From NCBI RefSeq assembly GCF_029227915.1, contig NC_079882.1, positions 3,844,001-3,908,000 on the forward strand: 64,000 nucleotides of DNA, read 5' to 3'. Of the stretch, positions 1 through 64,000 are shown piece after piece. The position numbers were made by a program, and so were the translations under genes. The DNA comes from Hydractinia symbiolongicarpus. Lineage: Eukaryota > Cnidaria > Hydrozoa > Anthoathecata > Hydractiniidae. Positions within the stretch are counted from its first letter, which is position 1, and each line of letters starts with the position of its first letter. The notes below the pieces were generated by a model. It searched no databases. It saw nothing but the letters and a program-made list of their open reading frames with translations, and had not been told where the DNA came from.

Positions 1-2726
1 ATAATCTAATAACTGCAGGGTATTATCGAGATGATGTTTTACACAGCTTTAAATAATAGCCATGAAATTGTCGTCGCCTTAATATTATAGTGACGGGTAT
101 CAGGACGAGTAGCTAGGCAATTTCAATAATACGCTGAGAAACAATTGCCCGCCATTTTTTCCCTCACTTTCTGGTCAGGCGATACGTTCTTTACCAGAGA
201 ACTTTGCTTTTATGTTAAGTTGATGGAGGCTGCCTCATGACGACAGCCATAAGCAAGAGAATTTGGAACAAGTATGCTGCTATGGTTACCATTCTGAAAA
301 AAAGCAAAAAAGGAGTTTTGGCTACGATAATACGCACAAAACTAAATTTCCATGCAATAAACTAAATATTAAAATTTTAAAAAAGTGTTTAACAGGCACA
401 TGACGTCTACGACCGTATTCTAATCTTGTTTTTATTACGCCAACGCCGACGCGACGTTGTTTAATGTCGGTTATGTTTTGACCATAAAATACTTCTATAT
501 TTCAGATGCTGGATTCACAAAACAGTATAAGCTTGCATCTTTTGTGATGCTCCTGTGTATGCTTGGTATACGTTGCTCAAAATCTTATAATATGTTTATT
601 ATACTTTACATGTGGCCAAAGAACGTGAACAAATATTTGGTTTGAAATTTACAAACAACCATATTAGCGTTTAAAATATTTTGATTGCTGAGAAAATTAG
701 CGCGTTTTGAAAACAGCATTCCCTTCTGTTAAACTATACAGCAATTTAACAATAAGAAAATATTAATATTGTATTTAAAATTTGAAAGATTTAAGTATTC
801 CACAGCTCATCTTTACTTTGTGAAACTGTATGCTTCTAACAATCTGCACTTTTCTCCTGATATTTTAATGGAATTTAAATAGTTCTGTTCTGTAGGAGTA
901 TTGACCCAATCTTTTGATGCTAGCTCATTTTCATTTTTTATAAACAATAAGGGTAGTTCAGTGTAATCATGCTCGCTATATAACGGATTTTTTATTTTAT
1001 TTATGTTTGCTTCAACTTTCGTTGTAAAATTAACTGGATTCAGGTGAAAAGAAAGAGGTGAACTAACAACAAATTGACCAAATTTTGTATATATTGTTCT
1101 TGGTTCAATCCAACAGGCGGTACACAACAAGCAAATCCATTTTTTTTTGTCCCTCTCCTGCAACTTAGCTTGCATTAAATTCAAGCTATCTTGCGGTGTA
1201 TCTTTATCTCTACACAGTGCTAAAAGACACATCTCGTTTTTCTTTCTTCATATTTGCCTTACACTGGCATTTTAAATAAAAGCATTGTTCATCCCATTTT
1301 GTACTCACTGAATCTGAAGTTAAATATCTTTTATTTTTAAACTTTTTCCCACGATCAAGAGTTTTTATTATAGAACTTTCTGGCGTTTTTCCACTCCTTA
1401 AACGATATTCTTCAATTTCTTTTATTGTGATCGCAGGAAGAAGAGACAAAGACTTTCCCCAAGTATCTAATTTACCAACTTGTTTTTTTGACTTGTTAAT
1501 AATTGCAATTGGTAAATCAGTATCTCTTAATAACAGTTCCAACAACTCTTGTTTACTCACAGCACTGCTTCTTCCACTTTCCGTAGGCATTTTGACCATA
1601 TTCTACCATTCCAAGCCTCGGTTCTAAGGTGACTTGAAAACGAGTCAGAGAATACGAGAAACCCGTATTACAGACCGAACACCTAACGGTAGAACATTTT
1701 GTCTCTTGCTCCCCAATCTAAAGAGTTAAAAGTCGTAAAGGTTGTTAAGGTATTGCTAGCTAGCTCTGTGCTCTGTGATTTGGGATGGATGTTGGCCTGA
1801 AAATGTTACAAAAAACTCACTAAAGTTATCTTTCGTCATGTGGTAGTGTGAATTTGTAAGCCGTTTGTAAAGAATTGTTTGCTTGTGACTGATCATTACA
1901 GTAGCTAGCAGTAATGTGAGTGCACCTATTTTAAACAAGCAGAAGGTAGCTATAAAGATAATCTGATAAACGTAATGATGAACATGATTATTATCATTAT
2001 TATTACGAATATTTATACAGGATAGAGCCACTTCAGTGCTAGAAACACTGTTATCAATGTTGGTCCTGTTTTCGGAATGCATACATTAAGTACACACCTG
2101 CATTACCTACCCAATTTCCTTCACATAGCATGGGTTGACCTGTAGCTGTGCTAAAAACACTTGCTAAACATCTCCACGCTGTGGACCAAACCACGGACTT
2201 TGTAATTACGAAGCGAACTCCATAACCACAAGGTCACGTGAAGACAACCACGAAGTTGAGCTGTTTTTCATAAAAACATATTTCGAAGATTTTGGGATAC
2301 TAATGCTTGAACATGATGATGAACATAATACGACTAAAAGCGGAACAAACGTCATCTTACAATTTTTGTTTTGACAAGATAAATCACTGATTGCAGAATG
2401 TGTTTATGTATGCTACAAATAGAATGTTATTGTATCAGTTTTCTTGGTTATATTTTCTTCTATCACGTTACAGTAGATGATGGGTTTGGCACAGCAAAGT
2501 GGATTATGAATCATTTCCTACTGTTGCGCACACGCAGACTAGTAGCAACAATAGCAACAACAAACAAATTGTATATAAATAATATGTATTTTTATGAAAA
2601 TACAGGTCAGTGTCGTGGTTGCCTTTATGTGTCTTGTTTAACCAGGTTCCTAGGTTATTTTTTCTACTTGTTACAAACTTTTCCTTAACGTATGTAGGCT
2701 CTAGTCGATCGTGAGAACAATATTGT
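1..2726. repeat. Direct duplication, copy A (may continue upstream of the window)
   Basis: Every stretch compared between this segment and 5524-8249 is identical, at a constant offset of 5,523 bp. All open reading frames in it recur with the same lengths and sequences. The right boundary is sharp: identity stops after position 2726, where the copies continue into unrelated sequence. The left boundary lies at or before the window start. The segment is mostly non-coding and holds two decayed minus-strand reading frames (813-1599). Such identity in non-coding DNA means a very recent duplication, ongoing conversion, or an assembly artefact. Confidence 0.95.
813..1599 (-). pseudogene. Decayed SWIM/YqaJ-type transposon-associated protein fragment (tentative)
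   Basis: Two overlapping minus-strand frames, 1599-1210 (129 codons) and 1232-813 (139 codons), read as one protein broken by a frameshift near 1220. The first frame contains a stretch with WDEQCFYLKCQCKA that resembles, from memory, the segment just before the zinc-binding core of SWIM-type zinc-finger proteins linked to YqaJ-like nuclease genes, which are multi-copy in many invertebrates. The CxC...CxH zinc core itself is absent and falls where the frame breaks. The second frame resembles the region after such a finger (CTACWIEPRT). No start context or splice sites are convincing. The assignment rests on pattern memory only. Confidence 0.3.
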
Positions 2727-3470
2727 TTAGTTCCCTTTAGACGATATTTCTAAACGACGATGCATAAAAATAAACGATATTAAAAAGAAATGAGCTTTCA
2801 ACAAGAATTTTGTTTTGTAACATTAAGCTGCACACAAATAGTAAAAGAAAACACGAAAATCATTTACATTTCATCTCTGTTGTCAAGGGATTGCAGTTTT
2901 TAATAAGACTATTTGATTAGATGTTTATTAAACTGGTTTAAGAAAGACATTTGTCCATCATCTATTAAATTAATCTCTAAAAATAAATTATAAGCAGAAA
3001 CCATCGCATAATTTACAACATATCTGCAATTAATTAAAGTTATGCCACGAATATTTCCTGACCTTTTAAGTCAGATATTCAATCAGTTCAACGGAAAGTC
3101 CGAGACAAATTTTCCCAGCAACAAATGGTGCTTATTTTATAAGGTTGTATTAGGATCAGAATTCGTGAAATGATTCTGCCGCAAATTTAATTAAGAAAAA
3201 GGCTAATGCGGAAAACAAATCCGCGGCAGGATCAGTTCACGAATTTTTACCCTGGTCACGCCTAATATTATTATTATTTTTTAGCGGTTTTATTCATGGT
3301 AGATTAAAGTAGCCATTGCAATGAGATGCTTGGCGTTAGTTATACTACGCAATGAATGAATATTTAACTTTCTTACATCACGACCAATGGACTTAGAAGT
3401 TGTAAAGTGGAAGCTTGCGTTTCTTAACTTTTTGCATAATATGCTTGTCTTGTAATAATAATTTTAAAAG
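2727..3470. other. Intergenic, upstream of cysteine-rich gene 1
   Basis: No coding signal is seen. The right part, from about 3040, is diverged but recognisably related to 14240-14470 upstream of the paralogous gene: short shared blocks include a segment containing ATTAAAGTAG and one with GTGGAAGCTTGCGTTT. The duplication that made the two genes therefore included several hundred bases of upstream DNA. Confidence 0.5.
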
Positions 3471-3621
3471 ATGACAATATTAAAAGCTCTTAAGATATGG
3501 TTTAAAAGTGTCGCAATAACAGCTTAAAGTCACGCCTTAATTTTGACAAATAAAATGAAATCGCGTGCACAATTGACACAATCGCATCTGATATAAATAA
3601 AAACAAGTCTAGATGATTTTT
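3471..3621 (+). promoter_or_regulatory. Conserved promoter of cysteine-rich gene 1
   Basis: A TATA box (TATAAATA, 3592-3599) lies about 25-30 bp upstream of the inferred transcript start near 3622. The block from 3471 to the first splice donor is strongly conserved with 14515-14727 at the paralogue, including the shared core AGTGTCGCAATAACAGCTT and a segment with CGCGTGCACAATTGACAC. Conservation here is clearly higher than in the flanking or intron sequence, which suggests shared regulatory elements. The transcript start is inferred from TATA spacing. Confidence 0.7.
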
Positions 3622-3682
3622 AAATCAAAATATACACAAGCAAAAGAAGTATAACAAGAAACACAGCAACTTAATCTTACAG
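3622..3682 (+). other. Non-coding first exon (5' UTR) of cysteine-rich gene 1
   Basis: The exon ends at a donor CTTACAG|GTAAAA (junction after 3682). The intron runs 3683-3954 and ends in the pyrimidine-rich acceptor TTTTCTTCTTAAG before the coding exon. The paralogue has the same architecture with a donor after 14727. The 5' end is inferred from the TATA position. Confidence 0.6.
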
Positions 3683-3966
3683 GTAAAATATTTTAATAAA
3701 ATTGGCTGCATTTGGTATGAGAAATCAAAATTAGAAATCTACTAAAGTACTGCCAATACGGTATCTCAAAACAAAAAATAGCATTAAAAAATTATGCAGG
3801 AATTAATTTGTTAAATTTTTAAAAAGCAGAAGAAATCGATTTCTTCATCTGTCCTAGGCAATCAAAATACGGCTTTATTTTGTCATTAAAGCTGCATTTA
3901 TTTACTTGACACTTGGTCAAAAATTAACCATGCTTTATTTCTTTTCTTCTTAAGGAAAATCTAACA

Positions 3967-4338
3967 ATGGTATCGGCTTTCATCAGCATTCTAATTATCA
4001 CCCTTGCTTTTGTCCACTGCGAAGCACACCTTGACAACTGCCCATCAAAATGCCAAAGTGATTTCTCGCAATGTATTGCAATTGTACAAGGTGAGGATAT
4101 CAGTGAATGTAACAAGTTAAAAACAGTTTGTTATCAGAAATGTAGCAGTGCTCTCAAGAGACGTGGACCAGATGCCAATGCAATGGCTTCACAAAGTTCG
4201 AACAAAAAAAACAAAAAATGTTGGGCGAAGTGTAAACTGCCTTCTAATGTCTGTTCTGATAAAAAGAAAGTACCTGAAAGACAAACTTGCCGAAACAGAG
4301 TGTATTTAACATGTTTATCAAAATGCATTCTCAAATAA
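3967..4338 (+). CDS. Secreted double-module cysteine-rich protein, paralogue 1
   Basis: This 123-residue protein begins with a clear signal peptide: a hydrophobic core at residues 3-17 with probable cleavage after about residue 20. The mature part holds 12 cysteines in two halves with nearly the same spacing: C-x3-C-x6-C-x11-C-x6-C-x3-C, then C-x3-C-x6-C-x11-C-x7-C-x3-C. A basic linker containing KRR separates the halves and could be cut by a proprotein convertase. The whole CDS lies in exon 2, and the ATG is 12 bp after the acceptor. The stop codon overlaps an AATAAA (4334-4339). I do not recognise the family. CX3C pairs recall helical-hairpin peptides, but spacing alone does not prove a fold. 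Function is unknown; secretion is well supported. The second half matches paralogue 2 exactly at DNA level. Confidence 0.88.
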   Translation: MVSAFISILIITLAFVHCEAHLDNCPSKCQSDFSQCIAIVQGEDISECNKLKTVCYQKCSSALKRRGPDANAMASQSSNKKNKKCWAKCKLPSNVCSDKKKVPERQTCRNRVYLTCLSKCILK

Positions 4339-5523
4339 AAAATGTTTTAGGATGGTGACAAACATTCACGGACTCAATAAAAACTTGAGTAACAGAAACT
4401 TTTTCTTCCTTGTTACTTTTTTCGACATCAGACTCTTATTAAAATGTTTTATTTATGCGATTTTGTTTATATTTGTGTTTGACGTAATGTATTTTGCTAC
4501 TTTAGAAATATATATAAACAGTTTGTTAGTGATTTTCTTCAGTTTGCCCATCATTAGCTGGAGCTTCACTACCTGCTTTACAGAATAATGACAACAGTTA
4601 CAACTTTTTGGACAAGGAACTCTTTTTTTGGGCATATATGGACGTTTATGCACAAATTATATTAGACCAAAGGAACCGGTTACGATTTTAAGTTATACGT
4701 TAAGCTTTTCCTAACAAGTATTCCGCGACCTGTTACTGATCAATTAATCATCCCCCTGTTGCAAAAATGAAATACCTGGTTATGGTTACAAACTAACTGT
4801 TCCGTCTTACCAGAAGATTAATATATCTGTTTTGATTGGTTACTGTATTTATTTAATTCGGTATCCTGGGTTTATTAAAGACACATTTTGGGATTAAAAA
4901 TTTCATCCATCAAAATATTTAAAAAAAAATGTGATTAGTGCTTTTGAATGACTTTTAATTCAACTTGCCGAATCCAATCTTTTTGAACAAAAGAAAAAAA
5001 TTTAAACATGTCCAACTTTGGAATCTCCAATTTAACAAATTGGATTTGACAAAATGGATCGTGTATATAACGCCCACCTTAGATCTTCATCAAAATACAA
5101 CTTATTGTTCCCTTCAGGTTCCTTTAAGCATGGATACACGATATAGTATATATGCTTTAAAACACAAGCCACAGCCTGTCTTCTGGTCTATGTGTGTGCA
5201 ATAGTAGCAACATTGCAACCAGTGGGTGCAGGGTATTGGCCAGTTGACCCTTTTGGTCCTGTTTGAAAATAACGAAATATTTTCTTATTTCATTAATTTT
5301 TCTTATTATTCTAACCATATAGAGGTAAAAATTGGAACCAAAGAACCATCTAAAAACCTTGTTCAATACAAATTTGTTTCAATCTAAATTCTTATAATGT
5401 GATAATTGTTGCTGACACCAATAAGATCTTTTTCTCAAAAAAATCGCTTTGTCATGCTAGGAAGTTCGATTGGTACTTTTTAAATGCTTTTTTTTCCTAC
5501 GCAACTACAAAAGTAACACTGTC
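4339..5523. other. 3' region of cysteine-rich gene 1 and intergenic DNA
   Basis: The part around 4440-4525 is still similar to 15460-15530 downstream of the paralogue (shared block containing GTTTGACGTAATGTA), so it is probably 3' UTR or duplicated flank. The rest shows no supported gene. Confidence 0.5.
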
Positions 5524-8249
5524 ATAATCTAATAACTGCAGGGTATTATCGAGATGATGTTTTACACAGCTTTAAATAATAGCCATGAAATTGTCGTCGC
5601 CTTAATATTATAGTGACGGGTATCAGGACGAGTAGCTAGGCAATTTCAATAATACGCTGAGAAACAATTGCCCGCCATTTTTTCCCTCACTTTCTGGTCA
5701 GGCGATACGTTCTTTACCAGAGAACTTTGCTTTTATGTTAAGTTGATGGAGGCTGCCTCATGACGACAGCCATAAGCAAGAGAATTTGGAACAAGTATGC
5801 TGCTATGGTTACCATTCTGAAAAAAAGCAAAAAAGGAGTTTTGGCTACGATAATACGCACAAAACTAAATTTCCATGCAATAAACTAAATATTAAAATTT
5901 TAAAAAAGTGTTTAACAGGCACATGACGTCTACGACCGTATTCTAATCTTGTTTTTATTACGCCAACGCCGACGCGACGTTGTTTAATGTCGGTTATGTT
6001 TTGACCATAAAATACTTCTATATTTCAGATGCTGGATTCACAAAACAGTATAAGCTTGCATCTTTTGTGATGCTCCTGTGTATGCTTGGTATACGTTGCT
6101 CAAAATCTTATAATATGTTTATTATACTTTACATGTGGCCAAAGAACGTGAACAAATATTTGGTTTGAAATTTACAAACAACCATATTAGCGTTTAAAAT
6201 ATTTTGATTGCTGAGAAAATTAGCGCGTTTTGAAAACAGCATTCCCTTCTGTTAAACTATACAGCAATTTAACAATAAGAAAATATTAATATTGTATTTA
6301 AAATTTGAAAGATTTAAGTATTCCACAGCTCATCTTTACTTTGTGAAACTGTATGCTTCTAACAATCTGCACTTTTCTCCTGATATTTTAATGGAATTTA
6401 AATAGTTCTGTTCTGTAGGAGTATTGACCCAATCTTTTGATGCTAGCTCATTTTCATTTTTTATAAACAATAAGGGTAGTTCAGTGTAATCATGCTCGCT
6501 ATATAACGGATTTTTTATTTTATTTATGTTTGCTTCAACTTTCGTTGTAAAATTAACTGGATTCAGGTGAAAAGAAAGAGGTGAACTAACAACAAATTGA
6601 CCAAATTTTGTATATATTGTTCTTGGTTCAATCCAACAGGCGGTACACAACAAGCAAATCCATTTTTTTTTGTCCCTCTCCTGCAACTTAGCTTGCATTA
6701 AATTCAAGCTATCTTGCGGTGTATCTTTATCTCTACACAGTGCTAAAAGACACATCTCGTTTTTCTTTCTTCATATTTGCCTTACACTGGCATTTTAAAT
6801 AAAAGCATTGTTCATCCCATTTTGTACTCACTGAATCTGAAGTTAAATATCTTTTATTTTTAAACTTTTTCCCACGATCAAGAGTTTTTATTATAGAACT
6901 TTCTGGCGTTTTTCCACTCCTTAAACGATATTCTTCAATTTCTTTTATTGTGATCGCAGGAAGAAGAGACAAAGACTTTCCCCAAGTATCTAATTTACCA
7001 ACTTGTTTTTTTGACTTGTTAATAATTGCAATTGGTAAATCAGTATCTCTTAATAACAGTTCCAACAACTCTTGTTTACTCACAGCACTGCTTCTTCCAC
7101 TTTCCGTAGGCATTTTGACCATATTCTACCATTCCAAGCCTCGGTTCTAAGGTGACTTGAAAACGAGTCAGAGAATACGAGAAACCCGTATTACAGACCG
7201 AACACCTAACGGTAGAACATTTTGTCTCTTGCTCCCCAATCTAAAGAGTTAAAAGTCGTAAAGGTTGTTAAGGTATTGCTAGCTAGCTCTGTGCTCTGTG
7301 ATTTGGGATGGATGTTGGCCTGAAAATGTTACAAAAAACTCACTAAAGTTATCTTTCGTCATGTGGTAGTGTGAATTTGTAAGCCGTTTGTAAAGAATTG
7401 TTTGCTTGTGACTGATCATTACAGTAGCTAGCAGTAATGTGAGTGCACCTATTTTAAACAAGCAGAAGGTAGCTATAAAGATAATCTGATAAACGTAATG
7501 ATGAACATGATTATTATCATTATTATTACGAATATTTATACAGGATAGAGCCACTTCAGTGCTAGAAACACTGTTATCAATGTTGGTCCTGTTTTCGGAA
7601 TGCATACATTAAGTACACACCTGCATTACCTACCCAATTTCCTTCACATAGCATGGGTTGACCTGTAGCTGTGCTAAAAACACTTGCTAAACATCTCCAC
7701 GCTGTGGACCAAACCACGGACTTTGTAATTACGAAGCGAACTCCATAACCACAAGGTCACGTGAAGACAACCACGAAGTTGAGCTGTTTTTCATAAAAAC
7801 ATATTTCGAAGATTTTGGGATACTAATGCTTGAACATGATGATGAACATAATACGACTAAAAGCGGAACAAACGTCATCTTACAATTTTTGTTTTGACAA
7901 GATAAATCACTGATTGCAGAATGTGTTTATGTATGCTACAAATAGAATGTTATTGTATCAGTTTTCTTGGTTATATTTTCTTCTATCACGTTACAGTAGA
8001 TGATGGGTTTGGCACAGCAAAGTGGATTATGAATCATTTCCTACTGTTGCGCACACGCAGACTAGTAGCAACAATAGCAACAACAAACAAATTGTATATA
8101 AATAATATGTATTTTTATGAAAATACAGGTCAGTGTCGTGGTTGCCTTTATGTGTCTTGTTTAACCAGGTTCCTAGGTTATTTTTTCTACTTGTTACAAA
8201 CTTTTCCTTAACGTATGTAGGCTCTAGTCGATCGTGAGAACAATATTGT
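5524..8249. repeat. Direct duplication, copy B
   Basis: This is the second copy of 1-2726, in the same orientation. Together with the intervening 2,797 bp it forms a 5,523-bp repeat period enclosing one cysteine-rich secreted-protein gene. After 8249 the sequence is unrelated to that after 2726, so the second period is incomplete and lacks a gene copy. Confidence 0.95.
6336..7122 (-). pseudogene. Second copy of the decayed SWIM/YqaJ-type fragment
   Basis: This is an exact duplicate of 813-1599 carried in duplication copy B, with the same frameshift between the frames at 7122-6733 and 6755-6336. Sharing the lesion shows that the decay preceded the duplication. Confidence 0.3.
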
Positions 8250-8466
8250 GAAATGCTGAAAATTATAAAGATATCGTTTTAAAAATTTTAAGATCGTCAC
8301 GACATCACGATTTTCGAATTTTGAAAAGGTTAAGTGGCAGCTTCAAATTTCATTTTTCATTTAAACTTATACACAAGTATCCAATCCAACAAAAAGTCGA
8401 GTTAAAATTTTTTAAGAGGAAACCGTGTTAGAATCTTTTCACAGTGACTGACAGTGACTTATAAAA
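8250..8466. other. Short intergenic segment after duplication copy B
   Basis: AT-rich sequence between the duplication breakpoint and a Helitron-like element. No feature is supported. Confidence 0.4.
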
Positions 8467-8685
8467 CTAGTTTTCGACCCGTGAAAAAATACACGGGGTC
8501 GGGGTCGCCCGTCCTTTATATATCGCATATTTCGTGTTTTCGTAGCACAATGTTTGTTCGCGTGCAAACGAAAAGAAAGAACACGGAGCCGCCCGTCCTT
8601 TACATACTGCATACTTCGTGTTTCTGTAGCACAATGATTTTTTACACACAAACAGACAGACGGAATACAGCTATTATTAAAGAGA
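8467..8685 (-). mobile_element. Mini-Helitron-like element with an internally duplicated 3' half
   Basis: Read on the minus strand, the element starts with TCTCTTTAATAATAGC and ends with a CTAG terminus after a decayed CCGTG/CACGG hairpin. It is flanked by A on its 5' side and T on its 3' side, as expected for Helitron insertion between A and T. A segment beginning CGCCCGTCCTTTA occurs twice inside (about 8507 and 8592), so the 3' half is duplicated. A CTGT-type microsatellite follows the 5' end, as in other non-autonomous Helitron families. Confidence 0.7.
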
Positions 8686-8843
8686 TAGATGCTTTTGTAT
8701 CCCTTTCTGAAGTAGGGTTAAGCATGTCAATATCAAAAACACTCGTGATGTAAACAAATATTTCGATGCACAGGTACGTTTCTTCTCTCGTGTTTAGCAG
8801 CGACAGTTCTCAAGGTTAGTTACACAGCGTTGGTGTCCTTTAG

Positions 8844-9690
8844 AAAAATAAAAGGTAGAAATATATTAAAATCGAAAATTTTTTCCACCGGATACTTTGT
8901 AGATTGTAAAGAAAAACAGAAATATATATTCGAATCCATGGAAGATGTCGATGTAGCAGTTAGAATTCTCGAGATAAAATCATTATCCCATTTCTCTGTT
9001 TATCAAAAAAATATATCATTCGGAGTTGCTGGTGAGTTTTAAGTTATAACAAAAAAAATTGATCTTTTGACCAAGAGAAACAAAAAGCAGTAGTCTTCTT
9101 TAAAAAAGAAAATCTTTGTGTGTGTTACCAACTTAATTTTTTAGATATTAATTTAAAAATCACAAGATTCTCTTCGAAGATATCAGGAACAAGGAGTCAC
9201 CTTGTTGGAAAAAAGTCGCTAGATTGCACGCACGGCGTAGATCCTGGCATATCAAAAAAAAAATGTTTTACCTTTGCTTTAAAATCTGAATAGGAAAAAG
9301 AAAGGAAAAATAATAACCTTTTCTTATCTATAGGATTCTCAAACACATCGCAAGGTATACAGTAAGGCTCGGCTTATGGTTCAAAATTCAAAAAAATTTG
9401 GTTGTCCAGCAAAAATCATAATTCGTGACATCGCCTTTTTCCCAGACTTCAAAGTAAGCGCATTTATTTTTCCATTACTCGTTTTGCCGTTTTAGTCTGA
9501 CCATTTTCTGCTCATCTATCTAATTTTTATTACAGGCTAGTGGAAACACAGAAAATAAAAAAACGAACTGTCACTCAAAAGTTGAAAACGCAATGGGATA
9601 TTAACAAAGCAGCTGTGAAAATGAGAAGATGTTTGTATGTTAGATTTCCTGAAAAAGATGATCACAGAAATCATGTAGTCTGGCATGTAA
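8844..9690 (+). pseudogene. CARF/ALS2CR8-like gene remnant (tentative)
   Basis: Four exon-like blocks run in order. Exon A (about 8844-9031) ends in G|GTGAGT. Exon B starts at 9145 in matching phase 1 and encodes a block with KKSLDCTHGVDPG. Exon C (9334-9453) encodes KKFGCPAK and IAFFPDF before GTAAGC. Exon D (about 9536-9687) encodes RRCLYVRFPEKDDHRNHVV. The order (FG-ending block, LDC..GVD, GCPAK..FP, YVR.P..HRNH) resembles the CARF/ALS2CR8-type domain that is multi-copy in cnidarian genomes (from memory). The B-C junction has no good donor, and exon D is out of phase with C, so this looks like a dead copy or one needing RNA evidence. No upstream start exon was found. Confidence 0.4.
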
Positions 9691-9743
9691 GCACAATGAT
9701 TTGTGTCTATGGCTACGTTTTTGTATCAGATAGTTCAATTTAA

Positions 9744-12008
9744 TGGTGGAATGTTCAAAGTGCATGGAGTGGTTTCACGATAAATGTGCAAACATTGCGA
9801 ATGTCCAAGCTTTGTCACGAAGGAAATGGTTTTGTAAAAAATGTAAATAAATTTCTTCCAAAAAAACACATCATCATTCAACATTTCTTTCCTGTTTTAC
9901 CCAAATATCTACTTCCGCAATAAAATCTGGGTAAATCGGGGATCTGGGTAATAAGTGCGACTAAAGGAAGCCATATTTAATGCCGAAGTATTTTAAATAA
10001 GAGTTAATTTTAAACCACAGAATTGCATTTTGGATAAAGCATCTTCCTATTACAGCAAATCTTCTTGTTATGATGTTCTCTTTTCAATGCCCAAAAATCA
10101 CGGAAACGAGGCTTTAACTGTGTAAGAGTTTCACCACGCCAGACTGGTACAGTCAAATCTTTATAGCTATAAAAAATTGGTTGTATTACACATAACCTAG
10201 CAACCATCCTATATAAATTGCATCCTAAAACATTGCTCAATTGCAACAGTTTTTCTAACAGGATAGCGAGCTTATTTTTGATCCAAAAGTGTTCTTAAAA
10301 ACTTTAAAAATAAATTGCCCAATCAGGGGAGATAACATTCGTAAATAATCTATTTTATCTAATTTATTCTAATCTATTCGATGTATATAAAATATACTAA
10401 GATATCCGAGTGGAAAACTAAAATCTTGGTTAAAGTATGTTAAGACAAGACAGGTGATTTCGAAGGGCGCCGACACAAGTAATTGCGTAGGCTTCTTCTA
10501 TATTAGATTCACGCATTTTGAATTTGGCAAAGGTTATTTGTCAGTGTGCAAAACGGACCTAGGATATAGGTTTAATGATTTGGTTAAACACAAACTCTTA
10601 AAATGTGCTAATTTTTGCTGGCGTCAGCGTGGCTATTTTCACGAATTGGAGGGTCTTGTGGCCCCCAACGGGGATTATTTCGGTGTGCAAGCGTGCTAGA
10701 AAATATGATCAGCAACTTTTCAACGCTGTCTGCCTGGCCTATGTGTGAGCAAAAGCAGCGAGTTTGTTACTATTTTATTATTTTTACTAAGAACTATTTT
10801 ACTGAGCGCTTATTCGCATTTGCCGCATATTTGGTAACTGGGGACTTCTGGGAAAATGTAGTAACAAAAATGATAACAAATTAATGATAATAATAAAAAA
10901 AACTAAAAAAAAACACCGTATCCAATTTCTACAATGCATTTTTAAGCTTGGTAAAGCTTCGACAACAACATCGTCATTCTCAACTGGCTTAATACTGAAT
11001 GGGTTATTATCGAAAAAAAAGACACAACTGACAAGTGGGGATCCAAAAAAAAAAACAATGTACCTTATGATAAAAAAAACCTTGTCCTTTTAACCATAGG
11101 AACAAAGGAGGCTTTAACTATCCATATCAGAAAGTTTTAAAGGTTCCCTAAACTTGTGAAGATACTTTAATCAAAATCTGAAAAAACTACTCCATTCTCC
11201 TAAGATGTGCCTGCTCCCTAATGAACAGAGCCTCTCTGATTTCCACTTCTACAAATGTGATATATTCAAATATTATTTTAGCTGTCCAAAATGTTGGACA
11301 AGTGGAATGACGCGTACGTAAAAACAATGACTTTCAGATGATGAAACGGAAACATGTAACATCATCAATTGCGTTGTCTCGTATTCAACTTTATTTATTT
11401 ATTTACTCGACTTAATCCAAGTATTAAATTGAGTTTCAAGAGGAAACCAACACAATCAAACAAATATGTTGCGCAACTGTTAATAGTATCTTATATCTTC
11501 TGCTTGAGTACCTGTCAAAAAAAATAGATTTAAAACTAGAAACTGGACTAACCAAAACATCTTTACTGACCAACAAAAGTATAATCGTAACGACCGCCAT
11601 TTTTACTTCTTATAATTGGAAACTAAGTAACTAAGCGCAATACTGTAGCGGTTTAAAAAAAGGACAAAAGTCACTTTTTGGTTATAAAGCTTTTTGGTTA
11701 TAAAGCAAATAAAAAAGAGTGGAAGGACAATTTATACATTTCATAGTTTTCACCTTATAAAAACAATGTTTAAAAGTATAGCGTTTTAATAGTTCACGGC
11801 AAGCAAAAATTCTTAAATAAACTAATTTTTAATTTAAAATCGTATTTGTTTCCGTCTGTTAAAAAATACTTCAAGCTGACGTCAATAAAAATACAACTTT
11901 TTAAAGGTGTGAATTCACTGTTAGTTCAATGAAATTGACAACTCAAAACATTAAAATTCTATTTTTTTCTGTAATCTAGAACCTATGGTCAGGCATGTAG
12001 AGTATCAT
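9744..12008. other. Gene-poor intergenic DNA
   Basis: Only short AT-rich reading frames occur, with no recognisable domains. A minus-strand frame at 10246-10010 (78 codons) has a somewhat protein-like composition but no identifiable family, splice partners or start context. Poly-A tracts are frequent around 10.9-11.1 kb. Confidence 0.4.
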
Positions 12009-12466
12009 TTTGTAATCCCATCGCACTTTGTAATCCCATCGCACTTTGTAATCCCATCGCACTTTGTAATCCCATCGCACTTTGTAATCCCATCGCACTT
12101 TGTAATCCCGTCGCACTTTGTAAGTCCATCGCACTTTGTAATCCTGGCGCACTTTGTAATCCCATCGCGCTTTGTAATCCCATCGCGCTTTGTAATCCCA
12201 TCGCACTTTGTAATCCCATCGCACTTTGTAATCCCATCGCGCTTTGTAATCCCATCGCGCTTTGTAATCCCATCGCACTTTGTAATCCCATCGCACTTTG
12301 TAATCCCATCGCGCTTTGTAATCCCATCGCGCTTTGTAATCCCGGCGCACTTTGTAATCCCATCGCACTTTGTAAGTCCATCGCACTTTGTGATACAATT
12401 TTGTAGCATTTTGTAATACAAAACCTATCGCCATTTGTAATCCTTTCATGACGCACTTTGTAATCA
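12009..12466. repeat. 18-bp minisatellite, about 21 clean units plus decayed units
   Basis: The unit is TTTGTAATCCCATCGCAC, 18 bp, repeated without gaps from about 12009 to 12392, with degenerate units to about 12466. Because 18 is a multiple of 3 and the unit lacks stops in several frames, four overlapping frames of 138-163 codons are open on the two strands. These are by-products, not genes. Unit variants (CAC versus CGC ends, AGTCC, GGCGCAC) are ordered and not random. Confidence 0.95.
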
Positions 12467-14514
12467 CACCTTGTCACACTTAATTATAATTATAATAACT
12501 ATAAATAATCCCCGATATTTTTGCTATGGAATATTCCTCTCGTATATTTCTGCGATTGCTCTCAAAACCTTTTTGTATTATATATGGGAAAACATGGGAT
12601 ACTCTATACCTAATTAAATTTGTGAATGAGGTTGTCATACAATCTACACATACGCTATCAACAATTTGAATTTGAGTCTTCTTCCCTTAGGAAAATCCAC
12701 TAATATTCAGGAAGTTTACTTCCACAATTCATAATATTTAAATTGATCATAAAAAAATATATTACATCGATAGACAGGCGTTGATGTAACTTAAGAGAAA
12801 AAACTTTGGAGAAAAGAAAGTTTCTCCGATTTGAAAAAAATCCATTAAATTATATTCCCGCCAAATTACACTTTTAACACCCGCCAATATACATTCCCGC
12901 CAAAATCTTTTGCTTAAGGTAATTGCATTGATTTTTTTTCAGATAGAAGAATAAACTAAGAAAAGTGTACTTTAATGAATTAGGATACCAAAAGACGTAT
13001 TTTTCTCTTATTCTCATTAACAATCCTATAATTTATAATTGCTAAAAATATCACCTTTTTGTAACAATGTTTTCCTTAAACTCGATTAAATACCTTAAAA
13101 AATTTTGAAGTTTCTGGGCGTATCGTATGTCCATACATAAAAGCGTAAATTAAGTTCCGTGCACACTATATATGCATCCGTACTTTTGCTTTTCTAGCAA
13201 AATATGAATTAGCTAACTAAAAAGTGGAGAAGATGAACTAGGCACCGGTGATTACAAAGAATAAAAATATTTGACGGTTAAAAGTAACTAAACTCAGTAT
13301 GTATTGACCAAATATCGAACGGTTTTATATTAAACTTGTTTTTTAGCCGATAAAGCCCGTTGCTTAGCTACTGATAAAACTGATTTTTGTGTCGTTTTAT
13401 TGCCAAGCCAAAACAAGATTGTACCAATATAAATAACGTTTTTTTGCATTTTCCACCCTTGAAGCTGCACACATAGAAAGACATTTTGTGTCATCTGTCA
13501 ACATAAACCTATGTCTTTTTCCTGTCTCTTTTTCCGCTTTTGAAGGAGCACATCCCTGCCAAGCATTTTAAAAACAAAAATATATCCGGAAATTTTGACA
13601 GGCGTGGGTGATTAGAGCGACGGTCACATAAAGTAGTTTGACATACGAAAGCAAAGAAGATATTAGCAATTTTAAAGAAACTTTCCAAATTTGATAGTTT
13701 TAACCTTTTCTTTGTCAAAAAATATATGTAATTATTATGACTGCACGAATTTTAAAAACCTCATTCTTTTTATGAAGCTAGCTTTCGTAGAGAGCGACAT
13801 TAAAAAAACAAATAAGAAGACTAATTCCTGACAACCTCATTCTGATAATTATAAAGTGGTCCTGCAGACGAGGCTGATTGTCTGGATAGTTCAAAAGGCT
13901 GGAAAACCACTTTTAGGAAAGGTTAATAACAATTAAACTATACTATGTTTTTTTCAGAAGACCTTAACAGAACATTGTAAATTAATGCTTTTTTGTAACT
14001 ACTTCCATTGCTGAGTCGCAGATAGCGACATTTTGCTCGTGTTAAACATTTCCTTAAATTTATTGTGTGCATGAAGGAACGTTATCAATCAGTCAACTTT
14101 CACCTTCTTGTTGCCTTTGTTTCCACTTCATAATTTTGATTTTTTTAAAAAAGCAAAGCATACTGGGATTATCTCCTTTCTGAAATGAATGATAAAATAG
14201 AACATGCTCTTTTTACGTCAGTACTAAAAATGAATTCGTCATTGATCGAGATTTCCATGACAATTTTTCCCACAACAAATCGTGGTAATTTGAACAGATG
14301 ACGGTCTTCCGGCTAAAGTAACGATTTGGCAGATTAAAGTAGTCATTGCCTTGAGAGGATTTACGTTATTTATACCACGTAGTGAATGAATGAAAAAACA
14401 GCTTCATTATATGAGAAACAATAGACGTACAAAGAAAGAGGAAAGTCTTGAGTGGAAGCTTGCGTTTTTTTAAATATTTTGTAGTTTATTTATCTTGTCA
14501 CAATGATGGAAAAC
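12467..14514. other. Intergenic, no supported gene
   Basis: AT-rich sequence with short frames only. Three near-copies of CCCGCCAA lie within 12855-12906. From about 14240 onward the sequence is diverged-paralogous to 3050-3470 upstream of the other cysteine-rich gene. Confidence 0.4.
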
Positions 14515-14661
14515 ATGACAATGTTAAAAGCTCTTGTGATATGATCTGAAAGTGTCGCAATAACAGCTTAAAATCACGCCTTAATTCTGACAATTAAAAT
14601 GAAATCGCGTGCACAATTGACACAATCGCATCCGATATAAATAAAAGGAAGTCGAGATGAT
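14515..14661 (+). promoter_or_regulatory. Conserved promoter of cysteine-rich gene 2
   Basis: TATAAATA lies at 14636-14643. The block is nearly the same as 3471-3621, including the core AGTGTCGCAATAACAGCTT and the CGCGTGCACAATTGACAC segment. A non-coding first exon follows, with its donor after 14727 (CTTACAG|GTAAGA). The intron runs 14728-14966. Confidence 0.7.
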
Positions 14662-14978
14662 TTTTTAAATCAAAATATACACAAGCAAAAGAAGGACAAC
14701 AAGAAACACAGCAACTTAATCTTACAGGTAAGATACGCTTGTTTTTAATACTGTATTGTTTGTAAAATAAATCAAAGTCGGAAATATTGATCGCCACTAA
14801 TACCGGACCTAACCTTTGCAAATATTTTTCTGTTAATTGAGTTTGGTCCGCTTTACACAATCGCTACTGGTAGTCAAGCTTTAATAAATCAATTTTCTTA
14901 GACACTATTTATTCACTTAAAGTTTTGGTATAAAATTGACCATGTTTTATTTTATTTTCTCTGAAGGAAAATTTGAGA

Positions 14979-15350
14979 ATGGTATCCACTTTCATCAGCA
15001 TTCTAATTATCACCTTTGCTCTTGTTCAATGCGGAGCGTCCATTAACACGTGTCAATTAAAATGCCAAAGTGATTTTTCGCAGTGCATTGCAATTGTACC
15101 ACCTGAGGAAATCGGTGAATGCAACAAGTTGAAAACAGTTTGTTACCAAAAATGTGGCAGCACTATTAGGAGACATGCACGAGATGCCAATGCAATGGCT
15201 TCACAAACTTTAAACAAAAAAATCAATAAATGTTGGGCGAAGTGTAAACTGCCTTCTAATGTCTGTTCTGATAAAAAGAAAGTACCTGAAAGACAAACTT
15301 GCCGAAACAGAGTGTATTTAACATGTTTATCAAAATGCATTCTTAATTGA
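14979..15350 (+). CDS. Secreted double-module cysteine-rich protein, paralogue 2
   Basis: This 123-residue protein is exactly as long as paralogue 1 (3967-4338). It has a signal peptide (hydrophobic core about residues 3-17) and the same two six-cysteine modules: C-x3-C-x6-C-x11-C-x6-C-x3-C and C-x3-C-x6-C-x11-C-x7-C-x3-C. The linker carries RRHAR, again a plausible convertase site although the sequence differs from paralogue 1. I chose the ATG at 14979 because it aligns with the paralogue's ATG and follows the acceptor CTGAAG (exon starts 14967). The N-terminal half differs from paralogue 1 at many positions, but the last 116 bp of coding sequence (15228-15343) are identical to 4216-4331, including silent sites. 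Function is unknown. Confidence 0.88.
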   Translation: MVSTFISILIITFALVQCGASINTCQLKCQSDFSQCIAIVPPEEIGECNKLKTVCYQKCGSTIRRHARDANAMASQTLNKKINKCWAKCKLPSNVCSDKKKVPERQTCRNRVYLTCLSKCILN

Positions 15351-15672
15351 TTTGAAGGATACAGTTTAAGAAGGTGGCTAACAATAACGTAAACACTGGC
15401 AATAGGAGCGTTTTATTCCTTTTCGCTTTTTTAAAACATAATATTTTTGTATTTAAAGTTTTATTTATGTTGATTTGTTTATATTTAAGTTTGACGTAAT
15501 GTAGATTGCTACTTTAGAAATATAATAAGTTCACAAAGAGAGTTACTTTTAGTTTTTTTTGTATGTGAAGAGTGCAGAGCCGGCGGTACATTGGAAAATA
15601 ACTAAATATGGCGATCACGATAGACCGTTAGCTGCCCGTTATTATTACATCCTGATTAAAACTCCAGAAGGG
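15351..15672. other. 3' flank of cysteine-rich gene 2
   Basis: The region around 15460-15530 retains similarity to the 3' flank of paralogue 1 (shared GTTTGACGTAATGTA). No other gene is seen. Confidence 0.4.
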
Positions 15673-15800
15673 TTTTTTATAATAATAGCCATATTCTGTC
15701 TGTCTCTACACAAAATGGTACTACAAGTGGCAGGACACACAAAATGCGGTACATAAAAGGACGGGCGAACCCGTGGATTTATGCACGGGCCACCGACTAG
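15673..15800 (+). mobile_element. Mini-Helitron-like element
   Basis: The 3' end is a hairpin (CCCGTGG...GCACGGG) followed by CCACCGACTAG and then T, the Helitron-type hairpin plus CTRR signature. The left end contains TATAATAATAGCC and a CTGTCTGTCT microsatellite similar to the other copies. The exact 5' boundary is uncertain because it lies in a T-run. Confidence 0.65.
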
Positions 15801-16428
15801 TCCTTTTTATTTCGCATTGTTGTCTGTGGGATGTGTTGAGTTGGTGGCACAACCAAGTCACGAAAACCTAGAAAAATTTTGGTATTAAAAAATAAAAAAT
15901 AAATTGTAACCCCCATAAAATGGTTGTTAGCCAGATCTTAGCTAGATAAGTATTAAACAGCACAATTTTGGTGTTAGAAGAAGTTTTTTTTTAACATTTT
16001 TAGTTTTTATAATAAAAAAGCCGTACGACAGTCTTTTTTATATTTTGTTGCACAAGGGTCTTGTTTGCATAATGAAGTTTGTGCAATTTTATGATTTAGC
16101 ACATTCTTTGCCACAACCTGCATTTATTGAGTAATTTTCAAATAATAATACTTTTCCATGAAATATTTTTTTTATTTACATACGCTTGTGTGATTGAAAC
16201 CAAAGAAACCAAACAAGAAATATGTTAGTAAAATGCGCCATAAGTTAAATGACAATTTCACAGACGATTGGCCTCCTCCATTTGTACATTAATCTGTCTG
16301 TATGTAAAATTTATCTTGAAAGATAAATGAAACCTTAGTCCGCAAAAATGAGCTCGAGAACCCCAAAAGAGACTCAGAGTCGAACAAACATCTAAAAAAA
16401 AATCCTGACCGCACATTCGAATGGATTA
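15801..16428. other. Intergenic, no supported gene
   Basis: AT-rich DNA with homopolymer runs. No gene or repeat is recognised. Confidence 0.35.
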
Positions 16429-16573
16429 TATTGTCTGCAGTATTTAAAAACAACCGCTTCAGAAAAAGCCTCATTCATTACATTACATGCTGTGGAAACA
16501 ATTGATGCTTTTATGGCGTGATTGACGCAATCAACACTAAATGTTTTTCACTGTATACGTAAATAAATGTTTT
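16429..16573. repeat. Left half of a duplicated host segment, interrupted by the transposon array
   Basis: Matches 24049-24193. In the later copy this segment runs straight into sequence that here lies 6 kb downstream (22579-22714). The break falls in a run of six T: four T remain on the left here and two T on the right. Confidence 0.85.
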
Positions 16574-17830
16574 TTGCGGAGAGAGAGCCATTGCTCGAAC
16601 GGAGCTATTTTCCTCGTTCCCATAAATATATTAGAGCGTGACAAATTTCCGCGTTTTCCCCTAGTACGTGAAATTTTGATGAAAACGTCCGACTTTTGAC
16701 CCACTTACCCCACTTTTTTTATGGTCATTTCTTTAAAAGGTTCCGTGAAAATCTGGCTAATCGAGACCACGCCGTTTCCAGTTGAGATCAGGTCGGCATA
16801 GAGCTTTTGCCATGGTCACTTTTACTAATATCACGTGACCTTTTCTAAGATACTTAGCGCTTCAAACGGAAATTGCGTTGATAGCCATATTGGCTTGTTG
16901 GTCGCAATGGACAGAAGTTCATTTTCAAGAAACGAAGAAAAGGTATGTTTAGCTAGCTGATATATCACTATATTTTTACATGTAATGATCCCCTTCTTAG
17001 CATTTCTCACACCTAAAGCTAGCTAGCATAAAACTGCAGACTTAGCTGCAATAATAATAGAACTTAGATAGCAAACTATATACTACCTATAGCTACTTCT
17101 TGTTTGCTCTTTTTATGCTAACTAGCTAGCATAAAAAAAGAGCAAACAGTGCCATATAGCTATCATAATACACTAGCTACACAGCTAGCATAAAATTAAC
17201 TACTTACATGGGTTAAAACTACCAATGTAGCTAACATAAAATTAGCTATTTTTGCTAGCATAAAATCAGCTACATATCACCATAGAAAAGTTGTTTTAAA
17301 CATATTTTCTAACTAGCTAGCTAACTAGCTAGCTATATATATACTACACAGTGAGTGAGATAATTCTACTCTTTAGAAATGTCCCATCACATAGATTGTT
17401 CTAGCTACAATCATCCACAAAATTTCTCGTCTCTACTGGCAATTTTATTCCAAAAACTAAGAACTAAAAAGTTTAGAAAGTCGAACGTAGAAAGAAGAAC
17501 GTAGCTAGCTAGATATTTTGCAGATAGTATGTTCATGAAGGTATGTCACGTGTAATCGTTTACCTTGCTGAGCCACAAAGGTCAGTGTTTAACATGAGGG
17601 GGAATGGAGAGCCATATTGGACGATTGTAGTTATATATATATTGTACGCACGTCCAGGAAATGTTTCATCAAATCGAAGATGAAACCGTTTGATCGATTA
17701 CCATGAGGCACGTGGGAACTTTGTTTTTTATACGATTCATTGTACAATTCAACCGAAAGTGGCATCTAAAATTTTTCGCTTGCGAACCTAGGGAACTCAG
17801 TTCCACGCTCCGCAACACTTTCTATATTGA
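16574..17830 (+). mobile_element. TTGCGGAG...CTCCGCAA module 1 (Helentron-like, non-autonomous)
   Basis: Starts TTGCGGAGAGAGAGCC and ends with CACGCTCCGCAACACTTTC just before module 2. The 8-bp inverted repeat TTGCGGAG/CTCCGCAA is terminal on the left but about 15 bp inside the right end in complete copies. Asymmetric inverted repeats of this kind are described for Helentron-class elements. The interior is a degenerate array of GCTAGC-ATAAAA units and a long hairpin (17101-17150). No transposase frame is present. A GGGACTCAGTCCC-type stem in the 3' part is decayed in this copy. Confidence 0.7.
17101..17150. repeat. Long hairpin inside module 1
   Basis: Arms TGTTTGCTC...ATGCTA and TAGCAT...GAGCAAACA are inverted, with a 2-nt bulge in the T/A run and a loop of about 6 nt. 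A related hairpin recurs in module 4 near 21853-21902. Confidence 0.8.
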
Positions 17831-19607
17831 TTGCGGAGAGAGAGCCATTGCTCGAACGGAGCTATTTTCCTCGTTCCCATAAATATATTAGAGCGTAACG
17901 AATTTCCGCGTTTTCTCCTAGTACATCAAATTTTAAAACGTCCGACTTTTGACCCACTTACCCAAATATTTTTTATGGTCATTTCTTCCGTGAAAATCCG
18001 GTTGGTCGAGACACGCCATTTTCAGTTAAGATCAGGTCGGCATACAGCATTAGCCACGTGATTCATAAGTTACTCTTACTAATATCACATGACATTTTCT
18101 CAGATACATAGCGCTTGAAACGAAAATTTAGTTGATGATAGCTTGATGATAGGGTAGAAGGGTATTTTGAGGAAAACGAAGAAAGGGTATGTACAGCTAG
18201 TAGATCACTATTTCTTTACATTGATGAACCCCTTCTTATCCTTACTGCCACCTAAAGCTAGCTAGTATAAAACTGCCCACTTAGCTGGCATAATAACAGA
18301 ACATATAGCTAGTTTACTTTAACCGTTTAGCTAGCTATAAAAAAAGGGCTATAGCATAAAACTAGCTACAAAGCTAGCATAAAATTAACTACATAACTGG
18401 GATAAAACTACATTAAGGGGGAATAGAGAGCCATATTTTCATGGTCGATTGTAGCTAGCTATATATATTGTACACACGTCAGGAAATAAACTTTTTTAAC
18501 CCTGCCGCTGAGCATACACCAGTGCGGCTGAAGTTACAGAAGGGAAAATTATTTCAATACTCGTTCAATCGTCAACATGTATTAAAAATCTCCAAGTGTA
18601 TTCATTCTTTCTTACCTAATTTCACGATATGTATACAAATAATGTCCCAATAATTTCTGTTTTTGTAACTTGACCCGATCCTTACACATGTGGCTCTAAT
18701 GATGTTTTTGTTCAGTCTGAAATAAGATATTTTTATCCTATTGTCATGAAGACTTGTTTGCAAACAAAACATATAGTGCTATTTGATTTTTAGCTGCACA
18801 GGCTAACAACAGGCTGTTTCTGCTGTGTTTTTGTAAACCGAAGTTGCAGTAAAGGTTTTTTTAAAAATGTATTACGGCTGTCCGATTTTATGATATTTTT
18901 GATCTAGCACAGAAACTTTTCCTATAAAATATTGCAGGATTCTTTAGGAGCGTAGAAACAGGTTTTGAACAGTGTTTTTATTTTTAAATGTTACAAAAAC
19001 TTTTCCGCAAAATAAAATTGCTGAATGATTGTTTTAGCTGTGTTGGATAACAACAGGGTGTTTACTGTCTGTTTATTTGAACCAAAGTTTTTTCGGATGT
19101 GCGCCACAGTATATTTGTACTAATCACTCAGCCTAGTGTTAACGACAAGCTAATACCTGTGTTTCTATTTAACAGAAGTTGTGCTAAAGTTTTTTTGAAA
19201 GGGTTTGTTTACCTATACTAACGGCGCACCACAGATTAAAGTACATATATATTTTAACTTTTACCGGGAACATTTTGTGAAACAGTTTTCGCTATGACAT
19301 GGCACAATATGTAAATTGTGTTTCTATTCAAGCTAAAGTTGAAGGAAATATATATTTTGTGAATCTGAAAAATATAATTACACACCCGACACACCTTTAA
19401 TGTTGTGTGTTTCACTCGATTTATGATATACTGCACACCTGTACTAAAGCAAGCCACCTGAATGTGTGGTACAGTTTAAAATTTGTATTAATTGTTCCAT
19501 CAAGCATTTAACGCCAGGTAACACAGTTGCTTGTGGCTTAACCAGCGTAAATTCCTAAGTGTATATAATACTCACCTGTAAAGTTTTGCATATATATTTA
19601 TGTTTAT

Positions 19608-19676
19608 GCCCTGCTGGTCTAATGGCTATGACACTCATGCAAATGAGAGATCCAGGTTCAAATCCTGGACAGGGCT
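19608..19676 (+). ncRNA. tRNA-like sequence with 4-nt anticodon loop, copy 1
   Basis: The sequence folds as a cloverleaf. The acceptor GCCCTGC pairs with ACAGGGC (6 of 7). The D-arm GTC/GAC contains a perfect A box (TGGTCTAATGG). The T-arm CCAGG-TTCAAAT-CCTGG contains a perfect B box (GGTTCAAATCC). The anticodon arm is abnormal: CTCAT and ATGAG pair over only GCAA, a GNRA tetraloop, so no 7-nt loop can form and decoding is unlikely. It lies inside a transposon module. A T-run that could stop Pol III is first seen about 38 bp downstream. Confidence 0.6.
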
Positions 19677-20055
19677 AGGAAAAACATAATTATCTTGCAC
19701 CTACAACAACCAGGTTTTCATATAATAGGTAATCTTTGAGTAAGACTTCTCTGATTATTTCTATATCTTGACTTTTTAATGTTGTTGTCATTGGAACCAA
19801 GTTAATCTCAGATTTATCAAAAAATGATATGTCGTTATGACCGATTGTTTAAATACTTGTAATGGCACATAATTCTGCTATGATTCACTGTGTATTGACC
19901 TGAGATAAATTTGAGACTTTTTTTTGAGATATTGAACTTGAAATATTTGCACCTCAATATTTTCTATACTCCTGGACTAATATGATACTTAACTTAGACA
20001 TATTGAGTATACGCAATCTTTGAGTTGCAAGGTGGAGATTTTCTATTAAAGTCAT

Positions 20056-20268
20056 GCACCCCTGCCTTGCCGTTCCATTGCCTTGCTAGCACTGACCGTG
20101 CCTTTCTTTGCCTACCCTTCCTATGCCTTTTCTGGTGCCTGCCTACTATGTCCTTGGCTCCCATCATGCCTTTCCTACCCCTGCCTTCCTGATTCCTCTT
20201 CCTATTTCCTTGCCTGCCTTTGCCCTTTCCTTGCCGTGCTTAATGCCTTTGCCTTGGCAACCTCTCCG
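20056..20268 (+). repeat. Pyrimidine-rich degenerate TGCCT tract
   Basis: About 210 bp with strong strand asymmetry, built from degenerate TGCCT/TTGCC units at the 3' end of module 2. A short remnant (ATGCCTTTGCCTTGGCAACC) is present at the same place in module 6, so the tract expanded in module 2 or contracted in module 6. Confidence 0.7.
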
Positions 20269-20286
20269 CAACACTTTCTATATTGA

Positions 20287-21424
20287 TTGCGGAGCGGAGT
20301 GAAGGGGAGCGCCAGCGAGCCGAGCGCAGCGAAGCTATTTTCCTCGTTCCCATAAATATATTAGAGCGTATCGAATTTCCGCGTTTTCTCCTAGTACACC
20401 AAATTTCAAAACGTCCGACTTTTGACCCACTTACCCAAATATTTTTTATGGTCATTTCTTCCGTGAAAATCTGGTTCGTCGAGACCATGCCGTTTCCAGT
20501 TGAGATCAGGTCGGCATACGGCTTTAGCCACGGTCACTCTTACTAATATCACGTGACATTGTCTCACATACATAGCGCTTGAAATGAAAATTGCGTTGAT
20601 GGCCATATTGGCTTGTTGGACGTAATGGACGGAAGGGCATTTTCAAGAAAACGAAGAAAGGGTATGTTAGCTAGTATATCACTATTTTTTACATGTAATG
20701 AGCCCTTTTCTAGCCTCACTCACACCTAAAGCTAGCTAGTATAAAACTGCCGACTTAGCTGGGATAATATTAAAACTTAGATAGCATATATAGCTATAGC
20801 TAGCTAACTACTTTAAGAATAGTTAGCTAGCTCGAGCTTACACCAGTGCGGCTCAAGTTACAGAAACGGAAATTATTTCAATAAATATGTATTGGGGAAA
20901 CTTTTTCAACATGTATATACATTTGTTATTACTGAGGCGTTTTAAATTCTGACAAGCGGTTCTCATGCAATCATCAACGCCTACTGAAAATCTTCAAATA
21001 TATATATATATATATAATTCATTTTTTGGGTTCAATCAGAACAAATTTCAGAAAAATGAAAAAATTTCCTGTTCGGGAAATCTCATAATTTTTTAAACCA
21101 GAATATAATTTCACAATAAAGAAATATTTTCCGTTTTTGTAACTTGACCCGAACACCATTCTTGTTCCGTTTAACCTTTTTTAGCATTTTGGATACATCA
21201 GGTTCTAAAGAAAATATGTCCCTGGTGCAAGTAATATTGCGGAAACCCCAGGAAATGTTTCATCAAGGCGAAGATGAAACAGTTTGATCGATTACCATGG
21301 AGCACGTGGGAACTTTGTTTTTTATACGATTCGTTATACAATTCAACCGAAAGGGGCATCTAAAATTTTTCGCTTGCGAACCTAGGGGACTCAGTCCCAC
21401 GCTCCGCAACACTTTCTATACTAG
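20287..21424 (+). mobile_element. TTGCGGAG module 3
   Basis: Starts TTGCGGAGCGGAGTGAAGG and ends CTCCGCAACACTTTCTATA followed by CTAG at 21421-21424. Nearly identical to module 5 (22880-24048). Relative to module 5 it lacks a short piece near 21240, where module 5 has a segment bounded by TGCG direct repeats. An 87-codon frame across the left end recurs in module 5 but starts in the inverted repeat, and I regard it as fortuitous. Confidence 0.7.
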
Positions 21425-22578
21425 TCCCCTAGTACATCAAATTTTGAAAATGTCCGATTTTTGACCCACTTACCCAAATATTTTTTTGGTCATTTCTTCC
21501 GTGAAAATCTGAATGATCGAGACACGCCGTTTTCGGTTGAGATTAGGTCGGCACAGAGCTTTAGCCACGGTCACTCTTACTAATATCACGTGACATTTCT
21601 CCAGATACATAGCGCTTGAAATGAAAATTACGTTGATATGGCCATATTGGCTTGTTGGTCGTAATGGACGGAAGGGCATTTCCAAGAAATGAAGAAAGGG
21701 TATGTTTAGCTAGCTAATATATCACTATTTTTTTACATGTAATGATCCCTTCTTCGCCTTTCTCACACCTAAAGCTAGCTAACATAAAACTGCCGACTTA
21801 GCTGGAATAATAGAACTTAGATAGCATATAGCTATAGCTACCTAGCTACTTCTTGTTTGCTCATTTTTATGCTTACTAGCTAGCATAAAAAAGAGCAAAC
21901 AGTGCCATATAGCTACCATAATACACTAGCTACAAAGCTAGCATAGAATTAACTACTTAACTGGGATAAATCTACCAATGTATATAGCTAACATAAAATT
22001 AGCTATTTTTGCTAGCATAAAATCAGCTAGCTACATAATAGCAGCATAGAAAAATTCTTTTGGACAGATTTTCTAACTATACATATACTACACAGTAAGT
22101 GAGATAATTCTACTCTGTAGGAATGTCCCATCACATAGCTTGTTCTAGCTACAATCATCCACAAAATTTCTTGTCTCTGCTGGCAATTTTATTCCAAAAA
22201 CCAAGAACTAAAAAGTTTAGAAAGTCAGCAAAAAAAGAACATAGCTAGCTAGCTAGATATTTTGCAGATAGTTTGTTCATAAAGGTATGTCACGTGTAAT
22301 CGTTTACCTTGCTGAGCCACAAAGGTCAGTGTTAAACATGAGGGGAATGTAGAGCCATATTTTTGTGGATGATTGTAGTTATATATATATTGTACGCACG
22401 TCCAGGAAATGTTTCATCAAATCGAAGATGAAACCGTTTGATCGATTACCATGAAGCACGTGGAAACTTTGTTTTTTATACGATTCATTATACGATTCAA
22501 TTGAGAGGGGCATCTAAAATTTTTTGCTTGCGAACCTAGGGGACTCAGTCCCACGCTCCGCAACACTTTCTATACTAG
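21425..22578 (+). mobile_element. TTGCGGAG module 4, 5'-truncated
   Basis: Begins abruptly with TCCCCTAGTACATC, matching module 1 from about 100 bp inside its left end. It includes the hairpin related to 17101-17150 and ends CTATACTAG at 22578 followed by T. Subfamily as module 1. Confidence 0.7.
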
Positions 22579-22714
22579 TTACTTTATTACTTTACTGGTG
22601 ATAGATATTTTCCAAAGAGCTTCTGCTTTAAAATTTTGAACATTTTGTTTTTTATTTATTCACGCAAACAAATAAGAAACTTTCCGTACTAAAATTGCTA
22701 AAAAAATTACATTA
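22579..22714. repeat. Right half of the interrupted host segment
   Basis: Matches 24192-24329 with about one difference. Together with 16429-16573 it reconstitutes the uninterrupted copy at 24049-24329. Confidence 0.85.
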
Positions 22715-22879
22715 TTGCGGAGAGAAGCGGAGGGCGCGTCAGCGCCCGGAGCGTAGCGGAGCCCATTTCCTCATTAAATAAGCCAAATATAAGGGACGGA
22801 GGAGAGTGTATAGGATTTCCGCACGTATACATCAAAATTTTCAACTCAGTTCCACGCTCCGCAACACTTTCTATATTGA
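22715..22879 (+). mobile_element. Short deletion derivative: Y-type left end joined to X-type right end
   Basis: The first about 128 bp match the left end of module 6 (AGCGGAGGGCGCGTCAGCGC and following). The rest is only the right terminal piece CTCAGTTCCACGCTCCGCAA. The interior is missing, giving a MITE-sized element. It sits at the same host position as module 6 occupies in the second host copy. Confidence 0.7.
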
Positions 22880-24048
22880 TTGCGGAGCGTAGTGAAGGGG
22901 AGCGCCAGCGAGCCGAGCGCAGCGAAGCTATTTTCCTCGTTCCCATAAATATATTAGAGCGTATCGAATTTCCGCGTTTTCTCCTAGTACATCAAATTTC
23001 AAAACGTCCGATTTTTGACCCACTTACCCAAATATTTTTTATGGTCATTTCTTCCGTGAAAATCTGGTTCGTCGAGACCATGCCGTTTCCAGTTGAGATC
23101 AGGTCGGCATACGGCTTTAGCCACGGTCACTCTTACTAACATCACGTGACATTGTCTCACATACATAGCGCTTGAAATGAAAATTGCGTTGATGGCCATA
23201 TTGGCTTGTTGGACGTAATGGACGGAAGGGCATTTTCAAGAAAACGAAGAAAGGGTATGTTAGCTAGTATATCACTATTTTTTACATGTAATGAGCCCCT
23301 TTCTAGCCTCACTCGCACCTAAAGCTAGCTAGTATAAAACTGCCGACTTAGCTGGGATAATATTAAAACTTAGATAGCATATATAGCTATAGCTAGCTAA
23401 CTACTTTAAGAATAGTTAGCTAGCTCGAGCTTACACCAGTGCGGCTCAAGTTACAGAAACGGAAATTATTTCAATAAATATGTATCGGAGAAACTTTTTC
23501 AACATGTATATACATTTGTTATTACTGAGGCGTTTTAAATTCTGACAAGCGGTTCTCATGGCAATCATCAACGCCTACTGAAAATCTTCAAATATATATA
23601 TATATAATTCATTTTTTGGGTTCAATCAAAACAAATTTCAGAAAAATGAAAAAATTTCCTGTTCGGGAAATCTCATAATTTTTTAAACCAGAAAATAATT
23701 TCACGATAAAGAAATATTTTCCGTTTTTGTAACTTGAGCCGAACGCCATTCTTGTTCCGTTTAACCTTTTTTAGCATTTTCGATACATCAGGTTCTAAAG
23801 AAAATATGTCCCTGGTGCAAGTAATATTGCGTCCGGAACACACTACGGTATATACTGCTAATGCGGAAACCCCAGGAAATGTTTCATCAAGGCGAAGATG
23901 AAACAGTTTGATCGATTACCATGGAGCATGTGGGAACTTTGTTTTTTATACGATTCGTTATACAATTCAACCGAAAGGGGTATCTAAAATTTTTGGCTTG
24001 CGAACCTAGGGGACTCAGTCCCACGCTCCGCAACACTTTCTATACTAG
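22880..24048 (+). mobile_element. TTGCGGAG module 5
   Basis: A complete-looking copy: left end TTGCGGAGCGTAG, right end with GGGACTCAGTCCC stem, CTCCGCAA, and terminal CTAG (24045-24048) followed by T. The interior carries the TAGCTAGC-rich array. Nearly identical to module 3. Confidence 0.75.
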
Positions 24049-24329
24049 TATTGTCTGCAGTATTTAAAAACAACCGCTTCAGAAAAAGCCTCATTCATTA
24101 CATTACATGCTGTGGAAACAATTGATGCTTTTATGGCGTGATTGACGCAATCAACACTAAATGTTTTTCACTGTATACGTAAATAAATGTTTTTTACTTT
24201 ATTACTTTACTGGTGATATATATTTTCCAAAGAGCTTCTGCTTTAAAATTTTGAACATTTTGTTTTTTATTTATTCACGCAAACAAATAAGAAACTTTCC
24301 GTACTAAAATTGCTAAAAAAATTACATTA
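24049..24329. repeat. Uninterrupted copy of the host segment (empty site)
   Basis: Joins sequence equal to 16429-16573 directly to sequence equal to 22579-22714 through an unbroken T6 run. It therefore shows the insertion point of modules 1-4. It begins exactly after the CTAG end of module 5. Confidence 0.85.
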
Positions 24330-26230
24330 TTGCGAAGAGAAGCGGAGGGCGCGTCAGCGCCCGGAGCGTAGCGGAGCCCATTTCCTCATTAAATAAGCCA
24401 AATATAAGGGACGGAGGAGAGTGTATAGGATTTCCGCACGTATACATCAAAATTTTCAATTTTCGTCAACTTTTTGACTGGGTTGCCCAGTAGCTTACTG
24501 TGGTCATTTTCCCCGTAAATTTATGATTCAGCGAGACAACATCAAAGGCACGGTGATGGAGTGCTTTTGTTACTTTTAAAGATGGCCTAACGGGGATTTC
24601 CAGTTGAGATTAAGGTACCTTTAGCCACGTGATATATAGTCACTTTGACTAATATCACGTGACTTTTTCTCGGATAACATAGCGCCTCAAACTCAAACTT
24701 CCGTTAATCTAAGCTAGCTATATCGCAGCCGAAGGAGGATGGGCTTGTTCAAGAAAATGAAGAAAGGGTATGTTTAGCTCGCTTGTATATCACTATTTTT
24801 TACATGTAATGAACCCATTCTTATTCTCACTCACACCAAAAGCTAGCTAGCTTAAAACTGCAGATTTAGATAGAATAATAATAGAACTTAGATAGCATTT
24901 AGCTACCTAGCTACTGTAAGAGTTAGCTAGTATAAAAACAAACAAACAATGCAATATAGCTAGCATAAAACTAGCTACAAAGCTTGCGGAAAATTAACTA
25001 CTTAGCTGGGATAGAACTACCCATGTAGCTAGCAATAAATTGCTATTTTTGCTGGTATAAAATCAGCAACATAGCTAGCATAGAAAAATTGTTTGAGACT
25101 GATTTTCTACCTATCCTCTATCTAGCTAGCTATTATACATAGCTATATACTACACAGTGAGTGAGATAATTCTACTCTGTAGGAATGTCCCATCATACAG
25201 CTTGTTCTAGCTACAATCGTCCACAAAATGGCCAAACATAGCCAGCTAGATATTTTGCAGATAGTAAATGTTTATATACAGGTATGTCACGTGTAATTGT
25301 TTACGTTGCTTAGCCACAAATGGGCAGTTCTTAATATTAAGGGGGAATAGAGAGCTATATTTTCGTGGACGGTTGTAGCTAGCTATATATATTGTACAAA
25401 CGTCAGGAAATAAACTTTTTTAACCCTGCCGCTGAGCATACATCAGTGCGGCTTAAGTTGCAGAAAGGAAATTATTTCAATATATATATATATATCGGGA
25501 AATTTTTACAACATCAACATTTGTTATTACTGAGGCTTTTTAAATTCTGAATAGCGGTTCTCGTTCAATCGTCGACATGTATTGAAAACCTGCAAATGTA
25601 TTCATTATTTCTTTTTCACAATATGTATATGTTTTTTTCAGTTTTGGATAAGAGCTTTTTATCCTACCGTCATGAAAACTTGTTTGCAAAATAAACATAT
25701 ACTGCTGTTTGATTTTTAGCTGGACATGATAACAACAGGCTTTTTGGGAAAATGTGTTACGCCTATCAGATGTCACAATTAATTTTTGATCTTTCACAGA
25801 AACTTTTCCCATAAAATATTGCAGTTTTTTTTGCTTTAGGAGGGTAAAAACAGGTTATAAACTGTATTTTTATTTTTAAATGTTACAAAATTTTCCACAA
25901 AGTAAAATTGTTTTAGGTGCGTAGGATTACAACAGCTTGTTAACTGTCTGTTTGTTTGAACCGAAGTTAGGATATATAAGATGCACATGTAAAGTTTTTC
26001 ATATATATATATTCATGCCCTGTTGGTCTAATGGCTATGACACTCATGCAAATGAGAGATCCAGGTTCAAATCCTGGACAGGGCTAGGAAAAATATAATT
26101 ATCTTGCATCTACAACAAGCAGGTATTCATAAGTATATGATATTAGCTATATTGAGTATAATAGGTAATCTTTTGAGTTGTACTTAATGCCTTTGCCTTG
26201 GCAACCTCTCCGCAACACTTTCTATACTAG
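24330..26230 (+). mobile_element. TTGCGGAG module 6 with tRNA-like sequence
   Basis: The left end has one change (TTGCGAAG). The Y-type left region is followed by a part with ATATCACGTGAC, the TAGCTAGC array, the TTAACCCTGCCGCTGAGCAT segment, the tRNA-like copy 2, and the right end CTCCGCAACACTTTCTATA plus CTAG (26227-26230), then T. No transposase frame is present. Confidence 0.7.
26017..26085 (+). ncRNA. tRNA-like sequence with 4-nt anticodon loop, copy 2
   Basis: Identical to copy 1 (19608-19676) except at acceptor position 7, where T replaces C, giving a perfect 7-bp acceptor stem (GCCCTGT/ACAGGGC). The A box, B box and the GCAA-capped short anticodon arm are the same. It lies in the equivalent position of module 6. 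Confidence 0.6.
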
Positions 26231-29120
26231 TTATACCCTTTCGATGGTTTTTCCTTAAAACAAAAATACATGTATTTTTTATTTAATGCGAGCGTAAATT
26301 TCTAACGTGCTTTCGCTTTGGAGCTGTCTGTGTTATGTAACCAAAGTCTCATTAATTGTAAGTTTGTCAGTGCAGATCTTTTTGTTTTTGTTTTCATGCG
26401 TCGAAACATTCTTATGTATTTAGCATACATATCCATGTACTTAACTTAGGGGAAAGATCCATAATGTTTTAAGAAATATGGCTCACATTAGCAAAAGAGT
26501 ACATCTCTTTTACTTTACAGTAATGTAAAGTAAAAAAAGTAATGTAAATGTAAGTAATAATATAAAGTACAGAAAAATACTGCTACTACCTTGAGAGAAG
26601 ACATTATTGCGGAGAGAAAATTTTCCGGAAGTTATCTTGGTCATTAAGAAAGAAGAGCTTTCCAAAAAGCGTACACTTAATTAGCGGACACTCTAAATAT
26701 CGAACAATATTTTTGCATCCAAGATGAAATATGGCGTTTTTTTCCTCTTCGGACAGTCCAAAAAATCAATAGCGAGCAAAGAAAAATAGACAAAAATGAA
26801 TAGTTTTTTTAACATTTATTTCAAACATTTTAGAACTTTTGTTTCCAGGTTGCTTTTAATCTCGTCAGTTTTGTTTATCCATCACTTTATTAGCTTGCCA
26901 TAGCCATGAATGCGATAAATAACAGGAACCTCTAAACCATAGCCATCCTAAATAAAAAAGGTTCTGTTGCTACAACGCTAACAGTGCTTGACGAGCTTGT
27001 AGAATTAAACAATCTCAATAGAGAGGAATGAGAAACTCTTTCCTCCATTAAGGAGAGACTAGAGATCGTCAACACAAATAGCAAGACTTTTTATGAAATC
27101 TTTTTGAATTTTTAATATTTTTTATGAATGATGATATCACAATCAAACATGGTGTTAAGGTCTAATATTAAGTAATTCACATTTTAAACAAAATCTGCTT
27201 CCGCGAGGATTTAAAATAGCTTGTTATTCACATTTCCCGAATTCCCTAATTATGTCAAACTCAATTAAAGAGGTCAATACTAAAAATGATTTTTATCCCT
27301 AACTTTCTTAGCAAAAGGTAAAACAAATAACCTAATTTAGTAAATATTTATGTTCGTTAAGTGCTTTAATTGCGAACTGAAAAGCCTTCATATAGTCAAG
27401 CTTTCCAAGAATAGCCTCGTTTTTAAAACAATTATTTCCTTCAAATCTAAATAAAATTCAACCAGAATATTATATTGCTCTAAAAACTTCATTTTTGTCA
27501 TGATAATTTAATATTCTATCAAATTTTGAATGACGTCATAATTATTATTATTTTATGAAATTCGGGAAAGGTGTATTCGGCACTTTTTTAGAAAAAATTC
27601 TTGCGACTTGGCGAAAAAAAAAATGCAATTTTAGCGGAACTTAATTTTGATAATAGGATCTAAAACCGGAAAGATTTCCTTCTCTTTTTATGCCGTTTCT
27701 GTAACGTGGTTAGCTCAATTGCGCAGCAGCGCCATGAATTCCTCATACACACATTTGTCTTTAAATGTCTTTTAAATTTTTTGACGAATTGATTCCAAGA
27801 AGGGTCTCCTAAAATAGGTCTGGAAATGAATTAAATCTGAGAAATACCACGCATATTTCAGGTTTACAAAAGTAGAAACCTAGAAAAACAGAGTTTTTAG
27901 TTTTTAAAGCTGCTATAAGACTGTAGTCAAGTGCCAAAAGTATTGATGGAGATTTCAAAAGAGACCGACTAAGAATATGGAAATATCTACGCCCAATATT
28001 TCACGTACAGAAGTGTCAAGTAGCCCGGTTGGAATTCACTTTTGTCCTATGAAAGGTCTCCCTTTTTAAAGTAATGTAAAACTAGCTGCAGGTATTAAAT
28101 TCTTCTTCACTCTACTTCTTTTCATTATAATGCATTTTAAAAAACCATATAACAATAAACAAAGAAAAACTATTAGTTTGAACACACAATCCAATCTTTT
28201 CCAGTGCTCGTTGTTGACGCTAGGAAGTTTACAGTCTATATTTCTAGTTAAAATTGTGATATACCTTATTGGTAAAAAAAGTCACTCTTTGCCAACTAAG
28301 TTGAACTGAATTCCTTTCTGCGAGAATCTCATCCCCAGGGCTTTTTTGTTAGGTTTTTTTTCATGTTTCTCCTTCCCAGCGTAGAGTTTTTCAGTGTTAC
28401 TTATTTTTTAAACTATTTTATGGAAACAGGCGGAAAATGACCAACAAAATATAATCTTATTCCATGCGTTCTTACATGGCAAAAACAGTATCAACGTGAA
28501 ACAGATCATTGAAGAAAGTCTTAACAATTGTAAATAGACTAGCTTTCAAACATGAACTTAAAAAGATAAAAGTTAATTTTTCTTCACCTTTCGCTTCTTT
28601 CTTTGAAATAAATTAAATAAAAAGTCAATAATTATCATTAAACTATGGTGGATTTGAACTGTTTAAGACAAGATTGTCATAAACAACATTCTCTTTGCAG
28701 CAGAGATATACACGCCATTCGATCACAATATTTTGTCAAAAAAAACTTCCTTTATCGCCGCTTTATTCAACCTGACTTTTATTGGGACTTATAACGAATA
28801 AAAAATGTTCTCACTTTGCGGGGGATTGCAATTTTACGACAGGAGTAATTCTCTCAGAATTTATTTATGTGAGAGTAAGATGTCGTATTGGTTACACAAG
28901 CTATTATTTTACAGTTAGTTACCAAGGTGTTGCTAAGAAGGTATACTAGGAATAAACCACAGAACAGACCACAAAGGAAAAATTTATAAACTAGACCAGT
29001 TCAAAATTTCGAATTAATTTGTTTAATCCAATGACAACAAAATTTGAAAAAATCGACTTTCATTAGTACCGATCTTATTTATACCTATATCTACACACCA
29101 TCCGTCTAAGTTTATCGCTA
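26231..29120. other. Gene-poor intergenic DNA
   Basis: No supported gene. A fragment with ACATTATTGCGGAGAGAA near 26600 matches only the left end of the TTGCGGAG family and looks like a solo terminus. The rest is AT-rich with short frames. Confidence 0.4.
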
Positions 29121-29124
29121 ACAT

Positions 29125-29200
29125 ATTGTAGTGGAATTCTCTGCGGCTCACAGTTCTGGTGACCGCGGGGTGGATCGAATCCCGCTCACTGCTAGGCAGT
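29125..29200 (+). repeat. tRNA-derived SINE-like head (weak)
   Basis: A TAGTGGAATTC segment, an extended hairpin around GTGACCGC, and a B-box-like GGATCGAATCC flanked by a GCGGG/CCCGC stem resemble a decayed tRNA head. No clear tail is present. Confidence 0.35.
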
Positions 29201-29974
29201 ATGTTAGTGATGAACAAAGTAGTTCTTTTTTAATAAAACGTTTAGCACTTTCTTTGTTATGTTACCTTGACTTTACCTTGAGCTAAAAGGGTTAAACAGC
29301 AGCAGATAATTCTCACACGGATTAAATTTTCGGGACTTTGCAGCTTTGTGCACATCTTTGAAATAAATTACAATGTATGGTGATTCAGTAAATTACATAT
29401 ATTTTTGGATGTGCCACTAAAATAGGTTTACCGTCATTCTAGGTCTGTAAATAAACTTCTTTATTTGTGAGACCATAAGTATTTTCAACCATTCTGATGG
29501 GCTCAGAACAAAAATTTACATAACTAAAACATAACTTGGAATCAATAGAAAAAAAGAATTCATATGCCTAACATATAGCACTAACATCAGAAACTTTTTA
29601 GTAAGATGGACACGCAGGCGAGGGAAGTAGAATTAATGTGTGGCAAAAGAAAGTCGAATTGAATTTTAAGTTTGGAAACAATAACATATAGCATGAGTTT
29701 AATACCCTCGAAATAATATAACAGCTTTAACAAGATAGAGCAATCACAATATCTCCCTAAAAGATTGATTGAGGCATAGAACAAACTTAAAAACGATATA
29801 AATGGATCTTTTTATAAGACAAATCTTCAACCGGATGGAAGGCTGTTGATGAATACTTGTCCGACGATCTTACCAGCGACTCATTTGACAATAAAAAAAA
29901 TGGTTGCGGACAATCGTGCGCTAAACGAAAAGAAGGCGACCAAGAGAAAGTCAACCCTCAAATATGTTTCACGT

Positions 29975-30235
29975 CTTCCACCATAACAGTCCTCATAGTG
30001 GTTATAGCTCTCGTACTCTGTGCGGGAGACCAAAGTTTCAATTCCTCTTGACGGCGATTCAACATGGGCGAGTGAATGTTGCCATAGCCCGGGTTAACCC
30101 AAGCCGTGTGTGGGAAATTGGGGAAATGTTGGCCGTTGGATATTGCTGGGAGTTGTCTAGTAGAGCGCGGGCCCTAATTGTGTCTGCGTAGCTTAAAATG
30201 ATCATTAAATACACTAGGACTGTCCATTTAAGCCA
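29975..30235 (+). repeat. tRNA-derived SINE
   Basis: A tRNA-like head (TAGTGGTTATAGCTC; stem CTCTCG/CGGGAG; B-box-like GTTTCAATTCC) is followed by a GC-richer body (GGGCGAGTGAATGTTGCC, GCCCGGGTTAACCC, GCGCGGGCCC) unlike the AT-rich surroundings. The composition step and the tRNA-like head support a SINE. Ends are approximate. Two short frames through it are shadows. Confidence 0.5.
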
Positions 30236-30622
30236 TGGCCCCTCCTGGAAATAACAGACAGGCTATATCCCTCGATATTTGTATTTCACAGCATCAAAAT
30301 TTTAACCTATTTAACCTTCCATCTGCAAATCACAGACAGATCTTCAAGACTTCGATCACACAGTTGATCTTTGTATTGGCAAATCCAAAAAAAGACTTTA
30401 AAAATTTGATTGAAAACTTTAGGATTTTTTAAAAATCCCCGTGGAAAACGACCTCAAAGAAGAATATCATATAAACTCTAGATAGAATAACACGATCAAA
30501 ACGTATTATTCCTAGTCGATAAGTCAGTAAAAAATCCACAGACATGCAGAAGGACAATAGAAAGATTCATCATTTGAATTTTGATGACGTCAGCAATAAC
30601 CCGTCGATACACAAAAGTTTTA

Positions 30623-30767
30623 TCCATATTATAATGCCCGTATACGTCTGTCCGTCCGTCCGTCTGTCTGTCACGCAAAATGGTAGCTTAGCTGCGCAAT
30701 AGCGAGAAGCACGCAATGCGGTGTAAAAATGGGCGAACCCGTGGATTTTCCACGGGCTAACGACTAG
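30623..30767 (+). mobile_element. Mini-Helitron-like element
   Basis: A 5' TC terminus (TCCATATTATAATGCCCG), a GTCC/GTCTGTCT microsatellite, the shared CACGCAAAATGGTAG core, a 3' hairpin CCCGTGG-ATTTT-CCACGGG, 7 nt, then CTAG. Flanked by A before and T after. Matches the minus-strand copies at 51483, 52685 and 63853. Confidence 0.85.
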
Positions 30768-33160
30768 TTACTTAAATTTGTTTAACCGATGCCTCAAACC
30801 TAAAGGTGAGCTGTATTAGCTTCATAAATTTAATGTTAAAAAACATTGACGGTAATCTAATATGGACATTGTGACGTAACGTCAAAGTAACTAACTTTTT
30901 GTTTAACAATAAAGATATATAGTTTTTTCTTTATTTTAAGGGGAACACTGAATCTTCGTATTATTCTATAAGACTAGTCAAAAAGCCCGAGGAAAAATCC
31001 ACAATGGAAATACATAGGTTGCTTCAGAAATTTTGATGACGTCCGTCATAGACAAAATGAATTAAAAGCAACTTGTTTACCTGTTGTCTCTTTTAAATAG
31101 GGGTTTAAATGCTGACGAAGAAAATTTGTATACCCGTTGCCTCTCTTGCAGAGGTTGGAACGTTGATCAAGAAAATGTATAGGATCGTGTACTTTTGGCA
31201 TACAGTTACAGAGATATTGGGGTCATCAACCCATCTGTTCCTAAACTGGTAAGAACCAGCTTTGAATTTACCCAATTTAGTCCCACATAGCCCCTAGTTA
31301 CCCACGCTGAGGTACTTTAATAAGGTTTACGTTTGATAAAGTGTCCCATTCTTATAAGCTCAGGAGAGGAGTCAGTGTTAGACTTCCTAGGCTCCGCAAT
31401 CATTATGAACTAAGCGCTTTTCGCGTCAGAGCAGCATAGGCATGAAATCACTTGTTAGTATCCATAAAAAATGCGCCCTTATTAAATGTTTCAAGCATTG
31501 GTGCACGAAACACGAGAAGTTATTGTCAATGGTCGATTTGTCAGTAAATATGCATTTAGAACCTTCTACAATTTTATTAATTTTATTTTTCAATAATTGG
31601 TAAATTAGTTTTTAAGTATACTTCTATACGAACTCAAAATAAAGAAAGAAAATAGGAAGATAAGAATACGCTAACTTTTTTCGTACATAACTAAGTCGAC
31701 ACACTACTGATCAAAGTTCTTAAGACCAACATGTTGATAGAGATCCAATTTTGTACCCGACAGGTCCACACGATACTGAGCCTTTCCAAAATGATGAAGG
31801 TGAAACGAAATGATTCCGTTTTAATGCAAAAAGTTAAATGATGCCGCTTCGATACTGAAATGGCATCGTGTGAACAAAAGCATCCAAAATGGCGACATTA
31901 AAAGGTAAACAAATACTCAAATTCTTCATTTTTTTAGTGTGCCTGTACACATTATGTTCTGGATTAGTATCTTTTCGGAATGACATCTATCTAAACGTGC
32001 AAACCTAGTCTGAGTCTTCCTTGTCTCAAAATTTACCAAATAATTCAGGTTATTTTTGATTGAGCAAAGTGAATTAAAAAAAATAACGAATTAATCTTCT
32101 GAGACGAAAAATAAACAACGAACAGCGAGTTGAACTTTTGACAAAAACCTTCGACGTTAATGAAGTTATTATTAGACACAGTCCCAAGATCGTGCTGTGA
32201 TGTTTACCGTTCGAAAAAAACAACTTCTAATAACAGTTTAGAAACCGTTATTATCACAGACCCGGTTAAGCTGAAACAATCACTCAACAATTTTATTTTG
32301 TTAAATAAGTAAAAGTAGACTGTTGTTGCAAAAGTAATTGTGGGTAAAAAAAAATTGTTGTCTTATCAATAAACTTAGGCTTTTGGCAAAGTTTATATTA
32401 AGTAAAAGGTGTAGTTGCCAAACTAAATTGAGCCTAAAGCTGTTATTTGCTACTTTCACTTATAAGCGAGAGTTAATAGCCACAACTCACAGTTGCAGCT
32501 TAGTAAAAATCAGATCGGTGAAAATATCAGAAAAATAAATAATCCTGGCTAGCATAAAGGGCTCTTAGGCTATACCAAAGGCTAGCTAACAATTTTTATT
32601 TTTGTGTTATTATCACCAATCTTTTTATTTTTTTATTTAGCTAGCTAGTTACAACTGAACTGGTTTTGGAGCTGATGCAGCAACCTCTGGCTTAAAAGGA
32701 AATGCAATTGGCTACTACAAAATTCTTATTAATTCTTATAGGTACCTACAACTTTTAATGTAATATAAACTTTAGCGATAATTAACCTACTATAGCTACA
32801 CGAGGCTTTAGAATGTGTTTTTATTGGAGCACCCAGCTGGGTTGCACAATTAATTTTTTTTAAACCTTCAAGGGAACCGAAATGGAAACGGCCCTTGAGC
32901 TTTTATGTCTTATAAAGAAAGACTGTTCTTGATAACATTAATTTGCGTTCAAAGTGATTTTTAAAGTTTTAATTAAAAAACTTAACGCCATTAGGCCCCT
33001 CTCAATAAAGGGAACAGTTTGTTACATAAAAACCTGTAATGGTAGGCTTTCATAGCATTTATTTCGAGGTTAATTACGTTCTGCGTCTTGTTACAAATAA
33101 AATTAACGAAAATAAATAACAAATAGTTGAGCTATAATAAATTTATATATTATTTTAAAA
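30768..33160. other. Gene-poor intergenic DNA
   Basis: No supported gene. A decayed copy of the mini-Helitron 3' end (GACTAGTC...GCCCGAGG) lies near 30972. Confidence 0.35.
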
Positions 33161-33162
33161 GT

Positions 33163-33763
33163 TTATCCAGATTTGTTTTGCATCACTTGCTTGTATTTCT
33201 TCAATAAATTATGATCCTCTTCACTTCTTTCGTGTATTCCTTTCTTTAATATTTCAGTCAACTTTTGATAAACGCTGCCGATATATTGGTTTAAAAGATC
33301 TATGGAAAATGTAAAAAAAAAACGTTAATGTTGGAAATATTATTTGACTGAAATGCCTTTGCAAGTATGGCGCGATAGGGGAAAAGTCCTTAGAACAGAA
33401 ACAATACATTAAGTTGTAATAACATGTTGTCTTTCTTCTCAAGTTATACATTGTCTTAAACTGCACTGGCTATCAACATCAACAATTCCACCCAAAGGTA
33501 ACACCAGTTTCGGTAAAATCAGAGAAGTTGTATTACTTAGGATTTTTGTTATAAATAAAAATAAAAGTGTATAAATACTTACCAGTTTTTTTAACCGTTG
33601 GTTTTATACTTGTTATATATTTAGGAAGACCTTCACATTTTGTCCAGCGGCGGTAATGACAGTCATCATTATTGGTTCCAACAGGGTTGCGTGGCATCGC
33701 AAAACAATCAGATGTAGACAGAAATAATATGCAGAAGGCATAAAATGCAAACACAACGTCCAT
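33163..33763 (-). CDS. Three-exon gene for a 144-residue secreted protein of unknown family
   Basis: Exons on the minus strand are 33763-33583, 33465-33349 and 33299-33163, totalling 435 nt including the stop. All phases agree (phase 1 at both junctions). Exon 1 ends in a strong donor (CTG|GTAAGT). Exon 3 starts after a T10-rich acceptor. The exon 2 donor (A|GTCAAA) is non-consensus and is the weakest point. The start was placed at the ATG that begins a good signal peptide (hydrophobic run at residues 3-16, likely cleavage near residue 22), not at an in-frame ATG 13 codons upstream. The mature chain has five cysteines, with a C-x6-C pair and a CYYNLMYCFC cluster, and ends in a charged, probably helical tail containing LLKKYKQVMQNK. 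I do not recognise it. Neighbours give no clue. Confidence 0.6.
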
Positions 33764-33829
33764 TTTCTCTAATTTTACTGTTACAGTATTATGGCTAGAC
33801 ATTGAAATAAGGAATTATTAAAAATCTGT

Positions 33830-36800
33830 TTGTAATCTTTCAGAAAGAAGGGTACTTGTGGCGAAAAGGGTCTTTAAGATGAAATATTTTCGGTAAACCT
33901 AGAACAGCCCTTATGATATGCAACCACAACTTGTGCTACTTACAATGCTAAAAAAAATATTTTTCTACAGTCGAATTATTTGTTGCCTGTTATAATAGCA
34001 AAGGTCTTCTCGCCACAAATTATTGAAATTGAAATCAATTAAAAAATATTAGCCAACAACCGGTGTGAGACTTAACAAACGAGTCACCGAGTTTGGGCCA
34101 AGAACGTCCACTAATCTTCGTCCTTAATACAATGGTATATTTATGAACAGAGGGGCTACAACAATTATCCATGAGGAATAACATATTTTACAAAATAGAA
34201 TATGTAAATTATCTAAAAACAATGCGAAGCAGAATAGCTAGAACGACACGCACACTACCTTATCTACTTGGGTTTTGAGGTTACACCCAATATTTAAGAC
34301 TGACAGGGTTAATGCTGCAAACAGCATACTGATCAAATAAAAAATCGTTTTTAAGAAACTTACGCTACTAAAAGCTACCATTTTTGGCACACAAATAGAC
34401 AGACAGAGATTCAGTCAGTCAGACAGAATAAAACGTGCCGTTCAATATTTGCATACGAAGTACGTGGTTATAAATAAGTTTTGTTCACAGTCTAAGAACC
34501 ACTTAAAAAATCTTTTAAGTGGAAAATATTAAGCACGTCCAAACACTATGAACCTCCTAATTCAGTATTGTTATTTCAAAACGTGTTCAGCTTTACCATC
34601 AAGCCGTTTTTAAAAAGTAATTACGCTATAAAAATTACTCACCGCAACCCAGACAATGTCTGCTTACTGTGTTTTCTATTTTAATCAACAGAAAACTTTC
34701 AATGTCAAATAGTATTCTGTTTAGAAATTAAAACTTAATATTATTTGAAATATATAAATGCATTTGTGGTTTTTATTTGCTTTATATATGTTTTTTTGTT
34801 TAAACTTTTTATAATAACTCAGTGACATTGGCATAATGTCACCGAGTAACGTTACAATCGCACAGACAATAGTCTGGTCACACGCACGAAGATAAGAGAT
34901 CTTTGTTTTTCTTACTAATATGTGTGAGTAAGTTAACCTTTTTTGTGTTGAATCATGGCTTATGGATAAACAGAAATATCTTGCATAATAGGTAAATAAA
35001 CATGGGGATTCTGATCACACTCCTGAGAGGAAAATTCCAGTGAAACTAATTCTGTAGAAATTACGGTGGTTATTTCTTACAAAACTAGATTGATTGTTCA
35101 TTGGCTAATCCTTTGACTGACGTAACAAAACGATGTAACTTTACAGTCTGCGTATTAGAGTCAGACACTTGCAAATAATGCTGTTATTGTTATGAAATTA
35201 AATCCCTAAGTTTTTACAGAAAAATGTATAAGGTTCTCAAATTCTACAAATTTTTTGTTAGTCTGAAATTTCGTACAAGCACGAAAAGATATCAGTTTCA
35301 CTCAAGACAGTAAAATCATGTGTTATGCAAAACTATCCACTTGAATGGAAGAAATAAATGCAAATTCGGACATATTGAGAAAGAAGTTTCATGACATTTA
35401 TGTGATAATATAACATTCATGCTCTGCTGCACGAATATCATTATTTTTTTTATTTGAGTTTTCCTAAATGCGCACCGCACATTGTTCTCAAATACACCAA
35501 AAGCAGTCAAAAAACCCTGGAGAACACGTTCAGAAAGAGTCAAACAGTACATTAAAATTATTACTAAATCTCTTTTATATTCATAAAATCCTTTAAACTC
35601 TTTGCATATTCATGTAGTTTTATCCTGCAGGTGATGGCTGTTCTCGACTCCAGAGCTTTTAAGATAAACCAGGTTTTAAAGTCACAGAGCTCGGGGGACG
35701 AGAATGGTAGATCGCATCTAGCTTACTTACGATTTTTTATAACCAGCTTTATATGATTGGATGTCTCGTGCTCGATTATTGAAATATACACTGCAAGTCA
35801 TTTTTTAAATCGGTGAACATTTTTTTTTTCAGCATTAGCAATTGCCATTTTGTTTCAAAATTTTGTGTAATCCTTATTTTGCCAGATTGCAAATAAATAG
35901 TTTACGTACATTGTTAACATATTGCCACGCCTGGCCTGGTGTAGTTAAAAATGCAAAAATAAATTTTTTCAACAATGGTTTTTTTCAACATTCGCGATTA
36001 CAACTTCGTAAATATTTGGTCGAAGAATATACTTAGTTGTAAAATCAATAGACGTACCAAACTGCAGTCAAACCTTTCTATAGCGAGCAACTCGTAAAAG
36101 CTCAAAAAAGCTGTAAAAAGCTGTAAAAAACAGGATTTCATACTCAGATTTTTTTTTGTTTTATGTGCTATTCATCGCATGGTATTTGACATTTGAATTG
36201 TCCGGATAGCCCAAAAATTGAGAACAATTTTACAGGTAATGCAAGTTTGTTTAATTTGTTTTGTATTTTTATTGTACTAAACCTATTTTTGTGTAGAGCA
36301 GGGATTTTAGATGACCTGTTAGCCTGACTAAACTTATAACATGGCCTATCTTTAACACATACATGACTCATCTTAACATTAAATTAATAAGCCTTGATCA
36401 GCTTAAAACACTGCGGTAAAAAGTGGCTAGTGCTCGTATACTGTCGCTTCCTTGTAATAACAAGTTTTGGTTAGCAAGCAAAAAAATAGTAAAAAAGTGT
36501 CATTCATCCATATTCTCTTTCGTGAATTATTGGAGATGCAAATGGCTTAGTGGTACTCTGAACCAATCTCTCTATGGATACGACATAACCGTAGACACAG
36601 GAATAACATATGAGGACCCTCGTTGTATCTCACTCGGTAAAACAGATTTCTCAAAATGTACCATTTTCAATCAGGGGCAAAAGTAACAAAACAGAAATAC
36701 TTCTTTTGTCATTTTTAAACATGGCCAGAAAAATCAAATTGTTACCGTTAAACTGCAAAGTCGCTACTTATGCGCACACATAAGCCAGGTACACACAGGG

Positions 36801-37025
36801 TTTAAAAATTACCTAGCGCTCTTGCAGAATAAAATACGTCAAGGGAAAGCGGTCGTAGTGACCTTGTAAAAATAACAATCGGGTATAATTGATACTAAAA
36901 CCACTGTTTTAAGCATAAAAACTTCATACAAACATTCATGATATGATGCAACTGACTTCTTAATAAATTTTTATAATGGTTTATTTTTGGGGAGTAAGTG
37001 TAAAAATTCTGAAAAAAACAGCTAA
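33830..37025. other. Gene-poor intergenic DNA
   Basis: Only short AT-rich frames. A plus-strand frame at 36423-36686 (87 codons) contains an acceptor-like AG followed by a cysteine-containing stretch and could be an orphan exon, but it has no partner or family match. Confidence 0.35.
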
Positions 37026-37029
37026 ACTT

Positions 37030-37215
37030 CTTCAGACATCAACCTTCCTCTTGGTTCTGCGATTATCTCGCCAATATCCTTTTTTATTTTTCGCTCGCCT
37101 TTCATCAGCCTCGGTGCGGTGGACCAGAGGGCTAATCCGTCCCGTCAAAATACCATGTGTGCGTAGAAGAGTCCTGGGGACAAGGTTGACCTGGACGTTA
37201 TGTCGTACTCGTTTC
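37030..37215 (-). repeat. GC-richer interspersed repeat fragment
   Basis: About 180 bp, visibly GC-richer than its surroundings, containing TCCTGGGGACAAGGTTG on the plus strand. This resembles the CCTGGGGACGAGGTTG motif found in many invertebrate and vertebrate interspersed repeats (from memory). Boundaries are approximate, and the frames through it are shadows. Confidence 0.4.
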
Positions 37216-37259
37216 ACAACAAATCAAAACATCAGTAAAAATGGCGCGATGGTTTGAAG

Positions 37260-40030
37260 CATAAAGCTTCTGCTGCACTGACTGCCCTCAGCCCTTGCAG
37301 TTTGTGTTGTGTATTCCCAGCTAGCAATCTAAAATATTTTTTCATGAAGTTTGAGTAACGTGTAGATTGGGTTTTGTTTTCTTACTGGTTGTAATATCAT
37401 CCATTCTCTGCTGCTACAGCCGCGCTATTGCATCTTAAATTTTCTGATCATTTTTAGCAAAAATGACTAAAATATATGAATTCAGGATCAAGATTTATGG
37501 AAACATGGAAATTTTTCAGTTTATTCACTAAGTGCAACTGTCTTTATTAGTACATATAATGACCACACAAATGAATTGAATATATAAAGGTCAACTAAAC
37601 TCTTTTAAATTTTGAAAACTTTCGATTACATGCAAAAAATGCTGTTCTATTAACCATTTGGTATTCCAAATTTTCAATCTTGTATAATTTTTGTCAGTAA
37701 ATCCCAATGTCTGTAACTTTTTTGCTTAAAATTTTTTGTTTCCCATTTTAAAATTTGATGATGTGATCCAAAAATAACATTTTCAAATTTCAAGTTTTCC
37801 TTTATAATAGAAATATGCAATGTCTGCTGTAAGTTACAATTTTGAAGATAAATCACCCTATAACTAAATAGCTAGCTAGCTATGGTTCAGATTGAACCAT
37901 TAAATTAAATGTTAATGCTTTGCTGTCACATATATATACTGGTGTATATAGTTAACTTGCAAATGTTTACAAAATTTATGGGTTGTTTGCACATGCGCAA
38001 GCATTCTGTAGGTAGGAAATATAAACAACAGACCATAGTAATTAAAGAAATCCATCCGAAAAAAGAAAGATTTGCTTAAAATTAGTGATATCTTTTAAGA
38101 AGAAATAGAATAACATAGTTACAATTTAATTCCAGTTTCCCTTGGATCTTATTCTACCAAAAAAATCTTTAATCTTCATTAATAGCCATTTCGCCCTGTG
38201 TGAGTCCCGCTTTTTTACCTACACAAAGTGTGTGCATACCTATTATTCTCAAAATGCAATCAAAATGACAAAATCACATTGAAAATGTTACAAATTCTAA
38301 AGGAAAATGGTTAGTCAAGAAAAACTGCTGGCTAACTATAGTGTGCAGCTACTGATACTTACAATATTAATACTTACAATATTACTGATACTTACAATAT
38401 TAAAACTTAGCTTAGCTATATTTTTGTTTAATCATTGGGCCACTATCAAAAATATGCTACTAGTAATCTCCGATCAACCCATTTACAGAATAAAATTACA
38501 GGATGAAAGGTCAGAAAAGAAAGAAGAAGAAAAGTTCAATATATACAATGAGAATTGGCATAACTTCCAAACTCATTCTTGTACTGTTTTAAAATGTTAT
38601 TGTAATCATTTTACATCTGGACAAGCACAGCCATTAGATTGGTCCTATCAGTTTATCTTTGCTAATCAATTCAGTGGCATAAAACCTGTCCCCTAGGCTC
38701 TTTCCTGAGGGTTAGCATATTATAACTTAGGCATGAGAGACCTGAGAAAAGGATTTATAAGTACCACTGACTTGTTTTATGGTTCTGAAAACAAATTTAC
38801 TTCTGCGGATTAGAAAATCCCAATGAAAATCTAGTTGGCTAACCAACCAACCCATTTTTTCATAAACATCAGGATGCAGACATATTTTCAGTGGTTGCCT
38901 TGTCAATAAATAATATAAATATTATATGTTATAGCAAGCGAGTTTATTTTAAGCTACGCTTCTGCAGAAACAGCTTTCATCAACAGGCAATGATAGAAAT
39001 TATTTTTGGCTATTTATTAGTTCAGGAGATAATTAGAGAACCAGAATTAACCAACCATATCACAGTAATTAAAGTAATTGTATAAGTTTCTGTATGGACC
39101 TTAATAGAAATTAGAATAATTAAAATATTTCCTTTTTTTCTAAAAGTTTACTTTCTGTTTACGTTTGTCTCAAACCATTTTGCAATTTTTCTATATAATA
39201 CATATTCGCTTTCTAAAGTGCGTGTAACCATATTTCTGGAAGTTGATAGGAAATATATACTATTGAAATTTCTATTTCTATCTATATATACTATTTATAC
39301 TTTCTTTATTTATTAATTAAGATGGAAGACTAAGTAAAATTCTTGCAGCATCTACTTGAGACAAATCAATTTTTTTAGTGTAACTTTGCAGGTTAAAACC
39401 AAGTCACAAAATTTAGCCAATTTTAGGTAGGAAATGGTGTAACGTCAATGGCGACGTCAGCTGTGAAAGATCATTTTCACTTTTAAAAAAAATTGCTGCT
39501 CATCCATTACACCCAGTGTACGATCGTCAAAGATTAATTTTATCTTGGTTTAATTAATGATTATATATGTTTTTTGTGTAGATAAATTAGCCACTTACAC
39601 AATTGTGTCATGGTAATTAGCAACAGTATGTCATAACAGCAGTGTTTGCTTAGTAGTTTGTTAAAAAGTTGTTGTCTCTCTGTTTTTGATCTATTTACTA
39701 CTGTCATATCTCACTAAAGAGTCATTTTTAGCATAAGATAATAATTGATCAGTATCACTGATCTGTGAGTCGATGGCAGAAAACACTTTTAAACGAATAT
39801 GCAGTAAAAATTTTCCTTGTGTTATGTATGTATTGCCACTAAGCACTGTGTCAAATACAAAAAACTTAAATGACAATGTATATTTTTATTTCAATTTTTA
39901 ATTGTGTTTACAGCTCTACCCACATTTTGTTTTTAAACGTTATCCTAACGCTAATCCATTACAAATCATATATTTTTTCCTCATAGTATTTTATATAAAA
40001 TTTAAATAGACACACTTAAAAATCTTCTGA
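37260..40030. other. Intergenic DNA upstream of CEP95
   Basis: No supported gene. A plus-strand frame at 38307-38696 begins with a Leu/Ile/Thr-rich run from a simple CTTACAATATT-type repeat and is not convincing. Confidence 0.4.
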
Positions 40031-40036
40031 AAAAAC

Positions 40037-43000
40037 ATGGAAAGGCCATTGGATCCTCTTCAAGTTCACAAAGGTAATAGTATATATATAGTAAGACTAG
40101 CCTTTCTAATTCACGTCAGTACTCAACAATTGCTAACACATGCAATTTTTGATATACCTGATAGAAAATGAATTAATACAAAGGCTAAAAACAGTATTGT
40201 ATTTTGTATTGGCATTTCAGTTTTACATAGTTCATTTAACCCAAAGAAGGTAGCTGTGGGTGATAATAGGAAATGGATTTTTCCATGTGCAAATGATAGA
40301 GAAATTCGATTTTCCCACCTTTCAACAAATGATGCTAAACGTATATATAATAAAGTATAGGCTTCATTAGATTGATGTACAATTGACTTTAATATACACC
40401 ATAATTTGCTTCAGCTAAATATTCCAGCGATAAAGATCTTTAAATGTACAATTTTTCTTAATTTAAGCATACACAGGTTGTGCCCCCAAGAAAAAGATTT
40501 AGCAGTGAAATTTGATAAAAAAAGTGGGTAATCTTCTTAATTTTTCAAAATAGCATTCAAATAATGAATGTTGTGTTTGATTCTACAATTGGATCAATAA
40601 CAAAATTTTTTTATCCCTGTAACGTTTCTTTATGCAAAATCAGAATATTACAAAATCATAATAAAAATGGTGAGTCTGTATGTTTTGTTAAAAAAGACAT
40701 TATATACGTTGGAGACAAGTTATAGTTAGAAGCCAGCGCAAGTTAGCTACGTACTCTCTCAGTCTTTAGTTCCTTTTTGAATTAGGGAACTCTTTACTTT
40801 TAATCACTGCTTATGACTTTTCTGAGAAAACTAGCAAGTCTGAAGTGTCATGAATTAGGCAATAGAATTAGGTGACTTCTGTTTTTATTTAACTCTCAAA
40901 TAGAAAATAAGTTTGAAAACCAATTGGGCCACAATACAATGCCGCACTCATTACGATTGCGGCACATATGCAATAGTAACATGTAGCAAAACGGTAAATA
41001 CTTCTTTTGTACTCCATATGCACCTCAACCTATATACATTGTGCAATCACACACAACACACAATTGTGGAATGCAAAGCCAGGTCAATTACACCTGTTAA
41101 AATCTGGTAAAGGAAACTTTGTTTGTTACTTGTTATGCTCTAACTTCTTATGCTATATATGCACATAAATTAATATTTCTTTTCTGTTCCTAATTTTAGA
41201 CTCCCTGTCAATTGCAAATGATCTTTTATCAAAATTTGGTTGTCGATCCCAGATAAACACCATTGATCAATGTGACCACAACTACTTTGTTAATATTTAT
41301 GAAGCAATGCTGGGTGAGAAACTTCCAGGTAATGTTCGTATGACATGATTTTTCTATTTTGTAGATAATATAGGCATTTACACTATTGTTATTCACACCC
41401 ATTTTCATGTAAAACAACTGAAATTGGAAATCTCTTTAAAATATTAATACAAGTAAACAAACCATATGTATACTACTTCGCTGCAAACTAAAGATTTTCT
41501 CATAATTTATCTCGTTTTTATGTTTTTCTGTGTATTTGCATGTGTATTTTGCAGACCAAGAACGGATATGAAATAAGGCTTATTGCACAAATATTTTGTT
41601 TCTTGGTAAGTTAATTTACAACAGTGACGGGCCAGGTTTTTTCAAATGTTTAAAAATAAAATTTATAAAACAGTTTAAAGATATTAAGATTGTGTATCTC
41701 TTATAGTGACGACATTGGGTGTCCCCAAACGTGGGAAAAAATTTAGACAGCATCAGCCCTTTACCATTTTTCATTGTTGAACCTTTTTTGTTTAAACGAT
41801 GAATCATTTTTCCATATTAGGATTAACTGCATCACCTGAATCACCTGAAGAAGAAATTCACAATGTGCAGGTGGTCATTGATTCATTAGCAACTGATGTG
41901 CTTGGAATTGATTTATCCCACATTAGTGCACAATATATTGTAAAAAAGGATCATATGCAGATTCAAAATTTGTTGGAAATATTTGATGGACTGCTTGATT
42001 TTGTTTTGGAGGAATTAGATAAAGATGACGAGAGAGTAGAAAAAGATGTCAAGCATTTAGAAAAAGGTTTGTATTGAAATATTCATCATCATTAATAGTT
42101 AAAGGTAACTGTGATTGTTGTATATCCGTTACGTGTTTGTAGCAATAATATTGATAGCTTTCCTTTATACGAGTCGTAATTGCTGCTAAGAACGTTAAGT
42201 ATGTACTATAATTTTAAACACATCTAATGAATCGTTTACTGATACCTTTTGTATAAACATACAGTCCCCCTTAACACTGACAATTCCGTATATAGAATAA
42301 ATTATAAATTGTGGATCCATATATGATACCATTAATAATCACTTTATTTTATCACTCTTAACTTTCAGTGCCAGAAGAAGAAACAACAAAAGATGATTCT
42401 AATGTACTTCCTAGTGACCATGATGTTTTATCAGATGTTTTTATTGAGGAGTTTGGTCATTCGTATACAAACAATTTGAAGCCAAATGTGGTAATTTGTT
42501 TTTAGCTGTCACCTGCAAACATATCGTCCAATAGAAAAAGTTGTGTTGCATTTACAATTTCATTTTAATTGTCATAATTTAATTGTTGCTAGGAAACCAA
42601 ATTTGTTGATCAAGCATGTCAGTATTCTCCTTCAAAAGCCTTTTATCAAGAAAAACTAATTTCGGATGGTCAAAACTCAATTTACTCAAGTCATTCTTGG
42701 TCAAAACATGGAAGCGATTCTACGAATGAATTGATTAGAGAAGCTGAAATGATTGAACAAAGAGATGTAATGAAAATGTATGTATTATCAATTAGCCAGC
42801 TTAGAGCTGGACCAACTGCGTGATTTACTTTACTGATGTTAAATGTAGAAATTCTTAATACGAGCTCTTTTGGTCAAAATGGAGAATTTTTGTTATTCGA
42901 GCAACAGACACAACTAATTTTAGTTAAAAGAAGCTTTTGATTGGATAAAGACTGTTAACTAGCTAACCACCTAGCTAGCTTATATCTTGTTGTTACACAT

Positions 43001-46000
43001 AAAGTTATTAAAAAAGCATTAACTTTATTGTTTTGATCTCAATAACAAAGATGTGTAGGGATCTTTCGCTGCATTTTTTTTTACTGCATAACTTTTTTCT
43101 TAATGTTGACAGGGTCTTACAATACGTAATACATTACATAGAAGTGATTTCTTTCAAAATCTTAGAGGTCAACGCAAGTTATAAAATCCTTTTTCTTCTG
43201 TATGTATTAAGTATGTATTAGTTAAAAGTAAGATAAAAAAATGTAATAACCGATGTGGTTTGGTCTAAGAATACAGTGCGTGAATGATCGTACCATGTAT
43301 TTTAGAAATATTTTCGATATGGAGAAGAAGAGAGATCGAAGTAAAATGCAAAAGGAGAAAACTGAGGTAAGTCCAGCACTCACTGTTTTTTGTTTATTGG
43401 CAGGGCTATGACAAATTGAGTTTATCACTGCGCAGTGTATTTTTCCTTGTTTTTTTTTTTTTAGAATTTTTCTTCAAATTCATCCGGACCATGGTCATCT
43501 ATTTTAACGCAAACGTCTTCTGCAGTTGATTCAATTGGCGGAATCAAAGAAATTGGACAGCGTCCACGCGACAAACTAGCTGTTGAAATGAAAGAACAAA
43601 CTAAAAAGACACGCCTTCACAAGCATATGCATCATCATTTTCATCATCACATTACTGGTATGGAAATGTAACATCTTTAGTTGCGAGGTTTTCAAGTGGC
43701 CTTCTAAAATATCCTAAATAACAAAACTTTTGACCAAAAATGTTGATTTCTCTAAGAATCTCCTTAAAATGTTTATCATAAGACATTTTTCTTTCCAATT
43801 TTGTTTATCGTCACGTTTTAAAATAGATTAACTATTATATGTTAGGAAAGGCTTGATAGTGCTAGAGTGACTGCTCATTTCCGTCCAAAATGTGACCAAG
43901 CTCTCCTAAATCGTGGAATAGTTTTCATATGTTTTTTGTGTTTTATCCCAAACTATGACCCAAAACTAGTATATTTTTCCTAAAATTTTAAATTGCAAAT
44001 TTATGACCACCTTGATTCTTCTTTTGTTTTGTGCAATGGATGAAATATACTATTTCATAAATATTTGAACTTTCAAAAACTTTGGTGTGAATTAGTTTGC
44101 GAACCACACAATACCAAGTCGATGTCTATTTTATTAAATATATTTTAGATTCTCCTGACTCAGAAACAAACTCGATCACCTCTAGCTCTTCCAGCTTAAA
44201 CAGGCATCTTGAAGTAAAACAGGATAAGAGTTGTGAGAAAAATATAGAGCATCTTACAGACACAACAAATAGTTTTCAATCAACCGCTATTCAAACTCAA
44301 ATTCCAAAGTTAGTCGATTCGTCTGTTCAAACTGATGGGAAAGATAATGAATCAAAAATGAATGGGAAGAAAATTCAATCAAATGTACACGAGACATCCC
44401 TTCCCTTGCATATCGAGTACTTGAAAGGAGTCAAACAATCTGCGTCAAGAAGTTTGTATTTTTTACTAATTTCAACGTTTATCTTGTGTTTTGCCTTATT
44501 TTCCCCATGACAAGTAGAACTGTAATTTCTAAAACCGGAAAAAAATTGACTTTTAAATTTTTCTAAAGACAGCTAGGAAAGATAGCTGTGTAGCTGAATG
44601 GCCAATGAAAATGCGGCATGATACGTTCCATTCTGCTTCGTTCCAAATTGCAAATAATGCTTTGCGTTTTGCATCAATCAAATTGTAACGATAAATCATT
44701 TTAGATGCACCAACAGAAACGCGCTCAAAGCAGCTATCAGATTTAAGTCTTCGTTTGCAAGTAAGTTCCTTTTTCCCCCGAAATCACGTTCTGTATTATT
44801 GCTTCAGAATTAAATGTCATCAAAAATTGAACTTCGCTGAGACTATTAAAATTCTAAAGGTAGTGATATTGTTGCTAAAATTCGTTATGTAGTCCCATTC
44901 TTGTTTTAGAAACTTAGAAATGAGTTTAAAACCCCTCAATTGGAATCAGAGACTAACAAACAATCTTTCACTCCTGACGAGTCGGAACTAACCAGACCGG
45001 ATAGAAAAGAGAAGACGAAAAGCAAAGTTTCCTTTGTTAACGAAGATCGTTTAATTGAACGAGAATTTTACTCAAGTGATACAGAAGTTGGTGAGAAACG
45101 TGCATTTTTCATTTAACAGTCAAATTTATGAAGTAAACTTAGACCCGCCTTTTTTTTTATAGATTATTCCTCTCCGTATAGAAGTAATCATACGCGTAAT
45201 CACAATAATAAGAAAAATGCAATGAAATTGCGTTCAAGACAAGGTATTTTGCGAAAAACTACTTTATCAGGTGAGATTAGTTTTTCTTTTTTGATTGATA
45301 GCTAGGTGTAAAGCTTGGTGTAGTATTCTTGCTAAGATGAATCAGAGATTCTTACGTCTCTACCCTCATTACTTCATGAGTGATGGAAGTTGATCAATTT
45401 TTATTCAATGTCAAAAAAAACTTTTTTATTTATTTACATGTTGTCTGCTTGACCTTGAAGACCTTAAATTTCTTGCTATTAGACTATGTGACCTTGAACC
45501 GTTAATATTTATCGTTCTTCAGAAAATGTTTCCATAACTAGTTGATGTTGTATTAACTACACAAGTTTAAATGTTCGGTTTTTTCACATTGATTTCATAT
45601 AGGGATTTATCATTTATTAATTACTTTGTCTATATGTAATAATGTCATGATAGCTGCATTAAAATTATTTTCTAATAACTTTTGAGCTGTAAGAGGATAC
45701 AGTTTCAAACGTTGACAACACATAAGCGGTACATAACGGATTTCAAATCCACTTCGATTGCGATCACGATGTACGTAGCGCAACGCGGTCGTGCGTCCCA
45801 TTCAGTACAACGACCACTGAAAATGAAAGTGCGTAAACAATTACAAAATGGCGGTGACCCAAGCAAACTCACTGGTCGAAATCATAAAATTACGTCATTT
45901 TCTGCATAAAAAATGATTTTGACTTTGGAAACAAACAGCACGGAAAAAAGAGTTATGTTGCGTAATATTGAGCACTTTGTGTGCGCCTTGAACTGACGTG

Positions 46001-48447
46001 CTAAAAGATCAAAGGAGACCTTTTACCTTAAGAATTTTGATTGCACTAAATTGGAAAGTGTTACAGGGTATTACTTATCTTATTTTTTACCACGTTTACA
46101 GATGAGAGCACGTCCAGCAGTGATGAACTACATCTGAAAAGTACCGATGCATCCATCACGGCAAGATTCGAAGAACCTTTTTTGAAAAGAGATGAACGCC
46201 TGCTAGACCTAAGAAAAGCCTTTGCTTTGGAGCAAAAGGAAAATCATGTTGGCGTGGAGTCACTACAGCGAAAATACTCTAAACAGCGTGGCGTTTTGTT
46301 GAACCTTCATGATAATACCAAAAAACAAAAAAACGTTAAAATTGACGAAAAGAACAAAAAGGTTTTAAAAAATTATTTAACTATATTTTACTATGTATTT
46401 GTTCGTTTGTTTGGTCTGTTACGTAAAGTTAGTTTCATTATCGGCTTTAGATTCTTAGACCACCTCCGGACAATAAGAAGTCGTCTAAAAAGAAAGTAAA
46501 AGTAAGCAGTGATGCAAAACTTATAAATATCTATGGAAAACAGCGTGGTCGCACCGATAAAATCAAAGCTAGAAAAAGAAGTGCTTCAGCCAGTCCTATT
46601 GGAAGGAGGCGCCATAAAACACCAAGTAAGTACTCTTAGTCTTTCTTGTTTGAAGTGATCCTTTTCATTGTTGTAAATATTGGTGACTATCAATTTTAGT
46701 GAAAAATTAATGGTAGAAATTGGTTATTTTTAGTGATCCTAGGGGAAGATGAAATCTTACCAGTGATGGAAGAGGAATTCCCATTCATATATCTTTCTCC
46801 ACATACTGCTAAACTGATGTGGCAGAAACAGATGAGACAAGTAGATACGTTAAGTAAAATCGGTAGACCTCATAAATCGATAAAAACTCAGAGAAGACTA
46901 GAGGAAGCACAAAGGAAGCAAGTAGCTTTGACGCAAATTATGAAAAAAGAACTTGAACATAACAAAAGACTGGTAACTAATGTTTGTGTTATTTACAACA
47001 ATTGTAAAGGTTCATTGCAGGTGGTTTCAATTTTAACCTGGTTTGTCCTCTTATTTCTTTATGCAAATTTGTTGTTGAAGAATTTTCACCCTTTTCGCAA
47101 AGTGAAGTTTGGCAAAATTCCACTTTTTGGACTAATTTGCTAAAAATAAGCCTTGTTAAAGTAGGCAAAGTTGCGAAAAATTACCACAACAAATAAGTCT
47201 ATCATAGGGTTATATAACCCTAATTTAGTTCAGGTTTAAACAAGTTCAATCGTAGGTATCATTTTTAAGACTTAAATTTTTAAACTGATATTTAGAGAGA
47301 ATACAAGGAACACAAAGAAGGGGAAACAGAAGTCAAACGAAAACTTGCTGAACGACGACATCGCAGCGCTTGTGCGCGGAAATATTACGACGAATTTGTT
47401 ATTAGAAACAAAGCTAGAATGCTGAAAAAACGTGGCAAGGAAGAAAAGGTTACTTTGTACTTTTACTTTGCTTTCTAGGTAACAAATAAATATTTTAATA
47501 AATTTTTTAAGAAGAGGGAGAAATGTCCATTAACTTACGTAATCGAACTTTGTCATCCTTGTTGTTCGCAAAAGTTTAGCACTCGTTTAAAATTTAATTC
47601 GTGGAAATTGTTTCTATTTCTACTTGCAAAGATTATTTTTCTCACAAAGATTTATATCTGATTTAACTTTAAATATATACTTTAGATCTTTAAAAAATTG
47701 TTCGAGGATGGACTTGATATTCAAAAACAAAGAATTCGTGAGATGCGAGAATATGCGAAAGAACAAAAAGAAAAAAATGCAAGAAAGCAGCAAAATGAAA
47801 TTGAATCTATGGAAAACTAGTATCCTTTTCATTCGTAATTTCGTCCAATAGGTTGTATTTTGTGTTCTAGTTATGAAAGAATCTAATAATTTTGTGAATG
47901 TGAGGTCTTCGTTCAAAACAACCTCTACAAAAGTTAATACTGTAAGGTTTGTTGTTGCTTTAAAGAGGAATCCGCTGAAACGGTCATGTGTTTTAGTTTT
48001 CTTTAACTTGAGAAACTAGTTATCGCGACCAATTCTCAATGCTGGCAGGAACAATAGCACAGGAGCGATATGATGTGGAAGTTAGACAAAAAGCACAAAA
48101 ACAGGTACACCATCCATCAGTTTATTCACAACCTTATCAATAATTCGTTGCTAAAATATCTGGTCTAAAAAAAAAACTTCGGTGTTCCTCACGCAGAAAG
48201 TATGTATGTTGATTTTGTTCAGTACGATAGAATATGTTTCTGTGCTGTAGGTTACAACAACTGATTTATTTAGGTACTCGGTAAAATGCGTTCGGAAATA
48301 CGGAAAAGAATGGAGAAAGATGTTCGTGAAATACAAGAACAATTAACTAACGACGATGACTCAGATTACTTTCGCAAGTTAGACGCTGATAATTTGAAAA
48401 GAGAATTTCAATTGGCAACGTATAAAGCTAGTAGATTTCGTAGGTAG
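40037..48447 (+). CDS. CEP95: CEP95 (CCDC45) orthologue, centrosomal protein, 18 exons
   Basis: Exons: 40037-40073, 41200-41328, 41821-42066, 42369-42490, 42593-42777, 43306-43366, 43465-43657, 44149-44451, 44705-44760, 44910-45090, 45163-45270, 46102-46361, 46451-46625, 46734-46972, 47296-47448, 47686-47819, 48020-48104, 48274-48447. The sum is 2,841 nt, 946 codons plus stop. Every junction is GT-AG and phase-compatible. Residues 13-137 match the N-terminal calponin-homology-like region of vertebrate CEP95: LGEKLP, then VIDSLA, SHI and [10 protein letters not shown] in the same order and spacing. The middle is low-complexity, with a His cluster (residues about 315-324) and SSVQTD. From about residue 690 a conserved block ([15 protein letters not shown]) leads into a long charged coiled coil to the end. 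Human CEP95 is about 820 residues. It localises to centrosomes and spindle poles, and its molecular role is poorly defined. Exon 1 and the exact start rest on phase and position only. Confidence 0.9.
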
Positions 48448-49659
48448 CATCGTTGTTCACAGCATAACATATGACACATGTGTATGTGGGAAAGTCGTGC
48501 TTTCAATCCATTTGTAATCAATCAGATACCAAAACACTCTTGATTTTTGTGACTAAGCTTATTTGCCTCTGTCAACTATAGTTTTGCCTGCTCAATTAAA
48601 AACACGATTTCAAGTTTCGTATTTCTCATTTATATCATTCTGAAATTGTTTAGATATAAAAGGATGTCTGGATGAAAAATGATGTTGAATTTATAGTACA
48701 GAGATTAAATTTCTATATCCATTCTTTTTGAATTTTTTTTAAACAAAGTTATTGCAAGATATTATCAGGTTAAGAATTTCAGATTTAATTATACTGCATA
48801 AATTATAATTTTAAATTTTGGGAACGGCAAACTTCAACTTTTTTGTCCTTAGAAATTTCAGTGCTGTTCAGGAATGTGCAAACTTTATCAATGTAAAGAT
48901 ATTATAAAACCAAACTAATTAACTTATAAACTATACCAAGATGGCAGTTGTTTCCTCGTTTCAGTCCTCTTAAATTTTGTAAGTAAACGTATGGGGAAAA
49001 ATAAAAGCTTAACTAGAAAATTTTATTGCAAACCAATGTGCAGACGGATTGTTCGCAAAGTTATATAAAAAAATGTCAGTTCAACATCATTTTTAATTTT
49101 ATGATTCTTTAAAATCAATGCAACACGATTATAGCAAAAATCTCATGAAAATTGATACGTAAATTACGGGAATTTTTCTGCAAGTTGAAGTTATCGCAAG
49201 CGCAGTAGCGCATATAACTGTACTTACATTTACTGCGATTGTCAATTTTAAAAAGAGCGTTTACGAATTTATTGTGTTTTAAACAGCCGATTTATTTCGG
49301 ATATTTTACCCTCTTATTTTTTCCCTCTCGAAAGTGCTCTGATAGGTAATCAATTTATTTGTTTAATCTAGCAATTCTTTGTCTTACGCCTTGATATTGA
49401 TCTAAACCTCGTTTTTTATAATTGTTGGTTAGTGTAATATGCATGTCAAAAAGTTGGTAACAGTTGATTTAAAAAACATACTGGCCGTGTTGTATGTATC
49501 CAATCTAAAAGTTGAAATATAATAATCATAATCATTTAAAACTTGTGAGTTCTGAAATTCATCATTATGTGTTTATGTAAATAGAAAATGCATCAGAAAT
49601 ATTTTACATTACTTGTGTTTTTATTCAGTTTGGTGCGAAGTAAAGTACGAGTATTTAGT
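48448..49659. other. 3' region of CEP95 and intergenic DNA
   Basis: AT-rich with no frame of note. Candidate polyadenylation signals are ATTAAA at 48595-48600 and AATAAA at 49000-49005. Neither can be confirmed from sequence alone. Confidence 0.4.
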
Positions 49660-50715
49660 TCACCATGTAGATCGGAAACTAAATGAATGTACACCGGTCT
49701 TGACGGGACACTAAATGAATGTAGACGACTGTAGACGAGTCACTAAATGAATTTTCACCGTGTAGATGAGAAACTAAATGAATGTACACCGGTGTTGACG
49801 AGACACTAAATGAATGCAGACGACTGTAGAGAAATCACTAAATAATGTACACCAGTGTAGACAACTCACTAAATGAATGTACACCAGTGTAGACAAGTCA
49901 CTAAATGAATGTACACCAGCGTAGACAAGTCACTAAATAAATGTACACCAGTGTAGACAAGTCACTAAATGAATGAAAACCAGTGTAAACAAGTCACTAA
50001 ATAAATGTACACCAGTCTAGACAAGTCACTAAATGAATGTACACCAGCGTAGACAAGTCACTAAGTAAATGTACACCAGCGTAGACAAGTCACTAAGTAA
50101 ATGTACACCAGCGTAGACAAGTCACTAAGTAAATGTACACCAGTGTAGACAAGTCACTAAATGAATGTACACCAGTGTAGACAAGTCACTAAATGAATGT
50201 ACACTAGTGTAGACAAGTCACTAAATAAATGTACACCAGTGTAGACAACTCACTAAATGAATGTACACCAGTGTAGACAAGTCACTAAATGAATGTACAC
50301 CAGCGTAGACAAGTCACTAAATAAATGTACACCAGTGTAGACAAGTCACTAAATGAATGTACACCAGTGTAGACAAGTCACTAAATGAATGTACACCAGT
50401 GTAGACAAGTCACTAAATGAATGTACACCAGTGTAGACAAGTCACTAAATGAATGTACACCAGTGTAGACAAGTCACTAAATGAATGTACACCAGTGTGG
50501 ACGAGACACTAAATGAATGTACACTGGTCTGGACGAGACACTAAATGAATGTACACCAGTGTGGACGAGACACTAAATGAATGTACACAGGTCTGGACGA
50601 GACACTAAATGAATGTACACCAGTGTGGACGAGACACTAAATGAATGTAGACGAATCACTGAATAAATGTTTACCATTATAGATGAGACACTAAATAAAT
50701 GTACAACGGTGTTTG
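49660..50715. repeat. 32-bp minisatellite, about 33 units
   Basis: The unit is about 32 bp and consists of GTACACCAGTGTAGACAAG followed by TCACTAAATGAAT. The central units (about 49850-50490) are almost uniform. The outer units differ, with GACGAGACAC in place of GACAAGTCAC and several length changes. One two-unit alternation (GTGTGGACGAG / GTCTGGACGAG) is visible near 50490-50640. Confidence 0.95.
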
Positions 50716-51050
50716 TCTAAACCACTCCTACCTTTCAGTACACTTAACATTTAGGTCTGAAATTTATATATACTAGATCATAAGCGAAACTCAAAAATAT
50801 TGAAAATATAACTGATAAATGTAAATATTTTTCTTAAACTTTTTAACACGTAATGTCGTCATCAGTGTCACTATCATTAGTTCTATTGTTCTCACTACGC
50901 TATCATCATTAAGAAATTCCATGCACTTACACATCTCTGTACATTGTAATAACTATCTCGCTTGCGAGGTTAGTATTGCTTTCCAACTCATAACTATCTA
51001 ACTAACTACGTCCGAAATTGGTGATTTCTACGTCATCACTGAGCTTTTTT
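50716..51050. other. Intergenic, no supported feature
   Basis: AT-rich sequence between the minisatellite and a tRNA-like repeat. Nothing recognised. Confidence 0.35.
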
Positions 51051-51069
51051 ATGCAATTTTTTTTTTTAG

Positions 51070-51150
51070 AAAAACTGTCTTCAGAGGGATACTAACCCAC
51101 GACCTCTGGGTTCACTTAATGACGTCTTAGCCAACTGCGCCTTTTATATT
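51070..51150 (-). repeat. tRNA-derived SINE head
   Basis: On the minus strand a perfect A box (TGGCTAAGACG) precedes a B-box-like GGTTAGTATCC at typical tRNA spacing, with a pairing that resembles a cloverleaf in the D and T arms. It is decayed (two B-box changes) and no tail is obvious. Confidence 0.5.
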
Positions 51151-51312
51151 AAACATTTGTAAAATCAATTCGACGGCTGGCGAGTTATGCGGCTCAACGG
51201 AAAATGGTTTCATTGTTGCAGTGGCAGTAATAATGTGAAATCGACGTTAATATGCGAGATTTACAGCGATTAGTATCAAAGTGCGTGTTCCAATTGCAAA
51301 CACTGAGCTCAC

Positions 51313-51889
51313 CAAATGCTAAAAGAGCAGAAAGTTCTTCAGTCGTTATTGCCACAATCCTTGCTTTAATTAATTCCCAACCATAATTTCCAATCGGTTG
51401 TAAGCTTGATTGTAAGGTGATAAATTGGCTATGAAAGATTTTCATTTTCAAAGCAGCTGCAACTGGTGGCAATATATAAATACTAGTTGTTAGCCCGTGG
51501 AAAAATCCACGGGTTCGCCCGTCGCAGCTAAACTACCATTTTGCGTGACAGACGGACGGACAGACATATACGGGCATTATAATATAGATCATACTGTAAT
51601 TTTGAAACAGATTCGTAACTTTGGAATGCTATCAATCTCATTTTAATTTTTTTTACCACTTTCCCTAGAAATAATGAGATAAAAACTTGCATACATAAAA
51701 ATGATCTTCATTTAATACAAACTCACCAAATTCTGACATTGCTTTAAGGATACTTTCATTTGCTTCGCACAATTGCTTCCACCAAAATGCTTTTGACTTT
51801 CTAGAGAACCTACAGTCTGATCGCAGCCAGTTAATGTGTAAAAACCAAGTAACGCGCATGCTCTTTTTGGTCCAATTGCCTCGTAACAT
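51313..51889 (-). CDS. Two phase-compatible exons of an unrecognised gene or gene remnant
   Basis: Minus-strand exon a (about 51889-51730) encodes a basic, Trp-rich stretch (residues include TWFLHINWLRSDC) and ends in GAATTTG|GTGAGT, phase 1. Exon b (about 51458-51313) starts after TTGCAG in the matching phase and ends in TTTG|GTGAGC. No start exon, stop exon or family is identified. A mini-Helitron (51483-51588) occupies the intron. This could be part of a larger gene whose other exons I cannot see, or a remnant. Confidence 0.3.
51483..51588 (-). mobile_element. Mini-Helitron-like element
   Basis: On the minus strand: TCTATATTATAATGCCCG start, GTCC/GTCTG microsatellite, shared core, perfect 3' hairpin CCCGTGG-ATTTTT-CCACGGG, then CTAG. 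Flanks are A and T. At 106 bp it is one of the shortest copies here. Confidence 0.88.
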
Positions 51890-52684
51890 TAACAGATTTC
51901 AATATCACGTATGTTTTCTCCACGGCCGCTTCGAAATTTATTGCACTGTAAGAGAAAAGGGTAATGGCGGATCAAATTAGAAAGGCTTCTGTATTAGGTG
52001 AAAAGACTACACATTCTGCAATCGGGGTTTTGTTTAGCAACATCATAACAATGAAGAACGAGAAGTGTATCTGCTTCCTTATGATCGTGCTCTCTCGCCG
52101 CAGCAGGAAAACCACCTATGTTTTTTTCACTGATATTTCACTGATATTTGACTTGATGTGTTGTAAAGTTAGAAAAACTCATACACACAATTCTTGTAAT
52201 CCGAACATCGAATATATTATCAATTTTTAATAAAATATACCCCCGGCGATTAATATTTTTATGTCATTCTTGCTTACAGTGAAACTTGATATAACAAATG
52301 AAAGTACATTCCCGTTGGATTTAGCCTAAAAGCTCTTACAAATCCTTTCTATATAACGAAATCTTGGTTTAGCGAATCAAATATTTTGTTCACCGAACTC
52401 TAAAAACCTCTTAAAAACGAACTCAAGGCACTAAATGTAAGAAAAACTTGACAACATTTCCAAGATGCTTTGTGCACCATTGGCATATGCTTGACAAACA
52501 AAACAGTGCAATGTAAACCAAATCAAAAAATTCGAATTATGGAAACATTACTTTAGGAGCAGAAAGTTTCGCAGGCGGAAAGTTCTAATTTTTTTACAAA
52601 AACTTGTTGTGGTCTTAGGACATAAACTTTCGCGGAAACCAAAATAAGTTTTTTAGGTGAAGAACTTTCGCTAGTTGTCATATA

Positions 52685-52815
52685 CTAGTCGTTAGCCCGT
52701 GGAAAATCACCGGGTTCGTCCGTCTTTTTTATACCGCATTGCGCAGCTAAACTACCATTTTGCTTGACAGACAGACAGACAGACAGACAGACGTATACAG
52801 GTATTATAATATAGA
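52685..52815 (-). mobile_element. Mini-Helitron-like element, T family
   Basis: On the minus strand it starts TCTATATTATAATACC, has a long GTCT microsatellite, and ends with a slightly changed hairpin and CTAG followed by T. Its 5' TC directly abuts the CTAG end of the neighbouring element with no base between. Confidence 0.8.
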
Positions 52816-52939
52816 CTAGCCGTTAACCCGTGGAAAAATCCACAGGGTCGCCCGTCCTTTATATATCGCATTTCGTGCTTCTGTAACAGGACGCGGTTTT
52901 CCTGGACAGACAGACAAAATACGGCTATTATTAAAGAGA
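52816..52939 (-). mobile_element. Mini-Helitron-like element, S family
   Basis: On the minus strand it starts TCTCTTTAATAATAGCC, flanked by A, and ends in a hairpin (CTGTGG/CCACGG, one mismatch) and CTAG, which is immediately followed by the T-family element. Head-to-tail S then T order, as also seen at 62751-63006. Confidence 0.8.
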
Positions 52940-53810
52940 TTGACAAAAAAAATTTTTTTCCTTTTTGAAACTAGAACAAAATAATAGTTACAAAAGCAAA
53001 ATGTTATTCCACCTCCCATTCAGAGTCAATGTCTTCGCCAGTTTCTCCATCGTTTCTTTGAATTTTACCCCCACACAGCAACTCAAACTCTTCAACAGTC
53101 ACACAGACTGCCAGTAAGTGACTGTTATTATCCTGTTGGGTGTTTTCTGGAATAATTTTTTCTTTTTTGCATTTTTCGAAGAAAAGACATTACTGCAAGT
53201 CTTGCGTTAAAAATTCTCTTTGTGTAAGGCAAAGACAAAACGAGCTGTGCAAGAATTTTTGTCAAAAGTCAAAAGAAGTGCACGTTTTCAAATGATATTT
53301 CGAATAATCAAGAAGGAGAAAGATAAACATTTCAGTTTTATCTCACAAGTGTTTTAACATGGTAAGCTACAAATTTGTTGCTGCTGTCAGAGGTTACCAT
53401 TACTATCGAAAATATTGGGAACCGAAAGAAAACGAGAAGCTTCTGGCTTCCATGAGCCTGATAATCCCCTTAATCGTTTTGCCATAAAAACAGTGACCGA
53501 AAATGTAGGGCATTTACCAAAGGAAAATTCATGAGTAATAAAATATCACGGTATTTCAAGGAGCTTCTAACTAACTTCGGATCATTATAGAGATTTTATA
53601 TGCTTCAACTAATTTTGATTGTCTTAAAATCTGTTTTTTGCAGTTAAAAAAAAATTTTTTTGAACTGAAAAAACTTTCGCGTTTTGTAAAAATTCTTTAA
53701 TTTCGTAGGAAAAACTTTTGCGTTTTTTCAATAAAATAAATTTTGAGGAATAAACTTTCGCGAAAAAACCTAAAAACGCGAAAAACGCGAAAGTTTCTGC
53801 TCCTAAAGTA

Positions 53811-55619
53811 GTAGAGCATGCAGTGAAACAAAAACCAAACCAAACTTTCAGATATCATCTTGTCATTAACATTTCAGTAGCCATATTTTCTTGTAGAAAA
53901 TGCTTTCGCAATGAAACAAGTGTTAGAACCGAAAAAACAAGTTGGCCTTATATAAAAGAGCTTGAAAAGTTGTCTATAAGCCTGCACACAAATTTTGCTT
54001 TGTTGATAAGAAAGCACTGAGAAAAAAAAAGAATTCAACTTTTTTGTGAACTTCGTGACGTTTTATGAATTGTTAGTTCTTCCAATATCTTTATTTTCTA
54101 AATACTTCAACGGTACAAAAAAGTTATCAAATAATGTTATTTGATAACTGTCAAATAATCAAATAAGTAATTCTGGTAGGCTTGCACGGTAGGTCCTTTT
54201 TCTGTGAATACAATCGAGAACGAATTTTTGTTTGCTACTACATGAAGTGTAGTTAGAAAACACAATCTTAAAAATGAGATTTAATTCTTTTTAATAATAA
54301 TAATACTTGGCCAGCTAGTCCTGTCGTGCCCGCACGTACATCAGATACTAAGAAGAGCTCTCGGGGCGTAATGGAGAACCACATTCAATTATGTGCGGCA
54401 AAGATGTGCAACAAATAGGCATGCAACAAACGGACATAATTTTTAAATTGTGGAGCAGAAAGTTTAACAACTGGCGAGGAAGATAGCCAAGTGTACCTAA
54501 ATGATTTCCCCTTTGATTCTTGTTTTTCTTAAAAAACTATCAATTAGGGGAAATAGCCAGTTTACTTCACGTAGACTTGCCGAGACATGGCATGTACAGA
54601 AAAGCCGAAGGTCGTAAAAGGCAAACAAGGCTTTATAACTGGTTATGAAAGCAATTTTATGAATAGTTTTTAGGCGTGTTTTAAATAGTGGGCAAACTTT
54701 GAGGTTTATTACACAATGTCCGACACAACAGCATTTCACTTCGCTAACTATGTTTTTGTAAAAACGAACGTTTTGGATCAGTTCGTATTGACTAGACACA
54801 TAATTGCAGTTGGCCCAACACAGCGGATCTAGCATTTTAGTTGGTTAACACAATTGATTGAGAAAACACCGGGTCAATATGCTTCATGCAAACCGTGAAA
54901 ACAAAAGCGTAAACACTTTCCTTTTTTCTTTTAACAAACAAGTGCATAATATACTGGTGCATACGTAGCAAATATATTTGATTTTCTGTTCGTCTGTTCG
55001 TTAATAGCCACGTAACTATTGGCTGAGTAACCATGTCAGAATAGCAATTAATTAAAGATACGTTTACCGTAAATGCTGTGACAAATATAAAATAGGCCTC
55101 GATTAGATAAAGAGGAGTATTTTGAACAATGACTTTGGTATACGTCGATAATAGGCATCGTTTTTTCACTACCTAAATTCAAATATATCAGAATCATGGC
55201 TGATCGTCAAGCGGTCACTTTTTAGGTACTACAAAGAAGCGTCATTGGGGAAGACAGGATTGCCAAAAAGCGTTTACATGGATTGCAGGTTTGTCAAAAA
55301 AGGTAATTTTAGCATTCAGGTTTTTTGCTAAAAGGTTTGAATTTGGGTAAGCTAAAAATTTTCTTAGCACATTCTTCAACGATTTTTAAACTGACAATTT
55401 GAGCTTTTTAAAGGCTATTAAAGAAAAAAATCATGTCTAGAATTTAGTTAAAAGGTTTAGCTATCCTTCTTGTAGTGTAGAAACTTAAATTGATATTGTC
55501 AATTTACACGTGCAAAATAATATGGAAAAAAAATGATAAATTGTTCTTGTTTTATATCCAGGTTCATTTTACTTTTTTCACTGCAGCTGTATTTGAACTT
55601 GATAATACTTTCTGAAGTT
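53811..55619. other. Intergenic, with two unassigned minus-strand frames
   Basis: Minus-strand frames 55169-54837 (110 codons) and 54835-54497 (112 codons) abut in different frames. Both are rich in aromatic and hydrophobic residues and could be a frameshifted membrane-protein remnant, but I cannot name a family. The rest shows nothing. Confidence 0.3.
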
Positions 55620-58600
55620 TTAATCTCCGAAAACGAAGACTTTTTTCCACCCTCCAGCTCCATCAGAGTAATGGACACCGCCCATTGAAACTAAATTAAA
55701 AAATAATAAATTTTGTCAACAAAAAATTCGCATCCTTTATATCATGTATTTATGAATACATAATTTAACCCTGCTATATTGTGACTTTTCTTAACTTTAA
55801 TTTGAAAATATTTAAACTTTTAAAAGCGCTGACATTAATGTCAAGATGTAAAATGTTGTATTTGCTATATAAGCATTTATTACATGTAACCTGGGAGTTA
55901 CAAAGGGGTTACTGTGATCTATTTTTTAAATTTTGAATTTTAATTCTTCACGTGATAAGTTAACAAACTTTCTTTATACCTCCAACGTTGGTAAAGGGAG
56001 TGCTGTGGACGGCGTGTGTCAAGCCACCCTGATCCAAACGATAGGCGGGTACTGCGGTGGGACTACCATGTGCAGCCAGATAATTACTTTCTTGCACGTT
56101 AAACACTCGGGTGAGGTCGGGTAAATTTAGTTGAAAGTAATTTCTTCCTCTGTTGCCTTTTCCATATAACATATTTTTGGCTGTATCAATGAACAGTACG
56201 TTTGTGATATAAGAACTCAATGCTAAAATATTAGAAAATGTACCGTTGTCATAAGATAATTTTCATAGTATCTACGCGTTTTGTGATCCTTAGACATAAA
56301 AATCATTTAATAAAAGCAAAGAGACTTATACCATGTACAAAATTGACTAGAATATATGGAATAAAAATAAAAATTTTCCAACGAGGATAATTATTTTTTA
56401 ATTTAGTTAACTTGATAGGTGATTTATTAAATACTACTTGTAACTCCATGGAAAAATATATAGACATTAACCTGTAGCTACTTGCATCTTTGACTTACAG
56501 ACAGACAGCGAACATTCTAAAATAGACTAACCGGGAGACAGGTCTTTGAAACCCCAGTGTAAGGAAATATGTAACCCGGAGTTAAACACCAGGTTGAGCG
56601 CTTCATAAGAGCCGTAAACTGTGCCGCACACCCAGGTGTTGTAAATCGAATGAAGCAATACAGTGCTTTGGGCGTAATAATTTTTTTAAAAAATAACTTT
56701 CCTACAAGCTGAAATAAACACAGTCGGTCGGTATATTTTAATTTTGCAAAATAAGTCCACGTAGAACTTTAAAGTGACACCAGGATGACACTAGGATGAT
56801 GTGCGGACAGTAAATATCCTGTCATTACCCGCCCAGCTAAAACAATTACTTAGGAATTCTCAGAAACTGCATTTAGCATAGAAAGATTATTTGAAAGTTT
56901 TGTGACAGAAAACTGTATTTGACTACTTTCACTTTTTAATAGGAGATTTAGCTAGATAGTCACAACCCTGGTTGTAATTGAGTAAAAATCACACTAATAA
57001 ATATAACAAAATATAAATTGGAATAGATAAAAATCTCTAGATAGCTATATGCTCCATCAAAAATCTATATTTGTAGCAAAATTGGTTTGTTTAAGATTTA
57101 TGTGGCTGAAAAACGTAACAATATATTTATCTTAACATGTAGGCTAGGCTAACAAAACAAATGTAATAAGGAATATAAACAAACAGAAAAAAAGGTCGAA
57201 AAGTAGTTTTGAAAAGAAGCAAGACATAAAGTAAATAATTATAACAAAACTCCTTACAAAACGAATAAGCTGCTTTGTTCCTATTTTGCCAAATTTCAGG
57301 CTGTTAAGTCTTTTGAAGAAACGTTAAGAAAATCAACAACGGAATCAAAAGAGCTTTAATATCTGATCGGTCATTTATTTCAAATTAGCGGGAGAAAAAC
57401 AAGTCTTGTCTTCCCAGTAGTTGTGAATCGTATATCGTGCGCGGTTAGCACGACGTTACAAAAAGACAACGAGTGTTATTAATATAGAGACGGAAACGAT
57501 AGAAGTGATATTCAATGAGTTAAGCTGTTGGAAACAAGAAATAAGAATATTACCTGTCCACGATTTCACCGCTCCTTCAACAACACTTGTGTAAAAGCAG
57601 TTGAACTTGTTTCCCCTGAATAAAAAATAAAGAACCAGTAAAACCTCACTTATAGGCTGTAATTTATATATTGTTTCTTGATAAAATTTTTAGAAAAGAA
57701 ATACTTTGATAAAAAACAGCTTTTTGTTTTTTTTATCAAAAACCATAAATATGGTAATCTTAACCTGGGTTATTTTCTGGGTTATTTTTTTCTTAAAATT
57801 ACTAAAATTTTACTCAACTTCCGTAAATCCCGCATACAAATTCAAGTCTATAATTTTTCACGTCTTTTAAATTTATAATACTGTCCGACTCATAACATGT
57901 GGCATGTAATTTTACAAATTTAATATCTTCTAAAGGATGATCTAGGTCATAGAAGTTAAGGAGGATTTCTATAGAGCACCATTATGCGCTGCACAAATAA
58001 ATCGCCCGGTCAATTTATTTGTGCATGCGCAAATAATTTTGTGATCCAGCGATAAAATAAAGCTCTAAACGATAGCCAATCAGATCACTTAAAAATAAAA
58101 TGATTGCATCAACCTTGCAGCATTTAAAAATAAATTGACATATGAACTCAAGCGACAAAATCGCCGTCCCAAATATATCCGTCACATTTTGCGCTTATGC
58201 GCAAAAATCTGCTCCATGGAAATCCACCTTTACTCTCCATCCTCGCAAATTCCAAATAACCTTGTGTAATAGCCAAACAAATTAGAAGGCCAATGTACAA
58301 GTAAATATATCCATGTTATTGCAAGAATATAGATAGCCTGTAAATAAACGGTAACTTTTTTTATAATTTTTTTTTAATTGTATTTTCGAAAAATAGATAC
58401 ATCTTTCAGCATTTTTTTGGCGGTAAAATAAAAAAAACCCTGCAAAATAAATGCACAACAGAACGTTCATTTTGATAAGAAAGCAAGACACACGTCGAAA
58501 GGCTGTTTTTGGTAAAAATAATGCACTAAATAGCGTAGGGCAAATATTTAATACCTCTGAAAAGATTTTAACTTCATTGCTGTTGCTTCGACTAGCTTTA

Positions 58601-61600
58601 TATGCAATAATAAGTATGTTTCTGCAGAATTTAAAAGAAAATAACTAGCTAGTCCAAAAAAACCTTAAAGTTCCTCTACCAGTAAACTTAATTTAAAAGC
58701 ATCGATATTGGATGAGGTACTTTTCTATTGTTTTTTGTTATATGTGTGTTTCAATATTATATTCAAGGTTTAAGATGCCCCATTGCTTACAAACTTTTTT
58801 CCCGCCATAGGCTCAATTTTCTTTATTTCTATCCTCACTTAAATCAAAAATCAGCTTGTTTTGAAGCCCCTCTAAAAAGATTAATTTTGTTCTCACGCTG
58901 GTGTTGAGTCTATAAACAGGTCTAACGAAAATGTTTGCTTCGTAGTCAGATATAAATGATAACAGGTCCTAGGATCCTGATGATCTTGTCTTATTCCTAT
59001 ACACTACTATTTTTATGACCACTTTTGTAAGCTATGTTTTCATAAAAAATACTATAGCGCCATAACATGTTTGTAAAGCTTTGAATTTTCAATCGTAGTC
59101 GCTGTTTTAAAAAATGAATCAGTGATTAGATGAGTTTAACAGAAACAGCCATGCACATAAACAAGATGATCTTATCCTTGCTAAAACTTACAAATCACCA
59201 GTTGGGTTGCACACCACAATGTATTGATAAGAATCAAAAGTGAATGATAAAACACTACGCAACTGCAACTCTTCTATGTTATCCCAAACTAAAAAATTGA
59301 AAATAGTTTGTGTAACTGTTCAAATCGTCAAAGATTTTTTTCACACTAAAGAAAAAAACTTGTTGAATCAATAAAAGCAATTTGCCAAACTAACGTTTAT
59401 TTAGCAAGAGAGTATTGGGTGTCATATGTTTTACCTGGCAGCAGTTTGTATTGTATATCCGTTTTGTTCTGGCAAAGAGACGTATCATTGCCACGGTATT
59501 CGATTCCAGAGGAAGCTGTGCCAACACTATTCATAACCTGCTGCGATACCTTGTAGTTAAACGATGATAGTTCCATGATCTTCGAACACTTGAAAACAAC
59601 GTTATGTTTTAAGTCCGCCATCTTTACTTCTTCTTTATTGATTCTCAAGTATTTCCCGCTAGCCACCTCTTTAACAGATGACTCCCAATCTCTTCGAAAA
59701 ACGTTAAAGCAATTTCCACTCAGAAACCGTAGTTTCTCGTCATCAGCATGATATCTTCCGCACACGCCATTTTTAACGTCTTTCAATCGAAATCTTTTAA
59801 ATCCTGGAATATTGGAATATAAATTTATTTTAATGTATAGCTGAGATTATTTATTTATTTATTTATTTCTGTTGGGTCTAATATGAACTGTTTAAAATAT
59901 GACACAAAATCTAAAGCTGCAATTCTCAAATAAGTGACAAAGTGTCAATAACTGCTTCCTGTGTATCCTTAGTGTATTTTGTCATACGCAATAGCGAAGT
60001 GACTTATGAATTAGTGTCTGTACGTACGCACGTACGTCACAGCTTTTTTGGATCAGCTCTTTAGTCAATCATTATAAATAAATGCTAGAAAGTGTAACCT
60101 TGCAACCTTATTTAAATACTTTTCATTAGCTTTTTTTATATTTTGCACTAAGTTACAGGGCACTTTTCAATCATTTAAAGAATCATAATGGCGTAAATAT
60201 GGTTTTCCTATTTGTCTAAAAATTTCATTGTTTATACCCATGTTCGATATTCGCATGAGAAACTTCTATATCAAAAAAATTGAGAAAAATAAGGTGCCGT
60301 AAAACAATTTAAACAGAAAAAACTTTTCTTCTCAATTTTAACGTTTTTGTTTAAAAGAACGCAAGTTTATCGCATTTCTAGCTGTACAACATTGTTAGAC
60401 AGGGAGAATGTGCGAAAATCCTAAGAAAAATTTAATATCAATTTTCTGGCCTTTCAACAAAAAACATAAGTGCTTGTGATGGTGACATCATAAGCTCATC
60501 TCATTGCGTACGTTGTTTACCAGATAAATTTTCTTGTCTTCCATATTAAAAAATGTTTGTTTACCTAAGAGAGCTATAACTTTTGGATAATATTTCGTTT
60601 GTTAAAGATCGCGCAGAAATCAAGAAAACTAAAAATCGTAGAGACGTATGCTACTCGGAGATATCTAGCGAAAATCGTAAAGTGGAAATGACTGTTAATA
60701 TTTTAGCATATGAACATTTGACAATATTTGAAATAGGTCTAATATGGATGACTTTATTACCGAGTTGGGGCCTTCTTTTGAACAAAAATGGATGGGAATC
60801 TTTTCTAACTTTCATAAGCGATAAACTATCAGTACAATTGTCGTACGAGCAGTATTTTATTTCAGTAAATACCATGAATGGTACCGGCTCATTTATGAGA
60901 TGTGTAGCGACGAATTCGTCATCTTCGCGCAATTTAAAATCAAGACCCACTGACATGGTGCGTATAGCTGCATCAACATATGGTATCTAAATTTAACGAA
61001 ACAATTTACTAGATGCTATGTTTTGTAACCCGAAAAAAACGCTAATGTGGTTTTAAAACATAAGATATTGTGCAGATTTGTAACTTTAATCTTGGTTCAT
61101 AGCTACTGAAAGAATTGGTGTGCTGCTATACGTTGTTGGAGATAATTAATTATTAACAATTTGAAGTTTCACAAGTGGTGTACAACAATAGGATGAATGC
61201 GTAAGCAGTGGAGAAAACAAAGGAAAATGACGTAAAACGAGCAGGGGAGAGTTGCAGAGCGGATTTTTAAACGAATTTGATTGGTTAAAATAAAAAATGT
61301 TGCAAAAATTCTCCTCAAAGTGCGGGGACACGAGTGATTTTTCCTGATCCTTATTTGCAACAAGAAAATTTTGTTGCAGCAACAACAAAAAAATTCAAAT
61401 TAATTTGAAATTTTTTATCATGCTTTTTGAGCGAAAAACGTTGCAGATTAAGGATATTTGTTTTGTTGCAATCGCATGGAAATTGTTGCCGTGTCCCTGT
61501 AGCTTAAAAGAGTTGTAAAGAGAAACAGGAAGAAATTTTGAAGAGATTTTATGAGAAAAACCAATAAAAAATATATATTACGTAATTTGTCACCTATTAT

Positions 61601-63679
61601 TAAAAGCAAGTTGAGAGATCGTTTTTAACAAGCGAAAGAAGAAGTTTTTTAAAGGGTTTTATATTTACACATAACTACGATCGTTAAATTTTTCAACAAC
61701 CAAGAAGTCTTTTTTATCGGCAGTTTAAAGATCGCAAACAAGTGTCAGGAAAGTAAACACGTCTTATACATACTGTTCGACAAGCTTTGCTGTGTACGTT
61801 ATATATCGTTAAAACTGTTAAAGATATTTTGTTACTAACTATACTGCGTCAATATTGTTGCCGCCGCGCCACGTCCTCTATAGGATCTGCAACAGGGGCT
61901 TAAAATTTCAGGGTTGCTTTCGGACTTTCTAGAATTCTGTGCAATGGGTAATTACAGTCAAATTACTAACTTTTGCAACAACGTGTGATTACCATATGTC
62001 CTGTTTCTTACAGAACCTCAATAAAATGCACGGCCATTAAATTTTTATAAGAATTGGACGAAGAATATATAACGTATTGTTGATACTTACCTTCACCACG
62101 ATATTGTTGCTTGATATGATAATATTGCAAAATTTATCACTTATAATCCCACCTATTACCCCATTATTGATCACAGGTATTACATAGGATGGTGGAAAAG
62201 CTGTTAATTTCATATTCGTGATTGAGTTATTTCCATTATTTCGTATCTTCGCCCTGATTGTCTGAGTTATTCTAAAATATATATTTTTTGCAATTATATA
62301 TATTACAATATTAAAAATGAGCTCTTTTTTCCAAAGAATGTCCACACGCTCTTTAGTACGTGTTACCACGAAATTTTGGGTGAATTTCTCCTTTTAAAAA
62401 AACAGAATGGTAGGCAGTAGGTTAACCACGCGGTAGGCCTGTTTGTTTGCAAGAGAAATAAAGGCTACTTAAAATCCTTTTTTTTCCACATCCAGTAAGT
62501 TATATTTTTATGTAACATAACTTCCTATATCAAAAGGCATCTTTATTTAAAATCTCTTTAATAATAGCTGTCGTCTGTCTGTCTGTGTGTCTGCGAAAGC
62601 GGCGTCCCGTAATGGAAACACGAAATTTTTAAAATGTGCACGAATATCAAATGTGATATATTTTTATCCACTTTGTTGCGACGGTTAAATTCAAAGAACG
62701 AGCGAACGCGACGGGCGACCCCGTGGATTTTTCCACGAGTTAACGACTAGTCTCTTTAATAATAGCCGTCGTCTGTCTGTCTGTGTGTCCGCGAAAGCCC
62801 TGTCCCGTAACGGAAACACGAAATTTTTAAAATGCGCATCAATACCAAATGCGATATATTTCTGTCCACTTTGTTGACTAGTCTATGTTAAAATACCCGT
62901 GTGCGTCTGTCTGTCACACAAAATGGTAACCGCAGTACTGAGACCCACGAAATGTGGTAAATAAAAGACGGGCAAAACCGTGGATTTATCCACGGGTCAC
63001 CGACTAGTATAAATATATTTCATAAAGTTTGACGTTAATACTGCGTTAAATCTCTGTTTTTTTGTAAAGGCTGACAAAAGGTTTTTATCGATTTCATTCT
63101 CTCCTTTCTATCTCGTTAGTGGTTTACACCAAGCCGCCATTTTTAAATTATTCGTCATTATGTTGTTACGATGAGAATTGTTTTAGTAAGTGATCATTTT
63201 TTCTGAGATTAGCATGACCCTCTTCGCTTATATATTCGCATATTAACTTCAGATTTTTATCAAATTAAACTTGTTGCCTCTTCCTCATTGCATTTATGTA
63301 TTGAACCATTTTATTTCAGTCCCTAATCCATGTGGCTTTTAAAAAATGGATTATCGTAAAATTTTTGTCTATAAAGTTTACACCGCAGGTATTAGTAAAA
63401 AACTAGTGAAAGAGCTGTCATGTATTGCGTCTCCACTCCTAAAATAAGTCAAGAAGCCGTTTTATTAATAGTATGAAGTGTTTCACATTACCCTGGTAAT
63501 ATAAAAGCCATCGGTGTGCTACTTTCTCGTTCAAAATAAATATCAAGGTCGGCAGCATCCATATCTGATTCTTCCTTAATAAGAATTTCTTCGTGAACAA
63601 ATAAATATTTTTCGCCAACATCTACAGTAAATAACAAGGTCCCGTTTTCGCTGTTCTTTAAACCAGGATTATCTGCCAT
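55620..63679 (-). CDS. Eight-exon gene for an unrecognised protein of at least 478 residues
   Basis: Minus-strand exons: 63679-63492, 62271-62091, 60986-60761, 59803-59435, 59288-59192, 57615-57554, 56222-55980, 55690-55620. The sum is 1,437 nt, 478 codons plus stop, and all seven junctions are GT-AG and phase-compatible (2,0,1,1,2,1,1). The predicted protein has five N-X-S/T sequons (ENGT, NNS, NCT, NDT, NKT) and scattered cysteines, which suggests the secretory pathway. There is no signal peptide at the ATG, however, and that ATG directly follows an acceptor-like TTTAATTTAG, so an upstream exon or a spliced leader may be missing. The C-terminal third contains NYFQLNLPDLTRVF, HGSPTAVPAYRLDQGG and GGVHYSDGAGGW. 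It is beta-rich in appearance, but I do not recognise a family. Confidence 0.7.
56535..56690 (+). repeat. SINE-like body in intron 6 of the 55.6-63.7 kb gene (weak)
   Basis: A GC-richer segment starting CGGGAGACAGGTCTTTG, containing GTGCCGCACACCCAGG and ending in an A/T-rich tail (TAATAATTTTTTT). The start resembles the last part of a tRNA-derived head. A fragment of a mini-Helitron 5' end lies just before it (about 56490-56527, minus strand). Confidence 0.35.
57986..58030. repeat. 17-bp inverted repeat hairpin
   Basis: Arms GCGCTGCACAAATAAAT and ATTTATTTGTGCATGCGC pair except for one extra base, over a 10-nt loop. It lies in intron 5 of the minus-strand gene and is probably the core of a foldback element. 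Confidence 0.75.
62553..62750 (+). mobile_element. Mini-Helitron-like element, S family, first in a head-to-tail array
   Basis: Preceded by A. Starts TCTCTTTAATAATAGC, has GTCTGTCTGTCTGTG, and ends with CCCGTGG-ATTTTT-CCACGAG, TTAACGA and CTAG. The next element starts at the very next base. The array lies in intron 1 of the minus-strand gene. Confidence 0.85.
62751..62881 (+). mobile_element. Mini-Helitron-like element, S family, lacking the 3' hairpin
   Basis: Same start as the preceding element and matches its first about 125 bp, then jumps to GACTAG without the hairpin. It is directly followed by the third element. Confidence 0.8.
62882..63006 (+). mobile_element. Mini-Helitron-like element, T family, last in the array
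   Basis: Starts TCTATGTTAAAATACCCG, has CTGTCTGTC, the shared ACAAAATGGTA core, and ends CCGTGGATTTATCCACGG...CACCGACTAG followed by T. Confidence 0.85.
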
Positions 63680-63852
63680 CTAAATTAAAGTTAAAAGAAT
63701 GGTATGTTCTTAGATGAAGAGCCCCCTAAGATTAACCCGATGGAAGATTGGTTTGAGGGAAAGATTTTAAAAACTAGCACCTTTAGATTATTGGAATCGG
63801 TTTTAAACAAGTTAGGAAGAATATTGTTCTTTTTTATGTTCTTTTTTAAAAA
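63680..63852. other. Sequence upstream of the minus-strand gene's first exon
   Basis: AT-rich with no TATA box that I can place with confidence. It is either an intron leading to an exon outside the window or the 5' flank. Confidence 0.3.
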
Positions 63853-63970
63853 CTAGTCGTTAGCCCGTGGAAAAATCCACGGGTTCGCCCATCGCAGCTA
63901 AGCTACCATTTTGCGTGACAAACAGACGGACGGACGGACGGACAGGCGTATACGGGCATTATAATATAGA
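63853..63970 (-). mobile_element. Mini-Helitron-like element, T family
   Basis: On the minus strand: TCTATATTATAATGCCCG start, an uninterrupted run of GTCC repeats, the shared core, perfect hairpin, and CTAG followed by T. Closest to the copies at 51483 and 30623. Confidence 0.88.
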
Positions 63971-64000
63971 ATATATGGGGGAATCTGCTTTTAACGTTTT

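Follow-up and report, generated by a model that had tools for sequence, protein, structure and literature searches.

A 6,005-bp block within the 64,000-nucleotide stretch of Hydractinia symbiolongicarpus DNA analysed here (the window) is probably a composite, non-autonomous Helitron-like (rolling-circle) element. Sequence comparison resolved it into four related units (U1 to U4), with three further units (U5 to U7) flanking the block, so the single element proposed in the initial annotation was rejected. Direct observation covers the unit structure, the termini and the sites with and without the block (Table 1), as well as the absence of recognisable genes. The rolling-circle reading is supported by the precise ends, the asymmetry of the repeats, a 3'-proximal hairpin in 4 of the 7 units, a T after CTAG at 4 of 4 such ends among U1 to U7, the failure to find coding capacity and, at the one site with an empty copy, nothing that points to a duplication of more than 2 bp. 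The family is probably a new one of a known kind and fits no published name that we found.

The host sequence that received the block, stretch A, is present twice. When 16429-16573 and 22579-22844 were joined and aligned with 24049-24459, the 411 bases contained 2 differences, both among the 266 positions shared by 22579-22844 and 24194-24459. One lay in the 281-bp host-like stretch and the other in the next 130 bp, which belong to an element. Blastn gave 147/147 and 99.2% for the two parts. This extended comparison bore out the earlier claims that the flanking sequence is contiguous at 24049-24329, that the 6,005 bp are present in the first copy only, and that the block has defined, precise termini. 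The filled site reads AAATAAATG-TTTTTT-GCGGAG ... CTAG-TT-ACTTT and the empty site AAATAAATG-TTTTTT-ACTTT, giving 8 T against 6 T at the insertion site. The empty copy does not stand alone: it sits between two further elements, at the end of U6 (24048) and the start of U7 (24330). Elsewhere in the window, 1-2726 and 5524-8249 are 100% identical.

Table 1. Features of the inserted block and its surroundings (positions in the window)
Feature	Position	Strand	Observation
Stretch A left half, filled copy	16429..16573	+	145/145 identical to 24049-24193
Stretch A right half, filled copy	22579..22714	+	matches 24194-24329
Stretch A, empty copy	24049..24329	+	sequence comparison with filled copy
6,005-bp inserted block, composite of U1-U4	16574..22578	+	missing at 24193/24194 of the contiguous copy
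U1	16574..17830	+	starts TTGCGGAG, ends CTCCGCAACACTTTCTATATTGA (inner, TTGA end); 3' fold z -1.78
U2	17831..20286	+	starts TTGCGGAG, ends CTATATTGA (inner end); carries tRNA-like sequence
tRNA-like sequence in U2	19608..19676	+	Rfam tRNA 42 bits, gathering 29; anticodon loop shortened
U3	20287..21424	+	starts TTGCGGAG, ends CTATACTAG; 95.2% identical to U6
U4	21425..22578	+	5'-truncated, U1-like, begins at equivalent of 16657; ends CTATACTAG
U5	22715..22879	+	U7-like first 130 nt fused to U1-like last 37 nt; TTGA end
U6	22880..24048	+	U3-like, ends CTATACTAG beside T of stretch A
U7	24330..26230	+	starts TTGCGAAG, ends CTATACTAG; tRNA-like sequence at 26017-26085

The units differ by 5% to over 30% in alignable stretches; U4 and U1 are 86.9% identical from U1 position 84 onward, and the two parts of U5 overlap by 2 nt (AA) at their fusion point. 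The units with a 5' end start with TTGCGGAG, except U7, which starts with TTGCGAAG (n = 6). The inverted repeats are asymmetric: the 5' copy is terminal, and its 8-nt inverse CTCCGCAA sits 15 nt inside the 3' end in 7 of 7 units, which form one family rather than seven independent cases. As a chance control, random 8-mers were paired with random 30-nt stretches in 200,000 draws, and the stretch contained the inverse of the 8-mer in 205 of them. Over both strands of the window, exact TTGCGGAG occurred 14 times, always within 16574-31399; with one mismatch, 50 occurrences were found in the window against 24.9 expected. A further sequence, E8 (26607 to about 31413), may be a relative: it has both TTGCGGAG and CTCCGCAA, but its proposed CTAA end is followed by G, and the window contains neither another copy nor an empty site for it.

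The 3' tetranucleotide divided the units into two groups. Four of the seven ends close in CTAG followed by T and three in TTGA. The three TTGA ends (joints U1/U2, U2/U3 and U5/U6) run directly into TTGCGGAG, and none of the four CTAG ends does so. TTGA is three transitions away from CTAG, and the length of each joint is exactly that of a perfect circle joint (CTAG joined to TTGCGG). The joints might instead combine four host bases with a 3' end that stops early at CTATA, but this is less likely, as their exact length would then be a coincidence. The three joints probably derive from one event and are not three independent observations. Template switching is a possible alternative origin, because the 9-mer CTATATTGA occurs once more inside U7 (26147), away from any joint.

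At U3/U4, one unit ends inside another, at a point (GCGTTT^TCCCC) that is uninterrupted in U1, U2, U3 and U6; thus nesting also happened. The block may have grown in place, through nested and end-to-end insertions in the first copy of stretch A and a later recombination that removed the 83-bp 5' part of U4. Nesting would account for the missing first 83 nt of this unit. Nevertheless, we regard such growth as doubtful. It would require several events, yet the copies of stretch A differ at only 1 of 281 positions, and the divergence between units argues against a recent origin of all of them in place. Truncated units inserted in tandem are reportedly found in plant centromeric Helitrons as well (Xiong, Dooner and Du 2016, as cited in PMC5876387 and PMC5148889).

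The 3' ends of U1, U3, U4 and U6 folded with z values of -1.7 to -2.3. In these units the palindrome lies 26 nt from the end, with the hairpin upstream of the 3' inverted repeat. One paired change, G-C to A-T, was seen by eye between the hairpin of U1 and those of U3, U4 and U6. Little or no 3' folding was evident for U2 (z -0.87), U7 (z -0.38) and U5 (z +1.41). At the 5' end, no fold among the 6 computed was better than those of shuffled sequences (z -0.83 to +2.81); these were six of seven starts, with U6 left out and U1 and U2 identical over 60 nt. The stable 5' hairpins of U5 and U7 lay inside of the repeat without including it, and a 5' fold that included the inverted repeat was found in E8 only (z -0.83).

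The four insertion points that were read were of two types, T^T (TTTT^TTAC and GTTT^TCCC) and A^T (ATTA^TATT and ATTA^TTAT), and only TTTT^TTAC has both sides plus an empty copy. The TT target put forward earlier agrees with two of these four points. A T after all four CTAG ends would arise by chance with a probability of about 0.01, because the T frequency is 0.33 (26231-64000).

In the available portions of the published descriptions, the TT...CTAG ends find a better match in the proto-Helentron of Phytophthora infestans than in Helentron (PMC4067079). Proto-Helentron-Pi shares the 5' TT (6 of 6 starts, U1-U3 and U5-U7), the 3' CTAG (4 of 7 ends), insertion before T at A^T (2 of 4 points) and the lack of a reported duplication. 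In contrast, it carries a Rep/helicase gene and spans about 14 kb, whereas the units here are without recognisable genes, bear inverted repeats at or close to each end and insert at T^T as well (PMC4067079).

The Helentron type named in the initial annotation stood as far as the rolling-circle pattern goes. A strict Helentron/HINE family, with a TT target and an autonomous partner bearing an endonuclease domain, seems somewhat unlikely. The portion of PMC4067079 consulted gives Helentron, HINE and DINE-1 elements inverted repeats near both ends, a 3' palindrome, a T-rich target and non-coding members, all seen here. Insertion into a T run without clear duplication also agrees, as does the distance of the palindrome in U1, U3, U4 and U6 from the end (published range 8-35). 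However, the A^T points and the CTAG end set the family apart. The inverted repeat is 8 nt long rather than 12-15 nt as in mite HINEs or 13 as in DINE-1, its 3' copy lies 15 nt from the end rather than 38-60 nt as in mite HINEs, and it is downstream of the palindrome in U1, U3, U4 and U6, while in mite HINEs it is upstream (PMC4067079). The hairpin is thus on the unexpected side, and no autonomous partner was seen in the window.

Helitron2, as far as the accessible text describes it (PMC3627910; FoHeli, PMC5148889), has asymmetric inverted repeats of 8-15 bp, a 5' T and a hairpin near the 3' end, like our units, which also agree in having the 5' repeat 0-2 bp from the end and a subterminal 3' copy (PMC3627910). 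In Helitron2, however, the 3' repeat is 20-30 bp from the end instead of 15 nt and precedes the hairpin, the reverse of the order in U1, U3, U4 and U6; a 5' hairpin includes the 5' repeat, whereas no 5' hairpin was supported in the starts folded here; and the CTAG end differs (PMC3627910). Composite copies with several 5' ends and self-insertion are described for FoHeli of Fusarium (PMC5148889). Helitron1 and Helraiser, from partial accounts (PMC4778049, PMC5876387), share CTAG followed by T, a hairpin near the 3' end and 3'-end read-through; unlike them, our units start with TT rather than TC, carry inverted repeats, and, in U1, U3, U4 and U6, have the hairpin at a distance of 26 nt from the end, against 11 nt. 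Where Helitron1 is defined by 5' TC, 3' CTRR and A^T, we found 5' TT, CTAG at four of seven ends and a mixed target.

The block is without recognisable coding capacity. The longest open stretch within 16400-31500 had 145 codons; in 50 mononucleotide shuffles of 16574-31413 the longest stretch averaged 112 and reached 174 at most. Ten of the 34 listed stretches were scanned for Pfam domains, with no match at E 0.1, and the window showed neither a Rep/helicase gene nor an autonomous partner. Genome contigs scanned with 19 bases from the 3' end gave 2 matches (one bacterial and one archaeal draft genome), with about 2 expected by chance in 257 Gb, and pattern scans of viral contigs gave 0 matches. 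When ten open frames from other parts of the window were compared with Pfam, one match emerged, DUF5745, and comparison of this exon with solved structures gave no match. Protein searches found no relative of the open frame 816-1247, and returned the small cysteine-rich gene at 3967-4335 itself plus one relative at 81%.

Recombination between U7 and an element inserted at ATTA^TATT (24048/24049) is the most likely source of the second copy of stretch A and would have left the fused unit U5; the block would have entered one of the copies after the duplication. It is quite unlikely that the tandem filled and empty copies reflect an assembly join of two haplotypes. Two differences in 411 positions are what alleles may show, and the identical pair 1-2726 and 5524-8249 is possibly another false duplication. 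However, the join would have to coincide exactly with a CTAG/T element end (24048/24049) at a plausible insertion point, and the comparison of filled and empty sites would hold between alleles too.

As for the lack of target duplication claimed initially, nothing at the sole site with an empty copy points to a duplication of more than 2 bp. The T counts are compatible with an element TTGCGG...CTAG inserted without duplication, and equally with TGCGG...CTAG plus a 1-bp T duplication, so zero duplication is unproven. A third reading, restricted to this site, is that GCGG...CTAG duplicated a TT target. As a general rule the TT duplication was rejected: the four CTAG ends are followed by TC, TT, TA and TT, of which only two fit, while all six 5' ends start with TT.

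Nor does an absent duplication by itself rule out a cut-and-paste element, as had been argued, because Spy elements, which use a DDE transposase, insert in AAATTT and leave none, according to the accessible part of PMC11304231. A cut-and-paste (DDE) element making a very short duplication or none, for example Spy or some unknown group that duplicates T or TT, is nonetheless very unlikely. A T or TT duplication would agree with the T counts at the block's own site, but the repeats are asymmetric (the 3' copy being internal, where Spy has repeats at both termini), two of the 3' flanks are discordant and AAATTT occurs at 0 of 4 insertion points. To our knowledge, head-to-tail joints and a 5'-truncated unit are also atypical of cut-and-paste elements.

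For the composite rolling-circle element, we infer the copying mode, the role of CTAG and the order of events as follows. Units of one family, each with 5' TT(GCGGAG) and 3' CTCCGCAA plus 15 nt closing in CTAG, would have been joined head to tail. A Rep/helicase, presumably supplied from elsewhere, would nick at the 5' end, copy up to CTAG and insert the product before a T, with CTAG taking part in terminating the copied strand. The joints bearing TTGA would represent partly dead inner stop signals that are read through, so that the string of units could move as one. In the available portion of PMC4778049, Helraiser forms circles whose CTAG-TC joints are exact and integrates beside T, and even with the intact element 3'-end read-through accounts for about 11.7% of events. 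Its right end is non-essential, with about 24% activity in its absence; that work removed or exchanged the hairpin or the whole right end (PMC4778049).

A more specific proposal, which we offer tentatively and consider unlikely, is that CTAG acts as a stop signal independent of the hairpin, and that strings with TTGA-altered inner stops as read-through points spread as one composite. The U1 joint has lost CTAG yet keeps the hairpin sequence, and this would uncouple the one part of the 3' signal from the other; U2 shares its upstream sequence with U7. If the block moved as one, CTAG would not be an absolute stop, because the intact CTAG of U3 is also internal. No description of CTAG-to-TTGA joints was found in the accessible text of the open-licence literature on composites, end joints and end types.

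The side-by-side filled and empty copies, nearly identical over their aligned length, fix the ends of this family without guesswork. The seven 3' ends amount to a small natural experiment on how rolling-circle copying stops, with CTAG beside other DNA and TTGA at end-to-end joints. If this split holds genome-wide, the terminal tetranucleotide, beside the hairpin, would help to set the end of the copied strand, and composite elements would have a simple origin.

The 281-bp host-like stretch A is present twice, once interrupted and once contiguous. Pairwise comparison revealed that 16429-16573 (145 bp) is identical to 24049-24193, and that 22579-22844 differs from 24194-24459 at two positions, one within A and the other within the 130 bp of element after it (2 of 411 bases for both halves together). 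The filled site reads AAATAAATG TTTTTT GCGGAG ... CTAG TT ACTTT and the empty site AAATAAATG TTTTTT ACTTT. The filled and empty pair reported in the initial annotation, with its 6,005-bp difference, was therefore exact; its interpretation as one Helentron-type rolling-circle element held only in part. Self-comparison split the block into four related units (U1 to U4), which ruled out the single-element reading, and three more units (U5 to U7) lie downstream.

Coordinates of the units and of other features
Feature	Position	Details
First copy of A	16429-16573, 22579-22714	filled
Block	16574-22578	6,005 bp, splits the first copy of A in two
U1	16574-17830	self-comparison
U2	17831-20286	self-comparison
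U3	20287-21424	self-comparison
U4	21425-22578	self-comparison
U5	22715-22879	self-comparison; outside block
U6	22880-24048	self-comparison; outside block
Second copy of A	24049-24329	empty
U7	24330-26230	self-comparison; past empty copy of A
tRNA-like sequence in U2	19608-19676	Rfam tRNA, 42 bits (gathering 29)
tRNA-like sequence in U7	26017-26085	Rfam tRNA, 51 bits (gathering 29)
E8, candidate second family	26607-31413	4.8 kb
Direct repeat	1-2726, 5524-8249	2,726 bp, 100% identical, 5,523 bp apart
Small cysteine-rich genes (two, related)	3967-4338, 14973-15350	
Array	12009-12391	18-bp unit, 21 copies; several frames open on both strands
Open stretch	41796-42074	DUF5745 domain (Pfam, E 2.9e-22)
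Minisatellite	49678-50649	32-bp unit, 30 copies

U1 and U4 share 87% identity over the aligned part, U3 and U6 95%, and U2 and U7 align only in pieces (63-98%). The first 83 nt of U4 are missing. U5 is a fusion whose first 130 nt follow U7 (one difference) and last 37 nt follow U1, with two bases, AA, shared at the joint. The tRNA-like sequences of U2 and U7 are complete, and ARAGORN named no amino acid for them because the anticodon loop is three bases short; they are possibly a captured tRNA or a SINE head.

The six 5' ends start with TTGCGGAG, in U7 with the variant TTGCGAAG. All seven 3' ends consist of CTCCGCAACACTTTCTATA plus four terminal bases, and CTCCGCAA, the inverse of TTGCGGAG, lies 15 nt from the 3' end; by chance, roughly one 30-nt stretch in a thousand would contain the inverse of a given 8-mer (205 of 200,000 random draws). 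Four units terminate in CTAG, always followed by T (TCCC, TTAC, TATT, TTAT), and three in TTGA, always followed directly by TTGCGGAG. The 9-mer CTATATTGA is found a fourth time at 26147, within U7 and away from any joint. A short hairpin (GGGACTcAGTCCC; GGAACTcAGTTCC in U1) was found about 26 nt from the 3' end in U1, U3, U4 and U6, with fold z-scores of -1.7 to -2.3 against shuffles. The 3' ends of U2 (z -0.9) and U7 (z -0.4) folded no better than many shuffles, and that of U5 showed no fold beyond them (z +1.4). E8 carries TTGCGGAG after ACATTA on its 5' side and CTCCGCAA with a weak hairpin upstream on its 3' side, where the end position is uncertain; no long open frame was seen in it.

Four insertion points were readable: TTTT^TTAC for the block, with both sides and the empty copy known; ATTA^TATT at the U6 3' end (flank TATTGTC), since TATTGTC joins GGATTA uninterrupted at 16428/16429; ACATTA^TTAT for U7, from both flanks with no empty copy; and GCGTTT^TCCCC at the U3 3' end, the same point being uninterrupted in U1, U2, U3 and U6. 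Entry was therefore ahead of T at all four, after T at two and after A at two. Since all 5' ends begin with TT but the 3' flanks read TC, TT, TA and TT, a TT duplication is unlikely. A single-T duplication is possible.

In the first copy, A is preceded by unique sequence at 16428; the second copy adjoins a CTAG end at 24048. The fused U5 between the copies suggests recombination of U7 with an element at ATTA^TATT on another chromatid or homologue. This would have duplicated A in tandem, with block insertion into the first copy as a later step. Possibly the two copies instead reflect an assembly join of two haplotypes, in which case the filled/empty comparison would still be valid. The 2,726-bp direct repeat may likewise be a recent duplication or an assembly artefact.

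From their sequence, the units have a good probability of behaving as a Helitron-like element. In the non-autonomous pattern, copying would begin at the 5' end and halt at CTAG, and the copy would be inserted ahead of T. We infer that CTAG is the part of the 3' signal that counts in this family. In length the TTGA joints match a perfect end-to-end joint, and three transitions separate TTGA from CTAG; despite TTGA, U1 retains the hairpin and U2 the upstream sequence of U7. A single event, perhaps involving a circle, may have produced the head-to-tail joint; its CTAG would later have been lost, and the joint then carried within the composite and shuffled by recombination. For Helraiser, experiments showed exact circle joints, read-through of the 3' end, which occurred in about 11.7% of events even when that end was intact, and new 3' ends adjoining T whose last bases are CTTG (PMC4778049); circles are also described in PMC5876387, and composite copies bearing several 5' ends are reported in Fusarium (PMC5148889). 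Against the role of CTAG, the three TTGA joints probably do not count as independent cases, and the Helraiser right end is described as non-essential, with about 24% activity without it (PMC4778049). The intact CTAG of U3 within the block also indicates no absolute stop, unless U4 joined by nesting.

The longest open stretch within 16400-31500 was 145 codons; in 50 mononucleotide shuffles of 16574-31413 the longest one averaged 112 codons and reached at most 174. No Pfam match at E 0.1 appeared among the 10 scanned of 34 open stretches of at least 60 codons. The enzymes for movement would come from a partner, not from the units themselves. Elsewhere in the window, both cysteine-rich genes have, as their translations read, a signal-peptide-like start, and the one at 3967-4338 has one relative (81%) in the protein collection. 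The name CEP95-like, which would suit an animal host, presumably applies to the DUF5745 stretch.

We compared the units with the definitions in PMC4067079, PMC3627910, PMC5148889 and PMC4778049. They share asymmetric inverted repeats with Helitron2 (PMC3627910, PMC5148889) and partly resemble proto-Helentron-Pi in TT...CTAG ends and Helentrons in a T-rich target (PMC4067079). However, the hairpin precedes the inverted repeat at their 3' ends, the reverse of the order described for Helitron2 (PMC3627910) and mite HINEs (PMC4067079), and their repeat is shorter than that of HINEs (PMC4067079). A 5' hairpin built from the inverted repeat was unsupported by folding of six 5' ends, none of which beat its own shuffles; the stable GGGCGC/GCGCCC hairpin in the 5' regions of U5 and U7 does not include the repeat. 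The Helentron-type assignment is retained as a probable Helitron-like pattern, strict Helentron membership being a less likely possibility. Most likely, the units represent a novel non-autonomous family of a known transposon kind, whose composite structure is instructive.
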